Of a DNA stretch of 44,046 bases, positions 1 to 44,046 are shown one piece after another; position 1 is the first letter of the stretch, and each line of letters opens with the position of its first letter. The DNA is from a virus, in IMG/VR virus record IMGVR_UViG_3300048837_002306, positions 1-44,046 of that record; one strand, written 5' to 3'. The position numbers and the translations under genes are program-made. Under the pieces are notes generated by a model. That model searched no databases, was not told the origin of the DNA, and saw only the letters and a list, made by a program, of their open reading frames with translations.

Positions 1-240
1 ATGAGCGCACCCACCATGGACATCGAACAACGCGTCACCGTTTCACTCGCTTTGCAGCGCTACCTCCGGTCGGTCGAACGTTTCGAAGCCGCCAGCAAAG
101 AGTTCAACGAATCCTGTCAAACGATCCGGCAGGCCCTACCGCGTGAGAGCCGCTTCGTCGCCAACATCTCGCACCAGCACTACCTGGTGACCAGCGACCG
201 CGAAGGCAACTTCGAAGTCGAACAGATCGCCACGGTTTGA
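1..240 (+). CDS. Hypothetical protein, 79 aa, early region
   Basis: I do not recognise this family. It is a small soluble protein with a helical N-terminal half (residues 8-50, repeated Leu/Arg/Glu) and a shorter C-terminal part rich in beta formers (HYLVTSD). There is no signal peptide or membrane segment. The window begins exactly on the ATG, so a ribosome site cannot be seen and a longer N-terminus cannot be excluded. It stands first in a same-strand run of recombination and replication genes, which suggests an early phage gene of unknown role. Confidence 0.55.
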   Translation: MSAPTMDIEQRVTVSLALQRYLRSVERFEAASKEFNESCQTIRQALPRESRFVANISHQHYLVTSDREGNFEVEQIATV

Positions 241-295
241 CACCGGTAAGTACCTAATTCCCCGCTCAATTCACTCGTTGAAAGACCCGCTGAAG

Positions 296-520
296 ATGTC
301 AACGCGACTGCTACCCCATGAACCCGGCGACCGGAAGTGCCTGAAGTGCAGCGTAACGTTTCCCTCGAAAAACGCCGCAAATCGCATCTGTAAGAAGTGC
401 TCGCAGATCAACGCCTCGATGCGAGTCAGCGAAGAGCAGCTGGCACGCGAGCGTGGCGCCAAACGCCACAACGGCAATCTGATCGACGAGCCTGATTCCT
501 ATGAGATGAGCTTTTTCTAG
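296..520 (+). CDS. Small zinc-ribbon protein
   Basis: The 74-residue product has two CxxC knuckles: CLKC near residues 14-17 and CKKC near residues 32-35. This is the spacing of a treble-clef or zinc-ribbon module of about 25 residues. The tail is charged and probably disordered. I chose the ATG at 296; an upstream in-frame TTG at 278 lacks a ribosome site. It lies 36 nt before the RecB-like nuclease in the same transcription direction. A nucleic-acid-binding or protein-adaptor role is inferred from the ribbon and the neighbours only. Confidence 0.6.
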   Translation: MSTRLLPHEPGDRKCLKCSVTFPSKNAANRICKKCSQINASMRVSEEQLARERGAKRHNGNLIDEPDSYEMSFF

Positions 521-556
521 TCCACCACCCAAAATCACACAAAACAATTCGCACCC

Positions 557-1603
557 ATGTCACAAACCATCACACCCACTGAAGCAACCGACAAAACGCT
601 GCTGACCTATTCAGCGCTCAACACGTTTCGCAATTGCCCTCGGAAATACAAGAATCGCTATCTCGATAACCTGCGGCCGCGGGAGCGTGTCGAAGCCTTG
701 TCGTTTGGAAGCGTGATCCATACCGCCATCGAGCTTTGGTATCGATCGCTGGATCCCCAGTCACGGTTGCGGGATGTTCTGGCCTACATCGACGATGCGT
801 TTGAAAATCGCGTTGTGGATGCGAACCAATTGTCACAATGGCATTTGGCAACCGCGATGATGCGTGGCTACGCCGAGCGCTACGCAACGGAAGATTTCGA
901 CATTGTTGAAGTCGAAAAGGAATTCGTCGGCGAGATCCGCAATCCGGACACCGGTCGGCAAAGTCAAACGTTTCGTATCGCTGGCAAGGTCGATGGCATC
1001 GTCCGTTGCCACGACGGTTTGTATTTGCTCGAGCACAAGACTGCGTCCACCGTCGACGCCAATTATCTCGACAAATTGTGGACCGACACGCAAATCGCCT
1101 TGTATTGCTACTACTTACGTGAACTCGGCTACCCGATTGTTGGCGTGATTTACAACGTGCTGCTCAAGAGCCGGTTGAAGCAAAGCCGAGGCGAAACGCA
1201 GCAAGAATACGAAGTCCGCCACGCTGAGCTGGCCGCCAAGAACAAAAGCGGCAAATCGACTGCCAAACGCCAGATGCCCGAGACGGACACCGAGTTTCAA
1301 GCTCGGCTGACCGAATGGTATTCGCGCCCCGAAGCGTTCCATCGTGAGTTCATTTATCTCTCCGAGGATCGTCTCGCCATGTTGCAGGACGAGGTCTGGG
1401 AAATCACCCAGCAATATCTCGACGCTCGCCGGCGCGGCAAATGGCTGCTCAACACGTCGAACTGTTTCTCATACCAACGGCCATGCGAGTACTTGGCCTA
1501 CTGCCAATCGGGGTTCAGCCCCAATGTGGCTGACAACCTGTATGAGATCACGCCACCGCACGAAGAGCTCAATTCAATCGATTCTGACATCCCCGTTTTT
1601 TGA
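557..1603 (+). CDS. RecB/Cas4-like PD-(D/E)XK exonuclease
   Basis: This is a 348-residue nuclease of the PD-(D/E)XK superfamily, PDDEXK_1 (RecB C-terminal) type. The N-terminal FRNCPRKY segment (about residues 23-30), followed by a helix with FGSVIHTAIE, is the usual helical entry. GKVDGIV and LLEHKTAS (about residues 143-163) supply the D and E-x-K catalytic residues. The C-terminus has CFSYQRPCEYLAYC, which with the N-terminal Cys could hold an iron-sulphur cluster as in Cas4 and AddB. Phage members process DNA ends for recombination. The next gene is a Sak4-like ATPase, so the two probably form a recombination module. Confidence 0.85.
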   Translation: MSQTITPTEATDKTLLTYSALNTFRNCPRKYKNRYLDNLRPRERVEALSFGSVIHTAIELWYRSLDPQSRLRDVLAYIDDAFENRVVDANQLSQWHLATAMMRGYAERYATEDFDIVEVEKEFVGEIRNPDTGRQSQTFRIAGKVDGIVRCHDGLYLLEHKTASTVDANYLDKLWTDTQIALYCYYLRELGYPIVGVIYNVLLKSRLKQSRGETQQEYEVRHAELAAKNKSGKSTAKRQMPETDTEFQARLTEWYSRPEAFHREFIYLSEDRLAMLQDEVWEITQQYLDARRRGKWLLNTSNCFSYQRPCEYLAYCQSGFSPNVADNLYEITPPHEELNSIDSDIPVF

Positions 1604-1618
1604 AAGGAATAGCACCCG

Positions 1619-2422
1619 ATGACTGTGATATTACCAACTGAAGCCTGCAAACCTGTGACCGAACTCGGCAATCAGACAATCTTGCTCTACTCGGCTCCAA
1701 AGCTTGGGAAAAGCACGATGGCTTCGAAATTTCCCTCAGCGATCTTTCTTGAATGCGAACCGGGCCTCAACCACTTGGAAGTGTTCAAGGTGCCAACCTA
1801 CTCGTGGGAGGCATTCTTGGAAGCTTGCAAGCTGATCGCCAAGGGGGATCACAACTTTAAGACGATCGTGATCGATACGGTCGACAACGCCTTCAAGATG
1901 TGCTCGGACCACGTTTGTGCAAAACACGGTATTGAGTACGAAGGCGATATGGGCCACGGCAAGGGCTGGGCACTGGTTAAGAACGAATGGCATCGTGTGC
2001 TGACACGCCTCGCCAGTTTGCCATATGGCCTGATCCTCATTTCCCACGCGGTCGACAAAACGATCGAAACACGGACCGGCGAATACACCAAGACCACCCC
2101 GAGTTTGCCGGATCGCGCTCGGAATGTGGTTTTAGGTCTGGTCGACATCATTTTGTACGGCGATTCGATCACTCGCAAGGATCCGGCCGGCAACATCGTC
2201 GTCGAACGCGTGCTGCGAACGAAGCCACACCCGACCTACGAAGCCGGCGATCGCACAGGGCGTTTGCCCGATGTGCTGCCATTGGACTACGCCTCGTTTC
2301 ATGCCGCGTTCGTCACCAACGATACCAAACAAAACGCACAGAGCCCCGCGCCCGGCAAAGGCTCTGCCGCGTCGTCGTCCACTCCGGGCAGCACCCCAGC
2401 TGGAAAGGCCGTTAAACAATGA
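1619..2422 (+). CDS. Sak4-like RecA-fold ATPase (phage recombinase)
   Basis: A 267-residue AAA-type NTPase of the phage Sak4 kind (PF13479-like). A Walker A motif SAPKLGKST occupies residues 25-33. Walker B is TIVIDTVDN near residue 83. A polar sensor-like segment LILISHAVDK follows near residue 142. The last 35 residues are Ser/Pro/Ala-rich and probably disordered. Sak4 proteins promote single-strand annealing and work with a single-strand-binding protein; the next gene is a DUF669 protein, matching that pairing. The stop overlaps the following ATG (ATGA), so translation is coupled. Confidence 0.85.
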   Translation: MTVILPTEACKPVTELGNQTILLYSAPKLGKSTMASKFPSAIFLECEPGLNHLEVFKVPTYSWEAFLEACKLIAKGDHNFKTIVIDTVDNAFKMCSDHVCAKHGIEYEGDMGHGKGWALVKNEWHRVLTRLASLPYGLILISHAVDKTIETRTGEYTKTTPSLPDRARNVVLGLVDIILYGDSITRKDPAGNIVVERVLRTKPHPTYEAGDRTGRLPDVLPLDYASFHAAFVTNDTKQNAQSPAPGKGSAASSSTPGSTPAGKAVKQ

Positions 2423-2880
2423 GCGAATACGACGAATACGAACCAACCAATCAGTCGGTTGACCTCACGACGTTCGATGACGAGTTCGAAACCGCAGAAG
2501 CGCCGGAGTACGACGAGGTTCCCGATGGCAAGTACCAAGCTCGCATCGAAACGGTGCGACTTGAAAGCAGTCAGAAGGGCGATCCGATGATCAAGTTCGA
2601 ATTGGAAGTGCTATCCGGTTCTCAGGCCGGCCGACGCATCTTTAAGAACTCGGTTATCACTCAGGCGTCGCTGCCTTATGTGAAGGGCGACTTGAAAACG
2701 CTCGGTTTGGAGCTTGCCAAGTTCAGTGAACTCGGTGGGCGACTTGAAGAATTGCTCGATGTGACCTTGGAAGTCACGAAGCGGACGCGTGGCGAGTACT
2801 CCAACGTTTACTTCAATCGACGCATTCGAATTGCGGCAGCTTCTGGCGGCGACGCTTCGGATGAGGGAGCGCCGTTCTGA
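2419..2880 (+). CDS. DUF669-type single-strand DNA-binding protein
   Basis: A 153-residue protein matching my knowledge of DUF669: an acidic N-terminus, then a beta-rich core (residues 35-135) with PDGKYQARIE, KGDPMIKFELEVL and GRRIFKNSVIT. The core resembles an OB-fold-like phage SSB. The acidic Asp/Glu-rich ends are typical of SSB tails that contact partner proteins. It follows the Sak4-like ATPase with a 4-nt overlap. It probably coats single-stranded DNA during recombination and replication. Confidence 0.8.
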   Translation: MSEYDEYEPTNQSVDLTTFDDEFETAEAPEYDEVPDGKYQARIETVRLESSQKGDPMIKFELEVLSGSQAGRRIFKNSVITQASLPYVKGDLKTLGLELAKFSELGGRLEELLDVTLEVTKRTRGEYSNVYFNRRIRIAAASGGDASDEGAPF

Positions 2881-2930
2881 CCTGAGCGTTCAAGCGTACG
2901 GGTGCGGCTGGGGCGGGGTAAGCGGATGAG

Positions 2931-3116
2931 ATGGTGAAAGCCTCTCGTCCGCCCCGTCCCGGCTTTCTGCTTTTAAATCACTGGCATAAGGCGATTCGGA
3001 TGTCGTTTCTGGTTCTCTTGTTCGGCTTATGGATGCTTCGGCTCCTTTTCATTGTCGTTTTGTTGCTGCTCGCGATTCAAGTCGTTGGCATTCTTTTGAC
3101 ACGAAACAATCGTTAA
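2931..3116 (+). CDS. Small membrane peptide
   Basis: Up to 61 residues, dominated by one hydrophobic stretch (about residues 23-56) made almost entirely of Leu, Val, Ile and Phe, ending in a short basic tail TRNNR. An internal ATG at 3000 would give a 38-residue single-span peptide. Neither start has a convincing Shine-Dalgarno sequence. It lies between DUF669 and RusA with no overlap. A membrane location is likely if it is expressed. No family is recognised. Confidence 0.4.
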   Translation: MVKASRPPRPGFLLLNHWHKAIRMSFLVLLFGLWMLRLLFIVVLLLLAIQVVGILLTRNNR

Positions 3117-3119
3117 GGG

Positions 3120-3509
3120 ATGACTGCGATGGTTAAGCTCGAGCTGCCGTATCCGCCCTCAATCAATCATTACTTCAGCTATTACCAAGGGCGTCCGGTT
3201 CTATCCAAGGACGCTCGCTCGTATCGACATTTGGTTCGACGCATCGCGATCGCGAGTGGAGTTAAACCGCTAATGGGACCGCTTGCGGTTCGCATCGAGA
3301 TCTATCCGCCCGATGACAGGCGGCGCGATTGTGACAATGTGCAGAAGGCGATCCTCGATGCGCTGCAGCATGCCGGTGCCTTCTGGGATGACTCTCAAGT
3401 CGTATGGTTGCTATCGATCAAGCATGACTCGAAACCCGGTGGCAGTATCCGAGTTCAACTTGGCGACGCGGCCTCGCAGGAGCTGTCTTCAGCTTTGGAG
3501 ATCGCTTAG
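3120..3509 (+). CDS. rusA: RusA-like Holliday junction resolvase
   Basis: A 129-residue RusA-family endonuclease. The N-terminus LPYPPSINHYF is the family signature. The acidic cluster RRDCDNVQKAILDAL (about residues 62-76) and the later WDDSQV (about residues 83-88) hold the metal-binding Asp residues. Phage RusA cuts four-way junctions and resolves recombination intermediates before packaging. A second ATG at 3129 sits about 9 nt from AAGGG and may be the true start, giving 126 residues. It belongs to the recombination module with the nuclease, Sak4-like and DUF669 genes. Confidence 0.9.
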   Translation: MTAMVKLELPYPPSINHYFSYYQGRPVLSKDARSYRHLVRRIAIASGVKPLMGPLAVRIEIYPPDDRRRDCDNVQKAILDALQHAGAFWDDSQVVWLLSIKHDSKPGGSIRVQLGDAASQELSSALEIA

Positions 3510-3511
3510 CC

Positions 3512-3787
3512 ATGTCGCAACTCACCCGTTTCAATCGGCCGATTGTCCGATATCTGCCAGCACTTCATTTAGTCATTCGTTTCGACGATTCGGGCATCGC
3601 AATTCGTGCATATCGCTGTCGCAAATGGAAAAACGTCAGTTGGGCTCAGCTCGCCTCTTTAGCGGACGACACCGAACCGATGGTCAGATTCTGTGAGACT
3701 AACCACGGTTCACGAGTTTTGAAAGCGATGGGAGTGCGGCTTCCTGCAGATGTTACGAAGGGACCAAATGAAGGTGGTACAGCTTGA
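3512..3787 (+). CDS. Hypothetical protein preceding the primase
   Basis: A 91-residue soluble protein of unknown function. The middle part (residues 20-60: VIRFDDSGIAIRAYRCRKWK, then SWAQLASLADD) looks like a small beta-alpha domain. I recall similar short proteins next to phage primases but cannot name the family. Its stop overlaps the TTG start of the primase-helicase, so the two are probably translated together. Confidence 0.6.
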   Translation: MSQLTRFNRPIVRYLPALHLVIRFDDSGIAIRAYRCRKWKNVSWAQLASLADDTEPMVRFCETNHGSRVLKAMGVRLPADVTKGPNEGGTA

Positions 3788-6453
3788 GTCATTCAGCGAT
3801 CTCATTATTGACGACCTTGTTTGAGCCGTCGGACCTCATTCTCTTTCGCCCCGTGGAATCGTGGAGCGAAGGCGGACGAAAACGCAGCCGTGTCGACTAC
3901 AGAAACGTATGCTATCGTCCAGCTAAGGCGACGACCCTGGAACAAACGTTGGCGCGACTGGAAACCAGCTCCGAGTCTGAGCGCACGAATCTGTTCTTCG
4001 GCGTCTGTCCACGATTTGGCAATAAAGGACGGTTTGATCTCGCATGGCAAATTCGTGTTGTTCGATGTCTGTGGGCAGATCTCGACGGATGCAATGTTGC
4101 TCAAGCAATTGAGCGTTGTACATCTCAGTCAATTCCTACGCCCACAGCAATCGTCAATAGTGGCAATGGTGTGCATCTCTATTGGCTGTTAGATCGTCCC
4201 TTCCTAATCGACGACGTTGGCAATCCTCCTCCAGTCGAAACTGAATGGTCAATCGGTGGTGATGGACGTAAAAAGCCGAAGCGATATATCCTTGATGGTA
4301 AAGATCGCGTCTTTCTAGATCGACGCCATCATTTAACCAAGACAAGCTCAAAAGCATTACAGGTTCAAGACCTACTCGCGGGGATCGCGAGTTCGATCAA
4401 CGCCGACCACACAACCGACCTTACCCGATTGCTCCGCTTGCCGGGCACATTGAATCGAAAGGACCAACGCAATGGCCGTGAGCCGACCAACGCAAATTTG
4501 GTTGAATGCGATGGCAAACGCCGGTATTCCATTGATGCATTTCAGAAATTCGCACGATCCTGTGAAGCAACTAAACGGCAGCAACAGATTGAGGCAATGC
4601 CTTTGCCCTCCGTTCGTAGGCTATCGGCAGGCCGGTCTGACAAGCTTTCTGAGCTAATCGCCGCCAGTTCGATCGCTGCTGAAGGCTCGCGTTCTGAAGC
4701 CGACTTCGCGATCTGTTGCTATGCGATTCGAAATGGCATCGCAAAGGATGATGTTTGGGCACGGCTGCAATCTGTCGGAAAGTTCGCGGAGCAAGGTCGG
4801 CGTTATTTTGACTTAACCTGGGATAGTGGCGAGTTTGAGGTTCGGACTTCATTGTGCGATCGCTTGCAGAAGCGATTGCCACAGGAACGTCCCACCATAG
4901 CTCCAACGCTAGAGGAGCAACACACAGAGGAATCGGAAGAGCAACGGACCATTACGATCGACTCGCGTTCAACGCCTGTGGCCTCGACCATGGATCAGAT
5001 CACCGAGCGATTGCTTGCCACCGGCTCTTGCTTTAATCGCGTGGAGCAGTTGGTTGTGGTTCGGGAGCAATCGATCTCGCCGGTGCTCTCGTCTGCCGAA
5101 TTGACGGGAATGCTCAACCAGCACGTCGAGTTCTACTTTGTTAATGACGATGGAGGCGAGTACAAGCCTCTGCCGTCTTCTTATGCGAACACGTGGCTTA
5201 ACAACGTGGGCCAGCGCGAACGCCTGCCCGCAATTCGGCTGTTTAGCCACAATCCGATCTACACTGAAGACTGGCGGCTGGTCAGTCCGGGTTTTGATCC
5301 CCAATCAGGCTTCTACTATGCTGGCCCACAGATAGAACCAGTCGAAGGTACCAAGCATCTTGACGCCCTCTTGCGGGATTTCTGCTGGAAAAAACCCACC
5401 GATCGAACCAACTACATTGGAATTCTGCTAACAGGCCTGCTGGTCTCGCGGTTCATTGGATCCAAGCCTGCGGCATTGTTCAATGGGAATCAACCTGAGC
5501 TGGGCAAATCGGTTCTCGCACAGATTTTGGCAATCCTTCGAGATGGCCATCATGTGGAGACCGCATCGTACAACGCGAACGACGAAGAATTCGAGAAGCG
5601 TCTCGGAACAATCGTTCGGCGTGGCGTTACGACCATCATCATCGATAACGCCAAGGCCCGCGGCCGCAATCCCAAGATCGACTCGGCCTGTCTAGAGCGA
5701 TCGATTACTGATCCGATTCTGTCCTTTCGTTTGTTGGGCTTCTCTCAAGAAATCCGCGCCGAGAACTCACATCTGTTTTGTATCACCGCCAACTCGCCCG
5801 ATGTGAGTCGCGACCTTATCACACGCTGCGTGGTCATCAATCTGCATCACGAAGGCGATCCAACGAAGCGATCCTTCTCGATGGACGATCCGGAGGCGTA
5901 CGTTCAAACGCATCGGCTGCAGCTGCTCGGTGAACTGGTAAACATGGTCGAACGCTGGAAGGCCAGCGGTATGCCTCTAGCCAAGGTTCAAACGCGTTTC
6001 AACAAGAAGGGCTGGGGCAACATCATTGGCGGAATACTTGAAGCCAACGGTGAACCGGACTTCATGGACAACGCTGATGATGCCGCTAGTGAGATGGACG
6101 AGACCCGTCGCGAGTTTGAGGAACTCATCGCGGCGCTCGTAAAGCATTCACAGGGGAACTGGACATCATCTGAGTTAACAGACCTTGCGAACAAAAACTT
6201 TGTGCTGCAAGCCGAACTTGGTGATGGAACACCGCGATCTCAGTCCACGCGGATGGGCAAGCTGGCGGGTCGATTCGTTAACGAACGATTCAAGCTCGAG
6301 GATGGCAGCTACGCAGTATTCAAACGCTTCTTCAACGGCCAATGCAACCAGTACCAGGTCTTCATTGAGTCGGTCCAAAGTGACCGCTTAGGACTTCCGG
6401 ACGTTGAAAATCAAACGTCCGGGAACGTCCGGGAATTGGAGCTGTTTTCATGA
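3784..6453 (+). CDS. Primase-helicase fusion (AEP-type primase + P-loop helicase)
   Basis: An 889-residue replication protein starting at TTG within a TTGA overlap with the upstream gene. The N-terminal part holds an archaeo-eukaryotic-type primase signature: WADLDG with D99 and D101 as metal ligands, then NSGNGVHLYW near residue 130, and a later LTRLLRLPGTLN. The C-terminal part has Walker A GNQPELGKSV near residues 565-574 and TTIIIDNAK as Walker B, followed by a RecA/SF3-like core and a small charged tail. It probably primes and unwinds phage DNA. The final codons already contain two CGTCCGG repeats of the neighbouring iteron-like region. Confidence 0.85.
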   Translation: MSHSAISLLTTLFEPSDLILFRPVESWSEGGRKRSRVDYRNVCYRPAKATTLEQTLARLETSSESERTNLFFGVCPRFGNKGRFDLAWQIRVVRCLWADLDGCNVAQAIERCTSQSIPTPTAIVNSGNGVHLYWLLDRPFLIDDVGNPPPVETEWSIGGDGRKKPKRYILDGKDRVFLDRRHHLTKTSSKALQVQDLLAGIASSINADHTTDLTRLLRLPGTLNRKDQRNGREPTNANLVECDGKRRYSIDAFQKFARSCEATKRQQQIEAMPLPSVRRLSAGRSDKLSELIAASSIAAEGSRSEADFAICCYAIRNGIAKDDVWARLQSVGKFAEQGRRYFDLTWDSGEFEVRTSLCDRLQKRLPQERPTIAPTLEEQHTEESEEQRTITIDSRSTPVASTMDQITERLLATGSCFNRVEQLVVVREQSISPVLSSAELTGMLNQHVEFYFVNDDGGEYKPLPSSYANTWLNNVGQRERLPAIRLFSHNPIYTEDWRLVSPGFDPQSGFYYAGPQIEPVEGTKHLDALLRDFCWKKPTDRTNYIGILLTGLLVSRFIGSKPAALFNGNQPELGKSVLAQILAILRDGHHVETASYNANDEEFEKRLGTIVRRGVTTIIIDNAKARGRNPKIDSACLERSITDPILSFRLLGFSQEIRAENSHLFCITANSPDVSRDLITRCVVINLHHEGDPTKRSFSMDDPEAYVQTHRLQLLGELVNMVERWKASGMPLAKVQTRFNKKGWGNIIGGILEANGEPDFMDNADDAASEMDETRREFEELIAALVKHSQGNWTSSELTDLANKNFVLQAELGDGTPRSQSTRMGKLAGRFVNERFKLEDGSYAVFKRFFNGQCNQYQVFIESVQSDRLGLPDVENQTSGNVRELELFS

Positions 6454-6745
6454 TCCGAACATTAAAAAGCCACCCGCATGGCGGTTGCCTCCAGTTGGTC
6501 GGCCACTGTGCACACCTTCGCGAGGTCAAAACGACTCGGTCTTCCGGACGTTTAGCAAAATTCCCGGACGTAAAGATTTCAAAACGTCCTAACTATTTTC
6601 CCCGTGTTTTCCGCAGTGACTTAGAACGTTCCGGACGTTCCGGACGTTTGTCAGGAGTTAGTTATTGGGCGGATAAACAAACATGTTTTTCCCCGTATGT
6701 AGATCGTATAGGGAAACACGTCCTAAACGTCCGGACGTCCGGGAA
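6395..6745. repeat. Iteron-like CGTCCGG repeats, candidate replication origin
   Basis: About ten copies of a core CGTCCGG(A/G)A, on either strand, lie at 6395-6405, 6414-6436 (two), 6542-6553, 6561-6573, 6581-6590 (partial), 6624-6650 (two overlapping), and 6718-6745 (two plus one partial). The core is self-complementary at TCCGGA. The block follows the primase-helicase and precedes the next gene. Apart from the first copies, which are inside the primase stop region, it is non-coding (6454-6796). A 116-codon frame covers it but its product looks random. Iterons beside the replicase gene are the classical layout of an origin; this is inference. Confidence 0.5.
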
Positions 6746-6796
6746 TGACTCAAACCACAGCTCTCAACCACTTCAAAATCGAAAGGTCATCTCGCT

Positions 6797-7267
6797 ATGA
6801 GTCACGCGTTTGAGTCACGCCCAACCTTCTACAACGGCGTGCGGTGTCGTTCTCGCCTGGAGGCGCAATGGGCGTGCTTCTTCGATCATGCAAGGTGGAT
6901 CTGGGACTACGAGCCGATGGACCTCGCCGGTTGGACGCCAACCTTTCGTTTGGAGTTTCCGTGCGGTCATTCCGAGTGCTCTGACTCCCACGTGCTTTTG
7001 ATCGACGTGCAACCGTTCGATGACCTCTCCCAGTTCGCTGGTCATCGCTGCATGGACTTCCCATACGGCAAGTGCCGCAAGCCAACCGGCGAAGTTGAAA
7101 CCATACCCGCTGATGCGTCAGCCGCATTCGGAATCAATCCCGACGTGACCCACTGGGAGATGGCTCACGGTGCTGGCGGAGGCATCGAGACCGTCAAGCA
7201 ATGGATCTCAGCCGACGTCAATGAGCTCTGGAAAGCAGCATCCAACGTCATCCGAGGGTGCTCATGA
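6797..7267 (+). CDS. PD-(D/E)XK-like small protein
   Basis: A 156-residue protein. Its N-terminus TFYNGVRCRSRLEAQWA (residues 10-26), followed by FFDHARWIWDYEPMDL and GWTPTFRL, matches a family I know from phages as small PDDEXK-like proteins: an RSRLEA helix, then a conserved E, then a W-x-P-D/T-F strand. The usual catalytic Asp in the strand appears here as Thr (WTPTF), so activity is uncertain. Four Cys/His pairs between residues 55 and 100 (CGHSEC, CMDF, CRK) may bind zinc. Start at ATG 6797; the stop overlaps an ATG at 7264. Confidence 0.65.
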   Translation: MSHAFESRPTFYNGVRCRSRLEAQWACFFDHARWIWDYEPMDLAGWTPTFRLEFPCGHSECSDSHVLLIDVQPFDDLSQFAGHRCMDFPYGKCRKPTGEVETIPADASAAFGINPDVTHWEMAHGAGGGIETVKQWISADVNELWKAASNVIRGCS

Positions 7268-8091
7268 GTCAGCCATCAAGAACGCATCGGTCGCCAAGGT
7301 TCGCACCGGTCGCACGCATCGCAGCCCATTCGAACGGGAATGCCCAACCATCAAGAGGACGCGACTGCGGGCCAATGCGGGCCTCGTGGCGCGTCTGCCA
7401 ATGTGGCACTCAGTCGCAAGTTGCGACGCAATTGCCGAGCCCCCAGCGGATGGGTCCTACCCGAAAAATGACCGCCCCCAGGGGCAGCGGGAATAGCCGC
7501 GCTACTCGACACAGTTTGTTTTTTTTGTCCGACATGTTTTTGAGAGGGCCAAAAGACATGCAGCTATCGAGAAGATTAGCCACCACTGGCCGCTATCAGA
7601 TGTGCAAGTGCGTACCAAATCGAGATACCCATCGCCGAGATAATCGCATTGACCAGCGTGGGCTTAATCGCGTGCGCTGCTGCGAGAATGACCGCACTGG
7701 CGATGTACGGAAAGGTCGAGAAGAAGAGTGCCGGCCAGCTTTGCTGAGAAGCAAAAACGGCAGGCAGAGTAAGCAGCCAGATAATGTCCTGACTGGCAAC
7801 TCCGAAATACCGTGCTGTGCCAAAGTAGATCAATGCAGGCACGAGAAGCAAAGTCACCAATACTGTTCCGCGCCAACGAAAAACATATCTGTACAAGAGA
7901 TGCGCGGCAACGCCTGCACCGATGGCGATCGACCAAAACACGACAACAAACATCGGTTCGCTGCGGGTTTCAGAAAACATAAACAGCCAAAATCCAAACA
8001 CCGCCGTCAACACGAACAAGGCACGAAGGCTGAACGTGCCCGCCTCGCTAATAGGCTTCTCGTTTGTTGCATTGGGCTCGGTGGTTTTTGA
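7264..8091 (+). other. Stop-free + frame opposite the reverse membrane gene (bridge ORF 1)
   Basis: A 276-codon frame begins at an ATG overlapping the previous stop (ATGA) with GAGGGTG just upstream, crosses 7268-7575, where I see no convincing gene, and continues codon-aligned antisense to the membrane protein gene 7576-8094. It ends at a TGA directly before that gene's start codon. The translated sequence (Arg/Cys/His-rich) does not look like a folded protein. I do not call it a protein gene. I record it because it reproduces on a small scale the layout of the 9637-17169 frame. A run of eight T at 7519-7526 is the only other visible mark in 7268-7575. Confidence 0.4.
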
Positions 8092-8094
8092 CAT
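7576..8094 (-). CDS. Multi-spanning membrane protein
   Basis: A 172-residue protein starting at ATG 8094 with GGGGG just upstream. After a polar N-terminus of about 22 residues there are four or five hydrophobic segments (roughly residues 24-42, 48-64, 72-96, 105-125, 140-165). The composition is that of an inner-membrane protein; no catalytic motif is visible and I do not recognise the family. It is the only reverse gene inside the early + region. Its codons contain no TTA, CTA or TCA, so the opposite frame stays open along its whole length. A superinfection-exclusion role would be a guess. Confidence 0.7.
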   Translation of the reverse strand: MSKTTEPNATNEKPISEAGTFSLRALFVLTAVFGFWLFMFSETRSEPMFVVVFWSIAIGAGVAAHLLYRYVFRWRGTVLVTLLLVPALIYFGTARYFGVASQDIIWLLTLPAVFASQQSWPALFFSTFPYIASAVILAAAHAIKPTLVNAIISAMGISIWYALAHLIAASGG

Positions 8095-8237
8095 TCCCCC
8101 AACGTACTGCCGGCGGTGCCCGAATGCAATCAAAAATACCCGTTTTTCCGACCCAAGCGTATTAACGCTCCAAAACAACAAATCAAGTCACTCACACAAT
8201 CAATTGTGTTTCGTTAAAACTTTTAGAAGGCAGTACT

Positions 8238-9617
8238 ATGAAGATCGAAATGTGGCCGATCACTCAACCGCGGCCGTACGAGAGCAATCCTCGAGTCAAC
8301 GACAAGGCTGTCGATGCCGTCGCAGCATCGATCAAGGAATATGGATTCTCGCAGCCAATCGTGGTCGACACGTATGGCGTAATCATCGTTGGCCATACCC
8401 GGCTCAAAGCAGCACAAAAACTCGGCCTGGAGTATGTTCCAGTCGTGGTGGCATGCCACCTTACCCCTGAGCAAGCTCGCGCCTACCGGATCGCGGACAA
8501 CAAAACGGCCGAACTCGCGGACTGGGATTTCGACCTGTTGCCGATCGAATTGTTTGCGCTGCAAGAAGCGAACTACGATCTCGGAATGCTCGGCTTCAAT
8601 TCCGAGGAACTCGCGAAGCTGATGGACACCGGCGTCAACGAAGGCTTGACCGATCCGGACGACATCCCCGAGCCCCCAGACGAAGCGGTCACCCAACCAG
8701 GCGACCTCTGGATTCTCGGCAACCATCGCCTGCTTTGTGGCGACTCATCCTCGCCGGCTGATCTGGATCGTCTGCTGGCCGGCGCAGCGATCCATCTCGT
8801 CAACACGGATCCGCCTTACAACGTGAAGGTTGAACCGCGGTCGAACAATGCGATCGCTGCCGGCCTATCGTCGTTCACCAATGATGGAGCTGCTTCGAGG
8901 CTGAAAGGTGGCCAAGGAAACGCTGCATCGTTCGGTGTCGACCATGAGACCGGCAAACCAAAACATGCGGCAACGCACAAGAAGCTTCGCGCGAAAGATC
9001 GTCCGTTAGCAAACGACTTCGTTAGCGATGAGGCCTTTGACCAGTTGCTTGAAGATTGGTTTGGAAACATTGCTCGAGTACTGCTTCCAGGTCGTTGCTT
9101 CTACATCTGGGGTGGCTACGCCAACTGTGGAAACTACCCGCCGGTCCTCAAGAAGCACGGTCTTTACTTTTCGCAGTCGATTATCTGGGACAAGCAACAC
9201 CCTGTCTTGACGCGTAAGGACTTCATGGGGGCGCACGAATGGGCGTTCTATGGGTGGAAGGAAGGTGCTGGGCATAAGTACTACGGGCCCAAGAATGCGA
9301 CGGACCTGTGGCAAGTAAAGAAGATCAATCCGCAGTCGATGTCGCATTTAACCCAGAAGCCCGCCGAGCTTGCGGTCCGTGCGATGCAGTACTCGTCGGT
9401 GCAAGGTGAGAATGTGCTGGACCTCTTTGGTGGTAGCGGCTCAACGCTGATCGGCGCTGAGCAGTGTGGTCGCAATTCGTTCTTGATGGAACTCGACACC
9501 CTTTACTGTGATGTGATCGCAGACCGCTTTCAACGCTTCACAGGGATTCCGGCGGTGTTGGAACGAACTGGCGAATCTCCGATTCCTATGAAGGCGCGTG
9601 AAGCGAGCATGCGTTAG
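8238..9617 (+). CDS. ParB-like domain fused to DNA methyltransferase
   Basis: A 459-residue DNA modification protein. Residues 1-110 form a ParB/Sulfiredoxin-like nuclease domain (SNPRVNDKAVDAV, then GHTRLKAAQKLG). The rest is a class beta N6-adenine or N4-cytosine methyltransferase: motif IV is DPPYNV near residue 191 and motif I is LFGGSGSTLIGAE near residue 396, in the circularly permuted order of that class. Such fusions are common in phages and protect DNA from restriction or mark packaging sites. AGAAGG precedes the ATG. No cognate restriction enzyme is in the window. A + frame of 2,510 codons begins 20 nt after its stop. Confidence 0.9.
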   Translation: MKIEMWPITQPRPYESNPRVNDKAVDAVAASIKEYGFSQPIVVDTYGVIIVGHTRLKAAQKLGLEYVPVVVACHLTPEQARAYRIADNKTAELADWDFDLLPIELFALQEANYDLGMLGFNSEELAKLMDTGVNEGLTDPDDIPEPPDEAVTQPGDLWILGNHRLLCGDSSSPADLDRLLAGAAIHLVNTDPPYNVKVEPRSNNAIAAGLSSFTNDGAASRLKGGQGNAASFGVDHETGKPKHAATHKKLRAKDRPLANDFVSDEAFDQLLEDWFGNIARVLLPGRCFYIWGGYANCGNYPPVLKKHGLYFSQSIIWDKQHPVLTRKDFMGAHEWAFYGWKEGAGHKYYGPKNATDLWQVKKINPQSMSHLTQKPAELAVRAMQYSSVQGENVLDLFGGSGSTLIGAEQCGRNSFLMELDTLYCDVIADRFQRFTGIPAVLERTGESPIPMKAREASMR

Positions 9618-9627
9618 ATAGTAGCGG

Positions 9628-9945
9628 TCACAATTTATGGCAATGCCAAGCATGCTCCTCAAAAACGTAAACGTACTCGGTGCCACAGTTCCTGGCAAAG
9701 TCATGCAAGGCAGCGAGTGTCGGCATGGTGACAGCCCGGTTGCCGTCGGAAAACCGATCGACAGTTCCGTTTGCGTCCAGCGATCGAATGTCGCCGCCGG
9801 AAACAAGCATTCGCGCCAACTCCGGCGTGCCGTGGCGTTGCTCAAGGACTCTGCCGGCGTGCTCTGGGTAACCATCAAAGTGCAAGTAGATCGCCGCGTA
9901 GCGACCGTCGTCATGCTTGCAGGCAATCGTTGCTCGTGTCGACAT
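9628..9945 (-). CDS. MGTRS-type conserved small phage protein
   Basis: A 105-residue protein starting MSTRATIACKHDDGRYAAIY, followed by HFDGYPEHAGRVLEQ. This pattern (M-x-T-R-x-T-I, an acidic-turn strand, then C/H-x-D-G-Y with H/A-G) matches a widespread phage and plasmid protein family of unknown function. The middle holds GGDIRSLD and the C-terminus is short and His/Cys-containing (HAWHCHKL). It is the last gene of the reverse cluster, 12 nt after DUF4314, with no leader element of its own, so it is probably co-transcribed with the two upstream genes. Confidence 0.75.
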   Translation of the reverse strand: MSTRATIACKHDDGRYAAIYLHFDGYPEHAGRVLEQRHGTPELARMLVSGGDIRSLDANGTVDRFSDGNRAVTMPTLAALHDFARNCGTEYVYVFEEHAWHCHKL

Positions 9946-9957
9946 GAGTTGGATTCC

Positions 9958-10182
9958 TTACTTCGATGGTTCTTGGTGGGTCGGCTCGACAATCGAAACG
10001 CAGTCGTCGGGAATCGTCAGCATGAGTGTCCGGCCGTTGTCCCAGTCGACATCGACCTGTGTCCATTCGCGTTGATCACGTACGGCGACAACGGTGCCAA
10101 GCGAACCGACGGGGATCGGGTCTGGGTCTTGTGGCATCGAAACCAGGCGGATCCGATCGCCTTTCTTCAATCGTATTTGCAT
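9958..10182 (-). CDS. DUF4314 family protein
   Basis: A 74-residue protein with the DUF4314 signature: KKGDRIRLVSMPQDPDPIP at residues 6-24, then GSLGTVVAV and a closing strand with WDNGRTLML and PDD. The fold is a small beta barrel resembling KOW/SH3 modules. The function is unknown; members are common in phages and mobile elements. It lies 18 nt after the preceding reverse gene and 12 nt before the next, with ribosome site AAGGAACG, so the three genes appear to be one small operon. Confidence 0.85.
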   Translation of the reverse strand: MQIRLKKGDRIRLVSMPQDPDPIPVGSLGTVVAVRDQREWTQVDVDWDNGRTLMLTIPDDCVSIVEPTHQEPSK

Positions 10183-10200
10183 AGTCGTTCGTTCCTTGGT

Positions 10201-10416
10201 TCATTTCGGGCCAGCGGCGAGTCGGTCAAGCAGCTCGCCGGCCTGTGCGAGTCGTGCGTTGACCTGGGCCATCGTGTGAACTTGCCGCCAACGCAGCGCC
10301 GGGTCGTCGGGCGGTTGCAAAGCGTCGAGCGATTGACGCAATCGGTCGAGATAGTCGCGCGCGACAAGATGAAGGTTCTCATAAGGAGCTGCAGGCTCGA
10401 TGGTTGGTTTGGGCAT
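10201..10416 (-). CDS. Small helical protein, operon start with degenerate leader
   Basis: A 71-residue, probably all-helical protein (residues 12-70) with many Leu, Ala, Arg and Gln, including RDYLDRLRQSLDALQ and ARLAQAGELLDRLA. It resembles the other helical small proteins of the cluster in composition; I do not recognise a named family. AGAGTCAGGAAAC precedes the start. A degenerate leader copy lies about 42-80 nt upstream of the start. It is the first of three closely spaced genes. Confidence 0.6.
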   Translation of the reverse strand: MPKPTIEPAAPYENLHLVARDYLDRLRQSLDALQPPDDPALRWRQVHTMAQVNARLAQAGELLDRLAAGPK

Positions 10417-10457
10417 ATATGTTTCCTGACTCTTGTTGAAATGAAAGACGGGCCCTT

Positions 10458-10497
10458 ACAGTCAGCCAGGAAATCAAGAGAACATCAAGCCAACATG
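10458..10497 (-). promoter_or_regulatory. Leader element, degenerate copy (gene 10201)
   Basis: On the reverse strand GGCTTGA is followed by exactly 14 nt and CCTGGCTGACTGT, a weakened form of the conserved block. The 14-nt spacing is kept. Confidence 0.4.
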
Positions 10498-10611
10498 CGA
10501 GCATGTTTTGATGATTTTTCAAAAACATCTGGATGCGTGAGCGAACGGGAGATTTGCGACCGGTCGCATGCCCATGCAATCTCGGATAGCTGTGGCACCA
10601 ACGAGAAAACG

Positions 10612-10633
10612 CCCACACGTTTCAAACGTGGGG
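10612..10633 (-). terminator. Stem-loop terminator after the 77-aa gene
   Basis: On the reverse strand CCCCACGTTTGAAACGTGTGGG forms a stem of about 9 pairs with a tight loop, followed by CGTTTTCTC. It lies 42 nt after the stop of the 77-residue gene and is the best intrinsic-terminator candidate of the cluster. Confidence 0.55.
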
Positions 10634-10674
10634 CGATGCGGGGGAAATGTGCTTCGCTTCCGGCTTTCCGGGGG

Positions 10675-10908
10675 CTACAAGTCGCGCGGTACCAAGATGG
10701 CCGCGCCATGTCCGGAGACTGCGATCGAGTCTCCATTGGTTGTTCGCGCAAACAGCGTCGGGCCTTGTCGGATCACATCAACAACGCTTCCGACCTCAAG
10801 GTTGCGATTGTTGATCGTTCGCAGGTTGTAGGTGATGCCAGGTTCTGGCGTTGCGACCTCGCCGTCAGCGAGGTCCTCGACCGTTCGCAAATCGTAAAAG
10901 TGTTTCAA
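10675..10908 (-). CDS. Hypothetical protein, 77 aa
   Basis: A 77-residue mainly beta protein (residues 25-70: GITYNLRTINNRNLEVGSVV, DVIRQGPTLFARTT) that may be a small barrel. No family recognised. It follows the HARE-HTH gene by 12 nt and is followed by a stem-loop with a short T-run at 10612-10633, so the two genes likely form one transcript that ends there. Confidence 0.6.
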   Translation of the reverse strand: MKHFYDLRTVEDLADGEVATPEPGITYNLRTINNRNLEVGSVVDVIRQGPTLFARTTNGDSIAVSGHGAAILVPRDL

Positions 10909-10920
10909 CGGCGTGGTCTC

Positions 10921-11490
10921 CTAGGCTCGAGAGGTGAATCGTCCGCGTTCGGTTTTCACAAACTTGCTTTCGTCGCCCTTGGCCAGGTCGCGGAGAATCG
11001 CGCTGTACAAAGTCGCATGGGGAGTCTTGCCTCCGGGGCTCGCCCAGTATCCCTTGGATTCCATGGTTGTGATCAACTCTTGAACGTTCATCGGATCGCT
11101 CGATTCGCTAAGCACCTTCAAGGCGGCCTTCAGGCAGCTCAAACGCTTCTCACCGGTCTCGCCGCCCTCGGCTGTGGCGGCCTTCGCCTTGCGCGGCTTC
11201 TTGAGAACCCCAACCGCTGTGGAAGTCTCGGTGGCAGTCGCTTCGACGGCAACGGGCTGATCATCGGCATCGATGGCGGTGACTGCGGTTGTCGCCTTGG
11301 GCCGCCCGCGACGCGCCGACACTTCGCCTTGCAACCGCTGCGCGCTCTTGATGAGGATCTTCTTACCGGTGGCGAGATTGGTAGCGTCCCAACCGCCGCG
11401 CGGTTTCTCGGCATCGATTTGAATCTCACATCGCTTGCCGGAAACGTTCGCGTAATACTTGCCACCGATTCTTACTTCTGCCTTTTTCAT
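10921..11490 (-). CDS. HARE-HTH winged-helix protein
   Basis: A 189-residue protein. The N-terminal 45 residues are a small beta unit (VRIGGKYYANVSGKRCEIQI, ATNLATGKKI). A charged Ala/Thr/Lys linker follows. The C-terminus (about residues 118-189) has the HARE-HTH pattern ALKVLSESSDPMNVQELITT, then MESKGYWASPGGKTPHATLY and FVKTERGRF. HARE-HTH domains are winged helices of chromatin and restriction proteins thought to bind DNA or modified DNA. I chose ATG 11490 (GGGAGATACGAGA upstream); an in-frame ATG at 11529 would add 13 residues. It could be a transcription regulator of the cluster, but nothing shows this. Confidence 0.85.
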   Translation of the reverse strand: MKKAEVRIGGKYYANVSGKRCEIQIDAEKPRGGWDATNLATGKKILIKSAQRLQGEVSARRGRPKATTAVTAIDADDQPVAVEATATETSTAVGVLKKPRKAKAATAEGGETGEKRLSCLKAALKVLSESSDPMNVQELITTMESKGYWASPGGKTPHATLYSAILRDLAKGDESKFVKTERGRFTSRA

Positions 11491-11583
11491 TCTCGTATCT
11501 CCCAATTCGTCTTCGTGGATGGCTGCCATCGTCAGGCCGATCGAACCACCGATCGACTACGCGCGTCCGTGCTGCGTTTCGGC

Positions 11584-11898
11584 TTATTGACCAAAGACCA
11601 AGTCCGACAATCCCTCGCAGAGAAAGTCGACCACCACTTGAATCTCAGCGTTGGCCGCCGGCAGATCCAAGCCGCGGTCGAAGTTGAACATGGTTTTTTT
11701 GTCGGCGAGGCGTTGAATCCAGAGCTTCGATATCTTGCTTTGGTTCAACTCGTACGATTCGTGGTCCGCATGTTCGGCAAAGACCAAGGCGTCAAATCGA
11801 TAGTCGTCGTTGATCTTTCCCTGCACCCAAGATCCGCCAGCACCGCGGTTGCGATTGCTGATTTTGGTGATCGTCAGGTCGAGGTCGTATTGGGTCAT
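11584..11898 (-). CDS. Hypothetical protein with leader element, 104 aa
   Basis: A 104-residue protein with an N-terminal beta part (LDLTITKISNRNRGAGGSWV, then INDDYRFDALVF) and a C-terminal helix with CEGLSDLVFG. I recall similar phage proteins with no assigned function. The ATG at 11898 has GGAGC upstream; the frame stays open upstream through the leader to an ATG at 11949, but that ATG is part of the repeated element. It is the first gene (counting from low coordinates) with a full leader copy, 45 nt before its start codon. Confidence 0.65.
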   Translation of the reverse strand: MTQYDLDLTITKISNRNRGAGGSWVQGKINDDYRFDALVFAEHADHESYELNQSKISKLWIQRLADKKTMFNFDRGLDLPAANAEIQVVVDFLCEGLSDLVFGQ

Positions 11899-11943
11899 CT
11901 TTATTGCTCCGTTGGCGGGTGGGTGATTCGTTTTCGCGTTAAC

Positions 11944-11981
11944 ACACATGAGCCATGTCTTTCAAATCACATCAAGCCGGA
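11944..11981 (-). promoter_or_regulatory. Leader element copy (gene 11584)
   Basis: Reverse strand: CGGCTTGA, 14 nt, then CATGGCTCATGTGTGT. Arms ATGT/ACAT enclose the spacer. It lies 45 nt upstream of the start codon. Confidence 0.7.
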
Positions 11982-12003
11982 TTTAGAAGGAATTCAAAAA
12001 CTT

Positions 12004-12231
12004 TTATTCTGTGCAAACGTTGTTTCGGAAATGCTGGGAAAGTTTTGCAGCTGCGGCCTGCACATCGGCCAGCTCGTCAAAGAACTGTTTCATGGTGTGC
12101 GGGTCGGCGGCCGCGAGGACCGGCATCTCTTCGACCGCTGCATACAGGTCGCTGATCGTCTCGAGCGCTCGTCGGTGTGCTCCGAGGAACTGGGCCGAGG
12201 TCAGGCGTGGTCGGTTGGTCATGGTTGGCAT
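12004..12231 (-). CDS. Small helical protein (family II)
   Basis: A 75-residue helical protein. Residues 15-72 carry ALETISDLYAAVEEM and KQFFDELADVQAAAAKLSQH. The FF-x3-D-x-x3-L-x5-F pattern near the C-terminus is shared with the 71-residue gene at 14215 (RFFRRMDDLHDAL), suggesting distant paralogs. The ATG at 12231 follows GCAGGAGAAACACG. The frame is open upstream through the leader for 81 more codons, but the leader position matches all other copies. Function unknown. Confidence 0.65.
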   Translation of the reverse strand: MPTMTNRPRLTSAQFLGAHRRALETISDLYAAVEEMPVLAAADPHTMKQFFDELADVQAAAAKLSQHFRNNVCTE

Positions 12232-12279
12232 CGTGTTTCTCCTGCGTTGGGTTGGAATGAAATCGCGTTTCGTATTCAC

Positions 12280-12316
12280 ACACATGAGCCATGCGGTTTG
12301 AACGGCATCAAGCCGA
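12280..12316 (-). promoter_or_regulatory. Leader element copy (gene 12004)
   Basis: Reverse strand: CGGCTTGA, 14 nt with arms ATGC/GCAT, then CATGGCTCATGTGTGT, 48 nt upstream of the start codon. A second motif TCGCGTT lies at a fixed distance further up. Confidence 0.75.
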
Positions 12317-12409
12317 TTCCAGCAGCTTTTCCCAGTCTTTTGCCATGTTTCTGTGTGTCGCCCAGTTCGGCCCACGTTCGTTTGTGTCGCGTTCGATTGC
12401 ATGTTGCAT

Positions 12410-12476
12410 CGTTGGGCGTAGGTGGCGGAAAGAACGCGACACGGCTCGAATGTCGCGTTGTGTTTGCCACCCAACG
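12410..12476. other. Nested long hairpin in the 12232-12510 spacer
   Basis: Three nested arms can pair: CGTTGGG with CCCAACG, GGTGGC with GCCACC, and AACGCGACA with TGTCGCGTT. The whole forms a hairpin of about 67 nt. The AACGCGACA arm is a further copy of the motif found 104 nt from the leader. It could act as a terminator for the 12511 gene. Confidence 0.4.
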
Positions 12477-12510
12477 CCGCGCGTCCATTCGCGGCCTATT
12501 AGGGTCTTGC

Positions 12511-12729
12511 TTAGCCCTGCTCGTCAGTGATCTTGAACATCTCCCGAATTCCGTCCAACGCGATTCCAAGGTCTCGCAATTCGATGGTCTTTTCGTGGTC
12601 AAACTCGAAGTCGTCCGCGAAGGGGTCGGGGAACGCTGCGAGGTGCCGTTGGAGCAAGGCGAGTTGCTCATAGACCTCGGCGTAGTTGTTGGTGTAGGCG
12701 TCGTACTGCTGGTGTGTGTGACCGGCCAT
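12511..12729 (-). CDS. Small protein with leader element, 72 aa
   Basis: A 72-residue, helical, slightly acidic protein (YAEVYEQLALLQRHLAAF, then HEKTIELRDLGIALDGIREM). The start MAGHTH lies 8 nt after AAAGGAAC. No family recognised. Its leader copy is the only one out of phase with the gene compared with the others, so the in-frame upstream translation reads MAHVCHR instead of MCV. It is followed by one of the ~280-nt spacers. Confidence 0.6.
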   Translation of the reverse strand: MAGHTHQQYDAYTNNYAEVYEQLALLQRHLAAFPDPFADDFEFDHEKTIELRDLGIALDGIREMFKITDEQG

Positions 12730-12776
12730 CGTGATGTTCCTTTGGGGTTCGAATTTGAAATCGCATATGCGATGAC

Positions 12777-12814
12777 ACACATGAGCCATGCGGCTCAAAC
12801 CGCATCAAGCCGAA
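12777..12814 (-). promoter_or_regulatory. Leader element copy, out of phase (gene 12511)
   Basis: Reverse strand: CGGCTTGA, 14 nt with perfect arms ATGCGG/CCGCAT, then CATGGCTCATGTGTGT. It is the only copy shifted in reading phase, so the sequence, not a peptide, is conserved here. Confidence 0.75.
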
Positions 12815-12873
12815 CGGGAAAGGATTCTGAAGGTTTTCCAGAATCTTTCCCCTGGCGCATCGGCGTGTTGCGA

Positions 12874-13143
12874 TCAGCTATCGCGACATGTTTCCCAAGC
12901 GCGTTTGCTGCCGTAGCAGATCTGGCCACCTTCGACGATGTAGACGATGTTCTCGTCGGCGACGTCCTGGTCGTCGTCGCCCTCGTCATCGTCGTCCGCT
13001 TCATTCATGTCGCGGCCGCTCGTCACACCGCAGATGCGGTTCTCGAAAGGCCAGTTCTGTTGGGTCATCAGCCGCACTTCGGCGTCGCCTCCGAACTCTT
13101 CGCGGTAGTCGTTGAGGATTTCGATCAGGGTGTCGAGATTCAT
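12874..13143 (-). CDS. Acidic-loop conserved small protein, 89 aa
   Basis: An 89-residue protein of a family I recall from phages and myxobacterial or planctomycete genomes: LIEILNDYREEFGGDAEVRL at the N-terminus, then MTQQNWPFENRI, an acidic run of about 15 Asp/Glu, and a C-terminal VYIVEGGQICYGSKRAWE. The acidic run is probably an insertion loop. Function unknown. It has a leader copy 45 nt upstream. A 144-nt spacer separates it from the next gene. Confidence 0.7.
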   Translation of the reverse strand: MNLDTLIEILNDYREEFGGDAEVRLMTQQNWPFENRICGVTSGRDMNEADDDDEGDDDQDVADENIVYIVEGGQICYGSKRAWETCRDS

Positions 13144-13188
13144 GTTTGGTTTTCCGTTTGGGTTACTGGAAATGGGTTATGCGATAAC

Positions 13189-13226
13189 ACACATGAGCCA
13201 TGCGGTTCGGATAACCTCAAGCCGTT
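13189..13226 (-). promoter_or_regulatory. Leader element copy (gene 12874)
   Basis: Reverse strand: CGGCTTGA, 14 nt with arms GGTT/AACC, then CATGGCTCATGTGTGT. Flanking GCGATAAC and GTTATCGC can pair in addition, giving an outer stem. Confidence 0.7.
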
Positions 13227-13251
13227 ATCGCAATGTTTTCAGCAGGTTTTT

Positions 13252-13527
13252 TCAGCATTTCTTGGAAGGCAAAAGTTCGTCGATCGCTTCGGGCAGCATG
13301 CTGCCGGCAACGACATCGATGGCTTCTTCAAACATGCGAAGCTCCGCTTCCAGTGCACTAGCCGTATCGCCACTTGCCACCACGAATCCGCCGGCCAAGT
13401 TGTCTGCCAGCCGCTTCAGCCGCGTGACCACTTCGCGGTAGTCCTCGCAGATATCGAGAGCGGTTGCGCGAGGCATTTGGTTAAGGGCGGTTCTGATGGC
13501 GGCTGGTCGGTCGTGGTTGCGGGGCAT
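13252..13527 (-). CDS. Small helical protein (family I, paralog of the 14716 gene)
   Basis: A 91-residue helical protein. It aligns end to end with the gene at 14716: DRPAAIRTALNQMPRATALDI here against DRIAAIKTALGNMHPSSARDI there, and ASALEAELRMFEEAIDVV against ATALQEELTLAEEALNIL. This is clear paralogy. The product is probably a helical bundle of unknown role. ATG 13527 has GAGGAGAACAAACCG upstream. Its leader copy has a shorter conserved block (GTCTGAC in place of GTGTGTC). Confidence 0.7.
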   Translation of the reverse strand: MPRNHDRPAAIRTALNQMPRATALDICEDYREVVTRLKRLADNLAGGFVVASGDTASALEAELRMFEEAIDVVAGSMLPEAIDELLPSKKC

Positions 13528-13578
13528 CGGTTTGTTCTCCTCATGCGTTGTGGAAGCGGTTTGCCGTGGGGCGATGTC

Positions 13579-13616
13579 AGACATGAGCCATGCGGTTTAG
13601 GTCACAGCAAGCCGAT
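13579..13616 (-). promoter_or_regulatory. Leader element copy (gene 13252)
   Basis: Reverse strand: CGGCTTGC, 14 nt, then CATGGCTCATGTCTGAC, a slightly diverged block. The central arms are weak. TCGCGTT lies at the fixed distance upstream. Confidence 0.6.
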
Positions 13617-13768
13617 TTCTGCACCTTTTCTTCAAGTGTTTCGTTGTTTCCATGCATGCCCTACGATGGCCGACGTTCGCCTGTGTCGCGTTCACCTGCT
13701 TGTAGGGAACTTGGTCGCATGTGATAGAACAAACGCTAACGGTCGCCACCGGTGCGTCCCAGCGAAAG

Positions 13769-13794
13769 AACGCCGCGATTCCCTTCGCGGCGTT
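13769..13794 (-). terminator. Hairpin after the 13810 gene, copy 1 of an identical pair
   Basis: AACGCCGCGA and TCGCGGCGTT form a perfect 10-pair stem with a 6-nt loop, followed on the reverse strand by CTTTCG. It lies about 16 nt after the gene's stop. The same hairpin with its flanks recurs at 16148-16173 behind the amidoligase gene. The T-run is weak. Confidence 0.6.
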
Positions 13795-13809
13795 CGTCGT
13801 TCTTCCGGT

Positions 13810-14058
13810 TTACAGGACCGCGCCGAGGCGGCTTCGTCGCATTGCGGTGAGGGCTTCGACCGCGTTGAAGTGTTCGTCGAGCAGCGGGCCGGCGGTTGGT
13901 GTTTGCTGCGCGTCGGCAACCTCGAGGGTCTCCGCCAAGGTCATCAATCCCTCGATTGCCTTGTAGTAGGCTTCGCGAATCTCCTGGGCCTGGTGTGCGT
14001 CCATCGCTTTGAAAATCTGGCGAAGGGTTGCGTCGGTGTTTTGGTTGGCGTTGGTCAT
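13810..14058 (-). CDS. Small helical protein (family I, distant member)
   Basis: An 82-residue helical protein. LRQIFKAMDAHQAQEIREAY followed by KAIEGLMTLAETLEVAD and LLDEHFNAVEAL shows the same helix spacing as the 13252 and 14716 genes, so it is a probable third member. GGAGACACAAAC precedes the ATG, identical in style to the 15169 gene. An inverted-repeat hairpin lies shortly after its stop (13769-13794). Function unknown. Confidence 0.65.
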   Translation of the reverse strand: MTNANQNTDATLRQIFKAMDAHQAQEIREAYYKAIEGLMTLAETLEVADAQQTPTAGPLLDEHFNAVEALTAMRRSRLGAVL

Positions 14059-14106
14059 GTTTGTGTCTCCGTTTCGGAAAGGTGTATGAATCGTTTACGC
14101 GATGAC

Positions 14107-14144
14107 ACACATGAGCCATGCGGTTCAAATCGCATCAAGCCGAT
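14107..14144 (-). promoter_or_regulatory. Leader element copy (gene 13810)
   Basis: Reverse strand: CGGCTTGA, 14 nt with arms ATGCG/CGCAT, then CATGGCTCATGTGTGT, the closest to consensus, 48 nt upstream of the start codon. Confidence 0.75.
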
Positions 14145-14214
14145 TCCGAAAAGATTTCAGAATGTTTTTTCGAACTTGGCCTCCTTGCCCAGTTCTTCCG
14201 CCTGTTGTTGGCGA

Positions 14215-14430
14215 CTATGCGGTTCTCTTTACAGGGAAGCGACTCGTGAGGCTGTCGAGGGCGTCGTGCAGGTCGTCCATTCGCCGGAAGAACCGCAGCA
14301 TCTCTTTCTTGCCCTCGGTCGGAATAGTCTGCTGGTCCAAGGCTTGGCGGAGTTCGTCGAGGAGTTCCGAGGCGGCCAGGTGTGCGAAGTAGCAATCGTC
14401 GGCGGTGATTTCGTTGGTTCCGTTGAGCAT
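14215..14430 (-). CDS. Small helical protein (family II), 71 aa
   Basis: A 71-residue helical protein: ASELLDELRQALDQQTIPTE, then RFFRRMDDLHDALDSLTSRF. It shares the FF-x-x-M/L-x-D-L pattern with the 12004 gene. GAGACACACAG precedes the ATG at 14430. The frame stays open upstream to 14598 through the leader copy, whose central arms are GCTTT and AAAGC, a compensatory change relative to other copies. Function unknown. Confidence 0.65.
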   Translation of the reverse strand: MLNGTNEITADDCYFAHLAASELLDELRQALDQQTIPTEGKKEMLRFFRRMDDLHDALDSLTSRFPVKRTA

Positions 14431-14475
14431 CTGTGTGTCTCTTGGTTTGTGTGTTGGAATCGTTGTTTCGATGAC

Positions 14476-14513
14476 ACACATGAGCCATCCGGCTTTGGAA
14501 AGCTCAACCCAAG
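14476..14513 (-). promoter_or_regulatory. Leader element copy (gene 14215)
   Basis: Reverse strand: GGGTTGA, 14 nt with strong arms GCTTT/AAAGC, then GATGGCTCATGTGTGT. The arms differ from other copies but still pair. Confidence 0.65.
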
Positions 14514-14630
14514 CAATCGCATATTCGGGAAAAATAACCCTTCTTTTCTCCTTTTGGCGGAAATCCCACAAAACGCCCCCGGTGGCGTTTCCGTTCATCG
14601 TTGGGCACTATTAGTTACATACACCAAACA

Positions 14631-14665
14631 GGCCCACAGTGGCGAAACTTTTAGCCACCGGGGCC
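14631..14665. other. Nested hairpin in the 14431-14715 spacer
   Basis: GGCCC pairs with GGGCC and GTGGC with GCCAC around a short loop. Together with 14676-14699 (GAACCGAAC/GTTCGGTTC) it forms a double stem-loop after the 14716 gene; neither has a T-run in the gene's direction. Confidence 0.35.
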
Positions 14666-14715
14666 CATCAATCCCGAACCGAACTTCCGTGTTCGGTTCA
14701 GGCGTAGTGGTTGAT

Positions 14716-15012
14716 TCAGCCAACGTGCCGGCTATTCGATGCCGGACTCGCGTTTTGCTGCTGCAGGAGCAGGACGGGAAGCACGCTTTCGCAAAGAATG
14801 TTCAAGGCCTCTTCGGCGAGGGTCAATTCCTCTTGCAGCGCGGTGGCCGGTTCACCGCGTACGCCGCAGCTTTCGCATTGGAGCGACTCAATCAGCTCTG
14901 TCAGATTTCCGCATGCTTCGCTAAAGCTTTCGAGGATATCGCGTGCGCTCGATGGGTGCATGTTGCCCAGGGCGGTCTTGATGGCTGCGATTCGGTCGTA
15001 GTTGAGATTCAT
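14716..15012 (-). CDS. Small helical protein (family I), 98 aa
   Basis: A 98-residue helical protein, paralog of the 13252 gene (DRIAAIKTALGNM; EELTLAEEALNILCESVLP). It carries an additional CESCGV motif near residues 45-50 not present in the paralog and a polar tail with Gln/Asn/Ser. The leader lies 51 nt upstream of ATG 15012. After its stop, a GAACCGAAC/GTTCGGTTC stem-loop (14676-14699) lacks a T-run. Confidence 0.7.
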   Translation of the reverse strand: MNLNYDRIAAIKTALGNMHPSSARDILESFSEACGNLTELIESLQCESCGVRGEPATALQEELTLAEEALNILCESVLPVLLLQQQNASPASNSRHVG

Positions 15013-15063
15013 CACTGTGGTTTCCAGTCGGGTTTTGAAATTGGGTTGCCGTTTGACTATGTC

Positions 15064-15101
15064 ACACATGAGCCATGTGTTTATGGAAAGATCAAGGCGT
15101 G
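15064..15101 (-). promoter_or_regulatory. Leader element copy (gene 14716)
   Basis: Reverse strand: GCCTTGA, 14 nt with weak arms (TTT/AAA), then CATGGCTCATGTGTGAC. Slightly diverged. Confidence 0.6.
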
Positions 15102-15168
15102 TCCAAAAACATTTCAAAAAGATTTCTCAGGCAGCCGTCCTTGGCTACCTGACAATCACACCGCAGTG

Positions 15169-15459
15169 CTAGTCTTTGCCGTTGAGATAGTTGAGCATGT
15201 TTTGTTGCTCGTAAAGTTTCATGAGTTCGGCTTTGGCCTCGCGTGCGGCGCGGAGGTCGCTCTCGGCAAAGTCGACCCAGGACAAGCTCCAAGCTCCGTC
15301 GGAAAGCATTGCCTCGGTCTCTTTGACCGCCTTTTGTGCCCTGCGAAGCATGCATTGGGCGGCTTCGTCCATCCGGCGTTTAGCATCCGGAATCATCCAT
15401 TCGAGGCGTCGCAGTTGATCGGCGATTGCTTGTTGCGAGTTGTTGGTCGTTTCGGCCAT
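15169..15459 (-). CDS. Small helical protein, 96 aa
   Basis: A 96-residue, almost fully helical protein (QAIADQLRRLEWMIPDAKRR, RAQKAVKETEAMLSD, then AAREAKAELMKLYEQQNML), consistent with a coiled coil or a helical hairpin. No family recognised. GGAGACACAAC precedes the ATG. Its leader is 48 nt upstream; after it, a 156-nt spacer leads to the next gene. Confidence 0.65.
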   Translation of the reverse strand: MAETTNNSQQAIADQLRRLEWMIPDAKRRMDEAAQCMLRRAQKAVKETEAMLSDGAWSLSWVDFAESDLRAAREAKAELMKLYEQQNMLNYLNGKD

Positions 15460-15507
15460 AGTTGTGTCTCCGTTTCGGAAAAGGGTTTGAATCGTTTACT
15501 CGATGAC

Positions 15508-15545
15508 ACACATGAGCCATGTAATGAAAACAAGCTCAAGGGTAT
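15508..15545 (-). promoter_or_regulatory. Leader element copy (gene 15169)
   Basis: Reverse strand: CCCTTGA, 14 nt, then CATGGCTCATGTGTGT. Arms short (TGT/ACA). The upstream motif TATCGCGTT lies at the same distance as in the other long spacers. Confidence 0.6.
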
Positions 15546-15670
15546 TCCGGCAGCTTTTCAAAATATTTTTCAATGTTCTCGCACAGCCCCAATAAATGCC
15601 CACGCTAGCGTGTATCGCGTTCGTTCGAATGTTGGGCAGTTACTATTGACATACCCAATAAACGCCGACA

Positions 15671-15730
15671 GTGGCGGACACGGCGCCACCGGGAGCTATT
15701 CCAACCGATACCAAACATCCTTGTTTGGTT
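15671..15730. other. Stem-loops after the 53-aa gene
   Basis: GTGGCG pairs with CGCCAC at 15671-15689, and ACCAAAC pairs with GTTTGGT at 15711-15730. The second is followed by TTTTTC on the + strand, so it would be an intrinsic terminator for + transcripts, not for the reverse gene it follows. Confidence 0.35.
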
Positions 15731-15747
15731 TTTCGTTCAAGCGTGGG

Positions 15748-15909
15748 CTAATCGTTCGAGATCAAAGTTTCCGCGGTCGGCACGTTGATCCGTGTGCCGT
15801 CTGCCATCGGCAAATAGAAGCCGCCGAAGGTTCGGCGGATGGTATCGAATACCGGTACCCCATTGATTCGATCACCGGGCTTGATCTCGTGCGCTCTGCG
15901 CTTGTTCAT
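15748..15909 (-). CDS. Small basic protein, 53 aa
   Basis: This short gene encodes MNKRRAHEIKPGDRINGVPV followed by a strand-rich stretch with RRTFGGFYLPMADG and a polar end. The KPGD and VPVFDTI pattern suggests a tiny beta barrel. GCGGAGACAGAAAC precedes the ATG in the same style as the neighbours. It has the leader geometry and the same codon phase as all other genes in the cluster, which supports it being real. Function unknown. Confidence 0.6.
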   Translation of the reverse strand: MNKRRAHEIKPGDRINGVPVFDTIRRTFGGFYLPMADGTRINVPTAETLISND

Positions 15910-15954
15910 GTTTCTGTCTCCGCGTGGGTAGATGAAAAACCGTTTTGTGATAAC

Positions 15955-15992
15955 GTCAATCAGCCATGCGGTTTCGATTTACTCAAGCGGTC
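15955..15992 (-). promoter_or_regulatory. Leader element copy, diverged (gene 15748)
   Basis: Reverse strand: CGCTTGA, 14 nt, then CATGGCTGATTGAC. The 14-nt spacing and the distance to TCGCGTT are kept although the block is diverged. Confidence 0.55.
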
Positions 15993-16147
15993 GGTCGCAG
16001 ATTCCGTAGCATTTTATGAATGTTTTTCGCCTGCCCGTCAACTTGCACAAAACTCGCCGTGTCGCGTTTGTTCTAGGCTTGGCCCGATGCGTTTCAAGCA
16101 CCCATACGATCGCGACAGACGCGAAACGGTGGGCGGTATAACGAAAG

Positions 16148-16173
16148 AACGCCGCGATTCCCTTCGCGGCGTT
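16148..16173 (-). terminator. Hairpin after the amidoligase gene, copy 2 of an identical pair
   Basis: Same 10-pair stem (AACGCCGCGA with TCGCGGCGTT) and the same flanks as at 13769-13794; about 33 nt are identical between the two sites. It lies about 20 nt after the amidoligase stop on the reverse strand and is followed by CTTTCGTTA. The perfect repetition points to a shared terminator or a recombination-copied spacer. Confidence 0.6.
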
Positions 16174-16191
16174 CCAGGGCCCGGTTATCCG

Positions 16192-17049
16192 TTAGGCGAC
16201 CCGGTCGTATTTACGGGCGAGTTCGAGGAGTTTGGTTTTGATCGTTTTCCATTCCGGTTTGGCCTCGCCGGAGATCTCGCCGTAAATCTTATCGCGAAGT
16301 TTGCCCTTGTACCAACCCTTCGTCCATCCGAGTCGGTAGAACAACCGGTTGAGTTCCGTTTCGCCAAGACCAGCCCCGGGGCGGTCCCAGCAGCTCTTGG
16401 TACCGTCTTTCTTAATGTAGTCCCATTCGCTGCAGCGTTTGGTGTTGAGGGCGAGTTCTACCAAGCCCAAAAACATCATCAGGTATCCGACCACCTTGGT
16501 CTTGTTGAGCGTTCCGGCGAAGGCCCGGAATTCGATCCGCTGCTTTCCGCGGGTCAGGTGTGTCAGGTTGAGTATGTGGTACCGATCCGACTCGCATCGC
16601 ATTTTGGCGTTTTCTTTGTTGCCGTATTGTTTGATTCGTTTGGTGTATACGACCTGTTCTCGTCGGCGTGTGCCGGTCGAGGCGAAGATCGCTCGTTCGT
16701 GATTTCCCACCAGGGAAATCAATCGTGCCAGGGCGGCCGCGTCGCCGTTCCAGGTTACCGTTATGTGCAACCCGCAAGTCGCGTTGACCCGCCCGCCGCG
16801 AGCGATAATTTGGTCGATCGCGTTTTCCACTTGGCCTACGCCTTCGGTCCCTTTGAGGATCGGACTTACAAACTCGCAGCCTTTGCGGCTTGCCCGCTCC
16901 GGTCGGATGCTGCCATCGCGTTCTGCTTTCCAGCCCGTGGGCAGCCAGGGGACTTGGTATCCGTTGTGGTACGGTCCGATCGGTGTGTTGTCGGTGGTTG
17001 GGAGGGTGGTTTCAAATTCGATTCCGAAGGCGATTTCGTTTGCGTTCAT
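16192..17049 (-). CDS. Amidoligase-fold enzyme
   Basis: A 285-residue protein matching my knowledge of the Amidoligase_2 family (glutamine-synthetase-like fold): FGIEFETTLP at residues 8-17, GCEFVSPIL near residue 57, CGLHITVTW near residue 92, and IEFRAFAGTLN near residue 171. The paired E-x-E and H-x-x-x-x residues are the expected ATP/metal site. Such enzymes form amide bonds between amines or peptides and carboxylates and are often found next to small proteins. It is the first gene of the array and lies furthest upstream. ATG 17049 follows CCTAGGAGCGCACAG. The substrate is unknown; a protein or peptide target in the cluster is speculation. Confidence 0.8.
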   Translation of the reverse strand: MNANEIAFGIEFETTLPTTDNTPIGPYHNGYQVPWLPTGWKAERDGSIRPERASRKGCEFVSPILKGTEGVGQVENAIDQIIARGGRVNATCGLHITVTWNGDAAALARLISLVGNHERAIFASTGTRRREQVVYTKRIKQYGNKENAKMRCESDRYHILNLTHLTRGKQRIEFRAFAGTLNKTKVVGYLMMFLGLVELALNTKRCSEWDYIKKDGTKSCWDRPGAGLGETELNRLFYRLGWTKGWYKGKLRDKIYGEISGEAKPEWKTIKTKLLELARKYDRVA

Positions 17050-17109
17050 CTGTGCGCTCCTAGGTGGTTCGAGGTGTGTTTTGCGTCGCGTTTTCTGCGT
17101 CGCGATGAC

Positions 17110-17147
17110 ACACATGAGCCATGTGTTTCGAGGAACATCCAGCCGAT
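17110..17147 (-). promoter_or_regulatory. Leader element copy (amidoligase gene)
   Basis: Reverse strand: CGGCTGGA, 14 nt with arms ATGT/ACAT, then CATGGCTCATGTGTGT. It is the first of the array and lies 60 nt upstream of the chosen amidoligase start. The + frame ends 22 nt beyond it. Confidence 0.65.
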
Positions 17148-17210
17148 TAATGCATGTTTTTTCCAGTAATTTCCATGTTTTTTGAGATGCCAACGGTGCC
17201 CCAACATTAC

Positions 17211-17287
17211 GCCACCGTCGCGTTAAAACATGCCTCGCATAACCAGGCGAACATGTGGCCAGAACGCGACCGTGCGCAAACGGTGGC
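17211..17287. promoter_or_regulatory. Divergent control region with nested inverted repeat
   Basis: The interval between the divergent amidoligase array and the late gene at 17324 holds arms GCCACCG/CGGTGGC, GTCGCGTT/AACGCGAC and GCCT/AGGC, nested in this order. TCGCGTT is again the shared motif of the array. This is the natural place for promoters of both directions or for an operator. No clear -35/-10 pair was recognised. Confidence 0.45.
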
Positions 17288-17323
17288 CCCACGTTTTGAG
17301 ATGGCGATCCACGGAGGCGTTCG

Positions 17324-17530
17324 ATGAGTGAAGGGAGCGGCCAGATTGATCCAACGAGAATGTCGGTCGAGCAGGCGGCAAAGCTGCTTTCGGCCGCCTA
17401 CCGAGAGCGAATCGACCAAGAGAAGATCCGGTTGGACCTAGAAAACGGTGCGCCGGTGAACGTCGACGGCACGATCAACCTCGTGCACTACAGCGCGTGG
17501 CAAGCGAAGGAGATGGGACGTGGCGACTGA
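17324..17530 (+). CDS. Small protein upstream of terminase
   Basis: A 68-residue protein with MSVEQAAKLLSAAYRERIDQ, then IRLDLENGAPVNVDGTINLV and HYSAWQAKEM. Its helix-turn-strand order suggests a small DNA-binding or packaging accessory protein, and I recall similar short proteins preceding planctomycete phage terminases. ACGGAGGCGTTCG precedes the ATG. It is the first + gene after the reverse cluster, separated from the terminase by a reverse toxin-antitoxin pair. Confidence 0.6.
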   Translation: MSEGSGQIDPTRMSVEQAAKLLSAAYRERIDQEKIRLDLENGAPVNVDGTINLVHYSAWQAKEMGRGD

Positions 17531-17956
17531 CTATAGAAGCCAATCGTCAATCGACAGTCCAGGAATTCGTTCAAAGTCAACAGTGTTTTGTGTTAACAAC
17601 GTCATTTGGTTGGCAATCGCAATGGCTGCGATTCTCAAGTCCATTGAGCCAACCCTCAGTCTTTGTTGATTCAGTTCGTCAAAAACCTCTGCTGCCTTGC
17701 GATCAAACGACAGCAGTTGCATTTCGGAAAAGTCTTTAAGAATATTCTCGAACTCAAAATAGGTGCGCACCAAAGATTCGCTGTTACCTTTTTTGACTGA
17801 GTAGGCATTCCAACCGTTCACCATTTCATGAAAAGAAACAATACACACATAAATCTGATCACCGGTTTGAGTTTCCAGACGAGTGCAAAGCCTTTCGTAC
17901 TCGGCACCCTCACCGCGTTGCCATACGCTTATGTGGTTGGTGTCAAAAAGAAACAC
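17531..17956 (-). CDS. vapC: VapC-type PIN-domain toxin
   Basis: A 141-residue PIN-domain ribonuclease. The four acidic positions are visible: D5 in FLFDTNH, E44 in SFHEMVN, D106 in GSMDLRIAA and D127 in QNTVDFERI. The length is normal for VapC toxins, which cut tRNA or rRNA. It overlaps the upstream antitoxin gene by one nucleotide. The pair is placed on the reverse strand between two late + genes and ends two codons after the previous gene, so it looks inserted. It appears intact, unlike the other two toxins of this window. Confidence 0.85.
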   Translation of the reverse strand: MFLFDTNHISVWQRGEGAEYERLCTRLETQTGDQIYVCIVSFHEMVNGWNAYSVKKGNSESLVRTYFEFENILKDFSEMQLLSFDRKAAEVFDELNQQRLRVGSMDLRIAAIAIANQMTLLTQNTVDFERIPGLSIDDWLL

Positions 17957-18159
17957 TACTGGTTCCCTTCTGTGGATTCCTGGTCACGGATTTCCTTGCC
18001 AAGTCGAACAATCTCCTGGAAATCTGGATCGCCTTTGAACGTACCTCGCACTCGTTCTAGCCAACCCAGCTTCGAGTTTTCAGCGAGCTTTCCACGCTTG
18101 ATTGCTTCCAAATCACGTTCAACTTTTGCGAGACGTTCTTCGACTGTAGACATACTCAC
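17956..18159 (-). CDS. vapB: VapB-like antitoxin
   Basis: A 67-residue protein. TVEERLAKVERDLEAIKRGK forms an N-terminal coiled-coil, followed by LGWLERVRGTFKGDPDFQEI and a polar C-terminus that would bind the toxin. It resembles the coiled-coil-type partners of PIN toxins rather than the AbrB type. GGAGGTGAGT lies just upstream of the start. It neutralises VapC by inference from the gene pair. Confidence 0.75.
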   Translation of the reverse strand: MSMSTVEERLAKVERDLEAIKRGKLAENSKLGWLERVRGTFKGDPDFQEIVRLGKEIRDQESTEGNQ

Positions 18160-18228
18160 CTCCAGGAAAAATCAACAATTCCAGTACTATTGTACCTTGG
18201 TAGCCCATGAAAGGGGAAGGTCGGTTCA

Positions 18229-20496
18229 ATGCCAACAGACCCACGAAAACTGAAGCCGAGCGAGCTATGCCGACTACTGAACTCCACACCGCTCGGCGAG
18301 GTAATCAGCGAGCGCCAGTTGTACCGCCATCGGCAACGCGCCGGCGCACGCATCGGGGATAACAAAACCGTCGACCTGCTTCGGTATTGTGCTTGGATGC
18401 ATGTCGTAAGACATACGCCTCGCACGGCGGACGGTGGTGATCCGTACGAAGCGATGAAAGAGCGAGCACGAGCCCGCAACGCAGCGCTCGCACTTGCCGG
18501 TCGCGACATTGGTGAACTGCCGGAAGTCGACAATGCCGATCGTAAAGACCGGGCATCGCGTGACTTCCGATATTTTTGTGAGACATATTTTCCGTTAACG
18601 TTTCATCTCGCTTGGTCGCCGGACCATATCAAGGTCATCAATAAGATCGAACAAGCTGTAGTCCACGGCGGATTGTTTGCGTTGGCGATGGCACGAGGCA
18701 GCGGCAAATCATCCATCGCGGAGGTTGCCTGCATTTGGGCTGTCTTATACGGCCATCGAAACTTTATCTGTTTGATTGGTAGCGATGAAGGGCATGCTTG
18801 TGACATGCTCGACTCCATCAAGACCGAACTCGATAGCAACGATCTGCTATTGGCCGATTTCCCGGAGGTTTGTTTTCCGATTCAAGCACTCGATGGTATC
18901 TCCAATCGCGCCAACGGCCAACTCTATAAAGGCAAACGGACGCAGATCGGCTGGACCGCCAAGGAAATTGTGCTGCCCACCATAGCTGAGTCGCCCGCCA
19001 GCGGTGCGATCATCAAAGTTGCTGGTTTGACCGGACGCATCCGAGGGATGAAGTTCAAACGGCCCGACGGTCACACCGTTCGGCCGAGCTTGGTTGTGCT
19101 CGATGATCCGCAAACGGATGAGAGCGCTCGGTCGTTGTCGCAGTGCGCCAATCGCGAGAGCATCCTCGCCGGCGCGGTGCTTGGGCTTGCCGGCCCAGGA
19201 AAGAAGATTTCCGGCATCATGCCATGCACCGTCATCCGACCGGGTGATATGGCCGACAATATTTTGGATCGTAACCGCCATCCGGAATGGAACGGTGAAC
19301 GAACCAAGATGGTTTATTCGTTCCCAACCAACGAAACGCTCTGGCAGCGATATGCCGAGATCCGCTCCGAGGGGATGCGTAACGGCGATGGCGGTGAAGC
19401 CGCAACCGAGTTCTATCGTGAAAACCAACAAGCGATGGACGCCGGATCGATCGTGGCATGGCCCGAGCGGTTCAACCACGACGAACTGTCGGCGATTCAG
19501 CACGCGATGAACTTGAAGCTGCAAGACGAGGCGGCCTTCTTTGCTGAATACCAAAACCAACCGTTGTTGGAAGAAACGGTAACGGACGGCATGTTAAAGG
19601 CCGACGAGGTGATGACCAAAATCAACCGCATGGAACGTGGTTTGGTTTCGATCGGTGCGAACCATTTGACGGCGTTCATTGATGTCCAACAGAAACTCTT
19701 GTTTTACACCGTCGCCGCCTGGGAGGACGATTTTACTGGCTACGTCGTCGACTATGGATGTTACCCCGATCAGCAGCGGCCCTATTTTACCCTGCGTGAC
19801 GCGCGTCAAACGCTTGCCCTCGAAGCCACCGGTACCGGCCTCGAGGGTTCGATCTACTCCGGCCTGGAATCGTTAACGTCGCAGCTACTTGATCGCGAGT
19901 GGCGGCGCGATGACGGGGCCGCGATGAAGATCGGGCGCTGCTTGGTGGACGCGAACTGGGGGCACTCAACCGATGTGGTGTACCAATTCTGCCGGCAATC
20001 CAAGCACGCCGCTGTGATCATGCCGAGCCATGGTCGCTTCGTTGGTGCCTCAAGTCTGCCGTTTAGCGAGTATCGACGCCGGCCCGGTGATCGCGTGGGA
20101 CTCAACTGGCGAATCCCCAATGTGCATGGCAAGCGGGCTATTCGCCACGTCGTTTACGACACCAACTGGTGGAAGTCATTCGTCAATGCACGACTGCATG
20201 TGGCAATGGGCGATCGCGGATGCCTGTCGATGTTCGGTAGCACCCCGGAAACGCACCGAATGTTTGCCGAGCAAATCACCTCCGAGTATTTCATCCGTAC
20301 CGAAGGCCGCGGTCGGGTTGTCGACGAATGGAAACCGCGTCCTGAGCAGCCCGATAATCACTGGCTTGACTGTCTGGTGGGCTCAGCGGTTGCGGCTTCG
20401 ATGCAAGGAGCGGTGCTATTTGGTACCGACGGAGTGGTTGCTGCAAAGCGGGATCGTTTGAGTTTCAAGGAGATGCAGGTGCGAAGAAAAGGGTAG
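18229..20496 (+). CDS. terL: Terminase large subunit with N-terminal DNA-binding region
   Basis: A 755-residue packaging motor. The ATPase has ARGSGKSS as Walker A near residues 157-164 and LVVLDD as Walker B near residue 287; the nuclease half (about residues 470-700) has FIDVQQKL and later acidic positions. Residues 1-60 hold ELCRLLNSTPLGEVISERQL and RHRQRAGARIGD, a helix-turn-helix resembling a small-subunit DNA-recognition part, so small and large functions appear fused. This may explain why no separate small subunit is visible. ATG 18229 has GGTCGG upstream. Confidence 0.9.
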   Translation: MPTDPRKLKPSELCRLLNSTPLGEVISERQLYRHRQRAGARIGDNKTVDLLRYCAWMHVVRHTPRTADGGDPYEAMKERARARNAALALAGRDIGELPEVDNADRKDRASRDFRYFCETYFPLTFHLAWSPDHIKVINKIEQAVVHGGLFALAMARGSGKSSIAEVACIWAVLYGHRNFICLIGSDEGHACDMLDSIKTELDSNDLLLADFPEVCFPIQALDGISNRANGQLYKGKRTQIGWTAKEIVLPTIAESPASGAIIKVAGLTGRIRGMKFKRPDGHTVRPSLVVLDDPQTDESARSLSQCANRESILAGAVLGLAGPGKKISGIMPCTVIRPGDMADNILDRNRHPEWNGERTKMVYSFPTNETLWQRYAEIRSEGMRNGDGGEAATEFYRENQQAMDAGSIVAWPERFNHDELSAIQHAMNLKLQDEAAFFAEYQNQPLLEETVTDGMLKADEVMTKINRMERGLVSIGANHLTAFIDVQQKLLFYTVAAWEDDFTGYVVDYGCYPDQQRPYFTLRDARQTLALEATGTGLEGSIYSGLESLTSQLLDREWRRDDGAAMKIGRCLVDANWGHSTDVVYQFCRQSKHAAVIMPSHGRFVGASSLPFSEYRRRPGDRVGLNWRIPNVHGKRAIRHVVYDTNWWKSFVNARLHVAMGDRGCLSMFGSTPETHRMFAEQITSEYFIRTEGRGRVVDEWKPRPEQPDNHWLDCLVGSAVAASMQGAVLFGTDGVVAAKRDRLSFKEMQVRRKG

Positions 20497-20599
20497 CAGT
20501 GCTTGGGAAGGCGAAATTTGTCAGCCAATTTCGGCCAACACAAGCTAAACTCGCCTTTTACGGAAAAATGGCGTACGATCACGGATGCTCAAGGAGCAG

Positions 20600-20893
20600 A
20601 TGATGGCAACCGAAAACACATCTACTAAGTCAGCTAGAATCGAGACTCGGGTTACGCAGGAACAGAAAGAACTCATCGAGCGTGCTGCGAAGGTCAGCGG
20701 TCGGTCTGTATCCGATTTCGTAATTGCTCATGTTGTGGTCGCAGCCAAAAAGATTATCGAAGAGTATGAAAAGCAGCGGCTTGACCAAGTCCAAAGCCGG
20801 ATTCTTGTTGACGCGCTGCTCTCGCCCAAGAAGCCGAATAAGAACTTGAAGCTTGCCATGCAAGACTATCGCAGGCGGGTCGAAAGTCGGTGA
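20600..20893 (+). CDS. DUF1778-type antitoxin
   Basis: A 97-residue ribbon-helix-helix protein: RIETRVTQEQKELIERAAKV near residues 13-32, then GRSVSDFVIAHVV, then KKIIEEYE, followed by a toxin-binding tail. This is the usual TacA/DUF1778 antitoxin pattern, partner of GNAT acetyltransferase toxins. AAGGAG lies 5 nt before ATG 20600. The stop overlaps the downstream toxin start. It seems intact while the toxin is not. Confidence 0.85.
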   Translation: MMATENTSTKSARIETRVTQEQKELIERAAKVSGRSVSDFVIAHVVVAAKKIIEEYEKQRLDQVQSRILVDALLSPKKPNKNLKLAMQDYRRRVESR

Positions 20894-21144
20894 ATGACTT
20901 TGTTTTCGAATCTCTTGGTAACCATCATGATCGATTGCATTTTGATTGTGGTGTTGGCCGGTTACTTTTGTCAGATGCAATTTCACCTCGTGTTTGTGTG
21001 GCAGGTGAGATTGCGGCGAGCCTGATCTTTGTCGATTCGAAAGGTGATGCTGCCACCCGCTTCTACGACAAGTTTGGCTTTATCTCATTGCCGAAGTTAA
21101 CCGATCGGATGTTTCTGCCAATGCAAACGGCGGAAAAACTTTAA
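20890..21144 (+). pseudogene. Internally deleted GNAT (TacT-type) toxin
   Basis: Only 84 residues remain of a toxin normally about 160-170. The N-terminus MNDFVFESLGNHHDRLHFDC is intact and the C-terminus SLIFVDSKGDAATRFYDKFG, then MFLPMQT, is intact. The central acetyl-CoA-binding part (the R-x-x-G-x-G/A loop) is missing. The join lies near residue 24 and keeps the frame. The start is GTG 20890 overlapping the antitoxin stop. It cannot bind acetyl-CoA, so toxicity is expected to be lost. Confidence 0.75.
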
Positions 21145-21302
21145 GTGTTCCTGCATGGTTTTCAAAGTAAAGCTGTCGTAAGCCGACGTGGACTCTGTTA
21201 GGCATCTGAAAAAAATCCTGCTTCTTTTCCGTCATTTTCCAGACAAACCGTGTATGCCTACAGGTAGAGGACCACATCTTCTTTCTTCTTTCAGGCGACC
21301 GA

Positions 21303-21500
21303 GTGTCAGACAACTTGCAAGAGACGATTCGCGAGAGTGCCAAGGCACCCGCTAAGGCATCGGGAGATGCCGGGAGCGTCGAGCAGCATAAGCTCACCGA
21401 GCAAATCGCGGCAGACAAGTATCTGGCGTCCAAGGAAGCCATCGGGAGAAAGAACCGTGGCCTTCGCTTCAACAAGTTCGTGCCACCGGGCGCAGGCTAA
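21303..21500 (+). CDS. Small head-completion-like protein
   Basis: A 65-residue, helical, charged protein starting with GTG (MSDNLQETIRESA), then VEQHKLTEQIAADKYLASK and a basic end FNKFVPPGAG. Its place between terminase and lambda-type portal genes is that of the lambda gpW head-tail joining protein, and I recall homologs with the VEQHxLxEQIAADxYL signature in this position. The assignment rests mainly on synteny. Confidence 0.65.
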   Translation: MSDNLQETIRESAKAPAKASGDAGSVEQHKLTEQIAADKYLASKEAIGRKNRGLRFNKFVPPGAG

Positions 21501-21573
21501 ATCTGCCGCCACCGGGCTGGGCTTGTTTCTTATCTCAGGGGTGTCGGGTTTCATTGTAGGGATTGAGTCACGG

Positions 21574-23058
21574 ATGTTGAAGTTGCTGTCAGGGATTCTG
21601 AGCAGGGGAAGCGATCGCAATGATCGATCGCTCGTCCGTGGACGCTCAGCCCGACACCCCTGGTCATTGGCAAGATTGATGGGGCGATACGACGCTGCGA
21701 CCACCACGGTCGACAACGTTCGCCACTGGGCGGCCGCTGACGGACTTTCGGCCAGCGCGGCCAATAGCCCCGAGGTTCGCCGCACGCTACGCAACCGCTC
21801 GCGTTATGAGATCGCCAATAATTCCTATGCCCGCGGGATCTCGTTGACGCTGGCCAATGACTGTGTGGGAACCGGTCCTCGTCTTCAAATGCTGACCGGC
21901 GATGACTGGGCCAACCACTTTGTGGAACAAGAGTTTCTGGCGTGGACCGATGCGATCGGGCTTGCCGAGAAACTTCGTACCATGCGACTCGCTCGCGTTT
22001 CGGACGGTGAATCGTTTGGTTTGTTGACCAACAACCCAAAGATGGAATCGCCAGTTCAGATCGACCTTAAATTGGTCGAGGCCGAACAGGTTACATCGCC
22101 AAGCCTAAGCCGAGATGGGGAACGCTACTTCGATGGCATTCGCTTTGACGAGTATGGAAATGCGATGTCCTATGACGTTCTCCGCGAGCACCCCGGCGGT
22201 GAAGCTTTTTCGCTGACCGAGAATTACGATACCGTTCCGGCGGAATCGGTTCTTCATTACTATCGAAACGATCGCCCTGGCCAGATCCGTGGTATCCCCG
22301 ATATCACACCAGCTTTGCCGCTGTTTGCACAGCTGCGCCGGTTTACCTTGGCCGTTCTTGCCGCAGCCGAAACCGCTGCCGACTTCGCAGGAATTCTTTA
22401 TACCGATGCGCCGGCAGGTGGTGAAGCCGACGCCGCTGAACCGTTCGAACCGATTGAACTGGAGAAGCGAGCGCTGCTCACCATGCCTGGCGGTTGGAAG
22501 ATGGCGCAGATGCACGCCGAGCAACCGGCGACCACTTACGCCGAGTTCAAACGTGAAATTTTGAACGAGATCGCGCGTTGTTTGAACATGCCATTCAATG
22601 TCGCTGCCGGAAATTCATCGGGTTACAACTATGCCTCAGGGCGACTCGATCATCAAACCTACTTCAAGTCGATCCGTGTCGAGCAGGCCCAAATCGCTCG
22701 CACTATTCTGGATCGCATTCTGTTCGCTTGGCTGCGCGAGGCCATTCTCATCGAGGGCTATCTGCCTAACTCGCTTCGCGCTCTCGACTCGTCGTTCGAG
22801 CATCAATGGTTCTGGGATGGGCATGAGCATGTCGATCCCGCCAAAGAAGCCAACGCCCAGAAAATCCGCCTCTCTAGTCATACGACAACTCTGGCCCATG
22901 AATACGCGCGGCAGGGGCGTGACTGGGAGGCGGAACTTAAACAACGCGCGAAAGAGGTCTCGCTCATGCGCGAGCTAGGGCTCTCGATCGATTCAACTTC
23001 ACAATCTTCAGTAGAGGAAACGGATGACGAAGACATTGCAGTCAAACAAGCAGAGTGA
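21574..23058 (+). CDS. Lambda-type portal protein
   Basis: A 494-residue portal protein of the lambda gpB type (PF05136-like). LRNRSRYEIANNSYARGISL near residue 72 and LANDCVGTGPRLQM near residue 92 are family signatures. YRNDRPGQIRGIPDITPALP follows near residue 230, and RCLNMPFNVAAGNSSGYNYA near residue 332. It forms the dodecameric ring through which DNA enters and leaves the capsid. I chose ATG 21574 (after an inframe upstream ATG at 21337 with no ribosome site). The 3' end overlaps the protease-capsid gene by 35 nt. Confidence 0.9.
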   Translation: MLKLLSGILSRGSDRNDRSLVRGRSARHPWSLARLMGRYDAATTTVDNVRHWAAADGLSASAANSPEVRRTLRNRSRYEIANNSYARGISLTLANDCVGTGPRLQMLTGDDWANHFVEQEFLAWTDAIGLAEKLRTMRLARVSDGESFGLLTNNPKMESPVQIDLKLVEAEQVTSPSLSRDGERYFDGIRFDEYGNAMSYDVLREHPGGEAFSLTENYDTVPAESVLHYYRNDRPGQIRGIPDITPALPLFAQLRRFTLAVLAAAETAADFAGILYTDAPAGGEADAAEPFEPIELEKRALLTMPGGWKMAQMHAEQPATTYAEFKREILNEIARCLNMPFNVAAGNSSGYNYASGRLDHQTYFKSIRVEQAQIARTILDRILFAWLREAILIEGYLPNSLRALDSSFEHQWFWDGHEHVDPAKEANAQKIRLSSHTTTLAHEYARQGRDWEAELKQRAKEVSLMRELGLSIDSTSQSSVEETDDEDIAVKQAE

Positions 23059-25057
23059 AGTGGATGCCGAGTCGGTACCCAGCTCGCTGCGAATCGTATG
23101 TGACGATGCCACTTCGATCAATTTACAGGCGACCGAGGGTACCGAAGAAGGCAAGGCGGCGCTGCGGAAGTTCTCCATGGTCGCATACACCGGCGGCGCG
23201 ATGCGACTGGGCGGCTGGCCCTATCCTGTGGTCGTTGATCTTGCCGGCATGCGAGTGACTCGCAAGGCAAGACCGATCCTTAAGGACCACGATCGCGGCA
23301 GCATCGTCGGCCATACCAACGACATTACCGTGAACGATTCACGTCTGGAAGTCGCCGGCGTGATCTCGGGGGTCGGTTCGACCGCTCACGAAGTCATCGC
23401 TACCAGCGAGAACGGTTTTCCATGGCAGGCATCACTCGGCGCCAGCGCCGACAAGGTGGTGTTCATTCCCGAGTGGAAGACCGCCAAGGCGAATGGCCGC
23501 GAGTTTGCTGGTCCCGTTTACATCGCTCGCAAGAGCACGCTGGGGGAAGTGTCGTTTGTCGCACTCGGCGCCGACGATGACACCGAGGCCCGCATCGCTG
23601 CCGGCCAAGTCGGCGACGACGAGGACCAAGACAGCGACGAGGCGGATGACGATACCGCCGATCACGACGACTCTGAACTTGATCCGGTCAACGCAAGCCT
23701 TGAGCTTTCTGCGAAACCCAAGCGTCCGGTCACCAGTGGAGTCGTTTCAAAAATGCGTATCGAAGCTGCAACCGAATCGAAACGGATCGCCGGCGTTCGA
23801 AAGGTCTGCGCCGGTCGGCATACCGAAATCGAAGCCCGCGCCATCGAAGAAGGGTGGAGTGTTACCAAAACGGAGTTGGCAGTGCTACGAATCGAAAGAC
23901 CCAAGGCCCCCGATCAACAAGCGAGCCAAACGATGTATCGTCGCGAGGTTCTTGAGGCCGCCTGTTGCTTGTCGGTGGGCCTGGATGAATCAAGGCTCCT
24001 CAATGTGTTTGGCGAACGGACGCTCAGTGCGGCTGAGCCGATTCGCCACATCGGCCTGCGTGAATTGGTTGCCGAGTGCGCGCGATTGGAAGGTCATGAC
24101 ATTCCGCGAGTGTTCGGCGATGGCACCGCAACGATTCGCGCCGGCTTCTCAACGATGTCACTGCCGGGCATCCTTGAGAACGTGATGAATAAGACGCTGT
24201 TGGCTGCTTATGAGAACACGCCGATCGCGGCGTTTGATCTGTGTAGCATCGGCACCGTCAGCGATTTTAAGGAGATCGCTCGCTATCGCTTGCTCGGTAC
24301 CGGCGGGTTTGAAAAGGTCGCGCCCGATGGCGAGTTGAAGCATGGCAAACTGTCCGATCAAAAGTACAGCAACAAGGCTGATACTTATGGCCAGATCCTT
24401 GCTTTGACGCGCCACGACATCATCAATGATGACCTCAACGCGTTCATGGATATCCCGCGACAGATGGGACGCAGTGGGGCCGAATCGATCGACGATCTGT
24501 TCTTCACGTTGCTGCTCAAAAACAGCGGATTCTTCTCTTCGGCGAACGCCAACCTTCTGCAAGGCCCCGACACCAGGTTTGGCCCGGACAGCTTGACGGT
24601 GGCTAAGACCACCTTCCGCAAGCAGAAGGCTGGCCCCGGAAACAAGGCCAAGGATCAGAAGCCGATCAACATTCGGCCCGAGTACCTCGTTGTGCCGGTC
24701 GAGCTCGAAACCGAAGCGGAGCTCCTGATGGGCTCGGCCCAGTTGATGATCGATGCCCAAGGATCGCCGACCAAGATTCCGGTCGACAACCCACACCGCA
24801 ACAAGTATCGCATCATCTCGACGCCACACCTTTCGGATTCTTATTACCAAGGTGCATCGAGTTCCGCCTGGTATCTGTTCGCCAATCCCAATGTGCTGCC
24901 CGCGTTTGAGATCGTGTTCCTCAATGGACGCCGCACACCGATCATCGAACGTGTAGAAATGCCGCCCAACACACTCGGCATGGGCTTCCGATCTTATATC
25001 GACTTCGGGATCAATTCGCAGGACCATCGCGCGGCTGTGAAGGTGGCCGGCGAGTAA
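23024..25057 (+). CDS. Prohead protease fused to major capsid protein
   Basis: A 677-residue fusion. Residues 35-185 hold a prohead protease: RPILKDHDRGSIVGH contains the catalytic His, and the Ser appears in KSTLGEVSFV. A charged linker rich in Asp/Glu (195-225) follows. The C-terminal 330 residues match a Mu gpT-like major head subunit: SLPGILENVMNKTLLAAYEN, then TRHDIINDDLNAF, and a final RSYIDFGINSQDHRAAVK. Such fusions are known from planctomycete phages. The linker is probably cleaved. GAGGAAACGG precedes the ATG inside the portal gene. Confidence 0.85.
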   Translation: MTKTLQSNKQSEVDAESVPSSLRIVCDDATSINLQATEGTEEGKAALRKFSMVAYTGGAMRLGGWPYPVVVDLAGMRVTRKARPILKDHDRGSIVGHTNDITVNDSRLEVAGVISGVGSTAHEVIATSENGFPWQASLGASADKVVFIPEWKTAKANGREFAGPVYIARKSTLGEVSFVALGADDDTEARIAAGQVGDDEDQDSDEADDDTADHDDSELDPVNASLELSAKPKRPVTSGVVSKMRIEAATESKRIAGVRKVCAGRHTEIEARAIEEGWSVTKTELAVLRIERPKAPDQQASQTMYRREVLEAACCLSVGLDESRLLNVFGERTLSAAEPIRHIGLRELVAECARLEGHDIPRVFGDGTATIRAGFSTMSLPGILENVMNKTLLAAYENTPIAAFDLCSIGTVSDFKEIARYRLLGTGGFEKVAPDGELKHGKLSDQKYSNKADTYGQILALTRHDIINDDLNAFMDIPRQMGRSGAESIDDLFFTLLLKNSGFFSSANANLLQGPDTRFGPDSLTVAKTTFRKQKAGPGNKAKDQKPINIRPEYLVVPVELETEAELLMGSAQLMIDAQGSPTKIPVDNPHRNKYRIISTPHLSDSYYQGASSSAWYLFANPNVLPAFEIVFLNGRRTPIIERVEMPPNTLGMGFRSYIDFGINSQDHRAAVKVAGE

Positions 25058-25120
25058 GCAGGTGTTATACCTGAGGTTCAGATCAATCAATTTCCTTCCT
25101 CCTAAAGCCTCAAGCCAATT

Positions 25121-25450
25121 ATGCAAGCTCAATTTATCCATGACGGACGGCACATCGACTTTACGCCCGAAGTCGATGTGCCGGTCGGATCGATCGTGAT
25201 TCAAGGCGATCTGGTCGGCATCACCAAACGCGATCTCAAGGCCGGTGTCCTTGGAACAGTTGCTGTGGAAGGCGCATTCGACATCCCGAAAGATCCGGCG
25301 GATGCCGAGGTCTTCACGATGGGCCAGAAGGTGTATGCCACCAACGATGGCATCGTTACGGATGTCGACACCGGAACCGTTTATCTCGGCAAGGTCGTGG
25401 CGGACGCCGCTGCGACTGACAAGTTTGTTCGAGTTCGCCTGAGCCAGTGA
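25121..25450 (+). CDS. DUF2190-like capsid decoration protein 1
   Basis: A 109-residue beta-rich protein with the DUF2190 (RecA/RadA-intein-like fold) pattern: IDFTPEVDVPVGSIVIQGDL, then GITKRDLKAGVLGTVAVEGA and later VYLGKVVADAA. Members decorate the capsid surface next to the major head protein. It is directly downstream of the capsid gene and followed by a paralog, so decoration by two related proteins is likely. Confidence 0.8.
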   Translation: MQAQFIHDGRHIDFTPEVDVPVGSIVIQGDLVGITKRDLKAGVLGTVAVEGAFDIPKDPADAEVFTMGQKVYATNDGIVTDVDTGTVYLGKVVADAAATDKFVRVRLSQ

Positions 25451-25459
25451 TGAACCACC

Positions 25460-25810
25460 GTGACCAATCCAATCATCGTACCCGTAGGGGCCGCGTTTGT
25501 TCACGAGGGCGTGACGGTCCCGTTTGTTCCTGATGTCGACGTTGCTCCGGGCAGCGTCATTGTCATTGGCAAGCTTGTGGGCGTTGCCAAGTTTGGAATC
25601 GCTGCTGGGAGTCGTGGCAGCATCACTGTCCAGGGAGTCTTTGAAGTAATCAAAGATCCCACGACGAACATCAATGCCGGCACGATTCTGTATTGGTCCC
25701 AAATCAGCCACCACGTGATTAAGAACCAATACGACCACTCCAAGCTCGGCGTGGCAGTTAAAGACGCGCCGCCAAGCACACCCACCGTGCTTGTACGCCT
25801 GAAGCAGTGA
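25460..25810 (+). CDS. DUF2190-like capsid decoration protein 2 (paralog)
   Basis: A 116-residue protein starting at GTG 25460. It aligns with its upstream neighbour: VPFVPDVDVAPGSVIVIGKL, then GVAKFGIAAGSRGSITVQGV and a final VLVRLKQ against VRVRLSQ. Tandem duplication is clear. It may form a mixed capsid lattice with the first copy. Confidence 0.75.
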   Translation: MTNPIIVPVGAAFVHEGVTVPFVPDVDVAPGSVIVIGKLVGVAKFGIAAGSRGSITVQGVFEVIKDPTTNINAGTILYWSQISHHVIKNQYDHSKLGVAVKDAPPSTPTVLVRLKQ

Positions 25811-25838
25811 CTTTTATCTCCTCTTTCGCGGAGCCACC

Positions 25839-26429
25839 ATGCGCAATTGGATCTTAGCACTCCTGGTTTGCGTCGCCGCAGTCGGTTGCGATACACAGCC
25901 GGCGCGAGTTCGACCGCTACCTACGCCGCCCCCGGAACAGCCAGCGGCCAATTTGCCAAAGCCGCTGCATCAACGCAACTGGACCGGACCGCTCGGCCAA
26001 GGCAGCTGCGTCCACGCATCGCTGGTCAATCACTTGCGGTGGTTGAATGAATTCGAGTTGGGTGAACGTTGGCGGGCGACCTATAGTGATGGCGAGTGGG
26101 ATTCGCGATTGCGGAATCGTCTCGATGCGGCCGGTATCGACTACAGCTACACGCTCAAGGCCGATCCACGTTTCCTCGATTGGGCCAGCATTACACGGCG
26201 CGGCGCGATTCTGTGGTGGAAGCCAGCGCACTGTTGCACGTTTGTCGGATGGGTCGAACGCGAAGGCAAACAGTATGCGGCCATTCTGGACAACAACTAT
26301 CCAGGCCGCTTCGAACTAACGCCTCGCGAACAGTTCATTCGTTTATGGGCGGGCTATGGAGGCTTTGCGCTTTCTGTACTGAGCGATCCCAGCAGCTCGA
26401 TTCCTTATCCCAGTTATGAGACGTATTGA
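25839..26429 (+). CDS. Lipoprotein with papain-like cysteine peptidase fold
   Basis: A 196-residue protein. MRNWILALLVCVAAVGC is a signal peptide with lipobox AAVGC, so a lipidated Cys18 is expected. After a Pro-rich linker, GQGSCVHASLVNHL supplies a nucleophile Cys, AHCCTFVGWV a His, and ILDNNYPG the third residue of a papain-like triad. In a phage late region it could cleave peptidoglycan peptides or process a partner at the cell envelope. No other lysis gene was recognised in the window, so it is the best lysis-related candidate, on weak grounds. GCGGAGCCACC precedes the ATG. Confidence 0.7.
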   Translation: MRNWILALLVCVAAVGCDTQPARVRPLPTPPPEQPAANLPKPLHQRNWTGPLGQGSCVHASLVNHLRWLNEFELGERWRATYSDGEWDSRLRNRLDAAGIDYSYTLKADPRFLDWASITRRGAILWWKPAHCCTFVGWVEREGKQYAAILDNNYPGRFELTPREQFIRLWAGYGGFALSVLSDPSSSIPYPSYETY

Positions 26430-26475
26430 AGTGCGTCTCTCACAGGTCACCTTATCTTCCGGAGTAATCGCAAGG

Positions 26476-27612
26476 ATGAAAGACGAAATTCGAATCCGTT
26501 TAAGCTTGGGCTTAATTGCCATCGCCATTGTGCATGCGGCGCTACTGGGGATTGTATTTACGGCCTTGCATCAATCGCCGAGCAAGCAGAATTGCGAGCT
26601 CGAACATTGTAGTGCCGATCACAACTGTCCCTGCAATCAACCGCCTCAGCGACCGGTTGGTCAGATTGAAACACTACCTGAGCCACCTCGTGTGAACTAT
26701 GAGGCCCAACGGGAGATCAAGCAGCAACAGATCCGCTGCTGGCCGCGTCGCACGATTGCTCAGCCGGCGTTGCAAAACGGCTACACCGTGACGTACACGA
26801 CAGTTTCAAATCCGAAAGCGGTGGTCTCACCGGTCACTGTGCCAACCCAACCGACGCTGGCCGCGCCATCCGTCGCACAACCTGTGATCAAGCCAGCAGT
26901 CGTTCAACCAGCGGTCGGTAAGTCCCCGGAAACAGCGCTGTCGGCATTGGAGTGTGAATCGACGGAATCGAAAACCCCAATCGCAGCTCCGGCATCACCA
27001 CCTCCCAAGAAAAGCTTTCAGATCGCGTTGTTCGTTCGAGACGACAGCCAAAGCCAGCGGTTACAAGCCTGGTTCGACGAGCATCCGATGTTGCAGGATC
27101 TGCGTGAAAGCAGCGAGTACCAGATTTATACCGCTGAGAACGCGATCTATCGCACACGTTACGTCAACATTGTGCCGGTAGAGCAATTCCCCGTGGTGCT
27201 GTTTCAGGACGCGACCGGTGGCCATATTCACGCGGCGGGCCGGACGATGATTCCTTCGACACCCGATGAGCTTTACTCCGACCTCAAGCAAGGCTACGAG
27301 CTCTATCAGCAGGCCAAACGTGCCGAGAAGACCGGGGCAGTTAAGTCGGAAGGCTACTCGTGGGACGATGCCATTTCACCGACCTTGTACTTGGCGGCCG
27401 AGGACTGCCCCGATGGCTACTGTCCGGTGACGCCAACCGACAGCTGGCGGCCAGTCGATCGAACTCGCGACGGTTTGTTCGATCGAAACAACAACCGTAA
27501 TTCACGTAGCGCACTGTTCTGGTTGTCGGCCGGTGAGATGGCAACGATCGCCCTGATCGGTATCGCGGCAATCTTGATCGTCTTCATCGTGTTCAAGCGT
27601 GGCATCAACTAA
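26476..27612 (+). CDS. Two-span membrane protein with periplasmic domain
   Basis: A 378-residue protein. Residues 6-30 (RIRLSLGLIAIAIVHAALLG) are an N-terminal anchor, and the last 22 residues (ALIGIAAILIVFIVFKRG) are a second membrane span. A Cys-rich spacer (CELEHCSADHNCPCN) and a Pro/Val-rich linker precede a folded domain (about residues 185-280) with FQIALFVRDDSQSQRLQAWF and VVLFQDATGGHIHAAG. The function is unknown. Being next to the Cys peptidase lipoprotein suggests they act together at the envelope. The in-frame upstream ATG at 26416 overlaps the previous gene and lacks a site. Confidence 0.65.
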   Translation: MKDEIRIRLSLGLIAIAIVHAALLGIVFTALHQSPSKQNCELEHCSADHNCPCNQPPQRPVGQIETLPEPPRVNYEAQREIKQQQIRCWPRRTIAQPALQNGYTVTYTTVSNPKAVVSPVTVPTQPTLAAPSVAQPVIKPAVVQPAVGKSPETALSALECESTESKTPIAAPASPPPKKSFQIALFVRDDSQSQRLQAWFDEHPMLQDLRESSEYQIYTAENAIYRTRYVNIVPVEQFPVVLFQDATGGHIHAAGRTMIPSTPDELYSDLKQGYELYQQAKRAEKTGAVKSEGYSWDDAISPTLYLAAEDCPDGYCPVTPTDSWRPVDRTRDGLFDRNNNRNSRSALFWLSAGEMATIALIGIAAILIVFIVFKRGIN

Positions 27613-27668
27613 CCATCGCTTCTCTACCAACTCTCTCACCGATTTCCTCGCATGGGTTCAGACTTAAC

Positions 27669-27953
27669 ATGTTAATTGCCATTGCCATCATTCTGGTCGT
27701 TGTCCTGTTAGCGTTAGCGCTACTGCCACCCAAGAGGCGTGAACCAGAACCTCGCCAAGCACAACCGCAATCGTACTTGACTCTGGAGCCGACACAGCCA
27801 GTCCGAGCAACGACGCTACGTCAACAGCAGCTCGACGAAGAAGCCGTTGCGCTCGCCTCTGAATATCAGCGTCGCGCCGATGCGGTCTGGCATGAAGAAC
27901 TGCGAACCAAGGCCTCCAAGTTGCTCGGCAGTTCAAAATCGAAAGCCGATTGA
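27669..27953 (+). CDS. Small single-span membrane protein
   Basis: A 94-residue protein with an N-terminal hydrophobic segment (residues 2-18, LIAIAIILVVVLLALALL) followed by a basic PPKRRE patch, placing the rest in the cytoplasm. The C-terminal 45 residues are helical. It lies between the two-span protein and the connector gene, and its stop overlaps the next ATG (TGATG). The role is unknown; a holin is possible on topology only. Confidence 0.55.
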   Translation: MLIAIAIILVVVLLALALLPPKRREPEPRQAQPQSYLTLEPTQPVRATTLRQQQLDEEAVALASEYQRRADAVWHEELRTKASKLLGSSKSKAD

Positions 27954-28336
27954 TGTCAGATATGCTCCGCAAGGGCCAAGAATGGCTCGCCTCAAAACTT
28001 ACTCAACACGCATCACGCCAAGTTGTCTATCGCCGTGGTGAGCTTGGCGCGTCGTTGCAAGCCACCATCGGCAAGTCGATGTACGACCAGGACGATGGCG
28101 AGGGCGTGGTGACTCGCAGCCAGGTTCGGGATTTCCTGATCGACACAGACACATTGCTGCATTCGATCATCGGGTCCTTGCCGCGGCGCGGTGACACGAT
28201 CATTGAGATCGATGGCGACCACACCTTCATCTTTGAAGTGATGGCTCTCGGTGGCGATCCACCTTGGCGTTACAGCGACCCGTTCCGTTTGAAACTTCGC
28301 ATCCACACCAAACAAATCGAATCTCATACCTCATGA
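27953..28336 (+). CDS. Head closure / connector-like protein
   Basis: A 127-residue protein with a small beta domain: GELGASLQATIGKSMYDQDD, RDFLIDTDTLL, then GDTIIEIDGDHTFIFEVM and a final strand RLKLRIHTKQIE. The position after the capsid module and directly upstream of the tail-completion genes is that of a head-tail connector. No clear named family. The stop overlaps the next ATG. Confidence 0.6.
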   Translation: MSDMLRKGQEWLASKLTQHASRQVVYRRGELGASLQATIGKSMYDQDDGEGVVTRSQVRDFLIDTDTLLHSIIGSLPRRGDTIIEIDGDHTFIFEVMALGGDPPWRYSDPFRLKLRIHTKQIESHTS

Positions 28337-28761
28337 CAACCGTCTTGCAAGTTGCCGACAGTGTAACCGCCCACCTCAATGCCGTGGAATTCGACCAGGA
28401 GTTCGTGGCCGAGCGAATGTATGTGCCGAACTTCGATCTCGAAGACATGAAGGAACTGCGCGTCAGCGTTGTTCCTCGCGACGTCGAATTGTTGCCACAT
28501 GATCGAAGCTGCAACCGCTACCACTGTCGCGTCGACATCGCTGTCCAGAAGAAGTTCTCCAAGGGGACCAACGAAGAGATCGATCCGCTGGTTGATCTGG
28601 TCGAAAAGATCGCGGACGAGTTCCGACTTAAGCGACTCTCTTCGTTTCACGCGGCGCGATGCATCAAGGCCGAACATGCGGTGTTGTACTCCAGCGAACA
28701 CTGGGAGCAGCAGCGTCAGTTTACCAGTTTGTTGACGCTCTCCTTTGAATTAGCTCGATGA
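28333..28761 (+). CDS. Tail-completion-like protein
   Basis: A 142-residue protein. LQVADSVTAHLNAVEFDQEF, then ELRVSVVPRDVELLPHD and YHCRVDIAVQKKFS, ending QQRQFTSLLTLSFELAR. This is the pattern I associate with small minor tail or connector proteins: N-terminal helix, central beta sheet, a conserved closing strand. It starts within ATGA overlap with the previous gene. The assignment is by position as well as pattern. Confidence 0.6.
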   Translation: MTTVLQVADSVTAHLNAVEFDQEFVAERMYVPNFDLEDMKELRVSVVPRDVELLPHDRSCNRYHCRVDIAVQKKFSKGTNEEIDPLVDLVEKIADEFRLKRLSSFHAARCIKAEHAVLYSSEHWEQQRQFTSLLTLSFELAR

Positions 28762-29324
28762 TCAGCATTTCGGTTCGCACTCGATTCGATAAATCCAAGC
28801 TGAAGAAGAAGGCGGAAACGGCCACCTTTAGATCGCTGGGGCATGCCGGTGGTGCGATCCGTAAGACTGCAAGGTTTAGTATTCGTCGCCGAAAGGCGGC
28901 CTCCAAACCAGGCAGCCCGCCGCACACACAGACCGGGATGCTCAAACGTGTGATTCGTTACGAGGTAGCGAGCAACAAAACGGAAGTCGCCATCGGCCCT
29001 GTGAATGAAATCGCCGGCCGATTGTGGAACCTGCACGAGTTTGGTGGCGTGGCGAGAAAGCGTCGCAAACTCAAACCGCACCGCTTCCGAGTGGGTGAGT
29101 TTGGGCCGATTCGCGTTAAACACAAGGGAACCAAGACAAGCTTCGCCCGCATTCGATTGCGGACAGCCGCTCAAGCCAATCGTGCGACGCGGTTGATCAC
29201 CGAAGAGAACGAGCGTCGTGGAGACAACAAACCGCGCCGCTATCCGAAACGTCCATTCATGAAACCGGCACTGGACACCAATCGCAGTCGGCTCCCCATG
29301 TTTTGGGCCAACTCCGTTAAGTAA
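28758..29324 (+). CDS. HK97 gp10-like head-tail protein
   Basis: A 188-residue basic protein with TGMLKRVIRYEVASN, then LWNLHEFGGVARKRRKLKP and a final FMKPALDTNRSRLPMFW. The N-terminal KSSRVSAKPGSPPHTQTGML-like region and the LHEFGG and RPFMKPAL signatures are those of HK97 gp10-type tail-terminator/joining proteins. It lies directly before the tail tube gene apart from an inserted reverse toxin-antitoxin relic. Confidence 0.8.
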   Translation: MISISVRTRFDKSKLKKKAETATFRSLGHAGGAIRKTARFSIRRRKAASKPGSPPHTQTGMLKRVIRYEVASNKTEVAIGPVNEIAGRLWNLHEFGGVARKRRKLKPHRFRVGEFGPIRVKHKGTKTSFARIRLRTAAQANRATRLITEENERRGDNKPRRYPKRPFMKPALDTNRSRLPMFWANSVK

Positions 29325-29326
29325 CC

Positions 29327-29584
29327 CTAGCCATTAATCAAGCGTTCATATTCATCATGGTTGCCAATCCAATACCAAACAATGGTATCCCCGTCCTGAA
29401 CTCCTATATCGCGGTAAGCATTACCGACTCGCACCGAACTATACGGCCCGACTTTTTTGAAGTGCAAAGAGGGGTGCTCTGGGGCTGCCTAAAGAAGCTC
29501 ATAATTCTTATCGGCGAGTTGCTGAATTGCCACTGGAAGTCGCGTTTAGCACACCCAGAAAGCAGATGTTACGTGATGAGTCAT
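29327..29584 (-). pseudogene. RelE/HigB-type toxin broken by two stop codons
   Basis: The 86-codon reverse frame starts ATG ACT CAT (MTHHVTSAFWVC), has a TAA after codon 12 and a TAG after LADKNYELL. The remainder, PSLHFKKVGPYSSVRVGNAY then GDTIVWYWIGNHDEYERLI, is clearly a RelE-like mRNA interferase. The TAG is one base from AAG, a Lys expected there. The start overlaps the intact antitoxin stop (ATGA). Both stops make a functional toxin impossible unless read through. Confidence 0.8.
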
Positions 29585-29778
29585 AGAGAATTCGTCTGGC
29601 CGCTTCGGGACTCGCGTAGAGCGGCTTGCGCGAGCGACTCAAACTTACCTGACGTGGCATCTTTCTCGATTTGCTCGTCCCAGCGATCGCCATCAAAACG
29701 CAAGAACCACTCGCGAAACTCTGAAAGCTCAGCGGGCGGCAATTTCGCGATGGCTCGCTTTAGTTCGTGAGGTGTCAT
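29581..29778 (-). CDS. Antitoxin of the broken RelE pair
   Basis: A 65-residue protein: MTPHELKRAIAKLPPAELSE, then FREWFLRFDGDRWDEQIEKD and a final segment GKFESLAQAALRESR. I recognise this LPPAEL-x-E/D-F-x-x-WF pattern as the usual small antitoxin upstream of RelE-type toxins in many bacteria. AAGGAGGATAAA precedes ATG 29778, an excellent site. It overlaps the toxin relic by 4 nt. Confidence 0.8.
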   Translation of the reverse strand: MTPHELKRAIAKLPPAELSEFREWFLRFDGDRWDEQIEKDATSGKFESLAQAALRESRSGQTNSL

Positions 29779-29828
29779 TTTATCCTCCTTAGTTCCCGCC
29801 CCACCGTTATAGAACAAGAGGTGCCATT

Positions 29829-30245
29829 TTGCCAGAAGTAAGACTCGGTCTCGAAGCGGTCCTCACGATCGACGGTGTCGAGATCACCAACGTTAAGGAC
29901 TTGACGGCCAGCCTTGAGAAGGCGGAGGCCGACGCCAGTACCCGGGCGAACAACGGTTGGCGTGCCACTGTGGGCACGCTCAAGGACGCGTCGATCGAAT
30001 TCACGGTGTTGAACAAGGACGGCGATTCGGCTTTTGGACTTCTTCAAGGCTTGTGGAGTTCGGGCGATCCGTGTGATGTCGGCATCAGCGACGCTGGTGG
30101 AACGCTCACACTCACTTGCGAAGTGATGACGTTCAATATCAACCAGAACCTCGAAGATGTGATTTCCGCCGATGTGACAGTCAAGCCGACGCAATCGACT
30201 GGAGGTGGCGGCATGAACGTCGGAGAAGGCCTTGCGGGGTCGTAA
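29829..30245 (+). CDS. Tail tube protein
   Basis: A 138-residue beta-rich protein starting at TTG 29829 (MPEVRLGLEAVLTIDGVEIT). NVKDLTASLEKAEADASTRA and GWRATVGTLKDASIEFTVLN, then a closing SADVTVKPTQS, follow the known phage tail tube pattern. The protein polymerises into the hollow tube of a long tail. It is followed by chaperones and tape measure in standard order. Confidence 0.8.
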   Translation: MPEVRLGLEAVLTIDGVEITNVKDLTASLEKAEADASTRANNGWRATVGTLKDASIEFTVLNKDGDSAFGLLQGLWSSGDPCDVGISDAGGTLTLTCEVMTFNINQNLEDVISADVTVKPTQSTGGGGMNVGEGLAGS

Positions 30246-30252
30246 ACAGGCA

Positions 30253-30346
30253 TGAGACCTGAGGCGTGAGGCCTGAGGTTTGTTCCGTCATTGCTTTCAT
30301 CACTATCGTTTCTTCCTCAAGCCTCAGGCCTCGAGCCTCAAGCCTA
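30253..30346. repeat. Inverted pair of heptamer arrays
   Basis: Left array at 30253-30279 (tandem GAGGCGT/GAGGCCT units) and right array at 30315-30346 (CCTCAAG/CCTCAGG/CCTCGAG units) are inverse complements around a ~35-nt loop. A strong hairpin between the tube and the chaperone gene is expected. Five further sites in the window carry similar arrays. Confidence 0.7.
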
Positions 30347-30348
30347 CC

Positions 30349-30855
30349 ATGCAGAAGTTTGTCGACCGCGCCGGGCGCATTTGGATCGTTGACATTGATA
30401 ACACCACCCTTCGACGCGTGAAATCACTCACCGGCGTGAATTTGCTCGAAGCGGTTGATGGTGATTTGGTCACGCGTCTGTCGACAGATCCACTGTTGCT
30501 CGGCGACGTCCTGTATGCGATCTGCAAGCGGCAGGCTGATAACCAGCAAGTCTCCGAAGAATCGTTTGGGGAAGGACTCGCTGGCAACGCCATCGACGAT
30601 GCTTCGGCCGCGCTCCTCGAAGGATTGATCGGTTACTTCCCGGAGTCTCGACGCCGTCTTCTGCGGAAGGCGGCCGAGAAGCAGAAGATGATCGAAACTC
30701 GCGGGCTGATCGCGATCGAGAATCGATTGGACGATCCGAATCTGGTCGACAAGATCGTCGAGGATCTCGAGCAAAACTTAAAACTCGTTGTGCCGACATT
30801 GAGCGACTCATCATCCGCCTCGCCGGCATCGTCGGAGTCGATCCTGGACCTTTGA
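30349..30855 (+). CDS. Tail assembly chaperone (first part, G-like)
   Basis: A 168-residue protein beginning MQKFVDRAGRIWIVDIDNTT, then TLRRVKSLTGVNLLEAVDGD, and later SRRRLLRKAAEKQKMIETRG. Its last 23 residues in frame 0 are a low-complexity Ser/Ala stretch. The -1 frame at this place is open back past 30711 and reads into the next gene. The place between tube and tape measure is that of lambda G/GT-type chaperones, which keep the tape measure soluble and make the longer GT form by -1 frameshifting. Confidence 0.7.
   Translation: MQKFVDRAGRIWIVDIDNTTLRRVKSLTGVNLLEAVDGDLVTRLSTDPLLLGDVLYAICKRQADNQQVSEESFGEGLAGNAIDDASAALLEGLIGYFPESRRRLLRKAAEKQKMIETRGLIAIENRLDDPNLVDKIVEDLEQNLKLVVPTLSDSSSASPASSESILDL
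30771..30852 (+). other. Candidate -1 programmed frameshift zone
   Basis: The -1 frame, with no start codon before TTG 30852, encodes RLIIRLAGIVGVDPGPLTLR, which continues the downstream product smoothly and matches a conserved segment I recall at the N-terminus of separate GT-like products. Slip candidates are near 30773-30786 (AAAACTTAAAACTC). No textbook X-XXY-YYZ heptamer was found, so the exact site is open. Confidence 0.45.
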
Positions 30856-31112
30856 CGCTTCGCCAACTGATGTTGATGGCCGAAGCGAAACGCCAACACG
30901 ACTGGAACGTTGCCAGCACGATCATGGCGCTGATGGCCGAGATGAACCGTGATCGTAAAAGGCGACGCAAGCCATTCAAGCCCGATGACTTCAATCCTTA
31001 TGCCGAACAACGCCCGGTCGTCGCCAAAGGCACTGTGGAACAAGTCGCAATGATGCTGGGCGCAGCCTATCAGAAAAAACCTCAAGCCTCACGCCTCGAG
31101 TCTCAAGCCTAA
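30852..31112 (+). CDS. Tail assembly chaperone (second part, T-like)
   Basis: An 86-residue basic helical product starting at TTG 30852 inside the previous gene's end (MTLRQLMLMAEAKRQHDWNV, then STIMALMAEMNRDRKRRRKP). Its upstream -1 frame encodes a matching conserved segment, so most of this protein is probably made as a fusion with the first part by -1 frameshifting. The C-terminal PQASRLESQ is encoded by heptamer repeats that have extended into the gene end. Confidence 0.65.
   Translation: MTLRQLMLMAEAKRQHDWNVASTIMALMAEMNRDRKRRRKPFKPDDFNPYAEQRPVVAKGTVEQVAMMLGAAYQKKPQASRLESQA
31080..31110 (+). repeat. Heptamer array at the chaperone gene end
   Basis: CCTCAAG, CCTCACG, CCTCGAG and CTCAAGC units in tandem overlap the last codons of the chaperone gene and end 5 nt before the tape-measure ATG. 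Confidence 0.6.
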
Positions 31113-31114
31113 CT

Positions 31115-34100
31115 ATGTCCCAAGTTAAAGCCGGAGCTGCCTACGTCGAGCTGACCGCGAGAAACGAGAAGTTTCTCAAGGGGCTGGAAGCGGCGCAGAA
31201 ACGCTTAAAATCATTCGGTGCATCGACTCGACTGATCGGCACCAAGTTGATGGGGCTCGGTGTCGCCGCTGCTGCTCCGGTGGCCGCCAGCGTTGCCACA
31301 TATGCGAACTTTGATGATGCGATTCGGGCCGCTGGTGCGGTTGCTGGTGCGACGGGTGCGGCGTTTGATTCGCTTCGCGAAAAGGCGAAATTGCTGGGGG
31401 CCACGACCAGCCTTTCCGCCAGCGAAGTCGCATCGTTGATGACGGAACTTGGTCGCGCGGGTTTCTCACCCAAGCAGATCGAGGAGATGACGGGGGCGGT
31501 CATGAATCTGGCACGAGCCACAGGGACCGATGCCACGCTCAGCTCCGGGATCATGGCGGCCACGATTCGCCAGTTCTCGATGGCGGCCACCGATGCGGTG
31601 CGTGTTTCGGATGGTTTGACCGCAGCCGCCAACAAGTCATTCAACTCGGTGGAATCGCTAGGCGAGGCGTTAAAATACGCCGGTCCTGTCGCGGCGAGCG
31701 CTAACATGAGCCTCGAGGAGACGCTGGCGATTCTCGGGACCCTTGGCAATCTTGGGATTCAAGGGAGTGAAGCCGGTACCGCGTTGCGGCGTTTGCTAAC
31801 CCTTAGCGCCGCTGACTCTGAAAAGTTTAAGAAGGTTTTTGGCGTCACAACCAAAGACGCGCAGGGCAACGCCCGCAAGTTGGTCGATGTGTTGGGTGAG
31901 GTTTCGGCGGCAACCGCCAATATGGGAACGGGCGACCGCGCCGCAGCGTTCAACGAAGTGTTCGGATTGCTGGGCATTACCAGCGCGACCGCCATCGGTA
32001 AATCGGTGACCGACACGCGTCAATTGCTGAGCGAGATTCAGAATGCTGGAGGGATCGCTGCTGATACCGCTGCTGAAATGGATTCAGGTATCGGAGGTGC
32101 TTTTCGAATTCTGAAAAGCTCGCTGGAGGGCGTTGCAATTGCCATCGGCGAGTCGCTCGACCTCTCGGTGACCAAAATGATGAACGCGATCTCGCGTGCA
32201 CTTTCTGGACTTACTGCATGGATCGGCAAGAACCAGGAAGTGGTTAAGAAAGTCGCACTGATTGTGGTAGGGATCGTGGCAGTGGGAGCGGCATTCATCG
32301 GAATTGGCAGCGCCGCCGGTGTGGCCGCGTTCGCTGTCGGTGGGCTTGCCTCGATGTTCTCGCTGGTGGGAACCGCGATTGGCGTTCTTGTGACTTTGAT
32401 CGGCGCGTTGTTCACACCGCTCGGTCTAGTTGTCGCTGCGGTTGCTGCCCTCGGTGGCTACTTCATCTATTCAACCGGCATTGCCGGCCAAGCGATCGAG
32501 TATCTCAAAGGTGTCTTCGAAACGCTGAAAGCCGACACATTAAAGGCCTTCGGCGCGATCGCCAACGCGCTGTCCGCTGGCGATATCACAGCCGCAGCCA
32601 ATGTCCTGTGGACGTATCTTAAACTGCAGTGGATCAAAGGGACCAATTATCTCAAAGGGGTATGGGCCGAGTTCACCGGTTATCTGAGCGAGGTTTGGGG
32701 TGATTCAGCTTATGCGATTGGCGATGTGCTAATCAGTTCGCTGTCAGGTCTGGCGAGCGTCTGGAACGCGACACTCGGCTTCATGGCCGATGGCTGGACC
32801 ATTCTGACCTCAGCGGTTCAGAAGGGCTGGAACTATACCATCGGATTCCTCAAGAAGGGATTCATCCGATTGCACGAACTTGTGGATATCGCTGGGGACG
32901 TTTCGGTGCAGATCGGCGGCGTGCTTGTAAACGCCCTGGCCGGTGTGGAGACCGCCTGGGTGGAGACGATCGATTACTTGGCCGACACTTGGTCGGTATT
33001 CGTGGCCCAAGTCAAATCGATGTGGAACTCGACGGTCGGCTTTCTGCGTAAGGCTTGGATCAAGCTCAAATCGCTGTTCGATGATGACGTGAATGTTGAA
33101 GTTGAGATGGCCAAGATCGACAAGGAGATTCGCACGGCCGATGAGGCGGAGGAGCATAAGAAACGCCAAGCGATCGCCAATCGAATGAAACAGCGCGAGA
33201 TTCGCAAGCAGCAGATCGAAGCGAATCGCGTGCAGATGCAGGCAGGGATCAAAGAGCAGCTTGAAGCCAGACGCAAGGCTCGCGCCGGACGCGACATCGA
33301 CGCCGAGATGGTGGTCATCGACCAAGAAACGGATCTAAAGAACCAGGCGGTTGACGCTTCGCAGGCGGACCAGTTCAAGCAGAATGAAGCCGCTGGTCTT
33401 TCCAGGCAACAGACCATCGACGAGACCACCGCTGGCGTTCAGAAAACGCTTGAGCAGATACGCGAAGAAGCACGCATCGCACGTGAAGCGGCCCGTCGGT
33501 CGCCAGATGATTCCGCTCAGGAACGCAAGGATCAAGTCGCAGCCGCACAGGCCGAGTTCGACGCCGCCGTCGAAGTCGCCATGGCAGCAAAACCTCAAGA
33601 ACCAGAAGCTGCCAGTGAACCACCAACTGCAGGCACACCGATTCCTCCGATGCCCGCTGCACCGATGCCCGGCGAGGTGACAATTCCCGAGATCACAGTC
33701 GATGGTATCAAGGATCCCAAACTAAAGCCGCCCAAGAAAAAGGATCTTAAGCTTGGTTTGGATCGATCTGCCGAAGATGCACTCGACCAGTTTTCACAGG
33801 GGCCGGATGTTGAAACTGAAAAGACGGAGGTTTCGGGCGATTTTGAAACTCGAGGTCTGGGATTGGGCAGTGGCGCATCACTCATCCCAGTGCTTGAGGT
33901 TGAAAAGCGGCCGGAACGGGTCGAAGAGGTCGATGCCGGCGGACTACAGGTCGATCCGCCAGCGGATAAGCCGCAGGAAAATATCGAATTGGCAGAGGGT
34001 GTGGCACCCGCCGATGCGTCGCCTACTGTGAAGGCAGGCGACATGTCGCAAGAGGAACTTGATGAACTGACGGACGCACTCTTTCCAGAGGAAGCAGAGC

Positions 34101-34321
34101 AAACACCGAACGTTGAATCGCTAATCGCCTCGTTCGCCGCAGTGGGGAGAACGCTCGACAAGTTCGATGCCGCGCTGTCTCAAAGTGTGGCGAGGTTGCA
34201 GATGCCACAGCTTGCGGGTGATAGCCTTTCCGATGATGTGAAGCGAGCCATCATCGAAACGGCTGAGAACACCGCGCAGCTTGCCGAACGCGCACGCACG
34301 GGAGGCTTTGTGTTCAGCTGA
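31115..34321 (+). CDS. Tail tape measure protein
   Basis: A 1,068-residue TP901-type tape measure. The N-terminal 370 residues hold the core signature GVAAAAPVAASVATYANFDD, then AAGAVAGATGAAFDSLREKA and LRRLLTLSAADSEKF. Hydrophobic segments at about 380-450 (VVGIVAVGAAFIGIGSAAGV, LGLVVAAVAALGGYFIYS) are the membrane-seeking part. Repeated WNxTLGFxxxGW units (about 530-670) and a long Glu/Arg coiled coil (670-800) follow, then a Pro-rich, acidic end. Protein length sets tail length, suggesting a long flexible tail. Confidence 0.9.
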   Translation: MSQVKAGAAYVELTARNEKFLKGLEAAQKRLKSFGASTRLIGTKLMGLGVAAAAPVAASVATYANFDDAIRAAGAVAGATGAAFDSLREKAKLLGATTSLSASEVASLMTELGRAGFSPKQIEEMTGAVMNLARATGTDATLSSGIMAATIRQFSMAATDAVRVSDGLTAAANKSFNSVESLGEALKYAGPVAASANMSLEETLAILGTLGNLGIQGSEAGTALRRLLTLSAADSEKFKKVFGVTTKDAQGNARKLVDVLGEVSAATANMGTGDRAAAFNEVFGLLGITSATAIGKSVTDTRQLLSEIQNAGGIAADTAAEMDSGIGGAFRILKSSLEGVAIAIGESLDLSVTKMMNAISRALSGLTAWIGKNQEVVKKVALIVVGIVAVGAAFIGIGSAAGVAAFAVGGLASMFSLVGTAIGVLVTLIGALFTPLGLVVAAVAALGGYFIYSTGIAGQAIEYLKGVFETLKADTLKAFGAIANALSAGDITAAANVLWTYLKLQWIKGTNYLKGVWAEFTGYLSEVWGDSAYAIGDVLISSLSGLASVWNATLGFMADGWTILTSAVQKGWNYTIGFLKKGFIRLHELVDIAGDVSVQIGGVLVNALAGVETAWVETIDYLADTWSVFVAQVKSMWNSTVGFLRKAWIKLKSLFDDDVNVEVEMAKIDKEIRTADEAEEHKKRQAIANRMKQREIRKQQIEANRVQMQAGIKEQLEARRKARAGRDIDAEMVVIDQETDLKNQAVDASQADQFKQNEAAGLSRQQTIDETTAGVQKTLEQIREEARIAREAARRSPDDSAQERKDQVAAAQAEFDAAVEVAMAAKPQEPEAASEPPTAGTPIPPMPAAPMPGEVTIPEITVDGIKDPKLKPPKKKDLKLGLDRSAEDALDQFSQGPDVETEKTEVSGDFETRGLGLGSGASLIPVLEVEKRPERVEEVDAGGLQVDPPADKPQENIELAEGVAPADASPTVKAGDMSQEELDELTDALFPEEAEQTPNVESLIASFAAVGRTLDKFDAALSQSVARLQMPQLAGDSLSDDVKRAIIETAENTAQLAERARTGGFVFS

Positions 34322-35112
34322 TGGGTTTTTCAAGCAACGGATACTACTTCGAAGTGGCCGCGCTTTCCGCGAAGGCGACGCGTGGTAAGACCAACTCCGA
34401 CACAACTATCTTTGTCGCCACCAACGGTGGAGCAGTAGATCCTGCTAATGCCGCCGACGCACTGCTTGATCACTTTCGCAACACCCAGCCCAACTCGATT
34501 CCGTTCCTGCAGGTCGATGGGGAGTACATCAACGATAAACATGCACTGGTTACCGCTTCAACCAATAAGACAAAACTCAATCTCGTCTCATTCAATACCA
34601 CAGGTGCATCAACACACCTGAATCAATCACTCCGGACGCTCGGCATTTATCCGGCACCCGGCAAGATTGCGCCCAATTATCGTGGTGCGATCGGTGTCAG
34701 CGATTCGGGAGTCGCCGGCGTTGATGTGACTGTGCCCGCCTTTGAGTTCTCGGTGCGCCGGAAGTTCGAGTTTGTCTCGACTAACTATCTGCTCGCCATG
34801 GTCGCGATGACCGGCCGGGTCAACTCACACGCCTGGTCGATCTTCGCGCCTGGCGAAGCGTTATTTCTCGGCGGCGAAGGTGGCGAGGACGAACAGAACT
34901 GGGTCGATGTGACATACCATTTTGCGGCACGCCCCAATGAGATGAACCTCGCGGTTGGCAACATCGCGGGCATTATGAAGCGGGGCTGGGATTACCTCTG
35001 GGTAAAACATGGCGAGGAGGTCGTTGGCGATCGCGTCCTGCAGGTGCCTGAGGCGGCTTACGTCGAACAGGTTTATCCCGAAGCGAACTTTAATGCGCTG
35101 GGGATCGGCTGA
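34321..35112 (+). CDS. Distal tail protein, unassigned
   Basis: A 263-residue protein with NGYYFEVAALSAKATRG, later FEFSVRRKFEFVSTNYLLAM and a final YVEQVYPEANFNALG. The position directly after the tape measure is that of a distal-tail or hub protein. The composition is beta-rich with no transmembrane part. I do not recognise a family. It begins in the stop overlap of the tape measure. Confidence 0.55.
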   Translation: MGFSSNGYYFEVAALSAKATRGKTNSDTTIFVATNGGAVDPANAADALLDHFRNTQPNSIPFLQVDGEYINDKHALVTASTNKTKLNLVSFNTTGASTHLNQSLRTLGIYPAPGKIAPNYRGAIGVSDSGVAGVDVTVPAFEFSVRRKFEFVSTNYLLAMVAMTGRVNSHAWSIFAPGEALFLGGEGGEDEQNWVDVTYHFAARPNEMNLAVGNIAGIMKRGWDYLWVKHGEEVVGDRVLQVPEAAYVEQVYPEANFNALGIG

Positions 35113-37313
35113 TGGCGCGTCGCGTAAAGCCTGGCGATCAACTCAACATTACGGCCGCCGAGTATAACCGGCTACTGGCGGCCGCCGATACGGTTGCTCG
35201 CGATCGACTTGCCGGTGGCGTAGGAAACCGCACCCACGTTCGCGACGCTGCCACCGTTCGGGTTCACTACCAATCTTCGGCCACTGTGCCCATCGGTGGT
35301 GTCGTCGGTTTTGAGGCCCCACTGGGCGATCCTGACGCGGGGCCCGACGAGCTCGCTCGATTCGTTCGCGACGCTACGATTCAGTCGATCGAGCCCAACG
35401 CGAGCACGCACTCGGGACTCTTCGGCGTGGCCATCGAGCCGATTGCCCAGGATAAGGTCGGGCGTGTTGTCTTCGCCGGCGTGGTGGCTGCCAGGGTTCT
35501 CGTGCAGGAAACCTGGCACCAGTACGCCGACGTTGCCGATTCCGGTGGCTTGAGCCTGCAATCGAAACCGAATGGATCGGCACAAATCCTATGGCGAAGC
35601 GATCGGAATCAGCTCGGTGAACAATGGGCCGTGGTGCGCGTCGGCAAACCGGCCGATCCGGCATTCCTGGTGAAGGTGCCCAGTGGCGGCATTCCAGGCC
35701 GCTCAGGGATCGCCACCGGATCCGCCAACTGTGACCTGTATCGTTTAGACGATGCCGGTGAGATCCAGCCAGTCGTCGATCCGGACAACCACCTGGTTCG
35801 GGTCACCGTGCGGAATCCCAGTGCCCAGCGGATTCGAGGGCCGGTCGGAGATGACGTCGACGGTCAGTATTTGAATGTTACCTATGATGGTAACCGATCG
35901 TGGATCATCGATCCGCCCAAGCAAACCTTACTGTGCAAGCCAGTCAGCCGGATTAAGGCGAAGTCATGGGGCATGGCGCGTGAATTGCGGTTTACGGGCG
36001 GGGCATGGTCTCCGGCCGGTGTGAAGGTCGAGGTCTACAACGTCTGTGACTACGCGCTGCTTGCGAGCCAACAGATCGTTTGTCACTTCCATGAGGATAC
36101 CAGCGCGTATCTCACGATCGGTTGCCGCTGTTGCGATGGCAGCAGCAGTTCCAGTTCGGATAGCGTTTCATCGAGTTCGTCCTCATCAAGTAGTCATAGC
36201 AGCATTTCAAGTAGTTCAAGCAGCAGCTCGGGCAGTTCGAGTCTTTCATCGAGTTCTTCCAGCAGCCTATCGTCGAGTTCGTCCAGCAGCGGGTCATCCG
36301 GCAGTTCGATCAGTTCAATCAGTTCGTCCAGCGACTCATCGACATCCGCTTCGGATTCAAGTTCGGGTTCAATGGCGTCGAGTCTTTCAAGCTCGTCGGC
36401 TTCGAGCCTTTCCCAGTCCAGTTCCTCGCAATCGAGTCAATCATCGAGTTCCGGTTCCTCGCCATCGAGTGATTCGAGTCGATCAGTTTCTACAAGTCTG
36501 CCGTCGTTCTTCAACAGCCAATCATCGAGCCAGTCAAGCTCCGCATCGAGTCACTCCAGTGAGTCGATCGAATCGAGTTCAAGCGGTACGTTTTCAAGCC
36601 GGTCTGATTCCAGCGATTCGCAATCGGAATCCTCGCGGGGCAGTGAATCTTATTCAATATCGGCCAGCGCAAGCGAATCGAGTGAAAGTCAATCGGAGTC
36701 CACCTCGCCAAGCAGTGACAGTCGATCGCTACCGAGCTACTCGGATTCGAATGCATCGGTCTCACACGGCTCAAGCGGCAGCGGTTCGAGTATCAGCGAC
36801 AGTGAATCAAGCGTTAGTCGAAGCGACTCAGAAGGCGAGTCGCGTAGTTCCGCCAGTGAACCGTCCAGCAGCGATGAGTCCGAAAGTCGCTCCGACAGCG
36901 AACGCCCAAGCGATAGCGACAGCCGGAGCTATAGCGTTCCTTGGCCAACGAGCCACTCGTCAAGCGGCTCAGTTAGTGGCTCGCAAAGCGTCTCCGGCAG
37001 CGGATCCGCCAGCGACTCATCGCCATCAACCAGTGACTCACAACATCCATCCGTCAGTGACTCACAAACTCCCTCCGTCAGCGACTCGCAGATCCCATCA
37101 ACAAGCGAGTCCGATCGCCCGAGCGTAAGCCACTCCGACAGCGAACTGCCGAGCGAACCTCCGATCTCAGAAAGCAGCACCAGCGAACCATGTCACACAA
37201 CATGGATCTGGTCTTGTGGTTGGCAATTGCTGGATTCAGATTGTCCCGAGGCCGGCGAGCCTCCTGGTGGATCTGGCGGCTACGACGGTGAAGTCGTGGA
37301 GGTGGCAGCATGA
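35112..37313 (+). CDS. Ser-rich tail/virion protein
   Basis: A 733-residue protein. Residues 1-335 form a beta-rich head (GDQLNITAAEYNRLLAAADT, GLFGVAIEPIAQDKVGRVVF). From about 342 to 690 the chain is a Ser-dominated repeat (SSSS, SDSES, SxSxS) with Asp, Glu, Gly and Pro mixed in. The end has CHTTWIWSCGWQLLDSDC, a Cys/Trp knob. All six Ser codons are used in the repeat, so the Ser is kept by protein selection, not by expansion of one codon. The next genes are glycosyltransferases, so the Ser region may be O-glycosylated like a stalk or fibre. Confidence 0.65.
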   Translation: MARRVKPGDQLNITAAEYNRLLAAADTVARDRLAGGVGNRTHVRDAATVRVHYQSSATVPIGGVVGFEAPLGDPDAGPDELARFVRDATIQSIEPNASTHSGLFGVAIEPIAQDKVGRVVFAGVVAARVLVQETWHQYADVADSGGLSLQSKPNGSAQILWRSDRNQLGEQWAVVRVGKPADPAFLVKVPSGGIPGRSGIATGSANCDLYRLDDAGEIQPVVDPDNHLVRVTVRNPSAQRIRGPVGDDVDGQYLNVTYDGNRSWIIDPPKQTLLCKPVSRIKAKSWGMARELRFTGGAWSPAGVKVEVYNVCDYALLASQQIVCHFHEDTSAYLTIGCRCCDGSSSSSSDSVSSSSSSSSSHSSISSSSSSSSGSSSLSSSSSSSLSSSSSSSGSSGSSISSISSSSDSSTSASDSSSGSMASSLSSSSASSLSQSSSSQSSQSSSSGSSPSSDSSRSVSTSLPSFFNSQSSSQSSSASSHSSESIESSSSGTFSSRSDSSDSQSESSRGSESYSISASASESSESQSESTSPSSDSRSLPSYSDSNASVSHGSSGSGSSISDSESSVSRSDSEGESRSSASEPSSSDESESRSDSERPSDSDSRSYSVPWPTSHSSSGSVSGSQSVSGSGSASDSSPSTSDSQHPSVSDSQTPSVSDSQIPSTSESDRPSVSHSDSELPSEPPISESSTSEPCHTTWIWSCGWQLLDSDCPEAGEPPGGSGGYDGEVVEVAA

Positions 37314-38053
37314 TCAACTTCGATCTGGCGCAACCCGCCGTTTATCGTCCAGTCGCCCAGCCAGGAATCTACGAGCCGATTACCGATTTCGTTGCGGTTA
37401 CCTCGTTGTCTCCGCAACCGCGCGACCTAAAGCGTCAATTACGCGCGCTCAAATCCTGGCAGCGATTCGGTCTTACGATCGTCTCGGTCAACACCAGTCT
37501 CGAAGTGTCCCGGCTTCGTGTCCTTTACCCGATTGTTTCGCAGTGGATCGAATCACCAGGAGATCCGCAAGCCAATGGCAGACAACGAATCTGGGATCTT
37601 GCACGAGTCGCGAACATCCTAAACCAACCGATTCTACTCATCAATTCCGACATCATTATCACGGGTGAACAGGAAGATTTGACGAGCCAGATTCTCGGTG
37701 ATCATGCGATTGTCGGAATCCGTAACAATGTGCGTAAGGGGCAGGTAAGACGAGAACGCTGGGGCTTTGATGTGTTTTATCTCACACCCCAAATCACGGC
37801 GAACCTACCCAAACTCGATTGGTTCTTAATCGGCAAGCCTGGCTGGGACTACTGGCTGCCTCTTCACTTCCTCAAACGCCAAATCCGAGCAACTTATCTC
37901 GCCGATCGGCTGTTCTATCATCATTGCCATCCGACGCGTTGGACCCAAGCCGAAAATCGCAGGTCGCTGGAATTGCTCGCTGACCGTTACAGCTTCCCAC
38001 ACATCGGCCGATTGCGACATCGCTTGCCGTTTCCACCAGGGAACGCAGCATGA
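37310..38053 (+). CDS. Putative glycosyltransferase (GT-A-like)
   Basis: A 247-residue protein. FVAVTSLSPQPRDLKRQLRA starts a Rossmann-like strand-helix, ILLINSDIIITGEQEDL supplies an S/N-x-D metal site, then KPGWDYWLPLHFLKRQIRA and HHCHPTRW complete a GT-A-like pattern. I know this shape from planctomycete and phage hypothetical glycosyltransferases, no formal family assigned. It begins in an ATGA overlap with the Ser-rich protein, so they are translated together, which fits modification of that protein. Confidence 0.6.
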   Translation: MINFDLAQPAVYRPVAQPGIYEPITDFVAVTSLSPQPRDLKRQLRALKSWQRFGLTIVSVNTSLEVSRLRVLYPIVSQWIESPGDPQANGRQRIWDLARVANILNQPILLINSDIIITGEQEDLTSQILGDHAIVGIRNNVRKGQVRRERWGFDVFYLTPQITANLPKLDWFLIGKPGWDYWLPLHFLKRQIRATYLADRLFYHHCHPTRWTQAENRRSLELLADRYSFPHIGRLRHRLPFPPGNAA

Positions 38054-38598
38054 TTCACTGTCCGAATCTTACCAACGACAACCGCTGCCAGGTCGCCAGT
38101 CACTTAGCCGATTGCGCCGTGCAGGCGTCGTCGACCGGTTGCCTCGCTTGCTCGGAGTGTGCCAACCCACAGGCTGTCAATCTCGTGACGATCGGCATGG
38201 CCATCGTCAATAAACGTCGCCGCAATCAGAACGTCGATGAGCTCAAAACTCTGCTGCAAAGCTACCTGCCCGACCAGGAAGAACCGACAACGCTGCGGAT
38301 CGCCGCTTACAAGCCTGGCCCAGGCAGCGAACTTCGCAAAATGCTCGCCTGGTTCGCTAGGCCGAGCGACACGTGCAAGTGTGAAACCCGCGCCGAGACC
38401 ATGAATGATTGGGGCGTGGAAGGATGCCGTAAGAATCTCGACACCATCATTGAGTGGCTCTTGGAAGAAGCCCAATTAAGAGGATTGCCCCATGGAAAGT
38501 TTACAAGAACCATCGCCAAGTCTCTCGTACTCACCGCCATCCGTCGGTTTGAACGCAAATTCCCCGACGGCGCTCCCGAGCCCGACGACGTCAACTAG
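38050..38598 (+). CDS. Cys-rich hypothetical protein
   Basis: A 182-residue protein. Its N-terminal 40 residues have eight Cys in C-x9-C-x8-C and CLACSEC patterns, probably for metal. The middle contains TCKCETRAETMNDWG and a helical end ITIEWLLEEAQLRGLPHGK-like. I recall similar proteins accompanying glycosyltransferase genes in planctomycetes, with unknown role. It begins at an ATGA overlap and its stop lies within the tail of the HNH relic. Confidence 0.5.
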   Translation: MIHCPNLTNDNRCQVASHLADCAVQASSTGCLACSECANPQAVNLVTIGMAIVNKRRRNQNVDELKTLLQSYLPDQEEPTTLRIAAYKPGPGSELRKMLAWFARPSDTCKCETRAETMNDWGVEGCRKNLDTIIEWLLEEAQLRGLPHGKFTRTIAKSLVLTAIRRFERKFPDGAPEPDDVN

Positions 38599-39000
38599 GC
38601 GGGTGTCGCCCAGCTGCAACCCAAAGCAATCGAACATTGACGATTTGGTTGCGATTCATTCGGAGCAAATTGACGGTAGCTTTTCCTCGTTCGGTCAGTC
38701 CGACGATAACGGTCCCATCAACGGTCCAATCGAAATGATCATCCCTGTTGTCTTATTGTGGGTTGAAAAGCTGAACCTCGGTTCCATCAGTCAATTTTCC
38801 ATGGGTTCGGTCGGATTTAAAACGATTGCACGCCGGACAAGCGAGGCAGAGATTCTCAAAACTCGACCGTCCATCACGCGAAACTGGAATGATATGACGC
38901 GAAACTGGAATGATATGTTCGACCTCGAACGTAACGACGGTCAAGGATTCCGCAGTTTTGCAGTAGGCATAGCAGCCTTCAAACGCGCTCGAACCCGCCG
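38591..39000 (-). pseudogene. Decayed HNH endonuclease
   Basis: The reverse frame has CYAYCK and TFEVEHIIPVSR, then NLCLACPACNRFKSDRTHGK, and LFNPQ, the HNH nuclease core. After LFNPQ a TAA interrupts; the same frame continues DDHFDWTVDGTVIVGLTERG and LLRMNR, ending in GRHPPS, the conserved C-terminus of the same family. The DHIIP segment is duplicated (VEHIIPVSRHIIPVSR, an 18-nt tandem repeat on the + strand at 38877-38917). No usable start remains. The gene is a relic. Confidence 0.75.
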
Positions 39001-39026
39001 CCTTAGTTCAACGGAAAGATATCGGC

Positions 39027-39275
39027 TCACAGGCCGTTCTTCTGATCTTGCTGGCGGAGAGTGTACTCCGCGCGAGCTTTCAAGAGATTTAGTTCATCAA
39101 TTTGTTCGATGATCGCATCCAGCTCTTCCGCTTCCTCAGCGGAGAGCGCCCCGTCCGCATTGCGTGCAAGTAAATCGTCCAACTTAGCATGCATTTTGGG
39201 AGCCAGCACAGCACCGGCGAGTGCTGTCAGGCCAGCGACACTGACATTCGGCAGGATATGGCTCTCGTTAGGCAT
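39027..39275 (-). CDS. Conserved planctomycete small helical protein, 82 aa
   Basis: An 82-residue protein: HILPNVSVAGLTALAGAVLA, then PKMHAKLDDLLARNADGALS and a helix with AEEAEELDAIIEQIDELNLL, KARAEYTLRQQ. I recall this ARNADGxLSAEExxELDxLI pattern from many planctomycete genomes; its function is not known to me. GGGAAGTGCATGC precedes the ATG. It is placed antisense to the 5' end of the GT25 gene frame. It may be a stray host gene. Confidence 0.65.
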   Translation of the reverse strand: MPNESHILPNVSVAGLTALAGAVLAPKMHAKLDDLLARNADGALSAEEAEELDAIIEQIDELNLLKARAEYTLRQQDQKNGL

Positions 39276-39312
39276 GCATGCACTTCCCGTTGCTCTGAAA
39301 ACATCACAACTC

Positions 39313-40743
39313 ATGATTGTACCAAAAACGATGATCACGAATCCATACGAAATCCAAAAGCTCGAAACTAGTCGCTTCAAAGGCAGCATCGTTGAACGTT
39401 GCTTCCTGATGAACCTTGATCGGCGCGACGATCGACTCCGCGAGTGGATGCAGCAATTGCCACAGCCTTGGCCATTCCCAGAGGTCGAACGCTTCGCCGC
39501 CATCGATGGACGCAAACTATCAACGCCCGAACAATGGCGTGCCGGCAATGGCGCTTGGGGCTGCTACCGCTCGCACTTACTGATCCTCGAGAAGTGTCTG
39601 CTTGAAGGGATCGACTCTTATGTGGTCTTCGAAGATGACGCCGGATTCGTCCAAGACTTTGTTGAGAAACTCGATGCCTACGTCCGTGAACTGCCGGAAG
39701 ACTGGGGCCTAGCGTACCTCGGTGGCCAGCATTTGTACGCCGCCAAGCATCCGCCGAAGCGGATCAGCGATCACGTTTACCGACCTTACAACGTCAATCG
39801 CACACACGCATTCATGGTGCGTGGTCGCGCGACGATGAAGGCGATCTATCGTCACTTGAACTGGAATGATTGGCACCTGAAGCATCACATCGATCACCAT
39901 CTGGGCCGCTTGACCCAGCGAAGATACGAGGCGCTGGTTCAAGGCAAGAACGTTGAGAAGGAATCGATTCCTGTCTACACGCCCGATCGTTGGCTTGTCG
40001 GCCAACTGCCCACCAAATCGAACATCTGCGGTCGCAAGTGGACGCAGACCAGATTCTTCAATGATGCCAAGAACGCGGATCACAGCGACGCACCGTTCTT
40101 CGCGGTGCTCGGGCCGCATCGCAGTGGCACCAGTTGCGTGGCAATGGTCATGCATCATCTCGGTGTTCACATGGGCAATGAACTCGGTGGCTATGAAGCA
40201 ACCGGAGGAGGTGAAGCGATCGGACTGGCCCAGCTCTGTGAAAAGGCGATGCGTTTCCCGGCAACCGATCCGAAGCTCGCTGATGGTCAACTTACCAAGC
40301 AACTCAAGGCCTGGATCGTTGCCCGCAAAGCCGAAGCGATTCGTGATCGAACCGTTGCTGGCGGAAAATACCCGCATCTGTGCCGTTTCGCCGGCCATTT
40401 GTACGACGCGCTCGGTAACTCGCTACGCATCATCGCCGTCGATCGTCCGATCGAAGCGTCGATCCGCTCGCTTCAGGACCGCAGCAAGCGGCACCCTGGC
40501 CAATGGTTCGCGGCCGGTGATGGCTCATGTGAGGCGCTTCAGCGGTCGCTCCTCGATCATCGGGAATCGTTCATTCAACAGCACCCCGATGTGCCCGTTC
40601 ATCGGATTGACTTCGCCAATTTGACTGATGATCCCGAGACCGAAATCCACTCGCTGATCGCATTCTTGGGCATCGATCCAACTGCGGAAGAGATCGATTC
40701 CGCGATCGCTCACGTCAATCCTCAACTCCGGAGGTTCGGGTAG
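39313..40743 (+). CDS. GT25 glycosyltransferase fused to sulfotransferase
   Basis: A 476-residue fusion. The N-terminal part is a GT25-like LPS/collagen glycosyltransferase: ERCFLMNLDRRDDRL, then GNGAWGCYRSHLLILEKCLL and SYVVFEDDAGF as the donor-binding acid. The C-terminal part, from about residue 265, is a sulfotransferase: FFAVLGPHRSGTSCVAM has the P-loop for PAPS, with SIRSLQDRSKRHPGQWF as the second signature and a helical end. Sugar transfer followed by sulfation of the glycan is the simplest reading. Starts at 39313 or 39331 are both possible; neither has a clear site. Confidence 0.75.
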   Translation: MIVPKTMITNPYEIQKLETSRFKGSIVERCFLMNLDRRDDRLREWMQQLPQPWPFPEVERFAAIDGRKLSTPEQWRAGNGAWGCYRSHLLILEKCLLEGIDSYVVFEDDAGFVQDFVEKLDAYVRELPEDWGLAYLGGQHLYAAKHPPKRISDHVYRPYNVNRTHAFMVRGRATMKAIYRHLNWNDWHLKHHIDHHLGRLTQRRYEALVQGKNVEKESIPVYTPDRWLVGQLPTKSNICGRKWTQTRFFNDAKNADHSDAPFFAVLGPHRSGTSCVAMVMHHLGVHMGNELGGYEATGGGEAIGLAQLCEKAMRFPATDPKLADGQLTKQLKAWIVARKAEAIRDRTVAGGKYPHLCRFAGHLYDALGNSLRIIAVDRPIEASIRSLQDRSKRHPGQWFAAGDGSCEALQRSLLDHRESFIQQHPDVPVHRIDFANLTDDPETEIHSLIAFLGIDPTAEEIDSAIAHVNPQLRRFG

Positions 40744-40774
40744 GAGGCTTGAAACGTGAGGCTTGAGGCCTGAG
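40744..40774 (-). repeat. Heptamer array, left side of the inserted four-helix gene
   Basis: GAGGCTTG, ACGTGAGG and CTTGAGG units; inverse complement of the array at 41183-41212. The two arrays bracket the four-helix-bundle gene. Confidence 0.65.
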
Positions 40775-41134
40775 TCATTCGCTGGAACGAAGCGATCGCA
40801 ATAGCCCGGCCATTACCTTTGCAGTTTCTTCGGCTTTCTGCTGTAGCGATGATGCGGACGATGAATCGAGATAACCCAGGCGACTTGCGATCGAGATTTG
40901 GTACTCGACCTCACGAGTGGACGCAAACGCAATATCAAGAAAGCGAATGTAGTCCGCAAGCGAGTTCCTTGCGCTGCCTTCTACGATGTTGGAGGCAATC
41001 GAGACGGCCGCGCGTCTCAACTGTGACGTTAAACCAAAAATCTCTTCTTTAGGAAAAGACTTTGTTGCCCGATAGATCGCAATCACCAAATCATCCGCTA
41101 ATTCAAACGCCCGCAGTTTTCGATGGTCTCGCAT
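40775..41134 (-). CDS. Four-helix-bundle (23S rRNA-IVP/bAvd-like) protein
   Basis: A 119-residue helical protein: MRDHRKLRAFELADDLVIAI, then KSFPKEEIFGLTSQLRRAAV, SIASNIVEGSARNSLADYI and a final helix. GLTSQLRRAAVSIASNIVEG is the family signature of S23/23S rRNA intervening-sequence proteins, which share their fold with bAvd of diversity-generating retroelements. No reverse transcriptase is present, so only the IVP reading is supported. GAGGCAAAT precedes ATG 41134. Flanking inverted heptamer arrays suggest insertion as a unit. Confidence 0.85.
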   Translation of the reverse strand: MRDHRKLRAFELADDLVIAIYRATKSFPKEEIFGLTSQLRRAAVSIASNIVEGSARNSLADYIRFLDIAFASTREVEYQISIASRLGYLDSSSASSLQQKAEETAKVMAGLLRSLRSSE

Positions 41135-41156
41135 ATTTGCCTCACTCGAAGGATTG

Positions 41157-41954
41157 ATGATGGAACCCTTCAATGATAACAACCTCACGCCTCAAGCCTC
41201 ACGCCTCGGGCCTTCTCTGCAAGACATAACGTTCTGCATCAAAACCATTCATCGCCCGTGGGCCTGCCATCGACTGGTGCAGTCGCTCCGAAAGGAACTT
41301 GGCGAGCCCAAGATTGTGGTTGTCGACGATGGATTACCAGAATACCGGTTCTCACTCAAGTATCCCGAGACCGCCAAACACTGCAAAGTGATCGACCTTG
41401 ATCAACACGATGTGGGAGTCGGTGTGGGCCGCAATACCGCGATCGACGCAGCAGAAACCGAGTTCATCTTTCTGCTCGATGATGATCAGATTGTGACACC
41501 CGACTTGCACCTCGATCGAGTCTATCAGCGATTCGTCGAATACGAACTCGACATTTTGGCCGTCCGCCAGGGTGATGGCGGCCGGCCGATGCTCTTCAGC
41601 CCGCTGATGGATGGTCGCCGGATCTGGATGCATCGAGGCGAATACAAACGGATCGGCGAGACGTGTTGGTGTGACATGGTCAGCAATGCGTTCCTAGCGC
41701 GGCGCGACACGATCGCTCGCGTTCGCTGGGATGACGAAATCAAAACCTACGAGCACTGGGAGTTCTTCTATCGCGCCTCACACATCGAGCATTTACAGAT
41801 CGCCGTGTCGCTCGACTGCTCGGTCGTTCATGACCATGTGGGAGCGAAACCCTACGGAGTACTGCGAGGCAGGCCGAATTTCCGCAGGATCGGACTTCGC
41901 AAACACGGCTTCGAATCCATGCGTTATCCAGGTGGAGCGATTGTGCAGGCATGA
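41157..41954 (+). CDS. GT2-type glycosyltransferase A
   Basis: A 265-residue family-2-like enzyme: DITFCIKTIHRPWACHRLVQ, IVVVDDGLPEYRF as the first nucleotide-sugar strand, then DVGVGVGRNTAIDAAETEFI with LLDDDQIV as the DxD site. The first 20 residues (NNLTPQASRL) are encoded by heptamer repeats and may be poorly structured. GAAGGATTG precedes ATG 41157. Together with the following paralog it probably builds a glycan on the virion. Confidence 0.8.
   Translation: MMEPFNDNNLTPQASRLGPSLQDITFCIKTIHRPWACHRLVQSLRKELGEPKIVVVDDGLPEYRFSLKYPETAKHCKVIDLDQHDVGVGVGRNTAIDAAETEFIFLLDDDQIVTPDLHLDRVYQRFVEYELDILAVRQGDGGRPMLFSPLMDGRRIWMHRGEYKRIGETCWCDMVSNAFLARRDTIARVRWDDEIKTYEHWEFFYRASHIEHLQIAVSLDCSVVHDHVGAKPYGVLRGRPNFRRIGLRKHGFESMRYPGGAIVQA
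41183..41212 (+). repeat. Heptamer array, right side of the inserted four-helix gene
   Basis: CCTCACG, CCTCAAG, CCTCACG, CCTCGGG units inside the first codons of glycosyltransferase A; inverse complement of the array at 40744-40774. Confidence 0.65.
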
Positions 41955-42098
41955 GGCTTGAGGCGTGAGGCGTGAGGCGTGAGTGAAGACGCATACATGC
42001 CCCGATAAGGAAACCGATCTTAGAAGAGGATTTTGAAAATGAACAGTAACGTCCCTCAACCACCATCCAACCTCAGGCCTCAAGCCTCACGCCTCAGG
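41953..42098. repeat. Inverted pair of heptamer arrays between the GT2 genes
   Basis: Left 41953-41983 (four GAGGCGT/GAGGCTT units) and right 42071-42098 (CCTCAGG/CCTCAAG/CCTCACG units) are inverse complements. The right array encodes the first residues (NLRPQASRLR) of glycosyltransferase B. Confidence 0.65.
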
Positions 42099-42821
42099 TC
42101 TACCACCACCTTTTGCATCAAGACGATCCATCGACCTCATTGCTGCGAAGCACTGGTCCGAAGCATTCACGAGCACTGCGGCGATGATCGACCGCAGATC
42201 TACGTGCTCGATGACGGCCGGCCAGCACTGCGATTCTCAAAGGTATGCCCCGATGCGGCATCAATGGTCGATCAAATCATCGAGACCGAATACGACATTG
42301 GTCTGTCTGCTGGACGCAATCGTCTTTTAGAAGCGGCCGATACACCCGTCGTCGTTTTCACAGACGACGATCATCGCGTTGGCCCCCAGACAAGGCTTGC
42401 CGATCTGGTCGGCAAACTTGAGGCCAGCCGTTTAGACATCCTTGCCGGCCTGAGCCAGAAGCCTGGTCGCGCTCACGCCGATGGCGCACCACGATTGCTC
42501 AAATCCAGCGGCCGAGAACTTCGCATCCCGCTTGGCCAATACCGCCGTGTGGGCAATGTCGCCGAGTGCGCGTTCGTTTGCAATTGCTTCGTCGCCTATC
42601 GCGACATCTTGCAGGCGATTCGCTGGGACGAAGATCTCAAGGTTGAAGAACACTGGGACTTCTTCTGGCGCGCGAAGATTGCCGGTGTGAAGGTCGGCGT
42701 CGCGCTGGATCACGTGTTTCCGCATGAACACGTCGATCCACCAGGCTACGTTCGCCGCCGGCCACAGTTCCTGAAAGCAGCGCTGCAAAAGCACAACCTG
42801 AACAAGGTGCTCTGGAGCTAG
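42039..42821 (+). CDS. GT2-type glycosyltransferase B (paralog)
   Basis: A 260-residue paralog of the upstream enzyme: TTFCIKTIHRPHCCEALVRS, IYVLDDGRPALRF, then DIGLSAGRNRLLEAADTPVV and FTDDDHRV as the DxD site. The shared TFCIKTIHRP opening and the equal domain order show tandem duplication and divergence. AGAAGAGGATTTTGAAA precedes ATG 42039. Probably adds a further sugar to the same substrate. Confidence 0.8.
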   Translation: MNSNVPQPPSNLRPQASRLRSTTTFCIKTIHRPHCCEALVRSIHEHCGDDRPQIYVLDDGRPALRFSKVCPDAASMVDQIIETEYDIGLSAGRNRLLEAADTPVVVFTDDDHRVGPQTRLADLVGKLEASRLDILAGLSQKPGRAHADGAPRLLKSSGRELRIPLGQYRRVGNVAECAFVCNCFVAYRDILQAIRWDEDLKVEEHWDFFWRAKIAGVKVGVALDHVFPHEHVDPPGYVRRRPQFLKAALQKHNLNKVLWS

Positions 42822-42859
42822 TTTTCGATTTCTTAATCCCCATTCTCAATTGAGCGTGA

Positions 42860-43258
42860 ATGATGACGATGCCGACCAGTCAGTTTGGCCCATTCGAGGA
42901 GCGGCCGCCGCACTGGCCACCGCCGCCGTTTGATCCGCCCGCGGAGCAACCACCCTACGAGCCCAGCGATGCTTCGTCGAGTTCAAGCGGCGAACCACGT
43001 CCTGCCTGGTGGCCCGACGATTGGGATTGGCCTCCGAAACAGGAGGAGCCAGCGGACGTCATTGTTCCGCCACCGCTGCCCAACACAACCTGGCCGCGAC
43101 TTCCGCACGATCACCCGTACTATCTGCCGCCCGGTTACCGCTGGCCAGACAACCTGCCACCGGGGCATCCTGGGCACAATGTAAGGCCACCTGCGCCTCC
43201 GATCGGCAGCGGCGAGTGGGCCAGCGAAGGTTCAGGTGATACGGATACTTACGTATGA
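42860..43258 (+). CDS. Pro/Trp-rich protein
   Basis: A 132-residue protein that is about one third Pro and Trp, with RPPHWPPPPFDPPAEQPPYE, DASSSSSGEP, and later YYLPPGYRWPDNLPPGHPGH. It is probably extended and non-globular. It contains a short Ser run like the large Ser-rich protein, suggesting a second target of the glycosyltransferases. Two starts (42860 and 42869) are possible. Its stop overlaps the radical SAM start. No family recognised. Confidence 0.5.
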   Translation: MMTMPTSQFGPFEERPPHWPPPPFDPPAEQPPYEPSDASSSSSGEPRPAWWPDDWDWPPKQEEPADVIVPPPLPNTTWPRLPHDHPYYLPPGYRWPDNLPPGHPGHNVRPPAPPIGSGEWASEGSGDTDTYV

Positions 43259-44046
43259 TTGAACTGGAAAACCTCGAGTTTCATGCGGCGCACGCTTGCA
43301 ACCTCTACTGTTCGCAGTGCTCGCACTATTCCAACTTCCATGCCGGTGGAATCGTTAGCGTCGAAGAGGCAAAAGCGAACTTCGATGCATGGTCGGGGCG
43401 GCTCGCGCCAAGGCGTCTGGCAATCCTCGGTGGGGAGCCGACACTCAACCCAAGCCTGGTGCAGATCATTGAGATGGCCCGAAAGGCTTTTCCGAATGCC
43501 GAAGGGCTGTTGGTGACAAACGGCTTCTTCCTCGATCGTCATCCGAGCTTACCCCAGGTCTTGATCAAGAATCGTTTCCGGATGGACGTATCGCAGCATG
43601 GCCGCGCGCCGGAATACATGAAGCGATTCCGAGAAGTCCGCCGACAGATTCGACAGTGGCGTGAAGCCAATCCAGGCCTGCAAATCAAGATTCGCAAATC
43701 ACACCGCGGTTGGCGACAGCAATACCGCGTGGTCGATGGCAACCCGATGCCATTTGACAGCGACCCCAGATCCGCTTGGAATATCTGCCTCCAGCGTTCG
43801 TGTACCCAGCTTTACACATCCTGCCTGTGGAAATGCCCCGCGTTGGCGTTCCACGGCATCATGTCCAGCAAGCTCAAGCTCGACGATGAGCCCGCCTGGC
43901 AACTCTTCCGCGACTACCAGGCCTGTCCGCCAACCGCAACTGACGAGCAGGTTCGCACATTCCTCGCAACCGAAGAAATCCAACAGTGCAGTCTCTGCCC
44001 TGTGAAGAAGATCGCATTTCACCACCGTGATCCGACAGTTCGATAG
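43255..44046 (+). CDS. Radical SAM protein
   Basis: A 263-residue radical SAM enzyme. Residues 11-27 (HACNLYCSQCSHYSNFH) hold the CxxxCxxC cluster motif; GGEPTLNP follows near residue 60 as the SAM-contacting strand. The C-terminal half has further Cys (CLQRSCTQ, CPPT, CSLCPVK) consistent with an auxiliary cluster of the SPASM kind. Such enzymes modify peptides or sugars. Its place behind glycosyltransferases and the start overlap with the Pro-rich protein suggest that it modifies one of these products. The gene ends at the window edge (TAG). Confidence 0.8.
   Translation: MIELENLEFHAAHACNLYCSQCSHYSNFHAGGIVSVEEAKANFDAWSGRLAPRRLAILGGEPTLNPSLVQIIEMARKAFPNAEGLLVTNGFFLDRHPSLPQVLIKNRFRMDVSQHGRAPEYMKRFREVRRQIRQWREANPGLQIKIRKSHRGWRQQYRVVDGNPMPFDSDPRSAWNICLQRSCTQLYTSCLWKCPALAFHGIMSSKLKLDDEPAWQLFRDYQACPPTATDEQVRTFLATEEIQQCSLCPVKKIAFHHRDPTVR

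Follow-up and report, generated by a model that had tools for sequence, protein, structure and literature searches.

Why should a phage keep one plus-strand reading frame free of stop codons across an entire island of genes lying on the opposite strand, and across the spacers between them? In the window (the whole 44,046-nt stretch of viral DNA analysed here, from a virus family that infects planctomycete bacteria), a + frame runs from stop to stop for 2,514 codons (9625-17166), crossing 16 minus-strand genes and ~866 codons of spacer without a single stop (Table 1). An earlier note, made from the letters alone, had reported this frame as 2,510 codons over sixteen reverse genes and ~860 codons of spacer, beginning 20 nt past the stop of the upstream + gene and ending just past the last leader, and all of this holds, with the upstream stop at 9617 and the leader at 17105-17123. 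The spacer total is 2,598 nt (866 codons) when minus-gene starts are set at ribosome-binding sites; with the longer minus ORFs it is 635 codons, again with 0 stops vs ~28 expected. The idea that the frame coincides with the cluster stands with one refinement: the open path continues, via an overlapping + ORF (17154-17327), as far as the + gene that starts at 17324.

Table 1. Features of the island and its flanks in the window.
Feature	Position	Strand	Evidence or remark
ParB-like nuclease / DNA methyltransferase fusion (upstream gene)	8238-9617	+	PHROG matches
Giant stop-free frame (putative bridge ORF)	9637-17169	+	first ATG 9637, TAA 17167-17169, 2510 aa
Second putative bridge ORF, 57 aa	17154-17327	+	ATG 16 nt before giant frame's end; TGA overlaps next start
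68-aa gene, terminase-small-subunit position	17324-17530	+	conserved in relatives
Terminase large subunit	18229-20496	+	PHROG matches
Amidoligase_2 family, cluster's first gene	16192-17049	-	Pfam 6.5e-16; minus-codon-position pattern
Minus gene, 53 aa	15748-15909	-	homologs in relatives
Minus gene, 96 aa	15169-15459	-	
Minus gene, 98 aa	14716-15012	-	
Minus gene, 71 aa	14215-14430	-	
Minus gene, 82 aa	13810-14058	-	
Minus gene, 91 aa	13252-13527	-	
Minus gene, 89 aa	12874-13143	-	
Minus gene, 72 aa	12511-12729	-	
Minus gene, 75 aa	12004-12231	-	
DUF7678 gene, 104 aa	11584-11898	-	Pfam 2.7e-16
HARE-HTH domain gene, 189 aa	10921-11490	-	Pfam 1.9e-12
Minus gene, 77 aa	10675-10908	-	
Minus gene, 71 aa	10201-10416	-	
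DUF4314 gene, 74 aa	9958-10182	-	Pfam 1.8e-11
phrog_1987 gene, 105 aa, cluster's last gene	9628-9945	-	
Repeated leader of amidoligase gene	17105-17123	-	on +: ATGACACACATGAGCCATG
Repeated leader	15503-15521	-	
Repeated leader	15059-15077	-	
Repeated leader	14471-14489	-	
Repeated leader	14102-14120	-	
Repeated leader	13574-13592	-	
Repeated leader	13184-13202	-	
Repeated leader	12772-12790	-	different but also stop-free phase
Repeated leader	12275-12293	-	
Repeated leader	11939-11957	-	
Type II hammerhead ribozyme, HARE-HTH gene leader	11517-11584	-	Rfam RF02276, 37.2 bits (cut-off 37)
Terminator-like hairpin after amidoligase gene	16146-16175	-	
Terminator-like hairpin, 10.42-10.67 kb spacer	10612-10632	-	

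The real proteins of the block are the minus genes, and all 16 of them are read in the single antisense frame whose codons line up with those of the + frame, the only antisense frame that can lose its stops through synonymous changes (PMC6884476). This gene-carrying minus frame has 41 stops of its own, and none of its 2,514 codons is TTA, CTA or TCA. These triplets number 99 and 67 in the other two minus frames, and the remaining two + frames of the same stretch have 67 and 99 stops. The spacers, too, are without stops only in the one + frame.

Could such a frame be a by-product, opened by chance through the codon bias of the minus genes and base composition, with no + function at all? Indeed, the + strand of the window is A-poor, the minus genes shun T-ending codons and contain few TTA and CTA codons even in loci without an open frame, and their bias towards C-ending codons explains part of the TTA/CTA depletion. 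However, the earlier note had held that shuffled sequences with an equally long open run would undo the case, and several nulls fell well short of this. Markov-1 resamples (n=300) gave a longest stop-free run of 612 codons, and resampling of the spacers only gave a mean of 22.9 stops, a minimum of 11 and a longest run of 968, the longest obtained, vs the 2,514 codons observed. In a harsher, codon-aware null the minus proteins were kept, synonymous codons were drawn from the minus genes of non-open relatives and the spacers were resampled; here the mean was 28.6 stops and the longest run 849 codons, and all 200 resamples held at least 13 stops, where the observed number is 0. With the codon usage of non-open relatives, 5.2 stops were left in the minus genes and ~23 in the spacers. 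Nor does a minus-strand codon effect suffice as the full cause of the avoidance of TTA, CTA and TCA (10 observed vs 336 expected in the minus genes of close open loci), because the spacers obey it too, because other A-ending codons (GCA, CGA and ACA) are used freely by the same genes, and because three promoter-distal genes comply only inside the open frame. Reverse cargo genes that are not bridged, 3-5 kb of them in the terminase-portal gap of three relatives (L039, L041 and L042), have not been cleared of antistops, which make up 2-3% of their codons. Chance, composition and codon bias are thus ruled out as the cause by several nulls; the spacer counts by themselves refute the by-product, to which we give next to no credence.

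Openness is conserved amongst diverged relatives. A search of INPHARED gave no near relative. With the window counted in, 39 distinct loci share an open run of 1,000-2,500 codons in the equivalent position, flanked by the ParB/methyltransferase gene and the terminase. The aligned frame of close relatives extends over 3.7-6.8 kb with 0 stops, and the other two + frames there contain 36-99. The gene content beneath the frame differs among relatives, and the length of the frame varies with it, from ~1,000 to 2,514 codons. Related genomes that keep the reverse genes and carry many + stops, which the earlier note had named as a way to refute its reading, do exist, and are confined to eight Rhodopirellula-type prophage loci (L034, L036, L059, L165, L168, L169, L172 and L174); on the terminase tree they fall as derived losses of openness. 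In these loci chains of short + ORFs are mostly no better than in shuffles, and we dropped their low TTA/CTA content as a sign of + translation, since a preference for codons ending in C accounts for much of it. A frame of 2,862 codons in L121 was not considered further, as the start of its translation resembles a giant surface protein of host type.

Of the two readings offered by the earlier note, a hidden giant protein and a translated transcript crossing the cluster, the first is not supported. It would make the frame a functional gene for a protein of 2,510 aa, antisense to the cluster, and it can draw on the length of the frame, its conserved position, its limits at gene boundaries and a Shine-Dalgarno-like AGGAGGT near the frame start in several close relatives; upstream of ATG 9637 in the window itself there is no clear Shine-Dalgarno. 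Against it, substitution rates in the spacers are flat across + codon positions 1, 2 and 3 (0.200/0.229/0.196), and doubly synonymous sites are no hotspots, changing less than fourfold sites (0.230 vs 0.425), as they do in control genes (0.362 vs 0.575). Equal rates at the three + positions and the lack of doubly synonymous hotspots mean that no + protein is conserved: the purifying selection on encoded amino acids that marks a functional overlapping gene is absent from the + frame. A Pfam search with the product of the giant frame gave no family match, and the variable length and gene content also speak against such a protein, which we consider very improbable. The spacers also carry many compensated 1- and 2-nt indels, a further point against the protein. 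Single substitutions that would gain a stop there number 24 vs 45 expected, a count weakened by compensated indels, which shift the local frame, and therefore set aside.

What appears to be selected, then, would be uninterrupted translatability rather than a peptide sequence. We think it probable, judging from the sequence comparisons, that the frame is an ambigrammatic bridge, in which selection keeps the island's + strand stop-free so that ribosomes can cross to the next + gene. The + strand of the phage is organised as one long left-to-right operon, and within it, between the ParB/methyltransferase and packaging genes, lies a reverse accessory island that encodes an amidoligase, a HARE-HTH protein and many small proteins. 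Selection would keep the island's + strand clear of stops in the frame whose codons match those of the minus genes, and ribosomes on the + transcript could pass from the upstream gene over the island and reach the next + start codon. The most likely benefit, we infer, is that translation would avert Rho-type polarity and the presence of untranslated antisense RNA as RNA polymerase traverses 4-8 kb of antisense DNA; ribosomes might also be brought to the packaging genes by termination-reinitiation.

The second of the two earlier readings, a translated transcript across the cluster, is supported by the conservation of the frame and by its junctions. Neighbouring genes of the phage's + operon mostly meet in short start/stop overlaps or are separated by small gaps, and many of these junctions are the -4 or -1 nt overlaps (ATGA, TGATG) by which translational coupling is recognised. 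The window reaches the next start through one extra ORF, whose TGA shares the ATGA at 17324-17327 with the start codon of the following + gene, and in ~20 relatives the + frame's own stop and the following start overlap by 1, 4 or 8 nt (for example L002, L014, L016, L070, L072, L078, L162 and L198). In 19 genomes 1-4 overlapping + ORFs (restarts within 20 nt) suffice to tile the whole way between the upstream and downstream + genes; in shuffles the minimal tiling path succeeded in 0-2 of 20 attempts, using 7-33 ORFs when it did. Distant relatives have ATGA-linked + chains across other minus genes. Since such overlaps mediate termination-reinitiation (PMC6728339) and occur in many relatives, the frame could serve mainly for reinitiation, delivering ribosomes to the 68-aa gene (without a match in Pfam and PHROG searches) and the terminase, with transcription termination irrelevant. 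However, a likely ribosome-binding site of that gene itself (GGAGG) lies ~10 nt before ATG 17324, and a short upstream ORF would be enough for delivery, so that 2,500 codons would not be needed; we regard delivery alone as a very unlikely purpose.

A further possibility is that the + RNA is translated not for operon continuity but for its own protection, or for its action on the minus genes, be it silencing, timing or the avoidance of dsRNA cleavage. Translatability without product constraint is also found in narnaviruses, where protection of the RNA by ribosomes has been proposed (PMC8316113, PMC8155312), and in several Rhodopirellula-type loci other than the eight above the frame spans the island with no link to the upstream gene: stops lie in the first 0.8-1 kb past that gene and the path starts elsewhere. 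Yet in many relatives the frame continues beyond the last leader to the next + start codon, where there is no minus coding, and in two relatives (L029 and L052) a second, unrelated reverse insertion is bridged as well. This is an AT-rich PIN module of 735 nt between the next two + genes, crossed from stop to start by one stop-free + frame (0 stops, where the other frames have 12 and 8-9; 0/500 shuffles match). We therefore hold the protective or regulatory role to be unlikely, and favour passage to the next + gene. Some observations weigh against the bridge. The PIN insertion of the window itself (17531-18159) has no more than a loose bridge, of 3 ORFs with restarts within 40 nt, and that of L002 is not bridged (7 ORFs); the uncleared cargo genes of L039, L041 and L042, the eight loci with many + stops, the loci whose path starts elsewhere and the want of a clear Shine-Dalgarno before ATG 9637 point the same way.

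The closest parallel is with the ambigrammatic narnaviruses (DeRisi 2019, PMC6884476; Dudas 2021, PMC8155312; Retallack 2021, PMC8316113). In both, almost all of the antisense strand is open in one frame that is codon-aligned with real genes, UUA, CUA and UCA are avoided, nothing suggests that the antisense product is conserved and doubly synonymous sites are no hotspots; the four sequence marks of ambigrammatic sequence, namely coverage, codon alignment with avoidance, conservation and freedom from reverse protein constraint, are all present here. Narnaviruses, however, are very small RNA genomes of eukaryotes with an RdRp, whereas this is a dsDNA phage with terminase, portal and tape measure, whose antisense frame crosses 16 genes plus spacers and is joined to a co-directional operon by start/stop overlaps. 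These -4/-1 nt overlaps recall termination-reinitiation in overlapping bacterial genes (PMC6728339, PMC10666635), except that here one of the two overlapping frames is product-less and runs antisense to other genes. In its proposed purpose, the passage of polymerase where untranslated RNA triggers termination, the bridge would resemble phage polarity suppression (lambda N/Q antitermination; P4 Psu, an inhibitor of Rho, PMC11718236), but it would act, if at all, by translation of the RNA and not through a protein on polymerase or Rho. Antiparallel overlapping bacterial genes of the laoB type (PMC5810103) likewise have a reading frame antisense to a bacterial gene; each is a single short ORF for which a functional protein has been argued, unlike the present frame, which crosses many genes and spacers with no conserved product. 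In our literature searches, all descriptions of ambigrammatic coding concerned small RNA viruses, in which there is debate over what it is for, and we found no description of product-less bridge ORFs nesting genes on both DNA strands.

Perhaps a general rule operates in this lineage, whereby reverse gene sets within the operon lose their antisense stops over time and let ribosomes cross; we see the arguments for and against it as evenly balanced. The same even judgement applies to its corollary, that product-less bridge ORFs would couple transcription and translation over reverse islands. A dsDNA phage family with full, partial and lost openness is a comparative system for ambigrammatic sequence, and it offers a testable purpose, translation that carries transcription over genes on the opposite strand. 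A long conserved ORF free of stops, it cautions, is not necessarily selected for its protein, and automatic annotation could pick the wrong strand here.

Most minus genes of the island have their own leader in front of them. We rejected the idea that the leader encodes a conserved + peptide repeat (THEPCG), because one copy has the same nucleotides in another frame; this copy (12772) is the only one of the ten that is off-phase, and it is likewise without stops. The HARE-HTH gene has a type II hammerhead ribozyme in its leader, which is also present in seven relatives, and our literature searches gave no published account of a hammerhead/HARE-HTH pairing.

Across positions 9625-17166 of the window, an IMG/VR virus record (44,046 nt, 55% GC), one plus frame, antisense to the sixteen minus-strand genes of the island, is free of stops, whilst the remaining two plus frames hold 67 and 99. 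The codon-aligned minus frame contains 41 stops, each ending a minus gene or lying in a spacer, and not a single TTA, CTA or TCA, the antistop codons that are read as stops on the plus strand. From the window base frequencies alone, ~90 stops would be expected. When the minus proteins were kept and both synonymous codons and spacers were resampled, stops averaged 28.6 (minimum 13) and the longest run was 849 codons; with only the spacers resampled, stops averaged 22.9 (minimum 11) and no run exceeded 968 codons. The giant stop-free plus frame described in the earlier note is thus real: 2,514 codons stay open, against at least 11 stops in the resamples.

On comparative grounds, the protein-coding strand of the island is the minus strand. 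Its genes have homologs in diverged relatives, include the Pfam families Amidoligase_2, DUF7678, HARE-HTH and DUF4314, and show fast third codon positions when read in the minus frame. A selected plus protein would be expected to show a fast third position; however, spacer differences are equal at plus codon positions 1, 2 and 3 (0.200, 0.229 and 0.196). Spacer indels of 1 or 2 nt are numerous and are compensated inside the same spacer, and the giant frame product matched no Pfam family. In a test of doubly synonymous sites modelled on a narnavirus analysis (PMC8155312), changes synonymous on both strands were not favoured in island genes (0.230, versus 0.425 at fourfold sites; 0.362 versus 0.575 in control genes). 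Together these observations argue against a selected plus protein, and the maintained property is openness rather than amino-acid sequence. Among known systems, ambigrammatic narnavirus genomes (PMC6884476, PMC8316113, PMC8155312) come closest: they share the codon rule and a reverse product without constraint, and the doubly synonymous test gave the same outcome for them (PMC8155312). The phage island differs in genome type, in its many genes and spacers, and in its operon context; among the listed matches of a non-exhaustive search of open-access literature using 'ambigrammatic', none had a DNA phage topic by title.

Relatives recovered with a terminase query lie in planctomycetes, chiefly Pirellulaceae, and 39 distinct loci, including the window, carry a plus frame of at least 1,000 codons upstream of the terminase gene. 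In close relatives, the aligned frame has no stop over the entire ParB/methyltransferase-to-amidoligase stretch. In Rhodopirellula-type loci, stops are mostly confined to the first ~kilobase, antisense to the cluster's last genes, with 1,100-1,600 codons open beyond it; antistop codons occur freely in the last three genes, whereas they are rare in genes inside the frame. Openness is lost in eight prophage loci, where minus genes and leaders lie in mixed frames. On the terminase tree, rooted by midpoint only, every deep branch includes the open state, and at least three changes are needed to account for the losses, every one within the Rhodopirellula-type clade. One 107-kb contig (IMGVR_UViG_2687453341_000003) holds two differing cluster copies (L099 and L108), which may be two related phages or prophages side by side.

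Some 40-60 nt ahead of many minus-gene starts lies a leader repeat, ATGACACACATGAGCCATG as read on the plus strand. Its conserved core, GCATGGCTCATGTGTGTCATCGC, follows CTTGA and a variable hairpin; judged by eye, the hairpin seems to covary. A sigma-70 match was sought for the repeat and none was found; it looks like a regulatory element rather than a sigma-70-like one. Two stop-free phases hold 145 of the 147 leader-like matches inside open frames, and both matches in the stop phase have altered TGAs. Synonymous changes can clear stops from no antisense frame other than the codon-aligned one (PMC6884476), which would explain why the minus genes all use a single frame and, with the plus strand kept open, why leaders shun the phase carrying TGA. 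The HARE-HTH gene of the window is preceded by a type II hammerhead ribozyme, and all seven relatives tested (L002, L003, L016, L029, L035, L162 and L166) have one on the same strand.

The next plus gene after the frame (68-75 aa) occupies the terminase-small-subunit position; in ~20 relatives its start shares 1, 4 or 8 nt with the frame's stop. This overlap is partly forced, as that gene often starts with ATGA and a frame open to there must end; the informative point is that the frame is still open through leader and intergenic DNA without any minus gene. The window's giant frame terminates at 17169, and an ATG at 17154 starts a 57-aa ORF ending in ATGA at 17324; overlaps of -4 or -1 occur at many other plus junctions of the window too. 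Counting the fewest plus ORFs, with restarts within 20 nt, that lead from the upstream to the downstream plus gene, the path takes 1-4 ORFs in 19 genomes, whereas 0-2 of 20 shuffles complete it, using 7-33. Distant GC-richer relatives have ATGA-linked chains across different minus genes, a HARE-HTH gene among them, although the excess over shuffles is smaller at high GC.

We infer that selection against stops in a single plus frame, in genes and spacers alike, could only be exerted by ribosomes on plus RNA. Rho acts on untranslated RNA. The simplest purpose would be that a left-to-right transcript must remain translated while crossing the island, since pervasive transcription, most of it antisense, is suppressed by Rho (PMC9931155) and start/stop coupling links the next gene. 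A reverse PIN-domain module (46% GC) that lies between the small plus gene and the terminase gene in L029 and L052 is likewise crossed by a single plus frame with 0 stops, from the small gene's stop to the terminase start; the other plus frames hold 12 and 8-9 stops, and 0 of 500 shuffles match this openness. The two copies differ at 8 of 735 sites and therefore represent a single event. Modules at this site vary in their bridging, as if clearing stops from new insertions took time. Against a need for the bridge stand the eight relatives without openness and the 3-5 kb reverse cargo genes that three Rhodopirellula-type prophages carry between terminase and portal, genes that are unbridged and have an antistop content of 2-3%; the demand for openness is therefore not absolute. 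Internal promoters could substitute for the bridge, or possibly a ribosome-coated antisense RNA gives protection or regulation instead. The cargo encodes phosphorylase-STAND NTPase (Avs-like), kinase-WD40 and HD-CE/HSP90-like ATPase proteins.

Coordinates of reverse modules, cargo, leader repeats and ribozyme in the window and related loci (L-numbers)
Feature	Location	Strand	Context
Toxin-antitoxin-like module, PIN domain	window 17531-18159	-	between small plus gene and terminase gene; loosely bridged
Toxin-antitoxin-like module, PIN domain	L029 7902-8554	-	same site; bridged, as in L052
Toxin-antitoxin-like module	L002 9191-9825	-	same site, module different; not bridged
Reverse defence-like cargo	L042 12497-17632	-	after terminase gene; not bridged
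Reverse defence-like cargo	L039 12366-16220	-	after terminase gene; not bridged
Reverse defence-like cargo	L041 12515-15694	-	after terminase gene; not bridged
Leader repeat, ten copies	window 11939-17123	-	ahead of minus genes
Type II hammerhead ribozyme	window 11517-11584	-	ahead of HARE-HTH gene, in its leader

Elsewhere in the window, a 551-codon stop-free minus frame (24158-25813) lies antisense to the plus genes 23024-25057 and 25121-25450, and its 526-aa ORF had no match in Pfam. On the plus strand, 3784-6453 encodes an 889-aa protein with a TTG start and DNA polymerase/primase-like matches, all of them weak.
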